Part shown: positions 1 through 64,000 of the stretch, piece by piece
Layout of the letters: every line of letters begins with the position of its first letter
Position numbering within the stretch: the first letter of the stretch is position 1
Origin: Flavobacterium branchiarum
GTDB lineage: Bacteria > Bacteroidota > Bacteroidia > Flavobacteriales > Flavobacteriaceae
NCBI RefSeq assembly: GCF_030409845.1
Contig: NZ_JAUFQQ010000005.1
Span: forward strand, 1,240,001 to 1,304,000
DNA length: 64,000 bases
Direction: 5' to 3'
The notes under the pieces: model-generated
What the model was told of the DNA's origin: nothing
Database searches by the model: none
Seen by the model: only the letters and a program-made list of their open reading frames with translations
Position numbers and translations under genes: made by a program

Positions 1-150
1 ATTGTAAAACCAATAATGGAAAAAGTTAGAGCTTCAATCATAAAAGTTGGAAAAGCAAAAGGATTCCAATATGTTTTAGATGGTTCTACTCTTTTATTAG
101 CTGACGGACCAAACGTTACTGCTGATGTTAAAAAAGATTTAGGTTTCTAA
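1..150 (+). CDS. OmpH/Skp family periplasmic chaperone, C-terminal end (partial)
   Basis: Frame 1 is open from the first base to a TAA at 148-150 and encodes the last 49 residues of a protein ending in KKDLGF. The segment (positively charged helix, then GFQYVLDGST and a short acidic tail) matches the C-terminal part of OmpH/Skp proteins, which chaperone outer-membrane proteins in the periplasm. The 5' part lies outside the window. A strong terminator follows 20 bases later. Family assignment is from the C-terminal pattern only. Confidence 0.75.
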   Translation: MVKPIMEKVRASIIKVGKAKGFQYVLDGSTLLLADGPNVTADVKKDLGF

Positions 151-169
151 AAACTGCCTTCATAAAATA

Positions 170-212
170 AAAAAAACTGCTCGCCAATAAATGGTTCGAG
201 CAGTTTTTTTTT
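170..212 (+). terminator. Rho-independent terminator after the OmpH-like gene
   Basis: The stem arms ACTGCTCG (176-183) and CGAGCAGT (197-204) are perfectly complementary. An A-run precedes and a run of nine T follows, so it may act in both directions. It separates the OmpH-like gene from murI. Confidence 0.85.
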
Positions 213-283
213 ACACACTAAAATTTATTAAACTATACTAAAGAATCTTGAACAAAGCCTTTTTTTTGATTCTAAAAAATACT

Positions 284-291
284 TAACTTTG
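284..291 (+). promoter_or_regulatory. Bacteroidota -7 promoter box for murI
   Basis: TAACTTTG matches the Bacteroidota consensus TAnnTTTG and ends 5 bases before the murI ATG. Transcription would begin at or very near the start codon, giving a leaderless or nearly leaderless mRNA. A convincing -33 TTG at normal spacing is not seen. Confidence 0.55.
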
Positions 292-296
292 TTTTT

Positions 297-1073
297 ATGA
301 CAAACAACAATCCTATAGGTGTTTTCGATTCTGGCATTGGTGGTACTTCAATTTGGAGCGCAATCCATCAATTACTCCCAAATGAGAAAACTATTTATTT
401 AGCCGACAGTAAAAATGCTCCTTATGGTCAAAAAAGCAAAGATGAGATCATTTCTTTAAGCAAAAAAAACGTCGATTTTTTACTGGGCATGGATTGTAAA
501 TTGATTGTTATTGCATGCAATACTGCGACTACAAATGCAATTAAAGAATTAAGAGAACAATATACCATTCCGTTTATCGGAATTGAACCCGCTATAAAAC
601 CTGCCGCAATAAATTCAATAACTCATACTATTGGAATACTAGCTACTCAAGGTACTTTAAACAGTGCTCTTTTTAATAAAGCAACTGAAATGTATCAAGA
701 CGTTAAAATAATTGAACAAGTTGGTCATGGCTTAGTACAGTTAATTGAAAATGGAGATTTAAATTCTCCTGAAATGACACAACTGTTAGAATCTTATCTA
801 AAACCAATGATTGAGGCGAATATTGATTATTTAGTATTAGGGTGCAGTCATTACCCCTATCTAATCCCTCAGATAGAAAAAATTCTACCCAAACACATTC
901 ATATAATTGACTCTGGCGAAGCAGTAGCCAAACAAACCCAAAATATATTACAAAAGAAAGTTGGCTTAAATGATGGAGTAGCAACTGAACCTATATTTTA
1001 CAGCAATAGCAATCCGAAGGTTTTATCGGATATACTAGGTAATAAATACACCGTTTTAGAAAAAGATTTCTAA
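297..1073 (+). CDS. murI: Glutamate racemase
   Basis: Interconverts L- and D-glutamate in the cytoplasm, supplying D-Glu for peptidoglycan. The N-terminal GVFDSGIGG (Asp11) and the two catalytic cysteine motifs, ACNTATTNA (Cys74) and GCSHYPYL (Cys183), are all present. The 258-residue length is normal for the family. The ATG is preceded at once by a -7 box, which supports this start. It lies downstream of an OmpH-family gene and is separated from it by a terminator. Confidence 0.96.
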   Translation: MTNNNPIGVFDSGIGGTSIWSAIHQLLPNEKTIYLADSKNAPYGQKSKDEIISLSKKNVDFLLGMDCKLIVIACNTATTNAIKELREQYTIPFIGIEPAIKPAAINSITHTIGILATQGTLNSALFNKATEMYQDVKIIEQVGHGLVQLIENGDLNSPEMTQLLESYLKPMIEANIDYLVLGCSHYPYLIPQIEKILPKHIHIIDSGEAVAKQTQNILQKKVGLNDGVATEPIFYSNSNPKVLSDILGNKYTVLEKDF

Positions 1074-1194
1074 TAATTAATCGAATATTCTTAACAAACC
1101 ATATTTCGTCCAATGATAAATTGAGCGATAATTTGCGATATAAGAATTCCTACTATCGAAAGCCATAAAATACCTTCTTCAAAAGAAATTATAA

Positions 1195-1716
1195 TTATTC
1201 TTCTCCTTCCTTAAACCAGCTCGAATACATTACATAATTATTAGAAATGCGTTCAATTTCGCCAGCAAAATTAGACTGATCGATATCCTTTACCTTCTTA
1301 GCAGGTACTCCCGCATATATACTCCCTGAAGCTACTATTGTATTTTGAGTTACAACAGCACCTGCTGCAACAATAGCATTGCTCTCGACAATACAATTAT
1401 CCATTACAATTGCTCCCATTCCTATCAATACATTATCATGAATGGTACAACCATGAACAATCGCATTATGCCCTATAGAAACATTATTACCAATAATTGT
1501 TGGATGTTTTTGATAGGTACAATGAATAACAGCTCCATCTTGAATATTAACTTTATCACCTATTTTAATAAAATTAACATCACCTCTGATTACAGCATTG
1601 AACCAAACGCTACATGAATCTCCAAAAGAAACGTCTCCAACTATTGTAGCATTTTCGGCTACGTAGCAATCATTTGGAATATTAGGTGTTTTACCGTTTA
1701 CAGATTTTATCAACAT
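1195..1716 (-). CDS. Gamma-carbonic anhydrase family protein (left-handed beta-helix hexapeptide repeats)
   Basis: 173 residues made of hexapeptide repeats typical of the gamma-carbonic anhydrase/acyltransferase fold (YrdA/PaaY-like). The family's metal ligands and active-site residues are visible: Arg44 and Asp46 in FNAVIRGDV, His65, and His83/His88 in IGHNAIVHGC, suggesting a trimeric zinc or iron enzyme. Whether it hydrates CO2 or serves another role cannot be told from sequence. It is convergent with murI and lies 25 bases downstream of the start side of the PorP-like gene, with no clear promoter of its own. Confidence 0.9.
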   Translation of the reverse strand: MLIKSVNGKTPNIPNDCYVAENATIVGDVSFGDSCSVWFNAVIRGDVNFIKIGDKVNIQDGAVIHCTYQKHPTIIGNNVSIGHNAIVHGCTIHDNVLIGMGAIVMDNCIVESNAIVAAGAVVTQNTIVASGSIYAGVPAKKVKDIDQSNFAGEIERISNNYVMYSSWFKEGEE

Positions 1717-1741
1717 GTGTTTATTTTTTAAATGAATTTTA

Positions 1742-2728
1742 TTAATTTATTGCTGGGCAATCGCAATCATATTTTTCACGCTTACAAAATAAGTTAATTC
1801 CCAAAGTAATTTGATGGTATGCGCCATTGTCAAATTTCACATTACCTGTGACTTGTGAATACGTATAAGCAAACATAAAGTTCTTGTAGTTAACCCCCAA
1901 AATAGGTGTTATGTATTGTAATTTTTGAGTAGAAACTCCTGAACCATTATAATATTGAGCGCCATCTAAACTTCTTCTATAGGATAATCCAGCCCAAAGG
2001 TTACCAAAATCCATATTCTTATACGCTTTTAGATTAAAATCAATTAACTTTTCTTTTGTCTTATCAAACAATTGAAAAAGAACTGAAGGCTCCCATAATA
2101 ACTTTCTCTTATTTCCGAAAACATATCCTGCACTCAAAAGATATTTTCTGAGGTTATCACTTTCAAAATCGGTATATATTTGTCTTCTTGTCTCTACTGC
2201 ACCTTGAACTGTAGCGTGAGCATAAAAGTTTAAGAAATTATAGGAAGCACCAAAGTCAACATTAAAATAAGAATCTTTTTGTATGTTACCGAAAACAATC
2301 GGATCAAATTCTCCAAATGAAGTTTCATCTAACTGGTTCTGAATTACTCCTGCATTGATACCAAACGACAGCTGATTTAAATCTATTTCATTTCTCGAAA
2401 AAAGAATATGATACGCATAAGTAAGTTTGATTCCTTTTTGAGAATGATACCCGTTTTTATCATTAAAAAGTATAACCCCTGCCCCTGATCGATCACCAAT
2501 ACGACCGTTAAAACTTAAAGTCTGAAGTGCTGGTGCATCTTCTTGACCAAACCATTGCTTACGCGCTGTTAATCTTAATTTTGCACAATTTGCCGCTCCC
2601 GCCATTGAAGGGTGTATTAAATAATAATTATCCGATAAATAATCAGAATAAACCGGAATTCCTTCTTGAGAATATGAGTATGAAAATATAAATAAAAGAA
2701 AAACTGAATATTTAATTTTAGAATACAT
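1742..2728 (-). CDS. PorP/SprF family type IX secretion-associated outer-membrane protein
   Basis: 328 residues with a signal peptide ending in SYSQ, then YSDYLSDNYYLIHPSMAGA, the N-terminal signature of PorP/SprF proteins (the family begins with Q.sxY..n...iNPayaG). The rest is alternating beta-strand sequence suggesting an outer-membrane barrel. SprF-like proteins help individual type IX secretion substrates with type B C-terminal domains reach the surface. Here no such substrate lies next to the gene, so its partner is unknown. It ends in a Cys-rich tail (CKREKYDCDCPAIN). A second paralogue sits at 35431-36342. Confidence 0.88.
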   Translation of the reverse strand: MYSKIKYSVFLLFIFSYSYSQEGIPVYSDYLSDNYYLIHPSMAGAANCAKLRLTARKQWFGQEDAPALQTLSFNGRIGDRSGAGVILFNDKNGYHSQKGIKLTYAYHILFSRNEIDLNQLSFGINAGVIQNQLDETSFGEFDPIVFGNIQKDSYFNVDFGASYNFLNFYAHATVQGAVETRRQIYTDFESDNLRKYLLSAGYVFGNKRKLLWEPSVLFQLFDKTKEKLIDFNLKAYKNMDFGNLWAGLSYRRSLDGAQYYNGSGVSTQKLQYITPILGVNYKNFMFAYTYSQVTGNVKFDNGAYHQITLGINLFCKREKYDCDCPAIN

Positions 2729-2866
2729 TAAAAGTAGCTTTGTTTAAATAGATGTTAAAAACTTATATCGCTAATACACATTGGCAACTATTAGTGAGAT
2801 ACAGAAAATAATACGTTATTTTTATATTAAAAATCAAATATAACTATTAGTAGAAAATAACTTTAG

Positions 2867-2874
2867 TAAATTTG
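2867..2874 (+). promoter_or_regulatory. -7 promoter box for the Nfu gene
   Basis: TAAATTTG fits TAnnTTTG and lies 17 bases upstream of the ATG at 2892, in the intergenic region shared with the divergent PorP-like gene. Confidence 0.5.
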
Positions 2875-2891
2875 TGGAAAATTACTAAATC

Positions 2892-3791
2892 ATGACAAAA
2901 CTCACTATAAAAGAAACGCAAAACCCTGCTATATTAAAATTTGAATTCCCAGACTTTATTACTAAGAATGAGAGCTTTGAATTTAAAAACATTGATGAAG
3001 CTAAAAACTCTCCACTAGCACAAAAATTATTTTATTTACCGTTCGTAAAAACAGTATATATTTCAGGTAATTTTATTGCTATCGAAAGATATAATATTGT
3101 TGAATGGGATGATGTAAAAGAAGCAGTGGTAGAACAAATTGAAACATTTGTAAACGATGGTGGTACAATTCTATCTATTGATGAAAACAAGCCTAAGAAG
3201 CAACCTATAACTGTTTATGGCGAATCAACTCCAAATCCTGCAGCTCTAAAATTTGTAGTAAGCAGAATGTTGACAAAAAATGCAATTGAATACAAAAACA
3301 TTGACCAAACTGCCTCTTCTCCACTAGCTAAAGAATTATTTAAATTCCCTTACGTAAAAGAGATTTTTATCGATGAAAACTACATCTCAGTAACTAAATA
3401 TGAAATTAATGATTGGCAAGAAATCACTCTTGAGATAAGAACTTTCATTAAACAATATATTGAAAATGGAGGAACGGTTCTAGACGAAAGTTTAATCGAA
3501 GTAGCAACAAAAAATGATGTCACTAAAGATGAAGCTTTTGATAAATTAGATACTACTTCTCAACAAATTATAAATATCCTAGAAGAGTATGTAAAACCTG
3601 CTGTAGCTGCAGATGGTGGAAATATTGCTTTTGATTCTTATAATGATACTGACAAAACTGTAAAAGTGATTTTACAAGGAGCATGTAGCGGTTGCCCTTC
3701 ATCAACATTTACACTAAAAAGCGGTATAGAGAACATGCTAAAAAGCATGCTAAATGACGAAAATATTAAAGTAGAAGCCGTAAATGCTTAA
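2892..3791 (+). CDS. NifU/Nfu family Fe-S cluster scaffold with two Nfu N-terminal domains
   Basis: 299 residues. Two tandem Nfu_N-type domains are visible (about 8-95 and 108-197), each with (N)PA-LKF, an N-I-D-..-SPLA..LF motif, and an FV/FI...NGG end. They are followed by a NifU C-terminal domain (about 222-298) with the cluster-binding GACSGCPSS (Cys265, Cys268). Nfu proteins carry a 4Fe-4S cluster and deliver it to client enzymes in the cytoplasm. The gene stands alone, with a -7 box upstream and a terminator downstream. Confidence 0.93.
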   Translation: MTKLTIKETQNPAILKFEFPDFITKNESFEFKNIDEAKNSPLAQKLFYLPFVKTVYISGNFIAIERYNIVEWDDVKEAVVEQIETFVNDGGTILSIDENKPKKQPITVYGESTPNPAALKFVVSRMLTKNAIEYKNIDQTASSPLAKELFKFPYVKEIFIDENYISVTKYEINDWQEITLEIRTFIKQYIENGGTVLDESLIEVATKNDVTKDEAFDKLDTTSQQIINILEEYVKPAVAADGGNIAFDSYNDTDKTVKVILQGACSGCPSSTFTLKSGIENMLKSMLNDENIKVEAVNA

Positions 3792-3811
3792 CCAACTTTT
3801 ATAACAATTTT

Positions 3812-3844
3812 AAAAGGCGCTTCACAGAAAGCGTCTTTTTTTTT
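3812..3844 (+). terminator. Rho-independent terminator after the Nfu gene
   Basis: AGGCGCTT pairs with AAGCGTCT (one G-U pair) around a short loop and is followed by nine or more T. Confidence 0.8.
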
Positions 3845-3963
3845 ACAAAAGCAAAAAAAATAAATCCAAATTACTTACTGTCAGTAAATTATAACTAATC
3901 CGTTAGCGTATTTCTTAAAAAAAAGATTAATATTGCATCCTATACTAACCAATAAGAACTATT

Positions 3964-4605
3964 ATGGGATTATCATCATTTTTTAAGAATTTATTTGGCA
4001 CAGCTAAAGAGTCGGCTACTGAATTAGCAAATCAAGCCGAAAACACATTTGAGCAAGCTAAAGAAGCTGCCGCACCATACATTGAAAAAGCGGAAACATT
4101 AGCCGAAGAAACAATCGAAAAAGTTAAGGAGGTATCTACTCCCTATCTTGAAAAAGCGGAAACATTTGCCGAAGAAACTATTGCCAAAGCCAAAGAAGTA
4201 GCTGCACCACATCTTGAAAAAGCAGAAACATTTGCTGGAGAAACCATAGAAAAAGTTAAAGAAGTAGCGGCTCCGTATCTTGAAAAAGCAGAAACATTAG
4301 CTGAAGAAACTATAGATAAGGTCAAAGAAGTAGCGGCTCCATATCTTGAAAAAACGGAAACAGTAACTGGAGAAACCATAGAAAAAGTAAAAGAAGTAGC
4401 TGCCCCTATATTAAATGATGCTGAAGAAAAAGTAGATCAAGCAAAAGATACTGTTGAGGAACTTACTGAAAAAGCTTCAGATGGTTTAAACAAAGTAATT
4501 GAGACTGTAAAGGAAAAAGCAAATACTACTACAATTACAGAAAAAGCAAAAGCGCTCGCTACTGACGCCATAAATGAAGCATCAGACGAATCCTTAAATA
4601 AATAG
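3964..4605 (+). CDS. Alanine/lysine/glutamate-rich protein with five 22-residue helical repeats
   Basis: 213 residues, no signal peptide. An N-terminal amphipathic stretch (MGLSSFFKNLFG) is followed by five tandem 22-residue repeats (residues 36-145) built on AAPYLEKAETLAEETIEKVK, then a further charged helix to residue 213. The repeat matches two 11-residue turns, as in LEA-type or apolipoprotein-like amphipathic helices, and there is no Cys or Trp. Proteins of this kind are often linked to stress or desiccation tolerance or coat membranes or lipid droplets, but no function is shown here. It sits alone just upstream of an MscS channel and a terminator, so an osmotic-stress role is a guess from context. 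Confidence 0.75.
   Translation: MGLSSFFKNLFGTAKESATELANQAENTFEQAKEAAAPYIEKAETLAEETIEKVKEVSTPYLEKAETFAEETIAKAKEVAAPHLEKAETFAGETIEKVKEVAAPYLEKAETLAEETIDKVKEVAAPYLEKTETVTGETIEKVKEVAAPILNDAEEKVDQAKDTVEELTEKASDGLNKVIETVKEKANTTTITEKAKALATDAINEASDESLNK
4069..4398 (+). repeat. 66-bp coding tandem repeat, five copies
   Basis: Five in-frame 66-base units encode the 22-residue helical repeat of the protein at 3964-4605. Copies differ at many synonymous and a few amino-acid positions (Y/H, L/F, E/G, A/T), so the array is older and more diverged than the adhesin arrays further along. Confidence 0.85.
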
Positions 4606-4648
4606 TTAAAGATAATAGTAATGTTTATTAATAAAAATAATTAATCTT

Positions 4649-4656
4649 TATCTTTG
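4649..4656 (+). promoter_or_regulatory. Possible -7 promoter box for mscS
   Basis: TATCTTTG fits TAnnTTTG and lies upstream of both the hairpin at 4671-4696 and the mscS ATG at 4707. If it is used, the hairpin would lie in the mscS leader. No clear -33 element. Confidence 0.4.
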
Positions 4657-4670
4657 CCTAACTAATTTAG

Positions 4671-4696
4671 ACCTTCTCATCGAGAAGGTTTTTTTA
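4671..4696 (+). terminator. Hairpin plus T-tract between the repeat protein and mscS
   Basis: ACCTTCTC (4671-4678) and GAGAAGGT (4682-4689) form a perfect 8-bp stem with a 3-base loop, followed by seven T. It is most simply the terminator of the gene at 3964-4605. It ends only 10 bases before the mscS ATG, downstream of a possible mscS promoter, so it could also act as an attenuator. Confidence 0.75.
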
Positions 4697-4706
4697 TACT
4701 AAAAAA

Positions 4707-5519
4707 ATGAATCTAAATCCCGATCAAATTAGCGGTTACGTTAACCAATTTATCCAAGTATTAGTTGATTATTCTCCTAAACTAATATCTGCCTTTCTTA
4801 TTCTATTCATAGGGCTTTATATTATTCGTTTTGTCAATAGACTAATACGTCGTATAATGGAGAAAAGAAACTTGGACCCTACCCTAACTAACTTTCTAGG
4901 TGATATTTTATTATGGGCCTTAAGAATATTACTATTTGTATCATTTATTTCTAAACTAGGAATAGAAACATCGTCATTTGTTGCCATATTAGGAGCAATG
5001 GGTCTTGCTATTGGTTTGTCTCTTCAGGGATCTCTTTCTAATTTTGCTGGAGGTATGCTTATTATTCTTTTCAAGCCTTTTAAAGTTGGAGATACTATTG
5101 AAGCACAAGGCATTGTAGCAACTGTATCTGAAATACAGATATTTGTGACTAAATTATTTACTGCAAACAATCAAACGGTATTTATACCAAACGGAGCTTT
5201 ATCTAATAACACAATTATTAATTACTCAATGCAAGGAGAACGTAGAGCCGACTTAACATTTGCAGTTGCTTATGATGCAGATATTAAAAAAGCCAAAGAT
5301 ATTCTTGAGAAAATTTTAAAGGATAATCCAAACGTGCTTAAGAATCCTACACCAGAAGTTTTTGTAAAAAACTTAACAAGTAGTTCTGTAGAATTTGCTG
5401 TACGCCCTTGGGCAAAAAAAGAAAATTACGGAACCGTTTTTTCTCAAACTCTAGAAGATTGCAAAATTGCTCTGGACGAAGCTGGAATTGCTATCCAACC
5501 TTACACATTACAAAAATAA
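4707..5519 (+). CDS. mscS: MscS-family small-conductance mechanosensitive channel
   Basis: 270 residues. Three N-terminal membrane helices (about 18-40, 60-83, 89-112) end in the pore-lining Gly/Ala-rich TM3 (LGAMGLAIGLSLQGSLSNFA). The MscS beta domain follows (PFKVGDTIEAQG, FIPNGALSNNTIINYS), then the alpha/beta C-terminal domain. The family opens under membrane tension to release solutes on osmotic downshift. The length is close to E. coli MscS (286). It lies in the inner membrane, and no partner gene is needed. Confidence 0.95.
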   Translation: MNLNPDQISGYVNQFIQVLVDYSPKLISAFLILFIGLYIIRFVNRLIRRIMEKRNLDPTLTNFLGDILLWALRILLFVSFISKLGIETSSFVAILGAMGLAIGLSLQGSLSNFAGGMLIILFKPFKVGDTIEAQGIVATVSEIQIFVTKLFTANNQTVFIPNGALSNNTIINYSMQGERRADLTFAVAYDADIKKAKDILEKILKDNPNVLKNPTPEVFVKNLTSSSVEFAVRPWAKKENYGTVFSQTLEDCKIALDEAGIAIQPYTLQK

Positions 5520-5528
5520 GATAACTTT

Positions 5529-6200
5529 TTATTGTTTTTTAGAAGTAGTAATTATAAAGTCTTTTAAATAATACGGTTCAAAATAAGCGACATCTATAGT
5601 GTCGCTTTTTTTGTATTTATCATAACTTATAATACTCATTTCTTTTGCTGAAGGATATTTAATATCTTCCAGAAAAATAAAATTTTCTTTTGTTAAAACT
5701 GCTTTACATTTTTCAGCACAATCACCCACGAAATAAAGTGTTTCGTTGAATTCCTCAAAAGAATTTTCGGTAATTATTTCAGCTAAAATTTCTCTTTGTT
5801 TTTCAAACTTTGCATTAAATACAGCACTATATACTTCCATACGTCTAGCATCTAGCATCGGAACAATTAAACCGTCACTAATCTTTGCTTGAGAAGCCAA
5901 TGATTGCAATGTATCAACTGCTATTAACGGAATCTCTAATGCAAAACACAATCCTTTTGCTGCCGAAACCCCGATACGTAATCCTGTATAAGAACCTGGG
6001 CCTTGACTAACTGCAATTGCAACTAAATCTTGAAAAGAAATACCGGCTTCTTGAATACATTCTTCGATAAATACATGTAATCTTTCTGCGTGAGAATACC
6101 CTTCATCAGAGATTTCTTTACACAAAATTATTTCTCCTTCATTTGCTAAAGCAACAGAACAGTTCTTTGTAGCAGTTTCAATATTAAGAATATAAGCCAA
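5529..6200 (-). CDS. tsaB: tRNA threonylcarbamoyladenosine biosynthesis protein TsaB
   Basis: Partner of TsaD (with TsaE) in forming t6A37 on tRNAs that read ANN codons; cytoplasmic. The ASKHA-fold start AYILNIETATKNCSVALA and the SQGPGSYTGLRIGVSAAKGL loop are diagnostic. The longest frame opens with TTG at 6233, but that codon lies in the terminator stem of the upstream operon. The TTG at 6200 gives a conventional N terminus (223 residues), and no ATG is available near it. It is convergent with mscS. Confidence 0.93.
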   Translation of the reverse strand: MAYILNIETATKNCSVALANEGEIILCKEISDEGYSHAERLHVFIEECIQEAGISFQDLVAIAVSQGPGSYTGLRIGVSAAKGLCFALEIPLIAVDTLQSLASQAKISDGLIVPMLDARRMEVYSAVFNAKFEKQREILAEIITENSFEEFNETLYFVGDCAEKCKAVLTKENFIFLEDIKYPSAKEMSIISYDKYKKSDTIDVAYFEPYYLKDFIITTSKKQ

Positions 6201-6223
6201 ACTAATTTTATATTTTATGGGAA

Positions 6224-6260
6224 CAAAAAACAATCTAGTCCTATCATAGAACTAGATTGT
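6224..6260 (-). terminator. Terminator of the efflux operon
   Basis: Perfect 10-bp inverted repeat ACAATCTAGT (6230-6239) / ACTAGATTGT (6251-6260) with an 11-base loop. Read on the minus strand it is followed by a T-run. It lies between the last efflux gene and tsaB. Confidence 0.85.
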
Positions 6261-6270
6261 CTTGTCATTA

Positions 6271-7557
6271 TTATTTTTTTACTTTTTCAGATTTAAGACT
6301 AACTTTATCACCTGAGTTCAAATCTTTAGAAACTGTTGTGTACGGTCCTGTTATTACCATATCTCCAGCCTTAAGTCCTGACATCACTTCGATATTTGTA
6401 TCGTCTTGAATTCCTGTTTTTATGATTCTAATTTTAGCTTTATCTCCGTCTTTAACAAAAACACATTCGAATTTTTTGTCATTTTTAGGAGCTATTTTTT
6501 TATCATTAGGATCTTCGATTTTAATTTCTTTTACTGCTGTAGTATCCGATTTTACAACTACTGAACTTATAGGCACTGCTAGAACATTCTTTTTTGTATT
6601 TGTAATAATATCAACCGTAGCAGTCATCCCTGGTCTAAAAGGAGAATATGCTTCTGGCTTTCCTTCTATTAAATCTTGATAAGACTCTTTTAAGATTCTA
6701 ACTTTAACTTTAAAATTAGTTACCTGATCAGATGTTAAAGTACTACTTGCTGAATTAGAAATACTAGTTACTATACCTTTAAATTGTTTTTTTAGGTAAG
6801 CATCTACTTCTACATTTGCTTCGTCTCCAACTTTAATTTTCACAATATCATTTTCGTTTACATCTACTTCAACTTCCATGTTGTTTAAGTTTGCAACTCT
6901 TAAAATTTCGGTTCCTGCCATTTGTTGGGTTCCTAAAACTCGCTCTCCAAGTTCAACATTAAGTACTGATATTGTTCCATCTGCAGGAGCATAAATAGTA
7001 GTACGTCTTAAATTATCCTTAGCTTCAATTACAGATGCTTCAGCACTTTGTACTGCAAAATAAGCGTTTTGTTTGGTTGCTTTTGCAACTTCAAAAGATG
7101 CAACTACTTTATCCCAATCAGACTTAGAAATTATTCCTTTCTCAAATAACTTTTTATTTCTATCATAATTAGCCTTTGCTTCTTTAAGAGAAGCATCTGC
7201 TTGACTTAAACTAGCTTTAGTTCCTGACAAATTAGAGACTGTTCGGTTGAAACTAGAGGTATATAAATCAGGATTTATTTTTACCAACAAATCTCCTTTC
7301 TTAACAACTTGCCCTTCTTTAACATTAAGTGCAATAATTTCTCCCGAAACTTCAGATGAGATTTTCACTTCTATTTCAGGCTGAATTTTTCCTGTTGCCG
7401 AAACAGTTTCTACAATAGTTGACGCTACTACTTTTGCAACTTCTACTTCTGTACCAGCATCTTTATTTCCTATTACTCCCGCTTTCGAAAATCCTATCAA
7501 GGCCGCAATGATTATAACGACACCTCCTAATAAAAAGTAAATTGTTTTTTTTGACAT
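6271..7557 (-). CDS. Periplasmic adaptor subunit (HlyD/MacA type), second copy in the efflux operon
   Basis: 428 residues. An N-terminal membrane anchor (about 5-27) is followed by a barrel-sandwich (lipoyl-like) half with SGEIIALNVKEGQVVKKGDLL, a long alpha-hairpin (about 105-185), the returning lipoyl half (YAPADGTISVLNVELGERV) and beta-barrel/membrane-proximal domains ending in GLKAGDMVITGP. This is the adaptor that bridges an inner-membrane pump and TolC. It is the last gene of the operon, 6 bases after tolC, and is one of two adaptors encoded here (the other is 9096-10211). Confidence 0.93.
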   Translation of the reverse strand: MSKKTIYFLLGGVVIIIAALIGFSKAGVIGNKDAGTEVEVAKVVASTIVETVSATGKIQPEIEVKISSEVSGEIIALNVKEGQVVKKGDLLVKINPDLYTSSFNRTVSNLSGTKASLSQADASLKEAKANYDRNKKLFEKGIISKSDWDKVVASFEVAKATKQNAYFAVQSAEASVIEAKDNLRRTTIYAPADGTISVLNVELGERVLGTQQMAGTEILRVANLNNMEVEVDVNENDIVKIKVGDEANVEVDAYLKKQFKGIVTSISNSASSTLTSDQVTNFKVKVRILKESYQDLIEGKPEAYSPFRPGMTATVDIITNTKKNVLAVPISSVVVKSDTTAVKEIKIEDPNDKKIAPKNDKKFECVFVKDGDKAKIRIIKTGIQDDTNIEVMSGLKAGDMVITGPYTTVSKDLNSGDKVSLKSEKVKK

Positions 7558-7563
7558 AATAAA

Positions 7564-9009
7564 CTAGTTTTTAACTATCGGAACAATAGGAATTCCAAAA
7601 TAGAATTCTAATATTTTTGTTTTAAAGATATAATCGTATTTTGTTCTAATTACTTCTGATTGCGCATTAGTAAGTAGTGTTTGCGATTGATTAAAATCAA
7701 AAGCATTCATTAAACCTACTGCAAATTTTTCTTTTGCATAATCGTATGCACCTTGTCTTGCTTCCAAAGCTACTACCGCTGCTTCATGTGCATTTAATGC
7801 TCCTTTAGTATCTGTAAACGCAGTGTAAACATTACGTTGCAAATCTAAGTTTTTTTGCTCTAAATCAATTTTAGATTTCTCTAAACTTACTTTATTACGC
7901 TCTACATTATTTCTTACAGAGAATCCGTTAAATATTGGTATGTTTAATTGAACTCCAAAAGACTGTCCTTTATTATCACTAAATTGATCCAAAATTGGCG
8001 CTGCACTTCCTAAAACTGGCGCATAATTATCTTGTAAAACCGATTGATTAGTTCCTTGCACGTAACCAATTTGTTTGGTAGGATTTGCTGCATCCGGAAT
8101 TGCTCCTTTAACGATATCCGAATAACTTGCTCTTGTATTAAAGTTATAAAAAGCACTTAAAGTTGGCTGATAAGCTCCTCTAGCAATAGAAACATTCTTC
8201 TCTGCAATTTCAAGATTTGTTTTAGCTATTTTTAATTCTGTTCTCGTTTCTTTAGCTTTTTCATAAATTGCTGTAGGTGATTGTGCCAAAATAGTTTCTC
8301 CAGCACTAATATTTGTATCGTCTACTACATCAAAATCATTAAATTCTTTTAATTGTAACAACTGTGCTAAACTTAGTTTTGAGATCAATAATGTATTCTC
8401 TGCGATAACAACATTTTGCTTACCTGTAGCTACAGTTGCTTTAATATCAAGCAAATCTCCTCTAGGAATTGTTCCTGCTTTTACCAATTCGTCTGAACGC
8501 GTGTATTGTTTTTCACTAATGGCTAATTGCTCTTGTTGTACTTTTAAATTTTCTTTATTAAACAGTACTTGTAAAAAAGCATTTGCAACATTCAGCGAAA
8601 TATCTTCTTGCATTTTCAACAATTGATATTTAGAAGCCACCATAGATAGATTGGCTTTTCGCAATGCATTCTGATTTTGCAATCCTTTGTATATATCGAC
8701 TGCAACTGTTGCGCCTATAGCTGAATATTGTGTTGTTTGATTTTCTAACAATCCCGTTGTAATATTCTGGTTTAAACCAATATTCCAAGAATGTGATACT
8801 TGTGCATTTGCTGTAGGGAGAAATCTACCAAAGGCATCTTTTTTATCAATAGCAATGTTTTTTGTGTCCAATTCTGATTGTTTAATCGAGATATTGTTTT
8901 CTAACGCATATCGCACACATTCTTCTAGAGTCCATTTCTTAGATTGTGCCTGTAATGACACACCAAGTAGTAAGACAAAAACAAGATAAATATATTTATT
9001 ATTTTTCAT
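7564..9009 (-). CDS. tolC: TolC-family outer-membrane efflux protein
   Basis: 481 residues from the chosen ATG: a signal peptide (MKNNKYIYLVFVLLLGVSLQAQ) and two OEP repeats of long amphipathic helices with the N-terminal WTLEECVRYALENN signature. It forms the trimeric outer-membrane channel of tripartite exporters. The frame can be extended to an ATG at 9033, but that ATG overlaps a -7 promoter box (9031-9038) and would put residues before the signal peptide, so 9009 is preferred. It lies between two adaptor genes. Confidence 0.94.
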   Translation of the reverse strand: MKNNKYIYLVFVLLLGVSLQAQSKKWTLEECVRYALENNISIKQSELDTKNIAIDKKDAFGRFLPTANAQVSHSWNIGLNQNITTGLLENQTTQYSAIGATVAVDIYKGLQNQNALRKANLSMVASKYQLLKMQEDISLNVANAFLQVLFNKENLKVQQEQLAISEKQYTRSDELVKAGTIPRGDLLDIKATVATGKQNVVIAENTLLISKLSLAQLLQLKEFNDFDVVDDTNISAGETILAQSPTAIYEKAKETRTELKIAKTNLEIAEKNVSIARGAYQPTLSAFYNFNTRASYSDIVKGAIPDAANPTKQIGYVQGTNQSVLQDNYAPVLGSAAPILDQFSDNKGQSFGVQLNIPIFNGFSVRNNVERNKVSLEKSKIDLEQKNLDLQRNVYTAFTDTKGALNAHEAAVVALEARQGAYDYAKEKFAVGLMNAFDFNQSQTLLTNAQSEVIRTKYDYIFKTKILEFYFGIPIVPIVKN

Positions 9010-9030
9010 AAACTTTGAATCAAAGCATAG

Positions 9031-9038
9031 CAAAGATA
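9031..9038 (-). promoter_or_regulatory. -7 promoter box in front of tolC
   Basis: Read on the minus strand TATCTTTG matches TAnnTTTG, about 21 bases before the tolC ATG at 9009. A second match, TAAATTTG, lies at 9044-9051. They suggest an internal promoter that can express tolC and the last adaptor independently of the ABC genes upstream. Confidence 0.5.
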
Positions 9039-9095
9039 CTATACAAATTTAACATTCTCTAAAAACCAAAAATTCTTTTATTTTATAACTGCTAC

Positions 9096-10211
9096 TTATT
9101 TTTTTCCTTCATCTTTTATCAAGCCTTGATTCCAGATTTTTATCTTGTCTGTAGCTGTGATTCCACTTTTTACCTGCACAAAAATTCCATCACTAACTCC
9201 TAAAACAAGATCTTTTCTTTGAAATTTTTGCGGTGCTGTTTCTACTTCAACGTATGGTTTTTGCGTTTTTTTATCAAATTGAACTAATGATTCTTTTATA
9301 GCTAAAACATTTTCTGCTTTATCTAATATAATTGATGCATTAGCACTTAAACCTGCTCTAATAAATGTATCATCTCTATTTTCTAATGATGCTTTAATTT
9401 GAAATTGAATTGCTCCATTTTCTACAACTCCTTTTGGAGCGATATAACGTAGAACAGCATCGAATTTTTTATTTTCGATAGCTCCAATTGTAATTTCGAT
9501 TGGCATTTTTTCTTTTATTTTACCAACCTCTGATTCATCAATTTTTCCAACAAAAATCATCTTACCAACATCTGCTACACTAGCAATTGTAGTTCCTTCA
9601 TTAAAATTATTACTTTCAATAACTTGATTTCCAACTTTCACAGGAACATCCAATACCATTCCAGTTACTGTAGATCGGATTACTGTATTAGCATAATTCC
9701 CTAAACCAGAAGTCGTTCCTGTTTTAACGATATCAAAACTTTGTTTTGATGAAAAGTAATTTTGTTTCGCCTGTTTGTAAGCCAGTTGTGTTGCATCAAA
9801 ATCATTTGCAGAAATTACTCCTTTATCAAACAATGTTTTTTGTCTCTGGTATAATTTTTCTTGGTTATCTAATGCAATCTTTGCCGTTTGAACCTGATTT
9901 TGGGTATTACTCACATTAGAAACATTTGCAACAACTTTAATCTTTGCAATCATGTCCCCTGCTTTAATACTCTCCCCTGCTTTAATATAAACTGCTTCAA
10001 TAATTCCTGAAATATTTGGTTTAATAAGTACCTCTTCATCAGGTTGGATATTACCCGTTGCAATTGTATTTTTAACTATCGTTTTTATTTCAGCTTTTTC
10101 TGTTTGATAGACAATTGGTGACTCTTGATTTTTTGCATACAAATAATACAAAGCACCAAAGAAGACTACTGCAATAAAAATTAAAATGGTTATGGTTACT
10201 CCTTTTTTCAT
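9096..10211 (-). CDS. Periplasmic adaptor subunit (HlyD/MacA type), first copy in the efflux operon
   Basis: 371 residues: membrane anchor (6-25), lipoyl half with SGIIEAVYIKAGESIKAGDMI, alpha-hairpin (about 105-165), second lipoyl half (STVTGMVLDVPVKVGNQV) and beta-barrel domain with GLSANASIILD. It is shorter than the adaptor at 6271-7557 and clearly diverged from it. It follows the second permease gene by 41 bases, the usual place for a MacA-type partner of a MacB-type transporter. Confidence 0.93.
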   Translation of the reverse strand: MKKGVTITILIFIAVVFFGALYYLYAKNQESPIVYQTEKAEIKTIVKNTIATGNIQPDEEVLIKPNISGIIEAVYIKAGESIKAGDMIAKIKVVANVSNVSNTQNQVQTAKIALDNQEKLYQRQKTLFDKGVISANDFDATQLAYKQAKQNYFSSKQSFDIVKTGTTSGLGNYANTVIRSTVTGMVLDVPVKVGNQVIESNNFNEGTTIASVADVGKMIFVGKIDESEVGKIKEKMPIEITIGAIENKKFDAVLRYIAPKGVVENGAIQFQIKASLENRDDTFIRAGLSANASIILDKAENVLAIKESLVQFDKKTQKPYVEVETAPQKFQRKDLVLGVSDGIFVQVKSGITATDKIKIWNQGLIKDEGKK

Positions 10212-10252
10212 TTTGTTTTTTTGTTTAATCGATTATTTTATTGATTGATAAT

Positions 10253-11524
10253 TTATTCTGCTCGTAAGGCATCTACAGGCTTTACGTTTATTGCTGTTTG
10301 GGCCGGAATAAATCCTGCCAGCAAACCTGATCCCACTAAAATTAATAATGCTACAAAAACGACTCCTAAATCTACCGTTGGATTTGCAAACATTGTATCG
10401 CCATCTTGAGGCATCGAATCTAGCACCATATTAAGTATTGCTACAACCCCTGTGGCAACTGCAATACCTAACATACCCGAAATGATTGTTAAAAATATTG
10501 ATTCTGAAAGTATCTGTCTTCGTATTGCCCCTGGTGTTGCTCCCAACGCTCTACGAATTCCTATTTCTTTTGTTCTCTCCTTTACTACAATAAGCATAAT
10601 GTTAGAAATACCGATAACCCCAGAAATCAAAACCAAAGTACCCACGAAATAAGCAATAAATGTTAAGATTGTAAACAATCCTCGTACTTGGTTAAATCGT
10701 TCATACAAATCAAAATTTCCGACTGCTCTATCATCTTTAGGACTAACCGAATGTCTTTCCTTTATTATTTCTATAATTTTAGGTTTCAAGTCTGTTATAG
10801 AAGCTTCATCATTTGCTGTGATTGCCATCCAGCCAACTTTATCGCCATAATTAAACACTTGCTGAAACGTTGTAAAAGGAACAAATATATTCTTTTGCTC
10901 TGCTTCTGCACCGCCATTATTTTGACTTTTGGAATAATACACTCCAACAACCATAAAATTTATTCCGTTTACTTTTATATAAGTCCCAATAGGATCTTCA
11001 TCTTTTTCATAAAGTCCGGTTATTACACCTTTTCCAATAACAGCAACCTTTCTGTTGTGCTTAATATCTTGTTGGTTTACAAAACGCCCTTTTATGATAT
11101 CCATTGGTTGCTGCTTAATAAGCTCCGGATTATCTCCATACACAGTAAAAGCAGAAGTTTTAGTACCACGAACTACATTATTAACCCCACCGTTAGAATC
11201 TCCTAACTGATTTCGAGGTGAAACATATAGCAAATCTGGCAAAGCTTCTTTTAAAGCTATTACATCACTATTCTTAAAATCATAACGACGTGTTTTAGGC
11301 AAACCTTTATATGCTTTTGATGTGGTTTGACTCCACATAAACATAGTATTTGTTGCGATTCCATCAAACCCCTTTTTAACACCATTCTCTAATCCTTTTC
11401 CTGCTGCGAGTAATATTACTAAAATAAATATTCCCCAAAACACACCAAAAGCTGTAAGTACTGTTCTAAATACATTAGCAGTTAAGGCTTCTAAAATTTC
11501 TTCCCAATTATCTCTATCAAACAT
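10253..11524 (-). CDS. MacB-type ABC transporter permease (FtsX-like), second of two
   Basis: 423 residues without an ATPase domain. The N terminus (RDNWEEILEALTANVFRTVLTAFGVFWGIFILVILLAAG) holds TM1, followed by a large periplasmic MacB_PCD domain (about 55-270) and a C-terminal FtsX domain with three membrane helices, including GVIGISNIMLIVVKERTKEI. MacB-type pumps do not transport across the inner membrane; they drive substrates from the periplasm through TolC. It starts 2 bases after the stop of the first permease, implying translational coupling and probably a heterodimer. Confidence 0.93.
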   Translation of the reverse strand: MFDRDNWEEILEALTANVFRTVLTAFGVFWGIFILVILLAAGKGLENGVKKGFDGIATNTMFMWSQTTSKAYKGLPKTRRYDFKNSDVIALKEALPDLLYVSPRNQLGDSNGGVNNVVRGTKTSAFTVYGDNPELIKQQPMDIIKGRFVNQQDIKHNRKVAVIGKGVITGLYEKDEDPIGTYIKVNGINFMVVGVYYSKSQNNGGAEAEQKNIFVPFTTFQQVFNYGDKVGWMAITANDEASITDLKPKIIEIIKERHSVSPKDDRAVGNFDLYERFNQVRGLFTILTFIAYFVGTLVLISGVIGISNIMLIVVKERTKEIGIRRALGATPGAIRRQILSESIFLTIISGMLGIAVATGVVAILNMVLDSMPQDGDTMFANPTVDLGVVFVALLILVGSGLLAGFIPAQTAINVKPVDALRAE

Positions 11525-11526
11525 AA

Positions 11527-12771
11527 TTATTCGTCTCTAAGTGCTACAATAGGTTTTATTTTTGCTGCTCTGTATGCTGGAAAAAAACCAGCCATTGCTC
11601 CCGCAAAAACAAGTAAAATAAGAGTGGTCAATGCCACACTAAAATCAACTTCAGGATTTAAAAAGAATTCACTTGTTATCATTGGGCCTACTACTTCTAG
11701 CAATAATAAACTTGCTAACAAACCAATAAACCCTGCTATTGTAGTAATAAAAATAGACTCATGTAATATCATTCCAACAATAGATACTGGAGAGGCACCA
11801 AGCGCTTTTCTAATACCAATTTCTTTGGTTCTTTCTTTTACAATAATTAACATGATGTTACTAACACCAACAACGCCTGCTATGATCGTGCAAATTCCAA
11901 CCCACCAAAAAAACAATCTGATATAAAGATTTAAATCATATACTTGCTTTGCATCCTTAACCGAATTGTATAGACCGATACCGCTGTCATCATCTGGAGC
12001 AACAATATTTTTACTCTTCAAAAGTGCTTTTAAGTCTTCACTAAATTTTTCAGATTGTGCCAAAGCCTCTTCATAAGTCGCTTTTTTATTTAAAGTAAAA
12101 AACAAATTACTTACTTTATCACCAACACCATAGGCTCTTTGTGTGGTTGTCATTGGCAAATAAACCCTTGTTTCTTCTCTTTCACCTGCTGGATCTGTAA
12201 AAACGCCAACAACTTTAAAATTGATATTATTAATTGCAATTTGTTCTCCAAGTGGGTTCTTATCTTTAAACAAATCTGTTTTTACTTTCATTCCAATAAC
12301 AGCAACTTTTTCATTATTAGCTAAATCTTTGCTATTGATGAATCTTCCCATAACAACGGTACCATTTTCAATTCCCAAATAGTCGGGATCTACTCCTCTA
12401 AATTGATACGTCGACGATTCTTTTCCATAACTCACTGAGGCTCCCCAAAAGTTATACGTTGATGCACGTTTATCTAATTTATCCTCGAATTTTTGAACTG
12501 ATTGTGAGTAATCACTATTTCTAAACTGAATTTGGCGGCCTGGATTTAATCCTTTGTATTGTTTTGTAGTAGTACCCGACCAAACCTCTATAATACCTTC
12601 GGCATCACGTTCGAATTGTTTTTCGATTCCGTTTTGAAGGCCTTTACCTGCACCAAGAAGAATAACTAATATAAATATCCCGGAAGCCACAGAGATACCA
12701 GTAAGAAAGGTTCTTAATTTATTTTTAGCGATTGCTTCAAATATTTCTTGCCAACGCTCAATATTAAACAT
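11527..12771 (-). CDS. MacB-type ABC transporter permease (FtsX-like), first of two
   Basis: 414 residues with the same layout as its neighbour: TM1 in LRTFLTGISVASGIFILVIL, periplasmic MacB_PCD domain, and FtsX domain with GVVGVSNIMLIIVKERTKEI plus the C-terminal AAKIKPIVALRDE. Its start overlaps the stop of the ATPase gene by 8 bases (12764-12771). The ATPase is a separate polypeptide here, unlike E. coli MacB, where both are fused. Confidence 0.93.
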   Translation of the reverse strand: MFNIERWQEIFEAIAKNKLRTFLTGISVASGIFILVILLGAGKGLQNGIEKQFERDAEGIIEVWSGTTTKQYKGLNPGRQIQFRNSDYSQSVQKFEDKLDKRASTYNFWGASVSYGKESSTYQFRGVDPDYLGIENGTVVMGRFINSKDLANNEKVAVIGMKVKTDLFKDKNPLGEQIAINNINFKVVGVFTDPAGEREETRVYLPMTTTQRAYGVGDKVSNLFFTLNKKATYEEALAQSEKFSEDLKALLKSKNIVAPDDDSGIGLYNSVKDAKQVYDLNLYIRLFFWWVGICTIIAGVVGVSNIMLIIVKERTKEIGIRKALGASPVSIVGMILHESIFITTIAGFIGLLASLLLLEVVGPMITSEFFLNPEVDFSVALTTLILLVFAGAMAGFFPAYRAAKIKPIVALRDE

Positions 12772-13465
12772 ATGCTGATGCTCTAACTTGTTCTACGTAT
12801 TTATCATCGATAATAAGTCCATCTTTCAAGACTACATTTCTCTTACACATTGCTGCAATATCTGGTTCGTGGGTAACAATTAGGATTGTTTTTCCTTCGT
12901 CATTGATTCCTTGAATCAATTCCATTACTTCATATGATGTCTTTGTATCCAATGCTCCTGTAGGTTCATCGGCTAATAAAACTTTAGGATTTGATGCTAA
13001 TGCTCTTGCAATAGCTACACGCTGCTTCTGTCCTCCAGAAAGCTCACTTGGTAAATGGTGAGAATGGGAATCAAGCCCTACTTTTTTTAAGTAATTCAAG
13101 GCAATCTCGTATCGTTCTTTTCTTTTTACACCTTGATAATATAATGGCATTGCCACGTTATCTAAAGCAGTTTTATAATTAATCAAATTAAAAGATTGAA
13201 ATACAAAACCTAAAAATTTATTTCGATATCTAGATGCTATGGTTTCATTCAGATTTTTTATTGGTACATTATCTAGTATATACTCTCCAGAATCTGCTTC
13301 ATCTAATATTCCTAAAATATTAAGTAATGTAGATTTTCCAGAACCTGATGATCCCATGATAGCAACCAACTCCCCTTCTTTTATATTGAAATTAATCCCT
13401 TTTAATACATGCAATTCAGATTTTCCCATTTTATAGGATTTATGTAAGTCTTTAATTTCAATCAT
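12764..13465 (-). CDS. ABC transporter ATPase (LolD/MacB type)
   Basis: 233 residues: Walker A GSSGSGKS (38-45), Q-loop Gln90, signature LSGGQKQ (142-148), Walker B VLLADE (162-167) and H-loop His199. It belongs to the MacB/LolD/FtsE class, which powers periplasmic mechanotransmission. It is the first gene of a six-gene operon with two permeases, two adaptors and TolC. No clear -7 box was found upstream (13466-13607). The substrate is unknown. Confidence 0.95.
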   Translation of the reverse strand: MIEIKDLHKSYKMGKSELHVLKGINFNIKEGELVAIMGSSGSGKSTLLNILGILDEADSGEYILDNVPIKNLNETIASRYRNKFLGFVFQSFNLINYKTALDNVAMPLYYQGVKRKERYEIALNYLKKVGLDSHSHHLPSELSGGQKQRVAIARALASNPKVLLADEPTGALDTKTSYEVMELIQGINDEGKTILIVTHEPDIAAMCKRNVVLKDGLIIDDKYVEQVRASAYV

Positions 13466-13607
13466 GGTTTGTTAATTTTAAACAATAATACCTATTTTTC
13501 CTAGCAATATACTACAATAAAATGTTAATAGATTTAACCTATTATACCAATAAGACTTATTTCTTATCTAAATGTTACACTTTAATCTTAAAATATATTT
13601 GTTTTCT

Positions 13608-13615
13608 TAATTTTG
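13608..13615 (+). promoter_or_regulatory. -7 promoter box for the DUF4403 lipoprotein gene
   Basis: TAATTTTG matches TAnnTTTG. It overlaps the TTG at 13613 that would otherwise be the earliest start of the downstream gene, which argues for the ATG at 13634. Confidence 0.55.
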
Positions 13616-13633
13616 TATCTTAAAAAAAATACA

Positions 13634-15043
13634 ATGAAGAAATTATTCTCGTTTCTAATACTTTCAATGATTGCACTATTTATAGCTAGCTGTTCTTCTT
13701 CTCAGAAATTAGCGACCTTAAAACCTGAACCCGATGATGCTAGTCCCTTAATATATGACAATGCCCCATCATTTATTAATTTACCTATTACAATAAAACT
13801 AAAAGATATTGAAAACCAGACTAACACTATTCTTAATGGTTTGATTTACGAAGACAACAATATTGAAGATGACGATATCGAAATCAAAATCTGGAAATTA
13901 GCTCCTATAAAAATCGAGGTTGACCCTGCTAATCCTGGTAAAAAAATAAAAACTATTTTACCTTTAAAAGCACTTGTTAAGTACCGAATAGGAACTAAAC
14001 AACTGGGTGTTGAATTGTACGACACACGAGAATTTAATTTGAATGGAGTAATTACATTGAACAGCTCAGTAGGATTAACCAACTGGAAACTTAACACTAA
14101 AACGGAATTAAAATCATTAGATTGGAATGAGAGTCCAACAATGAGTGTTTTTGGAAAAAACATGCCTGTAACTTATCTTATAAATCCGGCTGTTTCAATT
14201 TTCAAATCAAAAATAGAAAAAAGTATCGACGCAGCAATCGAAAAGTCTATGGATTTCAAACCTAACGTTTTAGCAGCATTAGAGAAGATCTGCACTCCTT
14301 TTCAAATGAATGAGCAATATGAAAGTTGGCTTAGAATTGTTCCAATAGAAATATACTCTAGTGATGCAGTACTTAAAAACGATTCTTTTTTATTAGAAAT
14401 GGGCATGAAATGCAATATGGAAACACTAGTTGGGAAACAACCTGAAAGCAAATTCAATGCCTCTAAAATTGTTTTAAAACCTGTTACAAAAATCCCTAAA
14501 CAAATTACAGCCAACATCGCTGCGGTATCGAGCTATAAAGACGCTTCTAAAATCATGACTAGAAACTTTGCCGGACAAGAGTTTGGTACTGGCAGTAAAA
14601 AAATCACTGTGAAAATTGTAGAAATCTGGCACAAAGAGGGAAAAATGATTATTGCTTTAGATGTTTTGGGAGCAGTAAACGGAACATTATACTTAACCGG
14701 TTTTCCGAAGTATAATCAACAATCTAAAGAACTTTATTTTGACAAACTCGACTATGTTCTTGATACAAAAAGTAAACTAACCCGCACTGCAAATTGGCTC
14801 ATGCAAGGTTACATCTTAAAGAAAATGGAAGAAAGTTGTCGTTATTCAATACAACCAAACTTAGAAGAAGGTAAGAAGAGTATGCTAACATACCTTAAAA
14901 ACTATTCTCCTATGCCTGGTGTTTTTGTAAATGGAAAAATGGAAGATATTGAATTTCAAAAAATTGAATTGACAAATCAAGCCATTATTGCTTTTATAAA
15001 AGTTAATGGTACTGTAAATGTCTCTGTAAACGGATTGAAATAA
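13634..15043 (+). CDS. DUF4403 family lipoprotein
   Basis: 469 residues from the ATG at 13634, with a lipoprotein signal (MKKLFSFLILSMIALFIASC, lipidated Cys20). The mature part is beta-rich, with paired regions such as LPITIKLKDIENQTN and KPVTKIPKQITANIAAV, and resembles DUF4403, a Bacteroidota envelope family with no known function. An earlier TTG (13613) lies inside the promoter box and adds residues before the signal peptide, so it was rejected. It is monocistronic and convergent with the cytochrome oxidase assembly operon. Confidence 0.8.
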   Translation: MKKLFSFLILSMIALFIASCSSSQKLATLKPEPDDASPLIYDNAPSFINLPITIKLKDIENQTNTILNGLIYEDNNIEDDDIEIKIWKLAPIKIEVDPANPGKKIKTILPLKALVKYRIGTKQLGVELYDTREFNLNGVITLNSSVGLTNWKLNTKTELKSLDWNESPTMSVFGKNMPVTYLINPAVSIFKSKIEKSIDAAIEKSMDFKPNVLAALEKICTPFQMNEQYESWLRIVPIEIYSSDAVLKNDSFLLEMGMKCNMETLVGKQPESKFNASKIVLKPVTKIPKQITANIAAVSSYKDASKIMTRNFAGQEFGTGSKKITVKIVEIWHKEGKMIIALDVLGAVNGTLYLTGFPKYNQQSKELYFDKLDYVLDTKSKLTRTANWLMQGYILKKMEESCRYSIQPNLEEGKKSMLTYLKNYSPMPGVFVNGKMEDIEFQKIELTNQAIIAFIKVNGTVNVSVNGLK

Positions 15044-15050
15044 ATCTAAC

Positions 15051-15317
15051 TTACGCGCTTTTCTTTTTTGATTGATACATTCTATAAATCAAATAGCCTA
15101 TTACTGCAACTAGCAAATAAGGAACTACCATTAGGTAAACAATTCCATCGTTTACAGCTTCGGCTTGCTTCGTGTTTTCATCACCACCTAAAGCAGCGCG
15201 ACACATAGCACATTGCGCATTAGCAGTTAAATTAAAGAAGAAAATAACCAACAAGAAACTAATCTTTGTTAGCTTAGAAACAGAACGTTTCTTGTTGTTT
15301 GTATTTATATTAAGCAT
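15051..15317 (-). CDS. Small membrane protein with a CxxC motif after the signal peptide
   Basis: 88 residues: N-terminal hydrophobic segment (about 18-34) ending in ANAQ, then CAMCRAALGG, and a C-terminal membrane helix (about 60-81) followed by a Lys-rich tail. The CxxC on the periplasmic side, directly after the predicted cleavage site, suggests a metal-binding or thiol-redox site. It overlaps the DUF420 gene by 8 bases and closes an operon with SCO, so a role in copper delivery or oxidase assembly is inferred from context. I know no named family for it. Confidence 0.75.
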   Translation of the reverse strand: MLNINTNNKKRSVSKLTKISFLLVIFFFNLTANAQCAMCRAALGGDENTKQAEAVNDGIVYLMVVPYLLVAVIGYLIYRMYQSKKKSA

Positions 15318-15849
15318 AATAAGGGGAAATCATTAAATAAACAATTACTCCAGTTATAGCAACGTATAACCAAAGCGGAAATGTAATTCTTGCAATTTTT
15401 CTGTGATTTTCAAAATTCTTAGCAATTGCGCGAACATAAGTTATCAAAACCAAAGGAACGATTGCAATTGACAATAAGATATGCGAAATTAAAATAAAGA
15501 AATAAACATATCGTATCACTCCTTCTCCACCAAATTTAGTAGAATCAGACGTCATATGATACGCAATATACATAACAAGAAAAGCCAATGAAAGCGCTAT
15601 TGCCGTAGTCATCAAACGCTCATGTGCCTTACGATTTCCTTTTTTTATGGCCATTACTGCAATAATCAAAACCAAAGCAGTAATTCCATTTATCGTAGCA
15701 TAAATAGGTGGCAAAAAAGTAAGTGGCTCTACATCGTAACCAAAATCTTTTAATTTAACTCCAAACAGAATAGCAACTACAACTGGAATTACAATTGAAA
15801 CAAGTACTATATACTTGTTGTATTTTTTTTCTAATGAATTATCCTCCAT
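15310..15849 (-). CDS. DUF420 membrane protein, likely cytochrome oxidase assembly factor
   Basis: 179 residues with five predicted membrane helices and conserved His in HERLM and HIL, matching DUF420 (the family of B. subtilis YozB and, as I recall, staphylococcal CtaM, needed for heme-copper oxidase maturation). It lies 2 bases downstream of the SCO gene and overlaps the small CxxC gene, which fits an assembly role in the inner membrane. Confidence 0.85.
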   Translation of the reverse strand: MEDNSLEKKYNKYIVLVSIVIPVVVAILFGVKLKDFGYDVEPLTFLPPIYATINGITALVLIIAVMAIKKGNRKAHERLMTTAIALSLAFLVMYIAYHMTSDSTKFGGEGVIRYVYFFILISHILLSIAIVPLVLITYVRAIAKNFENHRKIARITFPLWLYVAITGVIVYLMISPYYA

Positions 15850-15851
15850 TT

Positions 15852-16541
15852 TTATTCTTCTAATAATATATTTATATCTTGTTGAATGTCTCTAACTCCT
15901 TTTTTATCCAATCCATCATAGTAAAGTATTGGGTTTCCAAATTCATCTTTACGACAACGAATGTCTCCATTTTTATCTATTAAAGCAAATAATCCAGAAT
16001 GCTCAAAACCTCCGCTTACTTTACTATTTGTACCTGCGTACAAATTGAATCCTTTATTAGATAAATCCATAATAACATTTTTATCTCCAGTTAAAAAATT
16101 CCAATTAGAAGACTTAACTCCTAAAATCTTAGCATGATCTTTTAAAACTTGTGGTGTATCATGAGCAGGATCAATTGTTATTGAGACAATCCCGAAATTT
16201 GGATTTCCAAAAAACTTTTTCTCAATCTCCAACATACTTAAATTCATTTTAGGACATATAGATGGGCAGGTCGTAAAGAAAAACTCTAAAACATAAACTT
16301 TTCCTTTATACGTTTCATTTGATATTTTTATATTATCCTGATTGATTAATTCAAATTTAGGAGCTGGACCAATTTTAACTAGTTTTCCATCTTCCTTAAC
16401 ATTTTTTCCATTAACGCTATCTAAACGGCTTCCTTTTACAACTGAATCATTTTTTACTCTTTCAATAATTTTAGGTATTGCATAAATTCCAAAAATCAAT
16501 ACTATAAATGAAATACCGATATATGATTTGTTTTTAAACAT
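15852..16541 (-). CDS. sco: SCO1/SenC copper chaperone for cytochrome oxidase
   Basis: 229 residues: membrane anchor (about 7-25) and a thioredoxin-fold domain with the copper-binding TTCPSICPK (Cys92, Cys96) and the third ligand His181 in GGFEHSG. SCO proteins deliver copper to, or reduce, the CuA site of subunit II. It sits between a Cys-free thioredoxin-like protein and DUF420 in one operon. Confidence 0.95.
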   Translation of the reverse strand: MFKNKSYIGISFIVLIFGIYAIPKIIERVKNDSVVKGSRLDSVNGKNVKEDGKLVKIGPAPKFELINQDNIKISNETYKGKVYVLEFFFTTCPSICPKMNLSMLEIEKKFFGNPNFGIVSITIDPAHDTPQVLKDHAKILGVKSSNWNFLTGDKNVIMDLSNKGFNLYAGTNSKVSGGFEHSGLFALIDKNGDIRCRKDEFGNPILYYDGLDKKGVRDIQQDINILLEE

Positions 16542-16553
16542 GATAATATAATT

Positions 16554-17195
16554 TTAAAGTTGTTTTGTTGCATTATGATTTTTCTTAAGAGCTGCACGAT
16601 ACTCGTATAAGATAATCTTAAAATCATCTAACATTTCATTGCTTAACTCAGAAGGATGAAAAGTATTATACCCTTCTTTATAATTGTCTTTATCTTTTCG
16701 CCCTCTTAAATTGCGTTCTTTATCAACAATAAACACATTAGGAGTTCCTAAATGCTGGTCTAGTTTTCCAACCAAATGCAATTGATCGTAATAGGCTGTT
16801 ATTTCGGATGGAGGAGCAAAAACAAAATGCCACTGAGATACATCTGTAAAATCGGATAAAGCATCTATAACTTTACGCGCATCCTCTTCTGTCCCCAATG
16901 GACAAATCACAACAAATTGTAAATCTTTGAAGCCATGATAGCGTTGATAAACTTTTTCATTTAGATTAAAATAATTACCTCGATTTTTTAAAATATCAGA
17001 TCCTGAAAAACCAAGTATTGTTATTTTATTATCCAAACCAACTTTTTCGCCTCTTAAAGACTTCCAATCTCCTAGGTTGGCAATTTTGGGAGTTACAACA
17101 GGTAATTTAGTGAAACCATTAACGCCAGATGCAAAAAAAAGATAAGCAACTATAGGCAAAACGAAGAGAACAAAAAGGACTATATTTTTTTTCAT
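16554..17195 (-). CDS. Membrane-anchored protein, possibly thioredoxin-fold, in the oxidase assembly operon
   Basis: 213 residues from the ATG at 17195, with an N-terminal membrane anchor (MKKNIVLFVLFVLPIVAYLFF). The body has a thioredoxin-like rhythm (ITILGFSG, LQFVVICPLGTEEDARKV, GTPNVFIVDKERNLRGR) but no CxxC; only a lone Cys in VVICP. It resembles a SCO/AhpC-type fold that has lost the redox pair. The frame opens with TTG at 17222, which is part of a -7 box, so the later ATG is used. First gene of the Trx-like/SCO/DUF420/CxxC operon. Confidence 0.7.
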   Translation of the reverse strand: MKKNIVLFVLFVLPIVAYLFFASGVNGFTKLPVVTPKIANLGDWKSLRGEKVGLDNKITILGFSGSDILKNRGNYFNLNEKVYQRYHGFKDLQFVVICPLGTEEDARKVIDALSDFTDVSQWHFVFAPPSEITAYYDQLHLVGKLDQHLGTPNVFIVDKERNLRGRKDKDNYKEGYNTFHPSELSNEMLDDFKIILYEYRAALKKNHNATKQL

Positions 17196-17219
17196 TATAC
17201 AAGGGAAAAAATTAAAGTA

Positions 17220-17227
17220 CAAAAATA
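17220..17227 (-). promoter_or_regulatory. -7 promoter box for the SCO operon
   Basis: On the minus strand TATTTTTG matches TAnnTTTG. It lies directly after the stem of the preceding terminator, within its T-rich tail, about 25 bases before the ATG at 17195. Confidence 0.5.
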
Positions 17228-17251
17228 AAAAAAGGTACGCAATGCGTACCT
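17227..17251 (-). terminator. Terminator of the ctaB/subunit III/subunit IV operon
   Basis: The near-palindrome GGTACGCAATGCGTACC (17234-17250) forms a strong short hairpin. Read on the minus strand it is followed by a T-run. It ends the oxidase subunit operon. Confidence 0.8.
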
Positions 17252-17272
17252 TCTTTTTGAATTAATATCATG

Positions 17273-17623
17273 TTAAAAATTCCATTTAATGGTAGAATTT
17301 TTAAAAACCTCAAAAATATAATGTCCTTCAGTTAAAAGAATAAACAATAAATACAATACAAGGAAAACAACTGAAGAAACAACTGACCATCTTAAGCCAC
17401 TTGACTCACCTTCCATATGCATAAATGCCCATACTATATAATAAGCTTTATATATTGTTAAAATATAAAATATCCAATTTAATAAGTTCAAACCAAAAAA
17501 ATGATTGAACTCTAATACTCCTGGCTTATAAATACCAAGGATAACCTCCACTGTTGTTACAACTGATAAAAGTGCAAAAACAAACCAGATTCTTTTCGTA
17601 TGTGATACATATTCGTGTGACAT
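17273..17623 (-). CDS. Cytochrome c oxidase subunit IV (prokaryotic type)
   Basis: 116 residues, three predicted membrane helices (about 10-30, 45-65, 80-103) with HMEGE between helices 2 and 3, typical of the COX4_pro/CyoD-like small subunit. It is 18 bases downstream of the larger subunit III gene and last before a terminator. Its role is structural and in assembly in the inner membrane. Confidence 0.88.
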   Translation of the reverse strand: MSHEYVSHTKRIWFVFALLSVVTTVEVILGIYKPGVLEFNHFFGLNLLNWIFYILTIYKAYYIVWAFMHMEGESSGLRWSVVSSVVFLVLYLLFILLTEGHYIFEVFKNSTIKWNF

Positions 17624-17641
17624 AATAATATAAATCTAAAA

Positions 17642-18622
17642 TTAAACTAAGTAGAAAACTGTAAATACAAATACCCAAACTAAATCGACAAAGTGCCAGT
17701 ATAAACCAACTTTCTCTACCATTTCATAGCTCTTTCTTTTTTCATAAGTACCTAACAATACATTAAAGAAGATAATGATATTGATGATAATTCCTGAGAT
17801 AACGTGAAAACCGTGAAATCCAGTAATAAAGAAAAAGAAATCAGCAAACAATTTGTTTCCGTATTCGTTTCTTGTCAAATTAGCACCTTCTACAACATAA
17901 TGCGCTTGACTTAATCTTGACTCTGACTCTTCTCTAGTTAGAATAGTTTTTTGCTTTTTCTCAGTAAGCTTTTCCGTTCTTATTAATAATTCAGGATGCG
18001 CTTTGAAACCTGCTTGTACTTCGGCTACTGAATATGTTGGCAATGTTTCAGCATCACTCATAAACCATTTACCTTTGTCTCTTGTCAATGCTTCTCTACC
18101 ATCTGGCAATTTTACTGCAAAATCTGCAAGAGCAACACGTTTTCCGTCTTTATCCACAAACTGAAGTAAACTTCCTCCTTTTGTTTCAATAGCTCCGTAT
18201 TCTCCTTTGATAAAGTTTTTCCATTCCCAAGCTTGTGACCCAACGAAAATCAAACCTCCAATAATAGTTAAAAACATATATACTGCAACTTTGTTTTTCT
18301 TCATTTGATGACCAGCATCAACAGCCAAAACCATTGTTACAGATGAAAAAATCAAAATAAATGTCATCAATGCGACATAGTACATAGGTGCAGGTACACC
18401 ATGCATAAAAGGAAAGTGATTAAACACTTCATCAGCCAATGGCCAAGTTTCGATAAATTTAAATCTAGAAAAACCATAAGCTGCTAGAAATCCAGAGAAC
18501 GTTAAGGCATCAGATACGATAAAATACCACATCATCATTTTACCATAACTTGCCCCTAATGGCTCATTGCCGCCTCCCCAAGTTTTTTCTTCGTTTTTTG
18601 CAGTTGTAACTGTCGCTTCCAT
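17642..18622 (-). CDS. Cytochrome c oxidase subunit III with large internal insertion
   Basis: 326 residues. Membrane helices at about 30-52, 80-100, 112-131, 258-280 and 305-326 match heme-copper oxidase subunit III, with the C-terminal GFHGFHVISG and GLYWHFVDLVWVFVF signatures. Between helices 3 and 4 lies an insertion of about 115 polar residues (about 141-256) that ordinary subunit III proteins lack. It is adjacent to a second, shorter subunit III gene. Both may belong to one oxidase, with this one the canonical partner. Confidence 0.92.
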   Translation of the reverse strand: MEATVTTAKNEEKTWGGGNEPLGASYGKMMMWYFIVSDALTFSGFLAAYGFSRFKFIETWPLADEVFNHFPFMHGVPAPMYYVALMTFILIFSSVTMVLAVDAGHQMKKNKVAVYMFLTIIGGLIFVGSQAWEWKNFIKGEYGAIETKGGSLLQFVDKDGKRVALADFAVKLPDGREALTRDKGKWFMSDAETLPTYSVAEVQAGFKAHPELLIRTEKLTEKKQKTILTREESESRLSQAHYVVEGANLTRNEYGNKLFADFFFFITGFHGFHVISGIIINIIIFFNVLLGTYEKRKSYEMVEKVGLYWHFVDLVWVFVFTVFYLV

Positions 18623-18664
18623 AAAAGATATTCGTTAAAAAGTTCCCAAATTTACGTTTTTTTC

Positions 18665-19252
18665 TTATTTAAAGAAATATAAAAATAAAAATAAATAGAC
18701 CCACAAGAAATCAAGAAAGTGCCAGTACATTGCACCTAGTTCTATTCCAAGAGTTTGAGTCGAATTGTATTTCTGTTTAAAATGATTATAAATAATAACT
18801 AGAAGAGAAATGATCCCTCCAGCTAAGTGAAATAAGTGTGTAACCGTTACAACATATAAGAAAGTTGTAGTTATTGTACTCTCTGCTCCGGTAAAATAAT
18901 ATCCGTTTGCTACTATCTGTCCAAAACCTACAAATTGTAAAATAACAAACAATATTCCTAATGCTAGAGTAGTCAATAGTAAATTTGTTGTTGCTTTTCT
19001 ATTGTCCTTTTGCATCGCATTTTTAGCTAAATGAAAAGTAACACTACAACCAATAATCACCAAAGTGCTATAAAAAAACGCTGGCGGTAATTGAAAATCC
19101 TTCAACCAATCGGTTCTTGACTTACTAACTACAAAAGCACTTGTAAGTCCTGCAAACATCATGGTCATACTGACCATAGCGAACAATAAAATTAATTTAG
19201 ATGACTTAGCGCTCCTTGCTCTATATTCATCTTCTGTCATTGTCATTTCCAT
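18665..19252 (-). CDS. Cytochrome c oxidase subunit III, short paralogue
   Basis: 195 residues with five predicted membrane helices and the subunit III signatures THLFHLAGG and GAMYWHFLDFLWVYLFLFLY. It lacks the insertion of its neighbour. It lies 2 bases downstream of ctaB, indicating cotranscription. Confidence 0.92.
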   Translation of the reverse strand: MEMTMTEDEYRARSAKSSKLILLFAMVSMTMMFAGLTSAFVVSKSRTDWLKDFQLPPAFFYSTLVIIGCSVTFHLAKNAMQKDNRKATTNLLLTTLALGILFVILQFVGFGQIVANGYYFTGAESTITTTFLYVVTVTHLFHLAGGIISLLVIIYNHFKQKYNSTQTLGIELGAMYWHFLDFLWVYLFLFLYFFK

Positions 19253-19254
19253 AA

Positions 19255-20157
19255 TTATCTCAAAAATTTATCAAATATATAAATCAACTGCAACAAGGTA
19301 ATGTAAGACACACTTACCAACATCAATGTTCTTGCTGCCTTGGCTGTTCTTAATTTATACAAACGAACTGCATAAATCAACATCCAAATCCCCAACAGAA
19401 ACACTAAAACCGCTGCTATTGGTGTAATAAACAACTTACCTGTATACCCTAAACATGGTAAAAGTGATGCCACTATAAGCCATATTGTATATAAAATAAT
19501 CTGCAACGCAGTACCTTTGTCTTTTTTCCCAGTAGGCAGCATAAAAAAGCCTGCTTTTTCGTAATCTTCATATAAAAACCAACCTATAGCCCAAAAATGA
19601 GGAAATTGCCAAAAAAACTGAATTAAAAAAAGCGTCCCTGCCTCTATCCCAAATTCTCCTGTAGCCGCAACCCATCCTAACATAAATGGTATTGCACCTG
19701 GAAAAGCTCCAACAAAAACTGACAATGATGTTATTGTCTTTAAAGGGGTATAAACGCTGGTATATAAAAATATAGAAATCGCACCAAACATTGCTGTTTT
19801 AGGATTGATTGTATACAGTAAAGTTAACCCAATAATTGTCAACAAACTTGCTACAATCAAAGCTAATTTTGAGGACATTCTTCCAGAAGGAACAGGTCGA
19901 TTCTTTGTTCTATCCATTAAGGCGTCCAAATCTTTCTCAATAACCTGATTAAAAGCATTTGAAGCTCCTACCATACAATACCCTCCTATTGCTAAAACTA
20001 GAAGTACAGTCCATTGAAATGGATGTTTATCGTCAAAACCAAGTAAATAACCTGCAATTGAAGAAAACAAAACACTAACAGCGAGTCCTGCTTTTGTGAT
20101 TTCTTTGAAATCATTAAATATAGATTTAAGTGAAAGTGTATTTTGTGTTGCGTCCAA
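19255..20157 (-). CDS. ctaB: Protoheme IX farnesyltransferase (heme O synthase)
   Basis: Transfers a farnesyl group to heme B to make heme O, the precursor of heme A for the oxidase, in the inner membrane. The prenyltransferase motifs NQVIEKDLDALMDRTKNRP and YTPLKT are present, with about eight or nine membrane helices. The longest frame opens with TTG at 20193, which is part of a -7 box (20191-20198). The next in-frame TTG at 20157 gives MDATQNTLSLKSIF, a family-like N terminus, and a 300-residue protein. Confidence 0.93.
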   Translation of the reverse strand: MDATQNTLSLKSIFNDFKEITKAGLAVSVLFSSIAGYLLGFDDKHPFQWTVLLVLAIGGYCMVGASNAFNQVIEKDLDALMDRTKNRPVPSGRMSSKLALIVASLLTIIGLTLLYTINPKTAMFGAISIFLYTSVYTPLKTITSLSVFVGAFPGAIPFMLGWVAATGEFGIEAGTLFLIQFFWQFPHFWAIGWFLYEDYEKAGFFMLPTGKKDKGTALQIILYTIWLIVASLLPCLGYTGKLFITPIAAVLVFLLGIWMLIYAVRLYKLRTAKAARTLMLVSVSYITLLQLIYIFDKFLR

Positions 20158-20190
20158 TGCGTTGTTATTTTTGTTTTTCCAAAACTGGTG

Positions 20191-20198
20191 CAAATGTA
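20191..20198 (-). promoter_or_regulatory. -7 promoter box for the ctaB/oxidase subunit operon
   Basis: On the minus strand TACATTTG matches TAnnTTTG. Its final TTG is the first possible start of the ctaB frame, so translation must begin later (TTG at 20157). Confidence 0.55.
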
Positions 20199-20350
20199 CA
20201 AATTAGATTGCAGAATTTAGGACGATAAATTTACAATTTTTCGAATGAAGCAATCAAATACACCTCAATTTCACTATAAAAGCGAATCATTTGCAAAAAA
20301 TCTTACTAAATATCTCATTAATAAAAACACCATCTGAAAAACAACTACTC

Positions 20351-20680
20351 TTAATCTGTAAGCAAAACTTGTTGCACTTTACCAAAAAACTCCTCTATAT
20401 CTTTAGTCGAACCAAATCTTCTCCAAATTAAGCTTACTGCTTTTTTTAAATCAGTTACGGATTTAAAAAATATCCTAACTCTTTCTGATTATTACACTTT
20501 CCTTATTAAGTCCATTTTCTTCTCCACTTTTATAAATACTCAATCGATAATTAAATGAATCTTCATTCCTATCAAAATCCAATCCTCCTCCAAAATTAAG
20601 TACAGTAAATTTTATGTAAGCATAAAAAACAAAGCTATAAAAGTCAAGAATCGTTTGTTCAACTAAATCGGGTTGTAAAT
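20351..20680 (-). pseudogene. Decayed gene fragment between deoC and ctaB
   Basis: On the minus strand three reading frames carry consecutive protein-like pieces. The first (about 20475-20680) includes FTVLNFGGGLDFDRNEDSF and ends VIIRKS. The second contains QKELGYFLNP. The third (ends TAA at 20351) includes SVTDLKKAVSLIWRRFGS and KDIEEFFGKVQQVLLTD. Joined through two small indels (around 20450-20485) they would give about 110 residues. There is no ATG/GTG/TTG at the 5' end, so the N terminus is missing too. No family recognised. The rest of the gene-free stretch (20194-20350) shows only a 30-codon plus-strand frame of doubtful value. Confidence 0.4.
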
Positions 20681-21424
20681 TTAGTATTCATTGTTTGAAA
20701 TTTCTCTATCAGCAATTGCTTTAGCGTTTGATGTCCCTATACGCTTTACTCCAAGCTTTATCATTTCAACTGCTTCTTCGTATGTTCTTACTCCGCCTGC
20801 CGCTTTTACAGGTAAGGGAGAAGCATTTTCCAACATCATAAGAATTGATGGAACCGTTGCTCCATTTGGTTTGTTGTGTTCTGTTTTATAAAAACCTGTA
20901 GACGATTTCACAAAAACTGAAGAATACTGATTCTCTTCAAAATTCTGAATGACTATATTTTTGATTAATGCTGACAATTGTATAATTTCTTTATCACTGA
21001 GTGCCGCAACTTCGATAATCCATTTTACAACTTTACTATTAGTCAATCCCAATAGTGTGCATTGCAAAATTTCATTTTTCACTAAATCAATTTCTCCATT
21101 TTTGAACGCTTCATAATTGCAAACAAAATCCAATTCATTTGCTCCATCTCGTATTGCTTTATTAGCTTCAGCAAGCTTTTCTTCTAGACTTGATTTCCCT
21201 TCTGGGAAGTCAATTACGGTACCTATCAAAAGATTTGATTTAGCATCAGAAATTATTTGTTTAGCTAAACTCACTTGGTCTGGACGAATCATTATTAATT
21301 TAAATTGTTCTACTATCGCTTCTTCAATAAAACTCTTGACCACTTGTGTATTTTCAGCTTCGCTTAAATTTGCTTGAGTAGCAGTTTTTAAATATGTTGA
21401 GTCTAAGTATTGTCTAATATTCAT
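20681..21424 (-). CDS. deoC: Deoxyribose-phosphate aldolase
   Basis: Cleaves 2-deoxyribose 5-phosphate to glyceraldehyde 3-phosphate and acetaldehyde in deoxynucleoside catabolism; cytoplasmic. The TIM-barrel motifs are clear: DFPEGKSSLEEKLAEA, the Schiff-base Lys in VFVKSSTGF and the second active-site Lys in PVKAAGGVRTYEEA. The 247-residue length is normal. A -7 box lies 36 bases upstream. No phosphopentomutase or nucleoside phosphorylase gene is nearby. Confidence 0.95.
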   Translation of the reverse strand: MNIRQYLDSTYLKTATQANLSEAENTQVVKSFIEEAIVEQFKLIMIRPDQVSLAKQIISDAKSNLLIGTVIDFPEGKSSLEEKLAEANKAIRDGANELDFVCNYEAFKNGEIDLVKNEILQCTLLGLTNSKVVKWIIEVAALSDKEIIQLSALIKNIVIQNFEENQYSSVFVKSSTGFYKTEHNKPNGATVPSILMMLENASPLPVKAAGGVRTYEEAVEMIKLGVKRIGTSNAKAIADREISNNEY

Positions 21425-21459
21425 AGTTCTATAAATTGATTGCTTTAAATCTTGATTAA

Positions 21460-21467
21460 CAAAAATA
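21460..21467 (-). promoter_or_regulatory. -7 promoter box for deoC
   Basis: On the minus strand TATTTTTG matches TAnnTTTG, leaving a leader of roughly 30 bases before the ATG at 21424. Confidence 0.45.
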
Positions 21468-21565
21468 CGTTTTATATTGAGATAAGCCTGGAATTAACGA
21501 CTACTTTTAATACTACACATACACAACAAAATCTTTATGGACAACGACCCATTAGCCCTAAAAGC

Positions 21566-21595
21566 AAAAAATCCCACCGAAGTGAGATTTTTTTT
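21566..21595 (-). terminator. Terminator after the VanZ-like gene (UUCG loop)
   Basis: On the minus strand AATCTCAC-TTCG-GTGGGATT folds into a stem with one G-U pair and a UUCG tetraloop, followed by T6. A-runs on the other side make it potentially bidirectional. It overlaps the stop codon of the VanZ-like gene by 2 bases and ends that operon. Confidence 0.85.
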
Positions 21596-21980
21596 AATTT
21601 ACTATTTTAGTGACTATTTTATTAAACAGTAACACTGCAATTATTGCGGCTGTAGCCCCTAATGAATTGGCTAAAAAATCCATCATGTCTGCACTTCTTG
21701 TTAAAGTATATTCGCTTTGTAAAATTTCGATTATGATTCCAAAAAAAGTTGAAAAAACAAAAGAAAGCAATAATGGTCTAAAATCATCTGTGTTCTTAAA
21801 TTGCTTTTTGAAATACAAAAACCACAGAAAGTTAAAACCAAAATAAAAACAAAAGTGAACTAATTTATCTATGTGTGGAATACTTACAACCGGTATATTA
21901 CTTGATTCGGTTAAACAGAGATAAAAAATAATTCCTGTCCAAAATAAAGCCAAACATAAAAAAACAATTTTTTTAAGCAC
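21594..21980 (-). CDS. VanZ-like family membrane protein
   Basis: 128 residues with four predicted membrane helices and VanZ-like signatures: [24 protein letters not shown] and [15 protein letters not shown]. The family includes VanZ (teicoplanin resistance) but most members, like this one, have unknown function. It overlaps the end of gcvH by 8 bases, so translation is probably coupled. Confidence 0.88.
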
Positions 21981-22353
21981 CTATTAATTCTTTATAAGCT
22001 TCATCAGATAATAAAGAATCTAATTCTGATGTATTTGAAATTTTAATTTTAATCATCCAACCATCACCATAAGGATCAGAGTTTACAGTTTCTGGAGCAC
22101 TTTCTAAATTTTCATTAAAAGCAATAATCTCTCCAGACAAAGGCAAGAACAAATCTGAAACTGTTTTTACAGCTTCAACCGTACCAAAAACTTCATCTTT
22201 ATCAAGTGTTTGATCTAAAGTCTCTACTTCAACATAAACGATATCTCCTAATTCTTTTTGTGCAAAATGAGTAATTCCTACTGTTGCAACATCACCTTCA
22301 ATGCTAACCCATTCGTGATCTTTTGTGTACTTTAAATTTGCTGGTATATTCAT
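21973..22353 (-). CDS. gcvH: Glycine cleavage system H protein
   Basis: 126 residues; carries the lipoyl arm that shuttles the aminomethyl group between GcvP, GcvT and Lpd. The lipoylation site is Lys63 in [12 protein letters not shown], and the C-terminal GDGWMIKI motif is present. The other glycine cleavage genes are not in the window. Its position directly after sprA has no obvious functional meaning. Confidence 0.96.
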
Positions 22354-22395
22354 AATAAATACTTATTGATAATTGATAATTGAATTCTAATAGGG

Positions 22396-22403
22396 CAAAT
22401 GTA
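22396..22403 (-). promoter_or_regulatory. -7 promoter box for gcvH
   Basis: On the minus strand TACATTTG matches TAnnTTTG, 42 bases upstream of the gcvH ATG and downstream of the sprA stop. Confidence 0.45.
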
Positions 22404-22440
22404 ACAATCTTCTAATCAAATTCTCTTCAGAATCTAAAAA

Positions 22441-25400
22441 TTAATTTCCAAAATTATATCGAATAGTAAACCCTGATCGGATATTGGTTAAAGGATATAA
22501 AGTAGAAATGACTGCTTTAGAGAATGAATGATCATAATAAAAAATAGCTGTTAGGTTCTTACTAAATGAATAATCTGCTGTAAGTTTTAAAGACCAAATG
22601 TTTTGTCCTGCAGCTAGTTGATTGTTATCATAATCTAAGTAACGAACCATTGTTTGATTATTTCGAAACGATAAATCTCCTTTTATATTGATATCACTCT
22701 TAATTATTCCCGTAGGACTATCTGCTAGTGTCGATGAAAAAATCACATCTTTAATGCGATATCCAAGACCTATGATATACTCCATTCCTTTAACTTCTGT
22801 CAATAAATTATTATCAAAACTCATTGACAACGCTCTATCTTTTTTAATTTCTGTAAGTACCTTCAAAGAACTTTTTAGCTCAAAATCCATTCTGATTAGT
22901 GGATTAAACTGCTCTACTAAGTTCACATTAGACATAATAGTTGCATTATAAAAATTATCACTATCAGGATCTTGTTGCCCTTTATATTGGTCATATTTAA
23001 AATTAGAGCGATACTGATTTATTGTATAAGATGCTCTATAATTATGTTGTAATGAAAAACGTTTAAACTTTTCTTTAAAGTAACGGTAACGCATTAATCC
23101 ATTATACTTAATACTCCAGTTTGGAAGCGGGAAATTCCTAAAAATTCCTGTCGAACTTTTTGAAGCATCGCTTCCTGAATAGGCTGCTAAAAAGGAAGGA
23201 AGCAAAACGGCTTGATTGTTTTTTGTATATCCTATTGGGTAGCCCGCGTTTGACTCGAAAATGTCTTTCTTCTCATAATTAGGATCTGTTGGATTTACCG
23301 GAATAGGATTGGCTGCATCACCATATCTCGGTATCGGAACTCCTGAACCGTAATGACTTTCTGCTAATCGATTTGCAATTTCTAAACGGTTAGATCTAAA
23401 ATCATCAAATGCTGCCGAAGAAATTTCGTTACTCGTAGAAAATGCTGTTTTTATTAAAATCGTCGAAATAGAAAACATTCCATAATTGTATGGCGATCTT
23501 GCATGATACTGCCCTGATGCATCAACATCATATTGTTCAGAAAAATTGGCTGAATAAGTACGATCAAAATTCAAATCAACTTTTAAATCTGGTAATAAAT
23601 CAATATTGGCCGTAGCTTTAAACATCTTGTTAGTAACCTGTGAGAAACTCTGATTAAAGTCCTGGTAATTGGTTAACCATCCGTTTTTAGCTGCCTCGTA
23701 ACGTACATCATCCTGACTTCCGAAAATAAATCCTAATGAAGGTCGCGACGAACCTAAGAATCCAACACTTGGTGTATACCCTGGTAAAACTGTTCCGCTA
23801 TTTACGGTATAATTAACCTGAATGTTTTTTATACTTGTTAGCACCCCCATTAAACCATCTTGAAATACACTGTTTTTTTCTAATCCCTGATTTGTATTTA
23901 CTACTTTTTCTCCTGGTTTAGGCACGGTTGGTTTTGCCTTAGCTGTTTTAGCACCTCCTTTTGTAAGTCCTAAATACTTATAAAGCGTATTCATATTCAT
24001 TGCCGCAGTGAACGTATTCGAATTTGCGTTTTGAATTGTATTTCCTAAATTATAACTTCCTTGATCATCTTCAAAAGTCGATAATGCCTCTGATGTACGT
24101 TGCCAAGTATAATCTCCAGTATAAGTATAACTCGCTTTTAAAAATGCCAATACAGGTATTTTATACAACGGAATTTCATAGTTTAAAATCAATTGTTGCA
24201 TATGCTGATTTGGCGTACCAATATCCCAGTAACTATCCCAAATGCTAAAGCTATCGATAGGTTCATTATCGGCATTCAAATAATTCTTAACGATATTATT
24301 TGATGATGCTGTATAATTTATTTTCAACGATTTTGTAAGGTTATAATTGAATCCATACTGATAGTTAAAAGCAAAGTTTCTTCTGTACAACGGATCTAAC
24401 CCAAGCCCTTCAACATTTTCAACCTGTCTGAATTCCTGACGATTGTATTGTCTTATGATATTAGTATTAAAAGTGATGTTTGATGGTAAGTAATTAAAAT
24501 TAAAATCACTCAACATTTTCCAATAATCACTTTTCTTAAAATATTTAGTTTTCTTGAATGGCTCTACTGTTTTTGGCTGAAAACTGTAGGCGTAATTTAC
24601 TGTTGTACTCGATTGTAAATCTTCATAACTTTTTATCTCATAATCATGACGCTCTACTTCGTTATATGATTGCGAAAAAGTAAAGTTTTCAGGATCGTAA
24701 ATATGTTGTTTTTGTTCTGGCGCTCTATCTTTTCTTACTCCTATAAAATTGATACTTCTACGCTTTGTATAATCAATAGCACGATTTCTTATATTTTCTT
24801 TTTCGGCAGAATTACTTGTTATATCCAACAATTGTTTCAACTTAATATCTTCGTTAAACGGATCGTATTCTGGTGTAATTGTCTCTTCTCCTACCGCATA
24901 ATTGAAAGGCAAGTTTATTCCCCACTTTGGAGGTAATAATTTTCCTAAATTTAAATTCGTTACAATATTATATTGTTGAATATCTTCTCTACTTCTTTCG
25001 TTTGGTCCTTGTTCTAGAGAACCAAATCCTATGGTGCTTTTTCTACCTGTTGCAGATATAGTTGCAAAATCAGCAAAATTAGTATCAATATTTAATATCG
25101 CTGCCATACCACCTTTATTATCCATTCCGGCAAGACGCAACTCATTAAACCATACTTCTCCTTTAACATTTTGGTGTAGCTCGGCATTTTTAACACCTAC
25201 CATTAAATTTCTAACCAATCCAAAATTAGGATTACCTTTTATACCTAATCGCATGTTGTTATCCCCATCACCGCCAGGATTTATTAAATCATCATCTGGA
25301 TAATAAATACCATCGGGCGGAAGCGTATTAGGGTCAATTTTCATGGCCATAATTTTCATCTTCGTTAATAACGATAAATCCAAATCAATATCATTTTCTG

Positions 25401-28400
25401 CTGGCCAAACAATTTCAGGACTTAATGGAGAACAATTTGACCCATTGGTAGAAGTTGGAAGTGTTACTTTTAAAGGAATTTCAATTTGATAGAAATTTTG
25501 AGTAAAGTCATTTCCAAAACGGATAAACCCAACCATTTGCCCATCTCTTAATACTATTTCGTCAGGCAATGATTCAGCGTGTAAAAACATTTTTAATCTG
25601 TTGTATTGACGCATATCAACACTTACGTTTTTAAATACAGCTCTAGAATCTCTTGGTTGCAATCCTCCTCCTGAAACTCGTAGTGCTAATGCTTGCTCGT
25701 TTTGGTTGATGATCGTATTATTATTATACAATTGTTCACGTAATACTCCTGGAGGCGAAACATAATTTACTGGACATCTAGCACCATTTTCTTCTATATT
25801 CACAGCTGCTACATCAAAAGTAGTATTGTCATCATCAACATTAACATCTGTTGGGTCTAATGTATTTGTATATCTTCTCCACTCTCCTCTTACTAAATCT
25901 AATGCTCCAAAACGAACTGTAACATCGCTTTCGAATCCTGTCATAAACATTCTCATGAAACGAATTGATCTAAAATCTGATATGGTACCAATTGTGTTTT
26001 GAGGTTGCGAAACTGGAATTTTAAACTGTATCCATCTGGCATCGGTAACAGATCCGTTTGCCATTGTCACTTGTGTTTCTCTTATATCGGTAACATAATT
26101 TTGTCCTTCTTTCATGCCTGGCTTAACATCTATGCTATACTCATAATAGGCATTAATGGTATTCATCGTGTTATCCCTATTGATATCTTCTACATCTGGA
26201 AGTGTTGTCGAAGCTCTATTGGCATCATTTATATCTACGGCTGAGTTATTTTCTACTCCGTTATAATTTTTATAACGATCTAAAACGCCTCCTGTAGTAT
26301 TTAAATAATAAGTATAGTTATCCGCTGCAGGATCTTTTTCTCCACCATAGTTCGTATATATGGTACCCTCTTTAGAGTCAGGTAAGCCATCTAGACCAAC
26401 ATCTTGATTTGCTCTGTTACCAGCGTTATTATCAAATGCATAAATTAAAGATTGTGATGCTGGAACATCTCCCCATATTGGTTGTGGCTTTGCTAATATT
26501 TGATTTGGACCTAAACCATTTTCATATTGTTTTCTACCATCTTTTAAGATGTCTTCGGAAATTTCTCCTAGGTTAAAATAAACCTTACCTGTATTACTGT
26601 CATTAGTCTTTCCTGCACCCACAAATGGATCTAATACCCAGAATTGGATATACTCGACATTTCCTTGTTCAAAATCTGTTGAACTCAAGGCACGCATTAT
26701 TCCACCAAAATTATCTTTTGGATTTAATGCATAATTTAAATCATTATTATATGGTCCTCTTTCTGATGGATAATAGGTTAAATCTAATGTATTAACCACT
26801 TGTGTTTGCCCTTGTGCTATATCTGTTAATGGATATAACTCATCACTATAAATTCTACGGGTTGTATTTAACGATAAGTCATCATTAGTAATTCCTGAAG
26901 GTTTTGATGCATAAAAAATTGGATCAATTGTATACCATGATAGTTTTGCTCTTTTAAAACCATAACTTAAATCCCCTTTATCTGCACCAAAATCATACGT
27001 ACTTGTTGTACTTTTATCTGGTGTAGAAGACAAACTCCATGCATATGCTGAACGCATATCAATAGTAGATTGCGATCCTTCGAAGTCATCTACATAAATA
27101 GTTGATTCTCCTTCAAAATTATCTGCTTTTGAAGTTCCTGGTTTTAAGAAAGCAATTTCTCCTCTTATCGAAAGATTTGAAGGTACATCGGTATCCATAA
27201 ATGGTAATTTATTTACCAATCGGGTAAAGAAAGGAACTTCTGTAGAGAAATTTGTATTGAAACCATATATCATATTATTTACAGATTCCTGTCCATAACT
27301 TGATTTTTGTGTAAACGGTTTCTCTGACATCTGTAATAAAGTACCTCCAACAGTAAAATTATCAGAAATTTTATGTTGTATATCTACTCCTATAAATCTT
27401 CGGGTTTGTTGTCCGAAAATAGAATTATTCTCTAATGATATTTCAATCGGTGTGTTTGATGCTTGAAGCGAAGGATCTAAGATTTGAACTCTTCCTAATT
27501 GATAATTTACACTGTAATCAATTCCCTCAACTAATACACGTCCTGCTGCAGTAACGACAACTGAACCTTGTGGAACATTAAAAGCTCCAATAGGAATCCC
27601 ATCGCCTCCTGTAGATTTATATTTACCTCTTAATAAGAATTTGTTTTTATCGCTATCTTGTAAAGCTCCCGATTGTGTATTAGAATACATATTACGGAAT
27701 ACATATTTACTCTGGTTTGGGTTATATGTACTTGTATTACGGTAATCTTCGGCTGTACTTTTTGATAATTTTTCAAATAGTCGTTCTCCAAAAGGCTCTT
27801 TGGTCGTAAATATAATTCTACCATTTTGAGCATCTATCGTTAACCCTGGTAAAAAATCAAAAAAACCATCACCTCCCACTTGAGGATCATTATTATAATT
27901 CAATTTATCCAAATCAAATACCTTAAGTAAAGGGGTATCTGTTACTCTCATATCTGGAAGAGGGTTTTCTGGAAATGGATTAGAACTATTTACTGGTGTA
28001 ATATAATTTATTGGAGAAGGATCCGTATACAATATATTGAATCTAAAATCCTCTTGTTTTATTTGATATGCCCCAGGAATTTGATAGATATTTTTCATCA
28101 TCAAGTTCCAAACTGGATTCTTAACATTAGTCAAATTACTTTTCAGCATTTTCAATATCAAACTTTGTGTTATGATTGCTTGATTTGAAGGATTATTTCC
28201 TGTTACTACGGTAGCGTCTACACCATCGTTTCCAAATTCACCTACCTGAAACACTTGGTCTCCCATTGTATACTCGTAAGCAACTGCCAGAACTTCATCA
28301 TTTGCTAATCGTTGTTGCAACGATAGATACCCTAATTGTGCATTAAAAGTATACTCATTAGGATTTAACTTTCTTGCATTTTCTAATTTTGAATAATCTT

Positions 28401-29658
28401 GTCCTTCATTTACTGTAACATTAAACCCTGTACCTGAAGTGACAATTTCACGAATATCTCTATTCAATAAACCTGTTCCTCCAATAATTAATCTCGGATC
28501 ATATTTATTATTACCATTGTCTGATGGTGAACCAATTTGTTTAAGAAAAATTCCTGCTGAAGGGTTTAAAACTACAATTTCATTATCTGGAATTCCAGCT
28601 ATTTGTGCTTCTCCCAAATCCTGTAGCGCAATAATATTTCTTAAATTATTATTGGTTGTACTAACCCTATTTTGTTTGTTTGTTACCCAAACCTCTAATC
28701 GTGTAATTTGAACACGGCTATCAATAACAGGGTATTTTTTTAATGCTGAATCGTACTTATTTCTAAAATATTGAGATAGGAAAAAGTGTCTGTCATTATC
28801 ATAATTCAAGGCATACAGATCAAAATTCTGAACAGTTCCTCCCCCTTCGGCAACGACGCTTTTGGCTTGAGATTTTTGTTCTGAGAAAACACCTGTAATA
28901 GTAGTTTTTCCGAATTGTAATTGAGCTTTTACTCCAAATAAACTTTGTGCTCCCCTAATTAAAGTACTATTAAGAGGCATACTTACGTTACCAACTTCGA
29001 TTTTTTGGATGATATCGTCTTCGGATGGACTGTATTCTAATTTTATTAAATTTTGAAACGCAAATGTTGATTGTGTATCGTAATTAGCATTTACATTTAA
29101 TCGCGTACCTACTTTTCCTTGCAAGCTCATGCTAATACGTTGATCAAAATCAAAAGAAAGATTAGACCTGTTTCTGGGAGAAAAAGACGGATTATCTTGT
29201 TTGGTATAACGAGCACCTAAATCAATTTCGACAGAACCAGTTGGTTTTACGTCGATTGTATTACTCCCGAAAATAGATTCAAAAAGTCCTGACTTTATAT
29301 AATATCTAGGAAGTAAATCTTTTTTGGCATCTTCGGCACCATCTTTTTTACCATCTATAGCGTCAACTTTTTTCTTAAAATAAGCTCTTCGAGATTCTTT
29401 TAAGATTAATCGCTCATACTCTTCCGGTGTTAAAATAATTGGGTAGTTAATCGAAAACCCTTCTACTGAATTGGTATAGATGTAGCGATCTGTTATAGGG
29501 TCATAAGTATAAGCTGAAAGAATGCTTTGCGGATCTTTTATTTGTATTTTACCAACAGAATACCCTGTTTTCGTTGTATCTTGAACCTCCTCTATTACTT
29601 GAGCATTCGATACAATCCCACAAAATAAAACCAGTAAAAAAATACAAATTTTATGCAT
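22441..29658 (-). CDS. sprA: SprA, type IX secretion translocon / gliding motility protein
   Basis: 2405 residues with a signal peptide (MHKICIFLLVLFCGIVSNAQ). SprA forms the very large beta-barrel that carries type IX substrates across the outer membrane. Length and regions match the family: N-terminal LGARYTKQDNPSFSPRNR, RFIGVDIQHKISDNFTVGGT, DVNIDYSVNYQ-like repeats, and a C-terminal barrel end (GFTIRYNFGN) finishing in an aromatic-rich strand. It is 27 bases after ruvA, and this ruvA-sprA-gcvH order is, to my knowledge, common in flavobacteria. It is the likely exit channel for the giant adhesin at 36404-52729. Confidence 0.96.
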   Translation of the reverse strand: MHKICIFLLVLFCGIVSNAQVIEEVQDTTKTGYSVGKIQIKDPQSILSAYTYDPITDRYIYTNSVEGFSINYPIILTPEEYERLILKESRRAYFKKKVDAIDGKKDGAEDAKKDLLPRYYIKSGLFESIFGSNTIDVKPTGSVEIDLGARYTKQDNPSFSPRNRSNLSFDFDQRISMSLQGKVGTRLNVNANYDTQSTFAFQNLIKLEYSPSEDDIIQKIEVGNVSMPLNSTLIRGAQSLFGVKAQLQFGKTTITGVFSEQKSQAKSVVAEGGGTVQNFDLYALNYDNDRHFFLSQYFRNKYDSALKKYPVIDSRVQITRLEVWVTNKQNRVSTTNNNLRNIIALQDLGEAQIAGIPDNEIVVLNPSAGIFLKQIGSPSDNGNNKYDPRLIIGGTGLLNRDIREIVTSGTGFNVTVNEGQDYSKLENARKLNPNEYTFNAQLGYLSLQQRLANDEVLAVAYEYTMGDQVFQVGEFGNDGVDATVVTGNNPSNQAIITQSLILKMLKSNLTNVKNPVWNLMMKNIYQIPGAYQIKQEDFRFNILYTDPSPINYITPVNSSNPFPENPLPDMRVTDTPLLKVFDLDKLNYNNDPQVGGDGFFDFLPGLTIDAQNGRIIFTTKEPFGERLFEKLSKSTAEDYRNTSTYNPNQSKYVFRNMYSNTQSGALQDSDKNKFLLRGKYKSTGGDGIPIGAFNVPQGSVVVTAAGRVLVEGIDYSVNYQLGRVQILDPSLQASNTPIEISLENNSIFGQQTRRFIGVDIQHKISDNFTVGGTLLQMSEKPFTQKSSYGQESVNNMIYGFNTNFSTEVPFFTRLVNKLPFMDTDVPSNLSIRGEIAFLKPGTSKADNFEGESTIYVDDFEGSQSTIDMRSAYAWSLSSTPDKSTTSTYDFGADKGDLSYGFKRAKLSWYTIDPIFYASKPSGITNDDLSLNTTRRIYSDELYPLTDIAQGQTQVVNTLDLTYYPSERGPYNNDLNYALNPKDNFGGIMRALSSTDFEQGNVEYIQFWVLDPFVGAGKTNDSNTGKVYFNLGEISEDILKDGRKQYENGLGPNQILAKPQPIWGDVPASQSLIYAFDNNAGNRANQDVGLDGLPDSKEGTIYTNYGGEKDPAADNYTYYLNTTGGVLDRYKNYNGVENNSAVDINDANRASTTLPDVEDINRDNTMNTINAYYEYSIDVKPGMKEGQNYVTDIRETQVTMANGSVTDARWIQFKIPVSQPQNTIGTISDFRSIRFMRMFMTGFESDVTVRFGALDLVRGEWRRYTNTLDPTDVNVDDDNTTFDVAAVNIEENGARCPVNYVSPPGVLREQLYNNNTIINQNEQALALRVSGGGLQPRDSRAVFKNVSVDMRQYNRLKMFLHAESLPDEIVLRDGQMVGFIRFGNDFTQNFYQIEIPLKVTLPTSTNGSNCSPLSPEIVWPAENDIDLDLSLLTKMKIMAMKIDPNTLPPDGIYYPDDDLINPGGDGDNNMRLGIKGNPNFGLVRNLMVGVKNAELHQNVKGEVWFNELRLAGMDNKGGMAAILNIDTNFADFATISATGRKSTIGFGSLEQGPNERSREDIQQYNIVTNLNLGKLLPPKWGINLPFNYAVGEETITPEYDPFNEDIKLKQLLDITSNSAEKENIRNRAIDYTKRRSINFIGVRKDRAPEQKQHIYDPENFTFSQSYNEVERHDYEIKSYEDLQSSTTVNYAYSFQPKTVEPFKKTKYFKKSDYWKMLSDFNFNYLPSNITFNTNIIRQYNRQEFRQVENVEGLGLDPLYRRNFAFNYQYGFNYNLTKSLKINYTASSNNIVKNYLNADNEPIDSFSIWDSYWDIGTPNQHMQQLILNYEIPLYKIPVLAFLKASYTYTGDYTWQRTSEALSTFEDDQGSYNLGNTIQNANSNTFTAAMNMNTLYKYLGLTKGGAKTAKAKPTVPKPGEKVVNTNQGLEKNSVFQDGLMGVLTSIKNIQVNYTVNSGTVLPGYTPSVGFLGSSRPSLGFIFGSQDDVRYEAAKNGWLTNYQDFNQSFSQVTNKMFKATANIDLLPDLKVDLNFDRTYSANFSEQYDVDASGQYHARSPYNYGMFSISTILIKTAFSTSNEISSAAFDDFRSNRLEIANRLAESHYGSGVPIPRYGDAANPIPVNPTDPNYEKKDIFESNAGYPIGYTKNNQAVLLPSFLAAYSGSDASKSSTGIFRNFPLPNWSIKYNGLMRYRYFKEKFKRFSLQHNYRASYTINQYRSNFKYDQYKGQQDPDSDNFYNATIMSNVNLVEQFNPLIRMDFELKSSLKVLTEIKKDRALSMSFDNNLLTEVKGMEYIIGLGYRIKDVIFSSTLADSPTGIIKSDINIKGDLSFRNNQTMVRYLDYDNNQLAAGQNIWSLKLTADYSFSKNLTAIFYYDHSFSKAVISTLYPLTNIRSGFTIRYNFGN

Positions 29659-29685
29659 ATATCCTGAATGTTTTTATGTACGTTT

Positions 29686-30267
29686 TTATAAACTTTTTAA
29701 AGCCTTCTTTATTAATGACTCAACAGTTGCGTCAGGATCTTCTTTAATGATTTTTTCAATCACTTTTTCAGAAGTTTTTCTAACAAATCCTAAGACTTCT
29801 AAAGCAGATAACGCTTCATCTCTGTTTGTATTGTTTTGAAGTATAGAAACTTCATCTAAATCGTACAATTTAACAATTTTTTCTTTCAAATCGAGGATTA
29901 CTCTTTGGGCAGTTTTATTCCCAATACCTTTTATTGATTGAATTACGCCAACATCTCCAGCTGCTATTGCATTGATTATTTGTTTAGGATCTAATGAGGA
30001 CAGCATTGTTCTGGCAATGTTTGCTCCAATTCCCGAAACGGATAGTAACATTCTGAAAATTTCTCTTTCAGATTTCTCTACAAAACCAAATAATGTATGC
30101 GCATCTTCTTTGATTTGAAGATGCGTATACAATTTTATAAATTCATTATTTGGAATTAAAGAATAGGTATGCAAGGATATATTTACGTGATATCCAACTC
30201 CCCCGCAATCAATAACAACTTCGGTAGGGGTCTTCTCTACCAATTTTCCTTGCAAATGTGTAATCAT
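29686..30267 (-). CDS. ruvA: Holliday junction branch migration protein RuvA
   Basis: 193 residues: N-terminal OB fold (MITHLQGKLVEKTPTEVVIDCGGVGY), two helix-hairpin-helix motifs (LLSVSGIGANIARTML and QSIKGIGNKTAQRVILDLK) and a C-terminal RuvB-contact domain. It binds four-way junctions as a tetramer and loads RuvB, whose gene lies at 54347-55369. It has its own -7 box and is followed by sprA. Confidence 0.96.
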   Translation of the reverse strand: MITHLQGKLVEKTPTEVVIDCGGVGYHVNISLHTYSLIPNNEFIKLYTHLQIKEDAHTLFGFVEKSEREIFRMLLSVSGIGANIARTMLSSLDPKQIINAIAAGDVGVIQSIKGIGNKTAQRVILDLKEKIVKLYDLDEVSILQNNTNRDEALSALEVLGFVRKTSEKVIEKIIKEDPDATVESLIKKALKSL

Positions 30268-30287
30268 AATATAATGTTAATAATTGT

Positions 30288-30295
30288 CAAATATA
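30288..30295 (-). promoter_or_regulatory. -7 promoter box for ruvA-sprA
   Basis: On the minus strand TATATTTG matches TAnnTTTG, 20 bases before the ruvA ATG. Confidence 0.5.
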
Positions 30296-30349
30296 ACAAA
30301 ATTTGAAGTAAAAATACGACAACTAAAAACAATACTTTTTTACATTATG

Positions 30350-32641
30350 TTATTTTACTATATTATTCTTTTTAAGTTGCTTTTCTTGAGCGTCTATAAC
30401 TGCTATAGCAGACATATTTACCATTTCTTCTACACTTGCTCCTAATTGGAAAATATGAACTGGTTTACCCATTCCTAACATTATTGGACCTATTGAATCT
30501 ACTTTATTCAATTCTTTCAATAATTTATAGGTAATATTTGCAGATTCTAAATTTGGAAAAATAAGTGTGTTTACTTTTTTTCCTGCTAATTTAGAGAAAG
30601 GGAATTTTTCTTGAAGTAATTCTGGATTCAAAGCAAAATCTGCTTGAATTTCTCCATCAATTACTAATTCTGGATGATTTTTATGCAAGTAAGCTACTGC
30701 TTCTCTTACTTTTGCAGCTCCTGGATTTGTTGAAGATCCAAAATTAGAATACGAAACCATTGCGATTACTGGCTCAACACCAAACATTTTTGCCGTTTTT
30801 GCAGTCATAACAGCAATTTTAGCCAAATCATCTGCTGATGGATTGATGTTTATTGCAGTATCTGATAAGAACATTGGTCCTCTGCTTGTCATCATCATGT
30901 TTGCTGTTGCAACAAGTGAAGCTCCTGGTGCTTTTTCTATAATTTGCAACATTGGTTTTACAACCGATGGATAACTTCTTGAATGACCTGTTACTAATGC
31001 ATCTGCTTCTCCTTCATTAACCATCATTGCAGCAAAATAGTTTCTTTCGCGCATTAATTTTTGAGCATCTAGTAAAGATATACCGCGTCTTTCTCTTGTT
31101 GACCAAAAAGAGGCTGCAAATTGATTTCTTCTTTCTTCTTGATCTTTTGTTTTTGGATCAATAATTTCTACATCTGCATCAAAACCTAACTCTTCTTTAA
31201 GTTCTAGAATGATTTCTTTGTTTCCTAATAAAATTGGAAAACCGATACCTTCTTCATGTACAATTTGAGCTGCTTTTAATACATTTAAATGGTCTGCTTC
31301 TGCAAAAACGATTCTTTTAGGGTCCATTTTTGCTCTGTTTGTAATCAAACGAACCATTTTATTATCATTACCTAAACGAGCCAAAAGTTCTTCTTCGTAT
31401 TTTTCCCAATCTGTTATCGGGTTTAAAGCTACTCCTGACTCCATTGCTGCTTTGGCTACTGCTGGCGCAACTATAGTAATTAATCTTGGATCAAATGGTT
31501 TTGGAATTATATACTCTCTTCCAAATCCTAATTTGGTTGCTCCATAAGCTACATTTACTTGCTCTGGAACTGATTCTTTTGCTAATGAAGCTAGTGCTCT
31601 AACGGCAGCCATTTTCATTGCTTCGTTGATTTTAGTAGCTCTTACATCCAAAGCTCCTCTAAAAATATAAGGAAACCCTAATACATTATTAACTTGATTT
31701 GGATAATCTGAACGACCCGTAGCCATAATAACATCCTTACGAGTTGCAATTGCTAGGTTATAATCAATTTCTGGATTAGGATTTGCCATTGCGAAAACGA
31801 TTGGGTTTTCGGCCATTCCTAATAACATGTCTGGTGTCATGATGTCACCTGATGATAATCCTAGGAATATATCTGCTCCTTTTAAAGCTTCTTCTAAACC
31901 AATTGGTTCTATATCTTTTGCATACTTTAATTGTAAAGTAGATAATGAAGGGTTGTTCTTTGTTAAAAGCCCTTTACTATTATACATTAAAATATTCTCT
32001 ATTTTTACTCCTAGTAGAACATATAAATCAGCACAAGCCAAAGCTGCTGATCCCGCTCCTGAAACTACCATTTTTACATCTTCGGCTTTTTTATCAGCCA
32101 ACTCTAATGCGTTTATTAAAGCTGCAGAAGATATAATTGCAGTTCCGTGTTGATCATCATGCATTACAGGAATATTAAGCTCTTCTACCAATCTTCTTTC
32201 AATTTCGAAAGATTCTGGTGCCTTAATATCTTCTAGATTAATACCTCCAAATGTTGGAGCGATATTCTTTACAGTTTGAATGAATTCTTCAATATCTTTT
32301 GTTCCAATTTCGATGTCAAAAACATCAATATCCGAAAATATTTTAAATAACAATCCTTTCCCCTCCATTACAGGTTTTGAAGCTTCAGGACCTATATCTC
32401 CTAAACCTAAAACCGCGGTTCCATTTGTTATTACAGCAACAAGATTTCCTTTTGCAGTGTATTTATATACTTCGTTTACATCTCTTGCAATTTCTAAACA
32501 CGGTTCAGCAACACCTGGTGAATATGCTAAAGACAAATCTCTTTGAGTCGCATATTTTTTGGTTGGAACTACTTGAATTTTACCCGGAGTAGGCTTTGAG
32601 TGATACAACAACGCCTCGCTTCTTTTACTATCTTTGTTCAT
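30350..32641 (-). CDS. maeB: NADP-dependent malic enzyme (MaeB) with C-terminal phosphotransacetylase-like domain
   Basis: 763 residues. The N-terminal malic enzyme part (about 1-390) has [24 protein letters not shown] and the NAD(P) motif [15 protein letters not shown]. The C-terminal part (about 425-755) resembles phosphotransacetylase ([31 protein letters not shown]) and in MaeB is regulatory rather than catalytic. It oxidatively decarboxylates malate to pyruvate in the cytoplasm. It is preceded by a -7 box and followed by ruvA after 82 bases. Confidence 0.96.
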
Positions 32642-32666
32642 TGTTTTTAGATTTTATTCTAGCTTA

Positions 32667-32674
32667 CAAAGATA
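32667..32674 (-). promoter_or_regulatory. -7 promoter box for maeB
   Basis: On the minus strand TATCTTTG matches TAnnTTTG, 25 bases before the ATG at 32641. Confidence 0.5.
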
Positions 32675-32743
32675 TAAGACTTCGTTTAAAAAGGAAGCTT
32701 TTTACTGCTCTTTTATTTAATAATGCTATTTTAAGATAACCCA

Positions 32744-32779
32744 CAAAAAAATAACCCGAAATTATTCGGGTTATTTTTG
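32744..32779 (-). terminator. Terminator after the CBS-domain gene
   Basis: An 11-bp perfect stem, AATAACCCGAA (32750-32760) with TTCGGGTTATT (32765-32775) and a 4-base loop, is followed on the minus strand by an extended T-run. Confidence 0.85.
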
Positions 32780-32800
32780 AATTCTATTTAGTTTATTTAT

Positions 32801-33226
32801 TTACTGTGATATATAAGAATTTAGATGATTAATGGTGTCTTTTTGGATTTCTATTATTGATTTCACAACATCACTTATAGAAATAATTCCGACCACAACA
32901 CCATTATCTACTACTGGTAGATGCCTAATTCTTTTGCTACTCATTAATTCCATACATGAATCTAAACTATCGGATAGACTTATTGTAATGACATTACTTT
33001 CCATAATTTCATGTACAAATGTCTCTTTCGAAGATTTGTCTTTCAACACAATTTTTCGTGCATAATCTCTCTCCGATAATATCCCTTTTAACTCTGTTCC
33101 ATCTATAACTAAGATGGCTCCAATGTTTTTATCACCCATTACTTTCAATGCTTCGTAAACGGTGGTCGATGAAAGTACCGAATAAACTTCTTTCCCTTTC
33201 GTGCTTAGTATTTGATTTACAGTCAT
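32801..33226 (-). CDS. Tandem CBS-domain protein
   Basis: 141 residues consisting of a pair of CBS motifs (about 8-62 and 74-130), with IGAILVIDGTELKGILSERDY and RIRHLPVVDNGVVVGIISISDVV. Paired CBS modules bind adenine nucleotides (AMP, ATP, SAM) and act as energy or ligand sensors, alone or bound to partners. It is a single gene with its own terminator and no partner in sight, so the target is unknown. Confidence 0.9.
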   Translation of the reverse strand: MTVNQILSTKGKEVYSVLSSTTVYEALKVMGDKNIGAILVIDGTELKGILSERDYARKIVLKDKSSKETFVHEIMESNVITISLSDSLDSCMELMSSKRIRHLPVVDNGVVVGIISISDVVKSIIEIQKDTINHLNSYISQ

Positions 33227-33399
33227 ATCTGATAATTTTAAGAACTATAAATTTAAAGAAAATCAACTTACAAATAACATTAATTTTATTTTTTAGTTAA
33301 AAATTAATTGAATTCATCAATAAAATCAGCAAAACAAAGTGTTTATTTTATCTTTATCTCGTATTTATTAAATATTTATTTACGTCAAAACAAATTAAA

Positions 33400-33445
33400 A
33401 TTAAAAAAACAAAGCCTTTTCTATATTAAGAAAAGGCTTTGTTTG
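33400..33445 (-). terminator. Terminator of the adhesin/PorP/PorE-like cassette
   Basis: The 13-bp arms CAAAGCCTTTTCT and AGAAAAGGCTTTG (33410-33422 and 33429-33441) form a perfect stem. On the minus strand an eight-base T-run follows. It lies 34 bases past the stop of the PorE-like gene. Confidence 0.88.
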
Positions 33446-33478
33446 CAAATGATGGTATTTAATAAATGTACTACATTG

Positions 33479-35419
33479 TTATTCCATTGAAACGATAATA
33501 AACTCGCTTCGTCTGTTTAATTGGTGTTCTGCTTCTGTACAAGGAACTCCATCTGAGCAATGGTTCACTAACTGGCTCTCGCCATATCCTTTACCTGTTA
33601 CTCTATTTTGTGCGATACCATTTTTCACTAACCATTGTATAGTCGATTTTGCTCTTCTATCTGATAAAGCTAAATTATATTTGGCTGTTTGTCGGCTATC
33701 TGTATGTGAACGAACATCAATTTTCATCTTTGGATATTGTTTCATCACTGCGAGTATCTTCTCAAGTTCAAAAGCGGCGTCTTTACGAATGAATGATTTA
33801 TCTAGATCAAAATAAATAATTGGAATATCCAGCGTTTTGGCTAGATCTGTACCTACACCAATTGGCTTAATTCGTTTCTCAAGAGGTATTACTAAACTAG
33901 TTTCTCCTGTTTCATTTTTAATTGTAACCAGAAGTTCTTTGGTTTCATAATCTTGTTTACTCGCTCTTACATGATATGTTTTACCACAATCTACATTAAA
34001 TTTATAACTACCGTCTGCTGCTGTTACAACTTCTCCTATAGTTTTAAATTGTTCGTCTAACAATAACACTTTCGCATTGTCCAATATTTTGTTAGTTTCT
34101 AAATCGATAATTGCTCCTTTTAATACTTGTTCACAAAGTAATTTTTTGATTTCAGTAAATCGGTAGATATCATCGTTTCCTATTCCACCTTCTCTATTAG
34201 ACGAGAAAAATCCATTTCTATTTTCGCTATTTATAATAAATGCAAAATCATCTTGTTTACTATTTATTGGCGCACCTAGATTTTGAATAGCTGAGAAGGT
34301 TCCGTCATCATTGATTTTTGAAACAAATACATCTAGTCCTCCCAAACCTGGTCTTCCGTCACTAGCAAAATACAATTCGTTATCTGCTGAAACAAATGGA
34401 AAAGTTTCTCTTCCTTCTGTATTAATTGTTGCTCCTAAATTTTTGGGTTTACCAAAACTTCCATCTGAATTAATGGTTACGCTATACAAATCAGATTGAC
34501 CAAGAGTTCCTGGCATATCTGATGCGAAATACAATAATTTCTCATCATTACTTAGTGCTGGATGCGCAGTACTATATTGATCACTATTAAATGGTAACTC
34601 TCTCAAATTAGTCCATTTTCCATCAACAAAATCAGCTTTATAAAGTTTTAACAGCGTAATCTTTTGTTCATCTCTACCTCTTTTACCATCAAGAAAATTG
34701 TTTCTTGTAAAGTACATTGTTTTTCCATCTTTTGTAAAAACGGGTGTCGATTCATTGAACTTAGAATTGATTTTCTTTTCAAATCGTTCTGGTTTCCCAA
34801 GTGTCCCATCTGATTTTAATTCGGCTGAATAAAGGTTTGTAAATGCTTTATTGGTCCATTTAAATGTACTTCTGACTACTCCCCCGGTATCTCTAGCAGA
34901 TGCAAATACGATTTTATTGTCGTAATAAGCACTTCCGTAATCTGTTTGTGTTGAATTAATTCCAGCATCGGCTATTTCAAAGCGACCTGAATTGGCTTTT
35001 ATTTGTTCGAGATAGTTCTTGTTTTTTTCAAACAATATCCCTCTTTTATCTGTATTCGTTTTTTTATTGAAAGCTTCTAAGATCTTATCTGCTTTAGCAT
35101 AATCCCCTGTCGCTTTTAAAGTTTGCGCATAACGATAGTAATATTCTGGCTCTTGTTCTGCATTCATGGCAAAGAGCTCATCGTACCATTTGGATGCTTT
35201 AATTAGTTCGCCATTAAAGTAATAAGCGTTCCCTAATTTCTGGAACATTTTTTCGTCTTTGTATCCTTTTTCAGCTACTCTTTCATAAGTTGCAATTGCA
35301 TCAATAAATGCATATTGAGCATAGTTTTTTTCTGCTTTCTTCTCTACTCCCGTTTGTGCATTTCCATTTAAAGCAAGCAGTACTAAAAAAACAGTATAAA
35401 TTGTATGTTTAATTTTCAT
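33479..35419 (-). CDS. PorE-like OmpA family protein (TPR, beta-propeller, CRD, OmpA)
   Basis: 646 residues: signal peptide (to GNAQ), TPR-type helices (about 25-135), PD40/WD40-like beta-propeller (about 150-405; blades such as PALSNDEKLLYFASDMPG and FVSADNELYFASDG), a carboxypeptidase-regulatory-like domain (about 425-515) and an OmpA peptidoglycan-binding domain (about 535-646) with NLALSDRRAKSTIQWL. This domain order matches PorE of Porphyromonas gingivalis, a periplasmic type IX secretion protein that links the machine to peptidoglycan. It lies 11 bases after a PorP/SprF gene and in line with the giant adhesin gene, so it probably anchors that system. Confidence 0.88.
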   Translation of the reverse strand: MKIKHTIYTVFLVLLALNGNAQTGVEKKAEKNYAQYAFIDAIATYERVAEKGYKDEKMFQKLGNAYYFNGELIKASKWYDELFAMNAEQEPEYYYRYAQTLKATGDYAKADKILEAFNKKTNTDKRGILFEKNKNYLEQIKANSGRFEIADAGINSTQTDYGSAYYDNKIVFASARDTGGVVRSTFKWTNKAFTNLYSAELKSDGTLGKPERFEKKINSKFNESTPVFTKDGKTMYFTRNNFLDGKRGRDEQKITLLKLYKADFVDGKWTNLRELPFNSDQYSTAHPALSNDEKLLYFASDMPGTLGQSDLYSVTINSDGSFGKPKNLGATINTEGRETFPFVSADNELYFASDGRPGLGGLDVFVSKINDDGTFSAIQNLGAPINSKQDDFAFIINSENRNGFFSSNREGGIGNDDIYRFTEIKKLLCEQVLKGAIIDLETNKILDNAKVLLLDEQFKTIGEVVTAADGSYKFNVDCGKTYHVRASKQDYETKELLVTIKNETGETSLVIPLEKRIKPIGVGTDLAKTLDIPIIYFDLDKSFIRKDAAFELEKILAVMKQYPKMKIDVRSHTDSRQTAKYNLALSDRRAKSTIQWLVKNGIAQNRVTGKGYGESQLVNHCSDGVPCTEAEHQLNRRSEFIIVSME

Positions 35420-35430
35420 CTTTAGGGGAT

Positions 35431-36342
35431 TTAGAAGAATCTTGGTGAGGTTATTCTGTTATAATTATTAAAGAATTCAAATCGTAGGAATATCTCGTGT
35501 GATCCTGAATTATAATTATTCAATCTAGTTGTTTCACGGTCATAGGCATATCCTATATATAATCCATCAGTAACTTGAAATCCTACCATAGCACTCAATG
35601 CAGCACTCCATCTATAGGCTGCTCCTACTACAAATTTATCATTGAACATGAAGTTGGCAGAAAGATCTACTTGTAATGGAGATCCTTCGACCATTTTGGT
35701 TAGGACTGCTGGCTTAAACTTGATGTAAGGATCTAAATCGAATACGTATCCTGCAATTAAATAGTAATTTATTTTTTCTTTAAAAATTGCTACTTCTTTG
35801 TCTTTTTCACTATATCTGTTGGTTTCGATAAAGTTCGGCACTGACAATCCTATATATGCTTTATCTGAATGCCAATATACTCCAGCTCCAACATTAGGCG
35901 TGAATTTACTGTTTAAGTCTTGAAATTGCGGATCTCCTTGATGTTCTGGATTCAATTTATTGATGTCTAAATTGAATAGATTGGCAGTTGCTTTTATTCC
36001 AAATGATAGTTTAAAAGTATCAGAAGTTGGTATTGTATAAGACAAATCTGCCGAAAAAGTATTCTCGTTTGTTGGCCCAATTTTATCATTTACAAGCGAA
36101 ACTCCTAATCCTAAATTACTATTAGTTAGCGGTGTGTTTAGTGAAAAACTACTCGTTTCTGGTGCTCCATCTAGTCCAACCCATTGCGTACGGTAAAGTC
36201 CGAAGATGCTCATTGCTCCTCTTGAACCTGCATATGCTGGATTTATATTGATGGTATTGTACATATATTGTGTGAACTGTGCATCTTGTTGTGCATATCC
36301 CACAGCTGAGAAAAACATAAAAACTAAAACTAATTTTTTCAT
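35431..36342 (-). CDS. PorP/SprF family protein, likely partner of the giant adhesin
   Basis: 303 residues: signal peptide (to VGYAQ), then QDAQFTQYMYNTININPAYAGSRG, the classical PorP/SprF N terminus, and an outer-membrane barrel-like C-terminal region ending in an aromatic strand. SprF in F. johnsoniae is needed for surface delivery of SprB, whose gene lies just upstream of sprF. Here the protein follows the giant type B substrate gene by 61 bases, the same arrangement. It is much more conventional in sequence than the paralogue at 1742-2728. Confidence 0.93.
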   Translation of the reverse strand: MKKLVLVFMFFSAVGYAQQDAQFTQYMYNTININPAYAGSRGAMSIFGLYRTQWVGLDGAPETSSFSLNTPLTNSNLGLGVSLVNDKIGPTNENTFSADLSYTIPTSDTFKLSFGIKATANLFNLDINKLNPEHQGDPQFQDLNSKFTPNVGAGVYWHSDKAYIGLSVPNFIETNRYSEKDKEVAIFKEKINYYLIAGYVFDLDPYIKFKPAVLTKMVEGSPLQVDLSANFMFNDKFVVGAAYRWSAALSAMVGFQVTDGLYIGYAYDRETTRLNNYNSGSHEIFLRFEFFNNYNRITSPRFF

Positions 36343-36403
36343 TTACTTTTTTTTAAAAGAATAGCCTAGCCCTATTGAGCTAAGCCATTCCTATTTGTTT
36401 TTA

Positions 36404-39400
36404 CTATTTATTGATGTATAAATATCCTGCTTTTTGATGAGCATTAGATTGATTATCCTTGTATTTCAGAATATAATAATACGTTCCAACTGGCAATCCA
36501 ACTGATTGTTGAACTGTTGTACGTCCTTCTGAGAATCCTTTGAAAGCTCTATCGGTATTATTATATCCATCACGTTCAAAGACTAATACTCCCCAACGGT
36601 TGTATATCTCTACAGTATTATCTGGATAACATTCTAAACCTTGAATATAGAATCGGTCATTTTGAGAATCTCCGTTTGGCGATATTGCATTGAATACTTT
36701 AATTACACATCCTTCTACTGGAGAAACTGTTGGATTATCATCTACTTCGCTTAGATTATCTGATTTATCCTCAACTATAATTCCATGTGCACTTGTTCCA
36801 AATACTGTTGCTTGGTTCACAATTTTACCTGCATTAATATCTGATTGTTTAATAACGTAAGTACCTATGAAAGAATGCTCGTCTGTTTCATTTACTCCTA
36901 ATGATATTGGCATTCCTAACATAATAAGTCCTGGAAGTTGATCATCAATAATAACATTGAAAAGAGGTGTATTTCCTGTATTTGTAATTTTAAATTTATA
37001 CGTTATCGTTTCTCCTTCATTCGCATAACCACTTTTGTTTTCATCGTTAAACACTGCCGTTTTCACAACTGCAATAGATGGTACTTCTACAAAGATTGTA
37101 ACCTTAGCCGTAATACAACTTAATCTATTTATGGCATCACAAATTTGATACGTAAGTTCATAAGTTCCACCTGCTGTATTTGGTGCTACATCAATAGTTC
37201 CATCTACATTTAACGTAATTCCTGGTATTTTTGTTAGGTCTTTTAAAACAACAACCGATGGGTCAGTTATTTTAACACCATTCAACATATCATTATCTAA
37301 TACATTGATTACCTCTAATGATCCATTAATACCATCAGCAAAAACTACATCATCGTCATTTGCTTCGATTACTGCTGCCCCTACAACAACTATTGAAGTT
37401 ACAGTGCTACAATTTGATGGATTCGTTACTTCACATATTCTGTATTCAACATTGTAATTACCCGCTGGTGTGTTTGGAGCAACTGTTACTGTTCCGTCAG
37501 GATTCAATGTCAATCCTGTTGGTACTTTCACTAATGTTAAAATTATATCTCCTGTTTTTGTTCCAATTACAACAGTAGTTCCATTTAACGTATCGTTAGA
37601 TGTTAATGATCGTGTAATACCTCCTGTATTTCCATTAATAGATGGCGTAGTTTCTGTTACTGCATCAATGATTGGTTTACCTACTACTACTATTGAAACA
37701 ACTTTATCACAGTTTGTTGGATTAGTTACTTCACATATTTCGTATTCTACATTGTAGTTACCCGCTGGGGTATTTGGTGCAACAGTTACTGTTCCGTTAG
37801 GATTTAATGTCAATCCTGTTGGTACGTTTAATCCAGTTAATTTTACCTCTCCTGGGTTGGCTCCTATTACAACTTTATCACCATTTAACGTATCGTTAGA
37901 TGTTAATGGGTCTGTAGTACCTCCTGTATTTCCATTAATAGATGGAGTCGTTTCTATTACAGCTTCTATTTTTGGTTTAGTAACAACTACTGTAACTTTT
38001 GCTGAACTACAATTTAATACATTCAACTTCTCACATATGCTATACTCAACTTCATAATTAGCTGCTGGCGTTCCCGCTGCAACACTAATTGTTCCGTCTG
38101 CATTTAAGGTAATTCCTGTTGGATATGTACCTATTTTACTCAAAATAACTTCTGTTGGATCTACTTTGGTTCCGTTTAGTGTATCATTATCTAAAACTGA
38201 AACTGTTGTTTTCCCTCCGTCTTTTCCATTGATCTCCTCTGTGGTGTCCGTATTGGCAACAATAGGAGCTGCTATTACTTTTACTGTAACTTTTGTTGAA
38301 CTACAATTTAATACATTCAACTTCTCACATATGCTATACTCAACTTCATAATTAGCTGCTGGCGTTCCCGCTGCAACACTAATTGTTCCGTCTGTATTTA
38401 AGGTAATTCCTGTTGGATATGTACCTATTTTACTCAAAATAACTTCTGTTGGATCTACTTTGGTTCCGTTTAGTGTATCATTATCTAAAACTGAAACTGT
38501 TGTTTTCCCTCCGTCTTTTCCATTGATCTCCTCTGTGGTGTCCGTATTGGCAACAATAGGAGCTGCTATTACTTTTACTGTAACTTTTGTTGAACTACAA
38601 TTTAATACATTCAACTTCTCACATATGCTATACTCAACTTCATAATTAGCTGCTGGCGTTCCCGCTGCAACACTAATTGTTCCGTCTGCATTTAAGGTAA
38701 TTCCTGTTGGATATGTACCTATTTTACTCAAAATAACTTCTGTTGGATCTACTTTGGTTCCGTTTAGTGTATCATTATCTAAAACTGAAACTGTTGTTTT
38801 CCCTCCGTCTTTTCCATTGATCTCCTCTGTGGTGTCCGTATTGGCAACAATAGGAGCTGCTATTACTTTTACTGTAACTTTTGTTGAACTACAATTTAAT
38901 ACATTCAACTTCTCACATATGCTATACTCAACTTCATAATTAGCTGCTGGCGTTCCCGCTGCAACACTAATTGTTCCGTCTGTATTTAAGGTAATTCCTG
39001 TTGGATATGTACCTATTTTACTCAAAATAACTTCTGTTGGATCTACTTTGGTTCCGTTTAGTGTATCATTATCTAAAACTGAAACTGTTGTTTTTCCTCC
39101 GTCTTTTCCATTGATCTCCTCTGTGGTGTCCGTATTGGCAACAATAGGAGCTGCTATTACTTTTACTGTAACTTTTGTTGAACTACAATTTAATACATTC
39201 AACTTCTCACATATGCTATACTCAACTTCATAATTAGCTGCTGGCGTTCCCGCTGCAACACTAATTGTTCCGTCTGCATTTAAGGTAATTCCTGTTGGAT
39301 ATGTACCTATTTTACTCAAAATAACTTCTGTTGGATCTACTTTGGTTCCGTTTAGTGTATCATTATCTAAAACTGAAACTGTTGTTTTTCCTCCGTCTTT

Positions 39401-42400
39401 TCCATTGATCTCCTCTGTGGTGTCCGTATTGGCAACAATAGGAGCTGCTATTACTTTTACTGTAACTTTTGTTGAACTACAATTTAATACATTCAACTTC
39501 TCACATATGCTATACTCAACTTCATAATTAGCTGCTGGCGTTCCCGCTGCAACACTAATTGTTCCGTCTGCATTTAAGGTAATTCCTGTTGGATATGTAC
39601 CTATTTTACTCAAAATAACTTCTGTTGGATCTACTTTGGTTCCGTTTAGTGTATCATTATCTAAAACTGAAACTGTTGTTTTTCCTCCGTCTTTTCCATT
39701 GATCTCCTCTGTGGTGTCCGTATTGGCAACAATAGGAGCTGCTATTACTTTTACTGTAACTTTTGTTGAACTACAATTTAATACATTCAACTTCTCACAT
39801 ATGCTATACTCAACTTCATAATTAGCTGCTGGCGTTCCCGCTGCAACACTAATTGTTCCGTCTGTATTTAAGGTAATTCCTGTTGGATATGTACCTATTT
39901 TACTCAAAATAACTTCTGTTGGATCTACTTTGGTTCCGTTTAGTGTATCATTATCTAAAACTGAAACTGTTGTTTTCCCTCCGTCTTTTCCATTGATCTC
40001 CTCTGTGGTGTCCGTATTGGCAACAATAGGAGCTGCTATTACTTTTACTGTAACTTTTGTTGAACTACAATTTAATACATTCAACTTCTCACATATGCTA
40101 TACTCAACTTCATAATTAGCTGCTGGCGTTCCCGCTGCAACACTAATTGTTCCGTCTGCATTTAAGGTAATTCCTGTTGGATATGTACCTATTTTACTCA
40201 AAATAACTTCTGTTGGATCTACTTTGGTTCCGTTTAGTGTATCATTATCTAAAACTGAAACTGTTGTTTTCCCTCCGTCTTTTCCATTGATCTCCTCTGT
40301 GGTGTCCGTATTGGCAACAATAGGAGCTGCTATTACTTTTACTGTAACTTTTGTTGAACTACAATTTAATACATTCAACTTCTCACATATGCTATACTCA
40401 ACTTCATAATTAGCTGCTGGCGTTCCCGCTGCAACACTAATTGTTCCGTCTGTATTTAAGGTAATTCCTGTTGGATATGTACCTATTTTACTCAAAATAA
40501 CTTCTGTTGGATCTACTTTGGTTCCGTTTAGTGTATCATTATCTAAAACTGAAACTGTTGTTTTTCCTCCGTCTTTTCCATTGATCTCCTCTGTGGTGTC
40601 CGTATTGGCAACAATAGGAGCTGCTATTACTTTTACTGTAACTTTTGTTGAACTACAATTTAATACATTCAACTTCTCACATATGCTATACTCAACTTCA
40701 TAATTAGCTGCTGGCGTTCCCGCTGCAACACTAATTGTTCCGTCTGCATTTAAGGTAATTCCTGTTGGATATGTACCTATTTTACTCAAAATAACTTCTG
40801 TTGGATCTACTTTGGTTCCGTTTAGTGTATCATTATCTAAAACTGAAACTGTTGTTTTTCCTCCGTCTTTTCCATTGATCTCCTCTGTGGTGTCCGTATT
40901 GGCAACAATAGGAGCTGCTATTACTTTTACTGTAACTTTTGTTGAACTACAATTTAATACATTCAACTTCTCACATATGCTATACTCAACTTCATAATTA
41001 GCTGCTGGCGTTCCCGCTGCAACACTAATTGTTCCGTCTGCATTTAAGGTAATTCCTGTTGGATATGTACCTATTTTACTCAAAATAACTTCTGTTGGAT
41101 CTACTTTGGTTCCGTTTAGTGTATCATTATCTAAAACTGAAACTGTTGTTTTTCCTCCGTCTTTTCCATTGATCTCCTCTGTGGTGTCCGTATTGGCAAC
41201 AATAGGAGCTGCTATTACTTTTACTGTAACTTTTGTTGAACTACAATTTAATACATTCAACTTCTCACATATGCTATACTCAACTTCATAATTAGCTGCT
41301 GGCGTTCCCGCTGCAACACTAATTGTTCCGTCTGCATTTAAGGTAATTCCTGTTGGATATGTACCTATTTTACTCAAAATAACTTCTGTTGGATCTACTT
41401 TGGTTCCGTTTAGTGTATCATTATCTAAAACTGAAACTGTTGTTTTTCCTCCGTCTTTTCCATTGATCTCCTCTGTGGTGTCCGTATTGGCAACAATAGG
41501 AGCTGCTATTACTTTTACTGTAACTTTTGTTGAACTACAATTTAATACATTCAACTTCTCACATATGCTATACTCAACTTCATAATTAGCTGCTGGCGTT
41601 CCCGCTGCAACACTAATTGTTCCGTCTGTATTTAAGGTAATTCCTGTTGGATATGTACCTATTTTACTCAAAATAACTTCTGTTGGATCTACTTTGGTTC
41701 CGTTTAGTGTATCATTATCTAAAACTGAAACTGTTGTTTTTCCTCCGTCTTTTCCATTGATCTCCTCTGTGGTGTCCGTATTGGCAACAATAGGAGCTGC
41801 TATTACTTTTACTGTAACTTTTGTTGAACTACAATTTAATACATTCAACTTCTCACATATGCTATACTCAACTTCATAATTAGCTGCTGGCGTTCCCGCT
41901 GCAACACTAATTGTTCCGTCTGCATTTAAGGTAATTCCTGTTGGATATGTACCTATTTTACTCAAAATAACTTCTGTTGGATCTACTTTGGTTCCGTTTA
42001 GTGTATCATTATCTAAAACTGAAACTGTTGTTTTTCCTCCGTCTTTTCCATTGATCTCCTCTGTGGTGTCCGTATTGGCAACAATAGGAGCTGCTATTAC
42101 TTTTACTGTAACTTTTGTTGAACTACAATTTAATACATTCAACTTCTCACATATGCTATACTCAACTTCATAATTAGCTGCTGGCGTTCCCGCTGCAACA
42201 CTAATTGTTCCGTCTGCATTTAAGGTAATTCCTGTTGGATATGTACCTATTTTACTCAAAATAACTTCTGTTGGATCTACTTTGGTTCCGTTTAGTGTAT
42301 CATTATCTAAAACTGAAACTGTTGTTTTCCCTCCGTCTTTTCCATTGATCTCCTCTGTGGTGTCCGTATTGGCAACAATAGGAGCTGCTATTACTTTTAC

Positions 42401-45400
42401 TGTAACTTTTGTTGAACTACAATTTAATACATTCAACTTCTCACATATGCTATACTCAACTTCATAATTAGCTGCTGGCGTTCCCGCTGCAACACTAATT
42501 GTTCCGTCTGCATTTAAGATAATTCCTGTTGGATATGTACCTATTTTACTCAAAATAACTTCTGTTGGATCTACTTTGGTTCCGTTTAGTGTATCATTAT
42601 CTAAAACTGAAACTGTTGTTTTTCCTCCGTCTTTTCCATTGATCTCCTCTGTGGTGTCCGTATTGGCAACAATAGGAGCTGCTATTACTTTTACTGTAAC
42701 TTTTGTTGAACTACAATTTAATACATTCAACTTCTCACATATGCTATACTCAACTTCATAATTAGCTGCTGGCGTTCCCGCTGCAACACTAATTGTTCCG
42801 TCTGCATTTAAGATAATTCCTGTTGGATATGTACCTATTTTACTCAAAATAACTTCTGTTGGATCTACTTTGGTTCCGTTTAGTGTATCATTATCTAAAA
42901 CTGAAACTGTAGTGCTTCCTCCGTCTTTTCCATTGATCTCCTCTGTGGTGTCCGTATTGGCAACAATAGGAGCTGCTATTACTTTTACTGTAACTTTTGT
43001 TGAACTACAATTTAATACATTCAACTTCTCACATATGCTATACTCAACTTCATAATTAGCTGCTGGCGTTCCCGCTGCAACACTAATTGTTCCGTCTGCA
43101 TTTAAGGTAATTCCTGTTGGATATGTACCTATTTTACTCAAAATAACTTCTGTTGGATCTACTTTGGTTCCGTTTAGTGTATCATTATCTAAAACTGAAA
43201 CTGTTGTTTTTCCTCCGTCTTTTCCATTGATCTCCTCTGTGGTGTCCGTATTGGCAACAATAGGAGCTGCTATTACTTTTACTGTAACTTTTGTTGAACT
43301 ACAATTTAATACATTCAACTTCTCACATATGCTATACTCAACTTCATAATTAGCTGCTGGCGTTCCCGCTGCAACACTAATTGTTCCGTCTGCATTTAAG
43401 ATAATTCCTGTTGGATATGTACCTATTTTACTCAAAATAACTTCTGTTGGATCTACTTTGGTTCCGTTTAGTGTATCATTATCTAAAACTGAAACTGTTG
43501 TTTTTCCTCCGTCTTTTCCATTGATCTCCTCTGTGGTGTCCGTATTGGCAACAATAGGAGCTGCTATTACTTTTACTGTAACTTTTGTTGAACTACAATT
43601 TAATACATTCAACTTCTCACATATGCTATACTCAACTTCATAATTAGCTGCTGGCGTTCCCGCTGCAACACTAATTGTTCCGTCTGCATTTAAGGTAATT
43701 CCTGTTGGATATGTACCTATTTTACTCAAAATAACTTCTGTTGGATCTACTTTGGTTCCGTTTAGTGTATCATTATCTAAAACTGAAACTGTTGTTTTCC
43801 CTCCGTCTTTTCCATTGATCTCCTCTGTGGTGTCCGTATTGGCAACAATAGGAGCTGCTATTACTTTTACTGTAACTTTTGTTGAACTACAATTTAATAC
43901 ATTCAACTTCTCACATATGCTATACTCAACTTCATAATTAGCTGCTGGCGTTCCCGCTGCAACACTAATTGTTCCGTCTGTATTTAAGGTAATTCCTGTT
44001 GGATATGTACCTATTTTACTCAAAATAACTTCTGTTGGATCTACTTTGGTTCCGTTTAGTGTATCATTATCTAAAACTGAAACTGTTGTTTTCCCTCCGT
44101 CTTTTCCATTGATCTCCTCTGTGGTGTCCGTATTGGCAACAATAGGAGCTGCTATTACTTTTACTGTAACTTTTGTTGAACTACAATTTAATACATTCAA
44201 CTTCTCACATATGCTATACTCAACTTCATAATTAGCTGCTGGCGTTCCCGCTGCAACACTAATTGTTCCGTCTGTATTTAAGGTAATTCCTGTTGGATAT
44301 GTACCTATTTTACTCAAAATAACTTCTGTTGGATCTACTTTGGTTCCGTTTAGTGTATCATTATCTAAAACTGAAACTGTTGTTTTTCCTCCGTCTTTTC
44401 CATTGATCTCCTCTGTGGTGTCCGTATTGGCAACAATAGGAGCTGCTATTACTTTTACTGTAACTTTTGTTGAACTACAATTTAATACATTCAACTTCTC
44501 ACATATGCTATACTCAACTTCATAATTAGCTGCTGGCGTTCCCGCTGCAACACTAATTGTTCCGTCTGCATTTAAGGTAATTCCTGTTGGATATGTACCT
44601 ATTTTACTCAAAATAACTTCTGTTGGATCTACTTTGGTTCCGTTTAGTGTATCATTATCTAAAACTGAAACTGTTGTTTTTCCTCCGTCTTTTCCATTGA
44701 TCTCCTCTGTGGTGTCCGTATTGGCAACAATAGGAGCTGCTATTACTTTTACTGTAACTTTTGTTGAACTACAATTTAATACATTCAACTTCTCACATAT
44801 GCTATACTCAACTTCATAATTAGCTGCTGGCGTTCCCGCTGCAACACTAATTGTTCCGTCTGCATTTAAGATAATTCCTGTTGGATATGTACCTATTTTA
44901 CTCAAAATAACTTCTGTTGGATCTACTTTGGTTCCGTTTAGTGTATCATTATCTAAAACTGAAACTGTTGTTTTTCCTCCGTCTTTTCCATTGATCTCCT
45001 CTGTGGTGTCCGTATTGGCAACAATAGGAGCTGCTATTACTTTTACTGTAACTTTTGTTGAACTACAATTTAATACATTCAACTTCTCACATATGCTATA
45101 CTCAACTTCATAATTAGCTGCTGGCGTTCCCGCTGCAACACTAATTGTTCCGTCTGCATTTAAGGTAATTCCTGTTGGATATGTACCTATTTTACTCAAA
45201 ATAACTTCTGTTGGATCTACTTTGGTTCCGTTTAGTGTATCATTATCTAAAACTGAAACTGTTGTTTTCCCTCCGTCTTTTCCATTGATCTCCTCTGTGG
45301 TGTCCGTATTGGCAACAATAGGAGCTGCTATTACTTTTACTGTAACTTTTGTTGAACTACAATTTAATACATTCAACTTCTCACATATGCTATACTCAAC

Positions 45401-48400
45401 TTCATAATTAGCTGCTGGCGTTCCCGCTGCAACACTAATTGTTCCGTCTGCATTTAAGATAATTCCTGTTGGATATGTACCTATTTTACTCAAAATAACT
45501 TCTGTTGGATCTACTTTGGTTCCGTTTAGTGTATCATTATCTAAAACTGAAACTGTAGTGCTTCCTCCGTCTTTTCCATTGATCTCCTCTGTGGTGTCCG
45601 TATTGGCAACAATAGGAGCTGCTATTACTTTTACTGTAACTTTTGTTGAACTACAATTTAATACATTCAACTTCTCACATATGCTATACTCAACTTCATA
45701 ATTAGCTGCTGGCGTTCCCGCTGCAACACTAATTGTTCCGTCTGTATTTAAGGTAATTCCTGTTGGATATGTACCTATTTTACTCAAAATAACTTCTGTT
45801 GGATCTACTTTGGTTCCGTTTAGTGTATCATTATCTAAAACTGAAACTGTTGTTTTCCCTCCGTCTTTTCCATTGATCTCCTCTGTGGTGTCCGTATTGG
45901 CAACAATAGGAGCTGCTATTACTTTTACTGTAACTTTTGTTGAACTACAATTTAATACATTCAACTTCTCACATATGCTATACTCAACTTCATAATTAGC
46001 TGCTGGCGTTCCCGCTGCAACACTAATTGTTCCGTCTGTATTTAAGGTAATTCCTGTTGGATATGTACCTATTTTACTCAAAATAACTTCTGTTGGATCT
46101 ACTTTGGTTCCGTTTAGTGTATCATTATCTAAAACTGAAACTGTTGTTTTCCCTCCGTCTTTTCCATTGATCTCCTCTGTGGTGTCCGTATTGGCAACAA
46201 TAGGAGCTGCTATTACTTTTACTGTAACTTTTGTTGAACTACAATTTAATACATTCAACTTCTCACATATGCTATACTCAACTTCATAATTAGCTGCTGG
46301 CGTTCCCGCTGCAACACTAATTGTTCCGTCTGTATTTAAGGTAATTCCTGTTGGATATGTACCTATTTTACTCAAAATAACTTCTGTTGGATCTACTTTG
46401 GTTCCGTTTAGTGTATCATTATCTAAAACTGAAACTGTTGTTTTTCCTCCGTCTTTTCCATTGATCTCCTCTGTGGTGTCCGTATTGGCAACAATAGGAG
46501 CTGCTATTACTTTTACTGTAACTTTTGTTGAACTACAATTTAATACATTCAACTTCTCACATATGCTATACTCAACTTCATAATTAGCTGCTGGCGTTCC
46601 CGCTGCAACACTAATTGTTCCGTCTGCATTTAAGGTAATTCCTGTTGGATATGTACCTATTTTACTCAAAATAACTTCTGTTGGATCTACTTTGGTTCCG
46701 TTTAGTGTATCATTATCTAAAACTGAAACTGTTGTTTTTCCTCCGTCTTTTCCATTGATCTCCTCTGTGGTGTCCGTATTGGCAACAATAGGAGCTGCTA
46801 TTACTTTTACTGTAACTTTTGTTGAACTACAATTTAATACATTCAACTTCTCACATATGCTATACTCAACTTCATAATTAGCTGCTGGCGTTCCCGCTGC
46901 AACACTAATTGTTCCGTCTGCATTTAAGGTAATTCCTGTTGGATATGTACCTATTTTACTCAAAATAACTTCTGTTGGATCTACTTTGGTTCCGTTTAGT
47001 GTATCATTATCTAAAACTGAAACTGTTGTTTTTCCTCCGTCTTTTCCATTGATCTCCTCTGTGGTGTCCGTATTGGCAACAATAGGAGCTGCTATTACTT
47101 TTACTGTAACTTTTGTTGAACTACAATTTAATACATTCAACTTCTCACATATGCTATACTCAACTTCATAATTAGCTGCTGGCGTTCCCGCTGCAACACT
47201 AATTGTTCCGTCTGCATTTAAGATAATTCCTGTTGGATATGTACCTATTTTACTCAAAATAACTTCTGTTGGATCTACTTTGGTTCCGTTTAGTGTATCA
47301 TTATCTAAAACTGAAACTGTAGTGCTTCCTCCGTCTTTTCCATTGATCTCCTCTGTGGTGTCCGTATTGGCAACAATAGGAGCTGCTATTACTTTTACTG
47401 TAACTTTTGTTGAACTACAATTTAATACATTCAACTTCTCACATATGCTATACTCAACTTCATAATTAGCTGCTGGCGTTCCCGCTGCAACACTAATTGT
47501 TCCGTCTGCATTTAAGGTAATTCCTGTTGGATATGTACCTATTTTACTCAAAATAACTTCTGTTGGATCTACTTTGGTTCCGTTTAGTGTATCATTATCT
47601 AAAACTGAAACTGTTGTTTTCCCTCCGTCTTTTCCATTGATCGGTGTTGTTGTATCATCATTGGCACAAATAACATTATTCATAACAATTTCAGATGATG
47701 CCGGTGAAGTACATCCTGCAGCATTTCTTTCTGTAAATGTATAATTTCCTGATACAGCTGTTACCAATCCTGTGCTTGAAATATTAGCAACAGATATCGG
47801 TGGTGTAAATGTATAAGTACTTGTACTAACAAATCCTGAAATTTGGAAAGTTCCTGTAGCTGTATCACATGTTGGATGTGTTATAGTTCCTGCTTGTGGC
47901 TGAGCTGGTGTTTCTAATTTAGCCGCATTACTAAATGATGCTGATGCTGGTGATATACAACTCGCTTTTGTAGATGTAACTGTATAACCAGTTCCAATAA
48001 CCATATTACTTATTAATCCTAATGCATCAACACTTGGTCCTGCTGGATCAAAAGTATATGTATTACCTAAAACGTAATTTTTAATTTTGCTACTTGCTGC
48101 CGCTGAACACGTAGCTGTAGTAGTTGTAATTTCTGGCTGAGCTGGTGTTTCTAATTTAGCCGCATTACTAAATGATGCTGATGCTGGTGATATACAACTC
48201 GCTTTTGTAGATGTAACTGTATAACCAGTTCCAATAACCATATTACTTATTAATCCTAATGCATCAACACTTGGTCCTGCTGGATCAAAAGTATATGTAT
48301 TACCTAAAACGTAATTTTTAATTTTGCTACTTGCTGCCGCTGAACACGTAGCTGTAGTAGTTGTAATTTCTGGCTGAGCTGGTGTTTCTAATTTAGCCAC

Positions 48401-51400
48401 ATTACTAAATGATGCTGATGCTGGTGATATACAACTCGCTTTTGTAGATGTAACTGTATAACCAGTTCCAATAACCATATTACTTATTAATCCTAATGCA
48501 TCAACACTTGGTCCTGCTGGATCAAAAGTATATGTATTACCTAAAACGTAATTTTTAATTTTGCTACTTGCTGCCGCTGAACACGTAGCTGTAGTAGTTG
48601 TAATTTCTGGCTGAGCTGGTGTTTCTAATTTAGCTGCATTACTAAATGATGCTGATGCTGGTGATATACAATTCGCTTTTGTAGATGTAACTGTATAACC
48701 AGTTCCAATAACCATATTACTTATTAATCCTAATGCATCAACACTTGGTCCACCTGGATTAAAACTATATGCATTACCTGAAACGTAATTCTTAATTTTA
48801 CTACTTGCTACAGCTGAACACGTAGCTGGTGTAGTGGTGATTTCTGGTTGAGCTGGTGTTTCTAATTTAGCCGCATTACTAAATGATGCTGATGCTAGTG
48901 ATATACAATTCGCTTTTGTAGATGTAACTGTATAACCAGTTCCAATAACCATATTACTTATTAATCCTAATGCATCAACACTTGGTCCACCTGGATTAAA
49001 ACTATATGCATTACCTGAAACGTAATTGTTAATTTTACTACTTGCTGCAGCTGAACACGTAGCTGGTGTAGTGGTAATTTCTGGCTGAGCTGGTGCTACT
49101 GGTTTATCATTTATAACAACTTCTACTGCTGGTGAAGTACAACCTGCTGCATTAGTTACTGTAAAATTATATGTAGCTGAAGTCAATCCTTCGATAAGCT
49201 TAGTGCTTCCGCTTCCATTAATATTTCCAGGCTGAATTGTCCAACTACCTGATGGTAATCCACCTAAAGTAAAGCTTCCTGTAGCTAAAGCACAAGTTGG
49301 TTGAGTAGGTGTATTAGCTGTTGGTTTTGCAGGTTTCGCGTTCATCTTAACATCTCCTGTTATAATAGCTGCTGAACAAGGAGTTGTATGACCAACTGTC
49401 GTTATAGTATAAGTACCATCTGCAGTTGGGGTTCCTGAAATAGTAACTGTTTTTTCTTTTTCATCTACATCTGATTTTAATCCAGCTGGTAAGTTGGTCA
49501 CTGTAGCATTTGTAGCACTGCCACTAAAAGTATAAATAGTACTCTGAATGTCTGATCCTGTACATACGTTAGCAATTTCCGCACCAGTAGTAAGCTTAAT
49601 TTCAGAAGGTATGCTCACAACAGCTGCAACTGATCTTCTTGATGATGAAGTACAATCCCCTAATCTAGCACCTACATAATAAGTTGTAGTTACTGATAAA
49701 TCTTCTATAGTAAAAGTTGGCCCAGTTGCCAATAAAGTGTCTCCTGTTGAATCTGCGAACCACTGAATTTCTGCTCCCGTTGATGCAGTAGCAGTTAGCA
49801 CTACCTCACCTGGTCCACATACAGCCCCTTGCCTCGTAGAAGTAATTGTTGGTGTAGTATTTACTGTTGCCTTCACTAATGTCCTAGCTGAAGTACAACC
49901 ATTATTAGTTACTTCAACATAATAATTTTTATTTACAGTTAGACTTGGTGTAGTAAATTCTGGTCCTGTTCCTGATAATGTTACTCCTGTATCGCTATCA
50001 TACCAATTGATTGTACCCGCAGAAGCCGTAGCCTTCAAAATCACTGTTCCTGCATCGCATCGTGAACCTTGAGTCGTACTAGTGATCGTGGGTTTAGCAT
50101 TAATAACAAAATTAGTCGCTGTTCTACAAGTTGAATTACCACAAGCCGCATAATACGTTTTAGTTCCTGGAGGACTAGTTGCTGTTAATCCAGATTTATT
50201 ATTTGTAAATGGATTAAATTCAGCCCCACTAGCTATAGGATCACCTCCCGTATCAGTTAGATACCAATTTATATCTCTCACGTTACATGTTGACGATGTA
50301 ACTTTTAACAAAGCTCCATTTCTATCTCCTTGACAAACTGAAGCCCCAGTAGTTTTTGGTGCTCCTTCAGCTGCATTAATAACTATATTACCAGTTGCAA
50401 GTGAAACACAACCATTGGCATTTGTTGTAGTAACAACATAGGTATTTGGTGCCAATCCTGAAAAGACACCAGTAGTAGTTGTTTCTACTGTTGCTGGATT
50501 TGCGCCTTTTATTGTATAAGAAATATTCGCCCCATTAGCAGGTGAAGTTACGGTTATTGTTCCTGTTGACATTGAGCAACTTAATTGCGTAACCTCAGTT
50601 TTTGGTGTTTCTGGTAAGGCGTAGATTATTATATCATCTACTTTAGTGCCTGCACCGTTAAAATTTGAACCTGGAACATTACCTTGACCACCTTGATAGG
50701 TTTTATTTGTAGTGTTCTCTACAAAAGCATCTATAAATGCTGTGATTTTTCTGTTAGGTGTACTCGAACGTGTTGGATCCAAATACAATGCCTGAGCACT
50801 AGAACTATATTCACCCGCTGCAATGGTTCCAGTTAATTTACCAACTAAGGTTATTGTAACCACTCCATTTTGTGCAATATTAAAATCGCCTAACAGAGTT
50901 CTATTGTTTGTACTCGTATTTGTCAGAGCGCTTGAAGATAACGATGCATCAACTAGAGACTTCACTATAGCTGAATCGAATCCTATATTTAAAGGAAAAA
51001 GAAAATCTAAAGCAACCCCAGCTGCATTTCCAACACCTGTATTTGTTATTTGAATTTCATAAGAAACCTTTTCATTAACTGAACTACAAGCAGACGCTGT
51101 AGGTAAAGCTTTTACTGTAGTAGTAAGAATAGGAAAACAGCTTGAATTAACTTGTAAATATGGAGGTAGTTTATCATTAGTAAAAGCAGCTACGATACCT
51201 GGAGTTCCATCCTCAGCACCGTGCTTAACACCATCACCGTTTGTTAAACCAGCTGGTCCTCCTTTTGCGGTAGCTTTAACACTAGCTAGTGCAATGTTGT
51301 GTCTGATGATTCCACCACCACCACCACCACCCGGTCCGTGCTCATTTTTAGTATCATTAGCAGTATTTCCTCCATCTCCTCCATTAGCATTAATTGTTAT

Positions 51401-52729
51401 TATGCCATTAGTTGTAGCTCCAGAAATATTCAAAAGAACTGTTCCACCTGCACCAGCACCCCCTGCACCATCTGATGAATTTTGATAAACACCAGCAGCA
51501 CCAGCACCACCATTTACTTCAATCGTACCTGGTCCTTTAACAGTACCTGCATTAATAAGTACTATAGCTCCACCAACACCACCTTTTACACCATCTTTAG
51601 CATCGTTAGCATCTCCGGCACCTCCGCCTCCACCCATAATAAGTCTAGTTAATTCAGTTTCATCGGTACGGAAAGATAGATAACCAGGTCTTCCTCCTCC
51701 CGTAAGAGGATTTGCATTCGTCCATTGTGCACCTCCACCACCTTGCCATCCATAGCCACCTAAACCACCAAAACCACCATTACCACCACCACCTCCACCG
51801 GAATTGTGGTCATTACCACCACCACCGGCATTAGCAGGGGCTCCTCTTCCAGAAGAACCACCAGGCATACCTTCATCTACATTAACCACTTCATTAAAAC
51901 CATCCCACATAAATTTTGGTGTACCAGCAATTCCCTCTCCTTTACCAGAGATGGATTTTACTTTAGCTTCACCCACATAAGTTGTTGCATTATTTCCCCC
52001 AGAATCATTTTTTGGACTATAACCACCTCTAAAGCCTCTACTTGATCCATCTATAGTAAATTTATTAAAATCGAAATTACCTGAAACATTAAAAGCAATG
52101 ATTCCACCAGCAACTCCATTAAAAGGAGGTGTTGTTATATTTTTTGTTAATTTCAAATTAGAATATTGAGGTACTCGAACTATTTGAAATGTACTCTTCC
52201 CTTTTGCTGTCGTTGGTGCTGCGTTAACATAACTATTATAAGTACCTCCATTAGTACCTGTACCTTTAAATGTTAGATTTCCTCCAGTTAGTGGGACATT
52301 ACTTGTCGCAATTACGTATTCAAAAATTCCTGTATTCCCAATAGCTTTAAATCCTGTACCTCCTAAACCATCTCGTCCACTACCAGAGGTTCCTGAACCA
52401 TACAAATTACTATTTGTATAATCAATAGAAGCATCTTGCATTTGAATAATCAAGATCAAATCTCCTATAGAAATAGGAATTGTACCAAAATTATTCTTAT
52501 ATCTATCCGTAGCTGGTACTTTATCCAAGAAAACAGATTTACCCCCTGTATTTAATGTAGACTCACCAAAAATAGGATAATAGGTATTTACAGAACTCTC
52601 TACCGTAATAGGCCCATCACCTCCAGGAGTCCCACAAATTTGGGAAAACGAGTTAATTGAAAATAGAAAAAATACAATAAAAAAAGTTAGCTTAAAGAAA
52701 TTAAGCTTTTTAAAAGTACAGTTTTGCAT
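36404..52729 (-). CDS. Giant repeat-rich surface adhesin, type IX secretion type B substrate (SprB-like)
   Basis: 5441 residues, one unbroken frame. Signal peptide (to about residue 30, FSQ); Gly-rich region (about 276-480); DUF11-like domain (about 540-660); SprB-type and Ig-like repeats with ANGCVS/AAGCTS motifs (about 700-1210); five 79-residue repeats (about 1213-1610); 33 nearly identical 98-residue repeats (about 1687-4920), each with two Cys in SICEKLNVLNC; three diverged copies (about 4921-5210); a DUF11/DUF7507-like domain (about 5216-5330); and a C-terminal gliding-motility-associated domain (about 5340-5441; FNAISPNGDSQNDRFYI, VEIYNRWGVLVFE, GTYYYILKY). This ending is a type B sorting signal, so the protein should pass through SprA to the cell surface. 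A role in adhesion or gliding is inferred from architecture and neighbours. Confidence 0.93.
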   Translation of the reverse strand: MQNCTFKKLNFFKLTFFIVFFLFSINSFSQICGTPGGDGPITVESSVNTYYPIFGESTLNTGGKSVFLDKVPATDRYKNNFGTIPISIGDLILIIQMQDASIDYTNSNLYGSGTSGSGRDGLGGTGFKAIGNTGIFEYVIATSNVPLTGGNLTFKGTGTNGGTYNSYVNAAPTTAKGKSTFQIVRVPQYSNLKLTKNITTPPFNGVAGGIIAFNVSGNFDFNKFTIDGSSRGFRGGYSPKNDSGGNNATTYVGEAKVKSISGKGEGIAGTPKFMWDGFNEVVNVDEGMPGGSSGRGAPANAGGGGNDHNSGGGGGGNGGFGGLGGYGWQGGGGAQWTNANPLTGGGRPGYLSFRTDETELTRLIMGGGGGAGDANDAKDGVKGGVGGAIVLINAGTVKGPGTIEVNGGAGAAGVYQNSSDGAGGAGAGGTVLLNISGATTNGIITINANGGDGGNTANDTKNEHGPGGGGGGGIIRHNIALASVKATAKGGPAGLTNGDGVKHGAEDGTPGIVAAFTNDKLPPYLQVNSSCFPILTTTVKALPTASACSSVNEKVSYEIQITNTGVGNAAGVALDFLFPLNIGFDSAIVKSLVDASLSSSALTNTSTNNRTLLGDFNIAQNGVVTITLVGKLTGTIAAGEYSSSAQALYLDPTRSSTPNRKITAFIDAFVENTTNKTYQGGQGNVPGSNFNGAGTKVDDIIIYALPETPKTEVTQLSCSMSTGTITVTSPANGANISYTIKGANPATVETTTTGVFSGLAPNTYVVTTTNANGCVSLATGNIVINAAEGAPKTTGASVCQGDRNGALLKVTSSTCNVRDINWYLTDTGGDPIASGAEFNPFTNNKSGLTATSPPGTKTYYAACGNSTCRTATNFVINAKPTITSTTQGSRCDAGTVILKATASAGTINWYDSDTGVTLSGTGPEFTTPSLTVNKNYYVEVTNNGCTSARTLVKATVNTTPTITSTRQGAVCGPGEVVLTATASTGAEIQWFADSTGDTLLATGPTFTIEDLSVTTTYYVGARLGDCTSSSRRSVAAVVSIPSEIKLTTGAEIANVCTGSDIQSTIYTFSGSATNATVTNLPAGLKSDVDEKEKTVTISGTPTADGTYTITTVGHTTPCSAAIITGDVKMNAKPAKPTANTPTQPTCALATGSFTLGGLPSGSWTIQPGNINGSGSTKLIEGLTSATYNFTVTNAAGCTSPAVEVVINDKPVAPAQPEITTTPATCSAAASSKINNYVSGNAYSFNPGGPSVDALGLISNMVIGTGYTVTSTKANCISLASASFSNAAKLETPAQPEITTTPATCSAVASSKIKNYVSGNAYSFNPGGPSVDALGLISNMVIGTGYTVTSTKANCISPASASFSNAAKLETPAQPEITTTTATCSAAASSKIKNYVLGNTYTFDPAGPSVDALGLISNMVIGTGYTVTSTKASCISPASASFSNVAKLETPAQPEITTTTATCSAAASSKIKNYVLGNTYTFDPAGPSVDALGLISNMVIGTGYTVTSTKASCISPASASFSNAAKLETPAQPEITTTTATCSAAASSKIKNYVLGNTYTFDPAGPSVDALGLISNMVIGTGYTVTSTKASCISPASASFSNAAKLETPAQPQAGTITHPTCDTATGTFQISGFVSTSTYTFTPPISVANISSTGLVTAVSGNYTFTERNAAGCTSPASSEIVMNNVICANDDTTTPINGKDGGKTTVSVLDNDTLNGTKVDPTEVILSKIGTYPTGITLNADGTISVAAGTPAANYEVEYSICEKLNVLNCSSTKVTVKVIAAPIVANTDTTEEINGKDGGSTTVSVLDNDTLNGTKVDPTEVILSKIGTYPTGIILNADGTISVAAGTPAANYEVEYSICEKLNVLNCSSTKVTVKVIAAPIVANTDTTEEINGKDGGKTTVSVLDNDTLNGTKVDPTEVILSKIGTYPTGITLNADGTISVAAGTPAANYEVEYSICEKLNVLNCSSTKVTVKVIAAPIVANTDTTEEINGKDGGKTTVSVLDNDTLNGTKVDPTEVILSKIGTYPTGITLNADGTISVAAGTPAANYEVEYSICEKLNVLNCSSTKVTVKVIAAPIVANTDTTEEINGKDGGKTTVSVLDNDTLNGTKVDPTEVILSKIGTYPTGITLNTDGTISVAAGTPAANYEVEYSICEKLNVLNCSSTKVTVKVIAAPIVANTDTTEEINGKDGGKTTVSVLDNDTLNGTKVDPTEVILSKIGTYPTGITLNTDGTISVAAGTPAANYEVEYSICEKLNVLNCSSTKVTVKVIAAPIVANTDTTEEINGKDGGKTTVSVLDNDTLNGTKVDPTEVILSKIGTYPTGITLNTDGTISVAAGTPAANYEVEYSICEKLNVLNCSSTKVTVKVIAAPIVANTDTTEEINGKDGGSTTVSVLDNDTLNGTKVDPTEVILSKIGTYPTGIILNADGTISVAAGTPAANYEVEYSICEKLNVLNCSSTKVTVKVIAAPIVANTDTTEEINGKDGGKTTVSVLDNDTLNGTKVDPTEVILSKIGTYPTGITLNADGTISVAAGTPAANYEVEYSICEKLNVLNCSSTKVTVKVIAAPIVANTDTTEEINGKDGGKTTVSVLDNDTLNGTKVDPTEVILSKIGTYPTGIILNADGTISVAAGTPAANYEVEYSICEKLNVLNCSSTKVTVKVIAAPIVANTDTTEEINGKDGGKTTVSVLDNDTLNGTKVDPTEVILSKIGTYPTGITLNADGTISVAAGTPAANYEVEYSICEKLNVLNCSSTKVTVKVIAAPIVANTDTTEEINGKDGGKTTVSVLDNDTLNGTKVDPTEVILSKIGTYPTGITLNTDGTISVAAGTPAANYEVEYSICEKLNVLNCSSTKVTVKVIAAPIVANTDTTEEINGKDGGKTTVSVLDNDTLNGTKVDPTEVILSKIGTYPTGITLNTDGTISVAAGTPAANYEVEYSICEKLNVLNCSSTKVTVKVIAAPIVANTDTTEEINGKDGGKTTVSVLDNDTLNGTKVDPTEVILSKIGTYPTGITLNADGTISVAAGTPAANYEVEYSICEKLNVLNCSSTKVTVKVIAAPIVANTDTTEEINGKDGGKTTVSVLDNDTLNGTKVDPTEVILSKIGTYPTGIILNADGTISVAAGTPAANYEVEYSICEKLNVLNCSSTKVTVKVIAAPIVANTDTTEEINGKDGGKTTVSVLDNDTLNGTKVDPTEVILSKIGTYPTGITLNADGTISVAAGTPAANYEVEYSICEKLNVLNCSSTKVTVKVIAAPIVANTDTTEEINGKDGGSTTVSVLDNDTLNGTKVDPTEVILSKIGTYPTGIILNADGTISVAAGTPAANYEVEYSICEKLNVLNCSSTKVTVKVIAAPIVANTDTTEEINGKDGGKTTVSVLDNDTLNGTKVDPTEVILSKIGTYPTGIILNADGTISVAAGTPAANYEVEYSICEKLNVLNCSSTKVTVKVIAAPIVANTDTTEEINGKDGGKTTVSVLDNDTLNGTKVDPTEVILSKIGTYPTGITLNADGTISVAAGTPAANYEVEYSICEKLNVLNCSSTKVTVKVIAAPIVANTDTTEEINGKDGGKTTVSVLDNDTLNGTKVDPTEVILSKIGTYPTGITLNADGTISVAAGTPAANYEVEYSICEKLNVLNCSSTKVTVKVIAAPIVANTDTTEEINGKDGGKTTVSVLDNDTLNGTKVDPTEVILSKIGTYPTGITLNTDGTISVAAGTPAANYEVEYSICEKLNVLNCSSTKVTVKVIAAPIVANTDTTEEINGKDGGKTTVSVLDNDTLNGTKVDPTEVILSKIGTYPTGITLNADGTISVAAGTPAANYEVEYSICEKLNVLNCSSTKVTVKVIAAPIVANTDTTEEINGKDGGKTTVSVLDNDTLNGTKVDPTEVILSKIGTYPTGITLNADGTISVAAGTPAANYEVEYSICEKLNVLNCSSTKVTVKVIAAPIVANTDTTEEINGKDGGKTTVSVLDNDTLNGTKVDPTEVILSKIGTYPTGITLNADGTISVAAGTPAANYEVEYSICEKLNVLNCSSTKVTVKVIAAPIVANTDTTEEINGKDGGKTTVSVLDNDTLNGTKVDPTEVILSKIGTYPTGITLNTDGTISVAAGTPAANYEVEYSICEKLNVLNCSSTKVTVKVIAAPIVANTDTTEEINGKDGGKTTVSVLDNDTLNGTKVDPTEVILSKIGTYPTGITLNADGTISVAAGTPAANYEVEYSICEKLNVLNCSSTKVTVKVIAAPIVANTDTTEEINGKDGGKTTVSVLDNDTLNGTKVDPTEVILSKIGTYPTGITLNTDGTISVAAGTPAANYEVEYSICEKLNVLNCSSTKVTVKVIAAPIVANTDTTEEINGKDGGKTTVSVLDNDTLNGTKVDPTEVILSKIGTYPTGITLNADGTISVAAGTPAANYEVEYSICEKLNVLNCSSTKVTVKVIAAPIVANTDTTEEINGKDGGKTTVSVLDNDTLNGTKVDPTEVILSKIGTYPTGITLNADGTISVAAGTPAANYEVEYSICEKLNVLNCSSTKVTVKVIAAPIVANTDTTEEINGKDGGKTTVSVLDNDTLNGTKVDPTEVILSKIGTYPTGITLNTDGTISVAAGTPAANYEVEYSICEKLNVLNCSSTKVTVKVIAAPIVANTDTTEEINGKDGGKTTVSVLDNDTLNGTKVDPTEVILSKIGTYPTGITLNADGTISVAAGTPAANYEVEYSICEKLNVLNCSSTKVTVKVIAAPIVANTDTTEEINGKDGGKTTVSVLDNDTLNGTKVDPTEVILSKIGTYPTGITLNTDGTISVAAGTPAANYEVEYSICEKLNVLNCSSTKVTVKVIAAPIVANTDTTEEINGKDGGKTTVSVLDNDTLNGTKVDPTEVILSKIGTYPTGITLNADGTISVAAGTPAANYEVEYSICEKLNVLNCSSAKVTVVVTKPKIEAVIETTPSINGNTGGTTDPLTSNDTLNGDKVVIGANPGEVKLTGLNVPTGLTLNPNGTVTVAPNTPAGNYNVEYEICEVTNPTNCDKVVSIVVVGKPIIDAVTETTPSINGNTGGITRSLTSNDTLNGTTVVIGTKTGDIILTLVKVPTGLTLNPDGTVTVAPNTPAGNYNVEYRICEVTNPSNCSTVTSIVVVGAAVIEANDDDVVFADGINGSLEVINVLDNDMLNGVKITDPSVVVLKDLTKIPGITLNVDGTIDVAPNTAGGTYELTYQICDAINRLSCITAKVTIFVEVPSIAVVKTAVFNDENKSGYANEGETITYKFKITNTGNTPLFNVIIDDQLPGLIMLGMPISLGVNETDEHSFIGTYVIKQSDINAGKIVNQATVFGTSAHGIIVEDKSDNLSEVDDNPTVSPVEGCVIKVFNAISPNGDSQNDRFYIQGLECYPDNTVEIYNRWGVLVFERDGYNNTDRAFKGFSEGRTTVQQSVGLPVGTYYYILKYKDNQSNAHQKAGYLYINK
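37970..47670 (-). repeat. 294-bp coding tandem repeat, 33 copies
   Basis: Exactly periodic 294-base units (98 codons) over about 9.7 kb, with almost no differences between copies. Variation is confined mainly to three sites: GGA/GGG/AGC-type change at GG(K/S), and two changes in I(T/I)LN(A/T). The first and last copies differ at their outer edges (NDDTTTPING; SSAKVTVVV), marking the array ends. Confidence 0.97.
47900..49090 (-). repeat. 237-bp coding tandem repeat, five copies
   Basis: Five 79-codon units beginning around (K)LETPAQPEITTT and ending ASFSNAA. The two N-terminal copies share GNAYSFNPGG; the three C-terminal ones share GNTYTFDPAG and are almost identical to each other. Spacing is 237 bases throughout. 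Confidence 0.95.
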
Positions 52730-53302
52730 AGACAGTTTTCTTAGGGGTAATACTATAGGGATTCGAAAACCAAATAAAGGAATTCGAAAAATTTGAATTA
52801 AAAATAAAGGACCATTGACCTGAAAATCTTAGAACAAGATTTTTTGAAACTTCGTGAAAGTGAAATAAAATAAACGCCATAAATAAATTAGGTTCGACTC
52901 AAATTCGTCTTAAAGTTTATAAATTAGGTAGTTTGGAGCAGCGAAAGTATATAAACAGTAAAAAGATTACTAGATTATTCGTTAAACTACCTGTTTTGTC
53001 GACGAAATACTTGTTTTGAAGAAAATTTCTTATTTTGATAGATGAAAAAATTAACTTTAAGGCAACAATACGTTTTAATTATAACATTATAAGTCATGTT
53101 TACTAAAACAATGAATACCAAAACACATAACTCACTTAAATTCAACTATTAAAACAACCAAAAAAAAGATAATTAAAATTGGAATCAGTAGTTTATTCCA
53201 ACAATAAACAGAACCAACTTTGCAGTGTTTTCTATTAAAAAACAACTTTATTAACATTTGGATTCAACAATAAAGCAAAAATATCAAAAAGTGATAGAAA
53301 AT
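52730..53302. other. 573-base gene-free stretch upstream of the giant adhesin
   Basis: No convincing reading frame on either strand. On the plus strand (C/T)TGTTTTG-like words recur with a 20-base period at 52991, 53011 and 53031 (last copy TATTTTG). An inverted repeat TTGGAAT/ATTCCAA (53179-53185, 53195-53201) lies downstream of queG and may be a weak terminator on the minus strand. No TAnnTTTG box was found near the adhesin start. The stretch probably holds the adhesin promoter and control sites. Confidence 0.5.
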
Positions 53303-54226
53303 TTATTTTAAAAATGCCACATTTCTTTTAAGCCCATCAAACTTTGTTCTTTTTATCGGTGAATTTTTAAATACTACTCGAAATGTTTCTTCGGTTAACT
53401 CTATCCAATCTTTTCTTGACATTGTCATAACATCAGGATTCGGATTAAATAATGGTTCTGAGTGTGCTTTAGAAAATCGATTCCACGGGCAAACGTCTTG
53501 ACAAGTATCGCAACCAAATGCCCAATCGTCAAACTTCCCTTTCATTTCCTGAGGAATATTTTCTTTTAATTCGATTGTAAAATAAGAGATGCATTTACTA
53601 CCATCAACTACATAAGGAGCAACTATTGCTTCTGTTGGACAAGCATCTATACAAGCTGTACAGGAACCACAATGATCTGTTGTAGCATAATCATATTCTA
53701 AGTCTAAATCTAATATTAGCTCGGCTATAAAGTAAAAAGAACCCACTTTTTGAGTAATTAAATTACTGTTTTTACCAATCCAACCAAGACCACTTTTGGC
53801 TGCCCAAGCTTTATCCAAAACAGGTGCTGAATCTACAAAAACACGTCCTGAAACTTCTCCTATTTGTTCCTGAATTGAATGAAGTAATTCTTTCAATTTT
53901 TCTTTTATTACAAAATGGTAATCTTGTCCGAAGGCATATTTTGAAATCTTAAAACTATCCTTTTCTTGGGTTTCTGATGGGTAGTAATTAAGCAATAGTG
54001 ACACTACACTTTTAGCATCATCGACTAATAAAGTTGGATCTAATCGTTTATCAAAATGGTTTTCCATATAGGCCATTTGACCGTTATGATTTTTATTTAA
54101 CCAATTTTCTAAACGCGGTGCTTCTTGCTCTAAAAAACCGGCCTTAGATATACCACAAGATAAGAATCCGAGTCTTTTTGATTCGGATTTAATAAATTGT
54201 GAATATGTAGTTTTAGAATTTATCAA
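53303..54226 (-). CDS. queG: Epoxyqueuosine reductase QueG
   Basis: Last step of queuosine synthesis on tRNA: cobalamin-dependent reduction of epoxyqueuosine; cytoplasmic. 307 residues with [23 protein letters not shown] around the catalytic Asp132, and two 4Fe-4S motifs: [13 protein letters not shown] (Cys186, 189, 192, 196) and Cys212 with [10 protein letters not shown] (Cys239, 242, 246). It is shorter than E. coli QueG (379), lacking a C-terminal HEAT-like extension, as is usual in Bacteroidota as far as I know. Start is TTG at 54226; no ATG occurs before residue 51. Confidence 0.94.
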
Positions 54227-54250
54227 CGTGATTTTATCAGGATACTTTTT

Positions 54251-54339
54251 AGCCCTGATGGGAACGACATCCTTTTTCTAAGAATTCTTACGAAGGAAGG
54301 CTTCCTAGAAAAAGATATAGTGGACAGCAGGAAATAGCT
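54251..54339 (+). ncRNA. Structured repeat-like element, probable Flavo-1 RNA motif
   Basis: About 89 bases beginning AGCCCTGATGGGAACGACAT and ending GTGGACAGCAGGAAATAGCT. The ends pair (AGC/GCT, CCTG/CAGG), and the middle has long arms CCTTTTTCTA and TAGAAAAAG that pair around a variable loop. This layout is what I remember of the Flavo-1 motif, a conserved flavobacterial RNA of unknown function that occurs between genes. It lies between the 5' end of queG and the 3' end of ruvB. The strand is given as the motif reads, but it is nearly self-complementary. Confidence 0.6.
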
Positions 54340-54346
54340 TCAAAAA

Positions 54347-55369
54347 TTAAAATAATCCGCCTTGAATATTCGTGTTTATTTTGCCTAAATGTTTATATGC
54401 TTTATCGGTAACTTCGCGCCCTCTTGGCGTTCTCATAATAAACCCTTCTTGAATTAAGAATGGTTCATATACTTCTTCTATGGTTTCGCTACTTTCAGAA
54501 ACAGCCGTTGCAAGTGTTGATAACCCAACTGGCCCTCCTTTAAATTTGTTAATTATAGTAAGAAGGATTTTATTATCCATCTCATCTAAACCATGAGCAT
54601 CCACATTTAAAGCTTTTAAAGCATATTGAGCAATACTCAAATCGATAGTTCCGTTTCCTTTAATCTGAGCAAAATCTCTAACACGTCGCAATAAAGCATT
54701 TGCGATACGAGGTGTTCCTCGACTACGCCCTGCTATCTCAATTGCAGCATCTAATGAAATTGGCATTTTTAATATAGAGGAGCTTCTTTCTACAATTGTA
54801 GTTAAAAGTTCTGTTGTGTAATATTGTAATCTTGACGAAATACCAAAACGAGCACGCATTGGTGCTGTAAGCAAGCCTGATCGCGTTGTTGCTCCAATTA
54901 ACGTAAATGGATTTAAGTTAATTTGTACTGTTCGTGCGTTTGGTCCAGATTCAATCATGATATCAATCTTAAAATCTTCCATTGCAGAATAAAGATACTC
55001 TTCAACGATTGGACTAAGACGATGAATTTCATCTATAAATAGAACATCTCTTTCGTCGAGGTTAGTCAGCAATCCAGCTAAATCTCCGGGCTTATCCAAA
55101 ACAGGCCCTGAAGTAATCTTAATTCCAACCTCAAGCTCATTGGCAAGGATATTTGCCAATGTTGTTTTTCCGAGTCCCGGAGGCCCGTGAAAAAGCGTGT
55201 GATCTAATGCTTCGTTACGTTGATTTGCAGCAGCAACGAATACTTTCAAGTTCTCTAAAACTTGATCTTGACCTGCAAAGTCATCAAAAGAAAGCGGTCT
55301 TAATCTTTTTTCAAGATCAAATTCTTCCGGATTAAAACTATTAGTTGTCGGATCTAAATTCTCATTCAT
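54347..55369 (-). CDS. ruvB: Holliday junction branch migration ATPase RuvB
   Basis: 340 residues from the ATG at 55369: AAA+ ATPase with Walker [10 protein letters not shown], Walker [11 protein letters not shown], sensor GATTRSG, and a C-terminal winged-helix DNA-binding domain ([18 protein letters not shown]). It drives branch migration with RuvA. The frame extends to a TTG at 55402, but that codon is in the terminator of the cox operon, and a -7 box (55374-55381) sits directly before the ATG, giving an almost leaderless mRNA. Confidence 0.97.
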
Positions 55370-55373
55370 GTAG

Positions 55374-55381
55374 CAAAGATA
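55374..55381 (-). promoter_or_regulatory. -7 promoter box for ruvB
   Basis: On the minus strand TATCTTTG matches TAnnTTTG and ends 4 bases before the ruvB ATG, so the transcript is probably leaderless. Confidence 0.55.
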
Positions 55382-55400
55382 GATAAAGAAAAAGGAAGAC

Positions 55401-55432
55401 AAAAAAAAACCTCTACTAAGAGTAGAGGTTTT
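55401..55432 (-). terminator. Terminator of the act-cox operon
   Basis: AACCTCTACT and AGTAGAGGTT form a perfect 10-bp stem with a 3-base loop; on the minus strand a run of T follows. It lies just after the coxA stop. Confidence 0.9.
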
Positions 55433-55440
55433 AAATATAT

Positions 55441-57237
55441 TTAGTGATGAAGAACTTCTTCTCCTTCTTTCATTGGTACGTTTTGAGGTACAAAATCAAC
55501 GTCATAGTTTGGATTACTATAGTCATATGGCCAACGGTAAACGTGAGGAATTTCTCCTGGCCAGTTTCCGTGAATATGCTCAACTGGTGTAGTCCACTCT
55601 AATGTTGTAGATTTCCAAGGGTTTTGTACTGCTTTCTTACCGTAGAAAATACTACTAAAGAAGTTATACAAGAATACTAATTGGAAAGCTCCACCTACCA
55701 AAGCAAATACTGTTATTAGAACGTTTACGTTTTGTAAATCGTCAAATAAAGGAAAGCTTGTGTTTGTATAATAACGTCTTGGTAAACCAGCTAATCCAAT
55801 AAAGTGCATTGGGAAGAATACTCCATAAGCACAAACTGCTGTTACCCAAAAGTGAATATAACCTAGGTTTTTGTTTAACATTCTACCATACATTTTAGGG
55901 AACCAGTGGTAAATACCAGCGAACATTCCATAAAGTGCAGAGATACCCATTACTAAGTGAAAGTGAGCAATAACAAAGTAAGTATCGTGAACGTTAATAT
56001 CTAAAGTACTATCTCCTAAAATGATTCCTGTTAAACCTCCAGTAATGAAAGTAGAAACCATTCCGATAGAGAACAACATTGCAGGGTTGAATTGTAAGTT
56101 ACCTTTCCATAAAGTTGTAATCCAGTTGAATGCTTTTACAGCTGATGGAATAGCAATCAATAATGTTGTAAAAGTAAACACAGAACCTAAGAATGGATTC
56201 ATTCCTGAAACGAACATGTGGTGACCCCAAACGATTGTTGAAAGGAAAGCAATTGCTAAAACTGACATAATCATCGCTCTATATCCAAAAATTGGTTTAC
56301 GAGAATTCGTAGCCATAATTTCAGAAACAAGTCCCATTGCAGGTAAGATTACAATATATACCTCAGGGTGACCTAAGAACCAGAATAAATGTTCGAATAA
56401 AACTGGTGAACCTCCTTGGTAATGTAAAACTTCTCCAGCGATATAAATATCAGATAAGAAGAATGAAGTTCCAAAACTTCTATCAAAAATCAACAATAAT
56501 GCAGCTGATAATAATACTGGGAATGAAATAACTCCAATAATTGCAGTTACAAAAAATGTCCATATTGTTAAAGGTAATCTAGTCATAGACATCCCTTTTG
56601 TTCTTAAATTAATAACAGTAACGATATAATTTAAAGATCCCATTAAAGACGAAGCAATAAATATTGCCATAGATACCAACCATAATGTCATACCTGTTCC
56701 TGAACCAGGAATCGCTTGTGGTAAAGCACTTAATGGAGGATAAATCGTCCATCCTGAAGAAGCAGGTCCAGCTTCAACAAATAAAGAAGATAACATTATT
56801 ACTGCTGATAAGAAAAACAACCAATAAGATACCATATTCATAAATCCAGAAGCCATATCTCGTGCTCCAATTTGAAGTGGAATCAATAAGTTACTAAATG
56901 TACCACTCAGACCAGCTGTCAATACAAAGAATACCATGATTGTACCGTGAATGGTTACCAATGCAAGATAAACATCATTAGTCATTACACCATCTGGTGC
57001 AAATTTATCTCCTAATAAAACATTAAAAATTTTGAAAGACTCTTCAGGCCATGCTAATTGCATTCTAAAAAGCAAGGACATTGCAATACCAATAATCCCC
57101 ATAATAATACCAGTAATAAGGTATTGTTTGGCAATCATTTTGTGATCAATACTAAAGATATATTTAGTAATGAATGTGTCTTTATGGTGATGTTCGTGTT
57201 CGTGATCTTGTCCGTGATCGTGACCTTCTGCTGACAT
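55441..57237 (-). CDS. coxA: Cytochrome c oxidase subunit I
   Basis: 598 residues, about twelve or more membrane helices. Heme and CuB ligands are visible: HGTIMVFF (heme a His), GHPEVYI (His-Tyr crosslink motif), WGHHMF (CuB His pair) and [10 protein letters not shown] (heme His pair). It is the proton-pumping catalytic core that reduces O2. The N terminus is rich in His/Asp/Glu ([16 protein letters not shown]), an unusual possible metal-binding tail. It is the last gene of the act-cox operon, 31 bases after coxB. Confidence 0.97.
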
Positions 57238-57268
57238 ATGTGTATACTTTAAATTTCTTAAATAAATA

Positions 57269-58432
57269 TTATTTCATAGCTACTTTAGGAGCTTCTACTT
57301 TAGCAGTAGTATCTACTTTAGTCGTATCAGCAGTTCCTGCTGCACCTTCTGTTGGAGCTGGAGCTACTGCTGCTTTAATATCCTGAGCTAATGTAGCTTT
57401 TTCGCTTAACCATTTTTTATAATCTTCTGGAGTATCAACTACAATTTTCATTTGCATGTTGTAGTGTGATGTTCCACATATTTTATTACAAAGTAACAAA
57501 TAATCAAAAGTATAAGGATCTAAAGCTGTTTCTCCTTTTGCTACTAAATCAACACTTTTCTTAGAACGAATTGAATTAATATGAGCAACTTTTTCTACCA
57601 TATATGGTAACTCTCTATATTCTGAAGTAGTATAAACTGGTGTGAAAGCAAATTCAGTTACCATACCAGGAACACAGTTCATCTGAGCTCTAAAGTGAGG
57701 CATGTAAGCAGAGTGCAATACATCTTGAGAACGCATTTTAAAATGCACTTTCTTTCCTTTTGGAATATGTAATTCTGAAACTACAATATCATCTTGTGAA
57801 TAAGGATCAGACATATCAACACCTAAAGTGTTAACACCTTCTATTAATCTTACATTCGCTTTTCCTAAAACATTATCTGGTCCAGCATATCTAGCTGTCC
57901 ATTTAAACTGTTGAGCGTATAATTCGATAACAATTGTATCTTCATCTTCATCAACAAACATAATGTTATTCCAAGCATATAATCCATAAAGAATTAATCC
58001 TGCTAAAACAACAGCTGGGATTACACTCCAAAGAGCTTCTAATCTATTATTATCTGCAAAATATAATGCTTTTTTATCTTTATCACCTTTATATTTAAAA
58101 GAAAAATAATAAAGTAAACCTTGAGTAATAAATTGAACTACAAAAATTAAAACCCAAGTAATGTTCATAAGGCTATCAACCAAACTACCATGCTCTGAAG
58201 CTGGTGTGTGTAATACTAGTGGTCCCCATTTTATAACACCATATATAGTAAATATATATATGAAAGCTAAAAATCCGAACATCAAATACCCTTGAACATT
58301 ATTATCGTTATCAGATGCAACCTGAGAATCGTCCGAATTTGCACCTACCTGAGTAAGATCAAATATCTTGGTCAATTGCCATAATGATACAGCTAATAAA
58401 ACTAAAACTATAATTACCAACAAACTTGTCAT
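57269..58432 (-). CDS. coxB: Cytochrome c oxidase subunit II
   Basis: 387 residues. The CuA domain carries VLHSAYMPHF and CNKICGTSHYNM (CxxxC..H..M), so it receives electrons from cytochrome c or ActE. Unlike the usual two-helix subunit II, it has extra N-terminal membrane segments (about 1-22, 47-72, 85-110, 130-155) and a C-terminal Ala/Pro/Thr-rich tail of about 35 residues. No heme c motif, so it is not a caa3-type subunit II. It lies between actF and coxA. Confidence 0.95.
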   Translation of the reverse strand: MTSLLVIIVLVLLAVSLWQLTKIFDLTQVGANSDDSQVASDNDNNVQGYLMFGFLAFIYIFTIYGVIKWGPLVLHTPASEHGSLVDSLMNITWVLIFVVQFITQGLLYYFSFKYKGDKDKKALYFADNNRLEALWSVIPAVVLAGLILYGLYAWNNIMFVDEDEDTIVIELYAQQFKWTARYAGPDNVLGKANVRLIEGVNTLGVDMSDPYSQDDIVVSELHIPKGKKVHFKMRSQDVLHSAYMPHFRAQMNCVPGMVTEFAFTPVYTTSEYRELPYMVEKVAHINSIRSKKSVDLVAKGETALDPYTFDYLLLCNKICGTSHYNMQMKIVVDTPEDYKKWLSEKATLAQDIKAAVAPAPTEGAAGTADTTKVDTTAKVEAPKVAMK

Positions 58433-58451
58433 CTGTTTATTTCTTTAAATA

Positions 58452-59858
58452 TTAATAATGAAAATGTTTACTTTCTTCTATAAATGGATTTCTTTTTGGT
58501 AACAAAGGAGCTTTAGTTAATGCAGTGAACACTACAAAAATAAACAAACCTAAGAAGAAAAGTACTGATGCAATTTCTGGAACACCAATAAACCATCTAT
58601 CACCTACCGTACCAGGCATAATCATATTAAAGAAATCAAGATAATGTCCTAATAAAATTACAACTCCTGCCATAACAATAACCCAACTCATTCTCTTGAA
58701 ATCTGTATTGATTAAAATCAATAATGGGAAAAGGAAATTCATAACAACCGCTCCAAAGAAAGGAAGATTATATAGTTGTATTCTTGTTACAAAATAAGTT
58801 ACCTCTTCAGGTATATTAGCATACCATATTAACATGAATTGTGAGAACCATAAATAAGTCCAAAAAACGCTAATACCGAACATAAATTTAGCTAAATCAT
58901 GAATATGACTTGTATTTACGAACTCTAAATATCCTTTAGATTTTAAGTATACAGTTACTAATGCAATTGTAGTAATACCACTAACAAAGAAACTAGCAAA
59001 TACGTACCATCCAAACAAAGTACTATACCAGTGTGGATCAATAGACATAATCCAATCCCAAGACATAATAGACTCAGAAACGATAAAGAATACTAAAAAT
59101 CCTGCAGTTAATTTGAAATTCTTTTTATAATTTAAATCGTCATTAGCTTCATCTTGAGCAAGACAATTTTTTCTTGTATAATAGTTATACAAATTCCATC
59201 CTATTAAAAATATAGCAGCTCTAATAATCCAGAAAGGAAAGTTTAAATAACCCGCTTTATTTGCAATAATTGCATCATAATTAGGGCTATTAGGATCTGT
59301 TACTCCCTCTCCCATCCATACAAATATATGGTTAAAGTGAAGTCCACAAAGTACTAGGATTACAAAAAACACAGCAGAACCTACAGGTAAATAAGCAGTT
59401 ATACCTTGCATAACTCTAAATAATACTGGAGACCACCCTGCTTGTGCAACGATTTGGATAGCATAAAAAGCTAAAACTCCCATAGAAAGTAGCAAAAAGA
59501 AGATACTTGCAACATATAATGCTGACCATGGTTTGTTTTGCAATTGGTGCAAAACATGATTTAAATGCTTGTTATGCTCGTCAGCTGCACTAACTTGAGC
59601 GTGTTCTTTTTTTCCTTCAGCATGTGCTTCATGAGCTGCTTCAGCAGTATCATGAGAAGCTACAGCATGTGTATCATGAGTAGACTCAGCAGTAGCATGA
59701 GTTGCTTCACCGTGACCCCCATGAGATTCAGCAGCTAGAATTTTTTCAACTTCTTGAATATCTTTAGGTGCATTTAAAAAACCATACCCTATACCCAAAA
59801 GACCTAAGGCCATTAAGATGAAAGAAAAAGTTTTTAATTTACTTGAAAATGTATACAT
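58452..59858 (-). CDS. actF: Alternative complex III subunit ActF (quinone-binding NrfD-like)
   Basis: 468 residues from the ATG at 59858; about ten membrane helices in the ActC/ActF pattern. After the first helix comes a loop with 13 His between residues 46 and 104 (SHGGHGEATHATAESTHDTH and onward), then the conserved core. In alternative complex III, ActF and ActC form the membrane part where quinol is oxidised. The TTG at 59885 would add nine residues before the natural MYTFSSKLKTF start and was rejected. It follows actE by 30 bases. Confidence 0.92.
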   Translation of the reverse strand: MYTFSSKLKTFSFILMALGLLGIGYGFLNAPKDIQEVEKILAAESHGGHGEATHATAESTHDTHAVASHDTAEAAHEAHAEGKKEHAQVSAADEHNKHLNHVLHQLQNKPWSALYVASIFFLLLSMGVLAFYAIQIVAQAGWSPVLFRVMQGITAYLPVGSAVFFVILVLCGLHFNHIFVWMGEGVTDPNSPNYDAIIANKAGYLNFPFWIIRAAIFLIGWNLYNYYTRKNCLAQDEANDDLNYKKNFKLTAGFLVFFIVSESIMSWDWIMSIDPHWYSTLFGWYVFASFFVSGITTIALVTVYLKSKGYLEFVNTSHIHDLAKFMFGISVFWTYLWFSQFMLIWYANIPEEVTYFVTRIQLYNLPFFGAVVMNFLFPLLILINTDFKRMSWVIVMAGVVILLGHYLDFFNMIMPGTVGDRWFIGVPEIASVLFFLGLFIFVVFTALTKAPLLPKRNPFIEESKHFHY

Positions 59859-59888
59859 ATCTAATACGATCAGTTTGTTCAACAATTA

Positions 59889-60434
59889 TTATAATTGGCT
59901 TTTTAGTTTTAGAACATAGTCAGCAACTAACCAACGTTCGTGAGTACTTAATTGATTTGCATGAGAACCCATTGCATTTAATCCGTAAGTCTCAACATGA
60001 AAAATACTTCCTTCAGTGATTTCTCTATCTTTATAACTAGGAACTCCAAGAAATTTTTCTCTTTCTACCAATTTACCTTTTCCATTTCCAGTTGCACCAT
60101 GACAACTAATACAATAGATATCGTAAAGTTCTTTTCCTTTTTCAGAATTTCTATCTAAAGAATCTAATGGAGATTTTAAGTTAGCTTTCGCCAATTCATA
60201 ACCTGCTGTAGAATTCTCATATTCATAAGGTTCAAAACCTCTATTTATTGCTCCTTTTGCTGGAAGTTGACCTTCCTCTCCTCCTTTAAAAATACTTGCT
60301 TCTGCATATGGTTCATACGCTAAAGACTCATACATATTAGGGAAGTACTGATAGTTTGGTGCCGAAGTATTGTGGCATGATGAAACTAAAATAGTTATAC
60401 CAACTAAAAGTGTTATTTTATATATACCTTTCAT
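59889..60434 (-). CDS. actE: Alternative complex III subunit ActE (monoheme cytochrome c lipoprotein)
   Basis: 181 residues: lipobox ILVSSC (Cys20), one heme c site CISCH (Cys108, Cys111, His112) and a likely distal Met in LNAMGSH. It passes electrons out of the complex toward the oxidase. It lies 8 bases downstream of actD. Confidence 0.95.
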   Translation of the reverse strand: MKGIYKITLLVGITILVSSCHNTSAPNYQYFPNMYESLAYEPYAEASIFKGGEEGQLPAKGAINRGFEPYEYENSTAGYELAKANLKSPLDSLDRNSEKGKELYDIYCISCHGATGNGKGKLVEREKFLGVPSYKDREITEGSIFHVETYGLNAMGSHANQLSTHERWLVADYVLKLKSQL

Positions 60435-60442
60435 AGCTACAA

Positions 60443-60967
60443 TTAATTCTTTTCTATTACTTTAACTTCTACAGCTCCCGTGTTTTGGAAGAAAGAAACT
60501 AATTCTTCTTCGTTGTTATTAACAGCAACTTCCATTAAGAAATGGTCATCAGTTGTTCTAACATCCGGGTTTTCTGCTTCTTTGAATGGCCATAATCTAC
60601 TTCTCATATAAAAAGTGATAACCATTAAGTGGGCTGCGAAAAACACAGTCATTTCAAACATAATCGGCACGAATGCTGGCATGTTTTGGATGAAACTGAA
60701 ACTTGGTTTTCCACCAATGTCTTGAGGCCAGTCATGAATCATAATATAACTCATCATCACAGTCGCAACAGTGATACCAACACATCCATATAAGAAAGCA
60801 CATATTGCTAATCTTGTCGGCGCTAAGCCCATTGCTTTATCCAATCCGTGTACCGGAAATGGAGTAAATACCTCTTCAATATGATGATGTGCAGCTCTAG
60901 TTTTCTTTACAGCATCCATCAAAATATCATCGTCATTATAAATGGCGTATATAACTTTATTACTCAT
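60443..60967 (-). CDS. actD: Alternative complex III subunit ActD (DUF3341)
   Basis: 174 residues: an N-terminal soluble part with the metal-site-like AAHHHIEEVFTPFPVHGLD, two membrane helices (about 55-77, 95-120) and a C-terminal soluble tail; this is the DUF3341/ActD pattern. It is a structural subunit of the quinol:cytochrome c/HiPIP oxidoreductase. It overlaps the end of actC by 8 bases. Confidence 0.94.
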   Translation of the reverse strand: MSNKVIYAIYNDDDILMDAVKKTRAAHHHIEEVFTPFPVHGLDKAMGLAPTRLAICAFLYGCVGITVATVMMSYIMIHDWPQDIGGKPSFSFIQNMPAFVPIMFEMTVFFAAHLMVITFYMRSRLWPFKEAENPDVRTTDDHFLMEVAVNNNEEELVSFFQNTGAVEVKVIEKN

Positions 60968-62360
60968 GATGTGAATCTTTATTTGCTCTTTCTCTTATGT
61001 AATTATCTCCTGTTCCTTTCAAAATGGTTTTCACCTCTGCCTGAGCAATAACTGGGAATGTTCTAGAGTAAAGTAAAAACAATACAAAGAAGAAACCAAT
61101 TGTTCCGATGAAAATCCCAATATCAACAAATGTTGGTGAGAACATTGTCCAAGAAGATGGAAGATAATCTCTATGTAAAGAAGTAACAATAATTACGAAT
61201 CTTTCAAACCACATTCCGATATTTACTACAATCGAAATAATAAATGAGAACATGATACTTGTTCTTAATTTCTTAAACCACATGAATTGCGGAGAGAAAA
61301 CGTTACAAGTCATCATTGACCAATATGCCCACCAGTAAGGTCCAGTAGCTCTATTCAAGAATGCATATTGCTCGTATTCTACTCCTGAGTACCAAGCTAC
61401 GAATAACTCAGTAATATATGCAACACCTACGATAGAACCCGTAATCATAATTACGATATTCATTAATTCAATATGTTGAACTGTAATATAAGCCTCAAGG
61501 TTAGAAACTTTTCTCATGATGATCAACAATGTATTTACCATTGCAAATCCTGAGAAAACCGCTCCTGCAACGAAGTAAGGAGGGAAAATTGTTGTGTGCC
61601 ATCCTGGAATTACAGATGTTGCAAAGTCCATAGATACAATAGTATGCACAGAAAGTACAAGTGGAGTAGCTAAACCTGCAAGTACTAAAGAAACTTCTTC
61701 AAAACGTTGCCAGTCTTTTGCTCTACCGCTCCATCCAAAACTTAGGATAGAATAAACTCTTTTATTAAAAGGTGTTATAGCTCTATCACGTAGCATTGCA
61801 AAATCAGGTAATAAACCAGTCCACCAGAAAACTAATGATACAGAAAGATACGTAGAGATGGCAAAAACGTCCCAAAGTAATGGTGAGTTAAAGTTTACCC
61901 ATAATGAACCAAATTGATTTGGTATAGGCAATACCCAGTATGCTAACCATGGACGACCCATGTGAATGATTGGAAATAAACCTGCTTGTACAACAGAGAA
62001 AATTGTCATTGCTTCGGCAGAACGGTTAATTGCCATTCTCCATCGTTGACGGAAAAGCAATAATACTGCTGAAATCAAAGTTCCGGCGTGACCAATACCT
62101 ACCCACCAAACAAAGTTTGTGATATCCCAAGCCCAACCAACTGTTTTATTTAATCCCCAAGTTCCGATACCTGTAGATACGGTGTAAAATATACAACCTA
62201 ATCCCCAAAGGAAAGCTGTTAATGCGATTGAAAATACAATCCACCAATGTTTATTTGCCTTACCTTCAACAGGCGCAGCTACATCTACAGTTACATCGTG
62301 ATAAGATTTATCACCTATAACTAAAGGTTTTCTAATGGGTGCTTCGTAGTGAGACGACAT
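60960..62360 (-). CDS. actC: Alternative complex III subunit ActC (NrfD-like)
   Basis: 466 residues, about ten membrane helices of the NrfD/PsrC fold with WWVGIGHAGTLISAVLLLFRQ and PNQFGSLWVNFNSPLLWD. It is the main quinol-binding membrane subunit. It lies 38 bases downstream of actB and overlaps actD. Confidence 0.95.
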   Translation of the reverse strand: MSSHYEAPIRKPLVIGDKSYHDVTVDVAAPVEGKANKHWWIVFSIALTAFLWGLGCIFYTVSTGIGTWGLNKTVGWAWDITNFVWWVGIGHAGTLISAVLLLFRQRWRMAINRSAEAMTIFSVVQAGLFPIIHMGRPWLAYWVLPIPNQFGSLWVNFNSPLLWDVFAISTYLSVSLVFWWTGLLPDFAMLRDRAITPFNKRVYSILSFGWSGRAKDWQRFEEVSLVLAGLATPLVLSVHTIVSMDFATSVIPGWHTTIFPPYFVAGAVFSGFAMVNTLLIIMRKVSNLEAYITVQHIELMNIVIMITGSIVGVAYITELFVAWYSGVEYEQYAFLNRATGPYWWAYWSMMTCNVFSPQFMWFKKLRTSIMFSFIISIVVNIGMWFERFVIIVTSLHRDYLPSSWTMFSPTFVDIGIFIGTIGFFFVLFLLYSRTFPVIAQAEVKTILKGTGDNYIRERANKDSHHE

Positions 62361-62398
62361 AATCCTTTATATTGTTTCTTAATTAATAATTTTTTGTA

Positions 62399-64000
62399 CT
62401 AAGTATTTCTAACTTTAACGTGATAAATCACATTAGGTTTTGTTCCGACATGCTCCAATAAATGATACATTCTATCATCAGCAGCTAATTTAGTCACTTG
62501 ACTATCTTTATCATTTACATCACCAAATATCATTGCTCCAGATGAACAAGCGTTAGAACAAGCTGTTTGGAATTCACCATCAACTATTGATCTACCTTCA
62601 TTCTTAGCTTTTAATATTGTAGCTTGTGTCATTTGAATACACATAGAACATTTCTCCATAACTCCACGAGAACGAACGTTTACGTCTGGATTTAATACCA
62701 TACGTCCTAAATCGTCATTCATGTGATAATCGAATTCACTGTTTTTGTTATACAAGAACCAGTTGAAACGACGTACTTTGTACGGACAGTTATTAGCACA
62801 GTAACGAGTACCAACACATCTGTTGTAAGCCATTTGGTTTTGTCCTTGACGACCGTGTGAAGTTGCTGCAACTGGGCAAACAGTTTCACAAGGAGCGTGA
62901 TTACAATGCTGACACATTACTGGTTGGAAAGAAACTTGTGGATTATCTCCCGCTTTTTCCATTTCGTTAAATGTAGACAATGAACTTGACAATCCCGCAA
63001 TATTATCTTTTCTTTCGTTATCTCCTGCAAAAGTACTTTCTGATGAGTAATATCTATCGATACGCAACCAGTGCATATCACGACTTCTTCTTACTTCAGA
63101 TTTACCAACAACTGGTACATTGTTTTCAGCGTGACAAGCTATAACACAAGCCCCACATCCAGTACATGCATTTAAGTCAATTGAAAGATTAAAGTGATGT
63201 CCTGTTGAACGGTCAAATGAATCCCATAAATCTACAGATGTAGCATTTACTTCATTGTGATCCAAAGATACTTTTGGTTGTTCGTTCCAAAATTCAGCAT
63301 CTTTAGTATTGAATATTTCAAGAGAGGTTTCTTTAATAATATCTCCTCTTCCCATTAATGTTTTTTGACCTTGTACACAAGCAAACTCATGTTCACCGCT
63401 AGCTTTTGCAAGTTTCACAGATTGTATGTCATTAAAACCTTTATATAAAGAGTAAGCATTTAAACCTACAATCATTTCTTCTTTTAGAGCCGCTTTACGT
63501 CCATAACCTAAAGCTAGTCCAATTGTACCTACTGCTTGTCCAGGTTGAACAATAACTGGTACATTTTCAAGCTTAAGTCCATCAGCAGTAGTAATAGTAG
63601 CATAACTTCCGTTTAATCCACCATTAGCAACAATTTCGTTACTCATGTCCAATGCCTTAGCATCTGCATTAGAAACAGTCACATAGTTATCCCAAGAAAC
63701 TCTTGTGATTGGATCAGGAAACTCTTGTAACCAAGGGTTGTTTGCTTGTTGCCCATCACCCATTCCAGTTTTAGTATACAATACTAATTCGAAATCACCT
63801 AAAGCTTTTGATTGTGATACAGCATTTGCAGCCGCACTATAGTCAACAGAACCTGCAGAAAGAGCCGTAGAGCTTCCAACAAAAATTCCATCGTGTAATA
63901 CTTTATTCCAACTAGAACCAGCAATTATCCCAGAAGCATTTGCTTTGATATAATCATAAAAAGTTCCAGAAGCTCCTGTTAGAGATAATAAAACATCTTG
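62399..64000 (-). CDS. actB: Alternative complex III subunit ActB (molybdopterin-like and Fe-S subunit), partial, with apparent frameshift
   Basis: C-terminal part of a protein normally near 1000 residues. The visible part includes the end of the molybdopterin-oxidoreductase-like domain and the ferredoxin domain with four cluster motifs: CTGCGACVIACH, CQHCNHAPCETVCP, CVGTRYCANNCPY and EKCSMCIQM. The frame ending at 62399 continues upstream past the first start-like TTG (63781) to about 63959. Further upstream the homologous sequence (DVLLSLTGASGTF) is in another frame, because an A6 run (63957-63962 region) seems one base too long; the first frame meets a TAA at 63980-63982. The gene runs off the window, and a sequencing error is the simplest cause. 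Confidence 0.9.
   Translation of the reverse strand, partial: QDVLLSLTGASGTFYDYIKANASGIIAGSSWNKVLHDGIFVGSSTALSAGSVDYSAAANAVSQSKALGDFELVLYTKTGMGDGQQANNPWLQEFPDPITRVSWDNYVTVSNADAKALDMSNEIVANGGLNGSYATITTADGLKLENVPVIVQPGQAVGTIGLALGYGRKAALKEEMIVGLNAYSLYKGFNDIQSVKLAKASGEHEFACVQGQKTLMGRGDIIKETSLEIFNTKDAEFWNEQPKVSLDHNEVNATSVDLWDSFDRSTGHHFNLSIDLNACTGCGACVIACHAENNVPVVGKSEVRRSRDMHWLRIDRYYSSESTFAGDNERKDNIAGLSSSLSTFNEMEKAGDNPQVSFQPVMCQHCNHAPCETVCPVAATSHGRQGQNQMAYNRCVGTRYCANNCPYKVRRFNWFLYNKNSEFDYHMNDDLGRMVLNPDVNVRSRGVMEKCSMCIQMTQATILKAKNEGRSIVDGEFQTACSNACSSGAMIFGDVNDKDSQVTKLAADDRMYHLLEHVGTKPNVIYHVKVRNT

Follow-up and report, generated by a model that had tools for sequence, protein, structure and literature searches.

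Recent tandem amplification of a stalk domain in a giant, probably static type IX secreted protein of Flavobacterium branchiarum

A giant open reading frame (ORF) of Flavobacterium branchiarum probably encodes a type IX (type B) secreted, static adhesive stalk of variable length, which resembles the Periscope proteins and was lengthened by tandem domain amplification; we assign this reading a probability of about 70%. The ORF is located in a stretch of 64,000 nucleotides, referred to as the window. Its layout is best explained by a type B secreted surface protein with a head, an Ig/cadherin-like stalk and a C-terminal sorting domain, and its class suggests a role as an adhesin. The N terminus is hydrophobic, as read from the translation. 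The following parts were recognized:

36404..52729 (-), giant adhesin-like ORF, 5,441 residues
50870..52729 (-), head together with the N-terminal export-signal region (residues 1-620), presumably the distal tip
49859..50095 (-), Ig_7 (PF19081) stretch, the best of three between head and arrays
47897..49095 (-), first array, five units of 237 bp (79 residues)
37967..47668 (-), main array of 294-bp units (98 residues), 33 in number and nearly uniform from unit 2 to unit 32
37082..37966 (-), degenerate further copies of the 98-residue unit family, downstream of the main array
36767..37081 (-), DUF7507 domain (69.1 bits, cut-off 27)
36413..36703 (-), type B C-terminal sorting domain (CHU_C / TIGR04131; PF13585 with 89.2 bits, cut-off 27; TIGR04131 with 36.7 bits, cut-off 35)

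Two of these parts go beyond the original prediction, namely the five-unit array of 237 bp, with a pairwise identity of 0.92-1.00, and the degenerate copies of the 98-residue family downstream of the 33-unit array.

According to the original prediction, 33 nearly identical 98-residue repeats are encoded with an exact periodicity of 294 bp and with almost complete DNA identity even at silent sites. Indeed, 33 units were counted in frame, arranged head to tail in codon register within one ORF throughout, and all 32 intervals between them measure 98 residues; this count stems from one assembly of five contigs, one of which, 2.34 Mb long, contains the array in its interior. TRF reported a period of 294 at 37988-47642, with 32.8 copies, 99% matches and 0% indels. 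Comparing the sequence with itself at a lag of 294 gives an identity of 0.991 in the array and of 0.295-0.300 elsewhere in the window; none of 200 shuffles exceeded 0.295. Within units 2-32, six of the 294 positions are variable, each unit carries 0-4 differences, and mean identity is 99.4%. The consensus is mismatched at 13 sites in unit 1 and at 16 in unit 33, most of them towards the array's outer edges. Silent sites are equally uniform, with a pS of 0.009 within the array, which bears out the predicted identity.

Six unit haplotypes are interspersed along the array. Two signs of recombination were found: the variants at sites 47 and 159 occur among the units in each of their four possible combinations, and a stretch of 1,651 bp is identical at a shift of five units. 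The signal for block duplication is weak (longest run, p = 0.046; lag 5, p = 0.021 when taken alone and 0.29 over 15 lags). A five-unit higher-order repeat is, therefore, taken as a hint only, as the test is weak after correction.

The age of the copies was assessed against the two nearest syntenic relatives found, G337 and G352, whose carriers at this locus are 96% and 94% identical to that of the window. The copy number is 33 in the window, three in G337 and one in G352, a contrast between species, as the searches returned no second strain of the window species; both relatives are draft assemblies, in which arrays could be collapsed, so that three and one are numbers as assembled. The lone unit of G352 starts like the first unit and ends like the last, and a collapsed array would look alike. 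However, the contigs of both relatives continue into unlike sequence at both sides of the array, and the three units of G337 differ by 6-8% from one another, which counts against collapse. The dS of the units between the window and its relatives (0.49-0.65 to G337, 0.42 to G352) is similar to that of the C-terminal flank (0.52 and 0.60, respectively), while pS within the array is as low as given above at a mean identity of 0.994; therefore, the copies are very young. For comparison, dS is 0.78 and 0.97 for SprF, and 0.38 and 0.45 for the malic enzyme. By this sequence comparison, the array copies arose after the nearest relatives found had split off, and the lengthening of the stalk, by tandem amplification of one 98-residue domain, belongs to this lineage. 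Together with the site 47/159 combinations and the assembled copy numbers, this agrees with the recent expansion or homogenisation originally predicted. Since close relatives appear to have one or three copies, the gene can probably change the reach of the protein from the cell.

The original prediction had also named strongly diverged repeats in homologues as an observation that would speak against it. Such repeats occur in part: window units differ from those of the nearest relatives by 21-25% in DNA, and several relatives have heterogeneous arrays with 67-76% matches (L163, L165, L166 and L182). This divergence points to lineage-specific turnover and does not refute recent homogenisation in the window array.

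A structure prediction for two units, as originally suggested, gave a confident model of an Ig/cadherin-like domain (pLDDT 95.4, pTM 0.80) with identical strand order in both units, and the units are thus predicted to be independently folding domains. Among solved structures, SraP repeats, the Rib Long stalk domain and cadherins come closest in fold, mostly at middling Z. A single weak sequence match for three units in the PDB (E 0.16) was dismissed, and no function was drawn from the Pfam names on the repeat (DUF4634, NHL, NPCBM_assoc), which are weak or chance-type matches. Each of the 33 units carries the two predicted cysteines, at unit positions 76 and 84. Across an alignment, 124 of 128 cells are C/C, two lost both residues, one is C/G and one C/gap. 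The alignment comprises the window and 63 relatives, picked from 118 stretches (90 listed) retained of 298 tblastn matches; stretches had to cover at least 170 query residues on the plus strand without a stop, with at most three per locus. Joint conservation of the cysteines and the predicted hairpin support one putative disulfide per unit. Given the modelled fold, it is plausible that copy number sets the length of the filament.

In homologues, the corresponding part of the protein has grown by amplification of other domains, and some homologues have a different head; this, too, goes beyond the original prediction. The head itself is 60-67% identical in the homologues P0002-P0015 and 70% identical in two partial proteins; orthology of these head-sharing proteins is inferred, with synteny checked for the fetched loci only (20 regions from 19 genomes, selected for complete assemblies and strong matches). 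CHU_C (PF13585) is listed in 13 of the 14 proteins P0002-P0015, and the exception, P0015, is marked partial. A survey of 23 proteins (P0001 and 22 of 55 homologues) revealed amplified families of 73-, 79- or 80-, 87- to 90-, 96- and 98- to 100-residue units. P0009 has approximately 45 identical 73-residue units, and P0011 shows a nine-unit block duplication, clearer than that of the window, with 624 identical residues at a lag of 864. Long homogeneous arrays recur in head-sharing homologues and at syntenic loci of several species.

A fixed head at the locus was considered and dropped, as three of four syntenic loci with the ORF start in view have another head. These four show queG, the carrier side or both in addition to the start of the adhesin ORF, and the heads of G337 and G352 fall outside this comparison. 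The head of G057 (L171) is that of the window (67% identical); G042 (L170), G361 (L180) and G319 (L174) share only the signal-peptide region or less with it and have another head instead. The window head matched AgmC_N with 113 bits, under the cut-off of 275, and none of the solved structures matched it by sequence at E up to 1. An AlphaFold2 model of residues 22-700 was set aside (only three sequences, pLDDT 38.7).

The genes beside the adhesin ORF bear on how the protein is secreted and held:

35431..36342 (-), SprF/PorP-family carrier, 303 aa, without cysteine, ending SPRFF, 61 bp after the adhesin gene
33479..35419 (-), PorE-like OmpA-family gene, 646 aa, 11 bp after the carrier gene (OmpA PF00691 with 57.3 bits, cut-off 27.2)
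33407..33444 (-), terminator-like hairpin with a 16-pair stem and T run after the three-gene cluster
22441..29658 (-), SprA, type IX outer-membrane translocon (TIGR04189 with 2790 bits, cut-off 200)

The original prediction did not recognise the protein as a type B substrate of type IX secretion, nor its dedicated carrier and PorE-like gene, nor that this carrier is without the track-coupling cysteines. The carrier scored 315 bits with TIGR03519 (cut-off 90.55) and 324.3 bits with PF11751 (cut-off 22.3); its nearest named record, among the best 80 of 577 loci, is from F. shii (93%). The OmpA neighbour reached 354.2 bits with the PorE model NF052230, under the curated cut-off of 600, and is, therefore, named PorE-like only; it also matches the CHU_0125 model below cut-off. 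Between 33000 and 36600, two terminator-like sites were found versus 1.7 expected by chance.

In 88 carrier loci of 8 genomes, an OmpA gene lies downstream on the same strand in all 55 carriers ending in PR(F/Y)F, in 0 of 18 with a Cys-X-Cys tail and in 0 of 15 with other tails, as counted with about 1.5 kb of flank per locus and the window OmpA protein as query, so that a distant or very diverged OmpA gene would escape. The loci distinct by length and tail are 44 and 17 for PR(F/Y)F and Cys-X-Cys, respectively, and the two carrier classes do not overlap. Because the window carrier has no Cys-X-Cys tail and is followed by a PorE-like OmpA gene, the giant protein is probably statically anchored rather than used for gliding.

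Judging by gene order near sprA, the window locus may be the counterpart of Fjoh_1645 of F. johnsoniae. Like the window protein, Fjoh_1645 is a type B substrate next to which an SprF-like carrier is encoded (Fjoh_1646; PMC12618676). Fjoh_3952 combines an adjacent SprF-like carrier (Fjoh_3951) and a PorE-like gene in its operon (Fjoh_3950) with static behaviour of its CTD, which is 68% identical to the Fjoh_1645 CTD (PMC12618676). The passages of that study considered here deal with sorting domains and carriers, not with stalk copy number, and report that F. johnsoniae type B substrates adjoin a PorP/SprF-family gene in 9 of 12 cases, which is usual but not universal. A PorE-PorP-PG1035 complex has been described, and wall anchoring of non-mobile type B proteins was proposed (PMC9143113).

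Periscope proteins (SasG, Rib, Sgo_0707; PMC8201768, PMC9704523) share with the window protein a single chain and a stalk of highly identical tandem domains, and their high DNA identity is thought to allow recombination altering repeat number. Their functional head is far from the anchor; the window protein has an N-terminal head, swapped at three syntenic loci, and the Rib Long stalk domain is, as mentioned, among the best fold matches of its unit. In contrast, Periscope proteins are anchored by a sortase or an autotransporter barrel; anchoring of the window protein would rely on the type IX system and an SprF-like carrier, probably together with PorE. In the main text of both Periscope papers, words beginning with Bacteroid or Flavobacter are absent. 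Our literature search, with subscription journals mostly outside its scope and the SprB-repeat literature covered in part, found nothing joining Periscope proteins with type IX secretion, nothing on the copy number of tandem-repeat type IX adhesins, nothing joining the Flavobacterium gliding motility-associated C-terminal domain with tandem repeats, and, among the matches listed, none with PRFF together with SprF. The head-sharing Flavobacterium homologues, in which other unit families are amplified, are further close counterparts.

We propose that whole 294-bp units would be gained or lost, sometimes in blocks, when identical copies undergo unequal crossing-over or slippage, while selection would keep the reading frame and the fold; the gene would thus act as a length dial. 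The chain would leave through SprA, the adjacent carrier would take it up and hold it at the outer membrane, and the PorE-like protein would tie the carrier to the cell wall. An Ig domain is 3.5-4.5 nm long. Using this value, or 0.031 nm per residue (from approximately 200 nm for the 6,497-residue SprB), the 33-unit array alone would place the head about 100-150 nm away. The stalk would be static and adhesive rather than a moving gliding adhesin.

The protein could instead be a mobile gliding adhesin like SprB of F. johnsoniae, with its SprF-like partner moving it along the gliding track. SprB is likewise a giant, repetitive adhesin of type B, and its carrier also belongs to the SprF family (PMC9870892, PMC12635249). 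However, SprB moves through the Cys-X-Cys tail of SprF, which is disulfide-bonded to the track protein GldK and needed for sustained movement (PMC12635249), whereas the window carrier contains no cysteine. Further, sprB-sprF is without a porE-like neighbour (PMC9143113), and the window carrier has one 11 bp downstream. Considering also the clean separation of the two carrier classes, we regard gliding as very unlikely and retain the static stalk.

It is unlikely that faulty assembly accounts for part of the uniformity of the array and that the true unit number is other than 33. Such an artefact would fit the single assembly, the apparent tendency of arrays to break related assemblies, and carriers of equal length, tail and score on three contigs of this genome, which hints at redundant contig ends. 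Among the best 80 of 577 carrier loci, in some cases several per genome, 42 have a contig end within 10 kb on the adhesin side, versus 7 on the opposite side. Against it stand the position inside a 2.34-Mb contig, the ORF open throughout and the interspersed haplotypes. Moreover, arrays of 17 to approximately 45 identical units exist in another genome and another protein; thus, the phenomenon itself is real. It is also rather unlikely that the array is a selectively neutral slippage product, tolerated since its domains fold independently, with a stalk length of no function. The low assembled copy numbers or other amplified domains in relatives would agree with neutrality, as would the faster evolution of the unit protein (dN of 0.17-0.23 versus 0.06-0.07 for the C-terminal flank). 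Nevertheless, frame and both cysteines are retained in all 33 units, unit dN/dS between species is about 0.3-0.5, and long homogeneous arrays recur across species.

More broadly, and with about even confidence, the locus may be a domain-amplification platform, in which the anchor module (sorting domain, carrier and PorE-like protein) is fixed while lineages amplify different Ig-like domains and sometimes swap the head. It would belong to a class of static type IX adhesins whose PR(F/Y)F carrier tail docks a PorE-like wall anchor instead of a Cys-X-Cys track hook. If true, one C-terminal tail code of the carrier decides whether a giant adhesin walks or stands, and a sequence rule of carrier tail and neighbour gene would sort such adhesins into moving and standing ones. 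Nearly identical, length-variable stalks are already on record from surface proteins anchored by sortase, from autotransporters and from some other surface proteins. The same logic would now extend to type IX secretion in a protein of the Bacteroidota whose assembled copy numbers are more than 10-fold apart between close species.

A single ORF of the window encodes 5,441 residues and contains a 98-residue (294-bp) unit 33 times without any variation in unit length, in an assembly of 5.0 Mb and 5 contigs (G000). The nearest named records to the carrier protein encoded here are from Flavobacterium. The elements of the window are as follows:

36404-52729 (-): ORF of the giant adhesin-like protein
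37967-47668, within this ORF: array of 33 stalk units
35431-36342 (-): PorP/SprF-family carrier gene
33479-35419 (-): OmpA-family gene
22441-29658 (-): gene of the type IX translocon SprA
1742-2728 (-): second PorP/SprF-family carrier, Cys-X-Cys class, tail YDCDCPAIN, approx. 20 kb from sprA
3964-4605 (+): small ORF carrying 5.3 tandem copies of a 66-bp repeat (4055-4411); its helical pattern is apolipoprotein-like but scores under the Pfam cut-off
54247-54338 (+): Flavo-1 RNA (RF01705; 68.6 bits, cut-off 42), just past queG

Coordinates and copy number of the original prediction agree with this array, and the near-identity claimed even at silent sites is borne out as well. Within the array, the mean synonymous difference is 0.009 and the mean identity 0.994. 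TRF gave 99% matches for the 294-bp array. Identity at lag 294 is 0.991 within the array vs. 0.295-0.300 elsewhere in the window, which excludes a chance origin. Only six of the 294 sites are variable among units 2-32, which fall into six haplotypes. All four combinations occur at sites 47 and 159, pointing to exchange between units or recurrent mutation.

The age of the copies was assessed using the syntenic loci of two relatives, G337 and G352, whose carriers are 96% and 94% identical to the window's at the protein level and whose OmpA and malic-enzyme genes are in the same order. Three units were assembled in G337 and one in G352, flanked on both sides by unlike sequence within one contig, although both are draft assemblies in which arrays may be collapsed. 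The three units of G337 differ among themselves by 6-8% of their DNA. The synonymous divergence of the units from those of the window was 0.49-0.65 in G337 and 0.42 in G352; the C-terminal 228 residues gave 0.52 (G337) and 0.60 (G352), the carrier 0.78 and 0.97, and malic enzyme 0.38 and 0.45. Compared with these values, the 0.009 within the array argues for a young common ancestor of the copies which, from the divergence ratios, would have about one-fiftieth the age of the species split. Since the linker inside the units is similar in the window and in G337, either expansion or contraction of the array is possible.

The head (with the export-signal region, residues 1-620) is common to fourteen further proteins (P0002-P0015) at 60-67% identity, but their amplified parts are unlike. 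P0003 and P0015 have units of 79 residues, P0011-P0013 of 96 and P0005 and P0014 of 98, while the F. plurextorum homolog P0009 has approx. 45 identical 73-residue units (residues 1815-5094) plus approx. 12 of a 100-residue unit. Synteny was defined by QueG on one side and carrier plus OmpA gene on the other. In the single- or two-contig genomes G057, G042 and G361, the syntenic loci hold 219-bp units (8.1 copies), 225- plus 282-bp units, and 240- plus 597-bp units, respectively. The window's head is found at the G057 locus (67%); G042, G361 and G319 carry another. The head is thus exchanged at this locus as well as the amplified domain. The alternative head starts near ...HYIAPAPWQY... after the signal peptide at the syntenic loci L170, L174 and L180, and also at L181, another carrier-linked locus. 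Another carrier-linked adhesin of the two-contig genome G057 (L172, 9274-14482) has seventeen 306-bp units with zero differences and shows recent amplification more cleanly than the window's array does. The arrays at L163, L165, L166 and L182 are inhomogeneous, with only 67-76% matches.

Contig ends were counted around the best 80 of at least 577 carrier matches (named records), some of them from the same genome. On the adhesin side, 42/80 loci have a contig end no more than 10 kb away, and on the other side 7/80, including 5 with ends on both sides; the discordant loci number 37 vs. 2. Such an excess would follow if arrays of this kind are frequent and difficult to assemble. Three carrier loci of G000 (L122, L123 and L124 on contigs C3, C4 and C5) are equal in length, tail and score, and two of them are no more than 10 kb away from the end of their contig; these ends are possibly redundant.

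The C terminus of the adhesin scores over the cut-offs for a type B sorting domain. The next gene encodes the carrier, which has zero cysteines, and is followed by the OmpA-family gene, which resembles PorE but scores below the PorE model cut-off. The gaps are 61 bp (adhesin-carrier) and 11 bp (carrier-OmpA), and the SprA gene lies nearby. A terminator-like hairpin is found 3' of the three-gene cluster, such sites occurring in the region at about chance number. According to the accessible part of PMC12635249, the Cys-X-Cys of the SprF tail is required for a disulfide bond to the track protein GldK. In the accessible text of PMC12618676, the sorting domain of Fjoh_3952, which shares 68% identity with the Fjoh_1645 domain, is described as static, and its operon as including a PorE-like gene, unlike those of dynamic substrates. 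That type B proteins which do not move are anchored to the wall via PorE-like proteins had been proposed earlier (PMC9143113, accessible part).

Every PF11751 locus returned from eight genomes, the window's own included, was surveyed with approx. 1.5 kb of flank (n=88). An OmpA/PorE-like gene was present downstream on the same strand in 55/55 carriers ending in PR(F/Y)F, vs. 0/18 with Cys-X-Cys within the last 25 residues and 0/15 with other ends. Counting carriers distinct by length and tail gave 44/44 vs. 0/17 (Fisher p 1.9e-15, overstated as paralogs and species are related). Among the close carrier relatives (best 80 of at least 577, named records), 80/80 end in PRFF and 79/80 have the OmpA gene. 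The PR(F/Y)F tail would, we infer, serve to dock PorE. No OmpA match was found in the flank examined of the second carrier (1742-2728), which by gene order may correspond, as we presume, to the orphan gliding carrier Fjoh_1677. At L132, L200, L201, L223, L227, L254 and L256 the PorP/SprF domain lies inside open frames of 1,034-1,650 residues, whose tails, cut by the stretch end, are mostly alanine-, lysine- and aspartate/glutamate-rich.

Length-variable homogeneous stalks and giant type B adhesins are already known, and the link between a PorE-like neighbor and static anchoring is an earlier proposal (PMC9143113 and PMC12618676, accessible parts). As far as our searches tell, three points are new. 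Close species have very unlike copy numbers, as assembled, at one type IX locus; the domain that is amplified changes while its place stays fixed; and carriers follow the tail-and-neighbor rule.

Most likely, the window's protein is a wall-anchored, type IX secreted stalk which holds its head away from the cell. The stalk would work like those of Periscope proteins, but their defining property is variation between strains and the likeness is drawn from one strain, so membership is not claimed. At 3.5-4.5 nm per Ig domain, the array would add about 115-150 nm. Scaled from SprB (approx. 200 nm long, accessible part of PMC12635249; 6,497 residues, accessible part of PMC9870892), i.e., at 0.031 nm per residue, it would add about 100 nm. 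The number of repeats would set the distance of the head.
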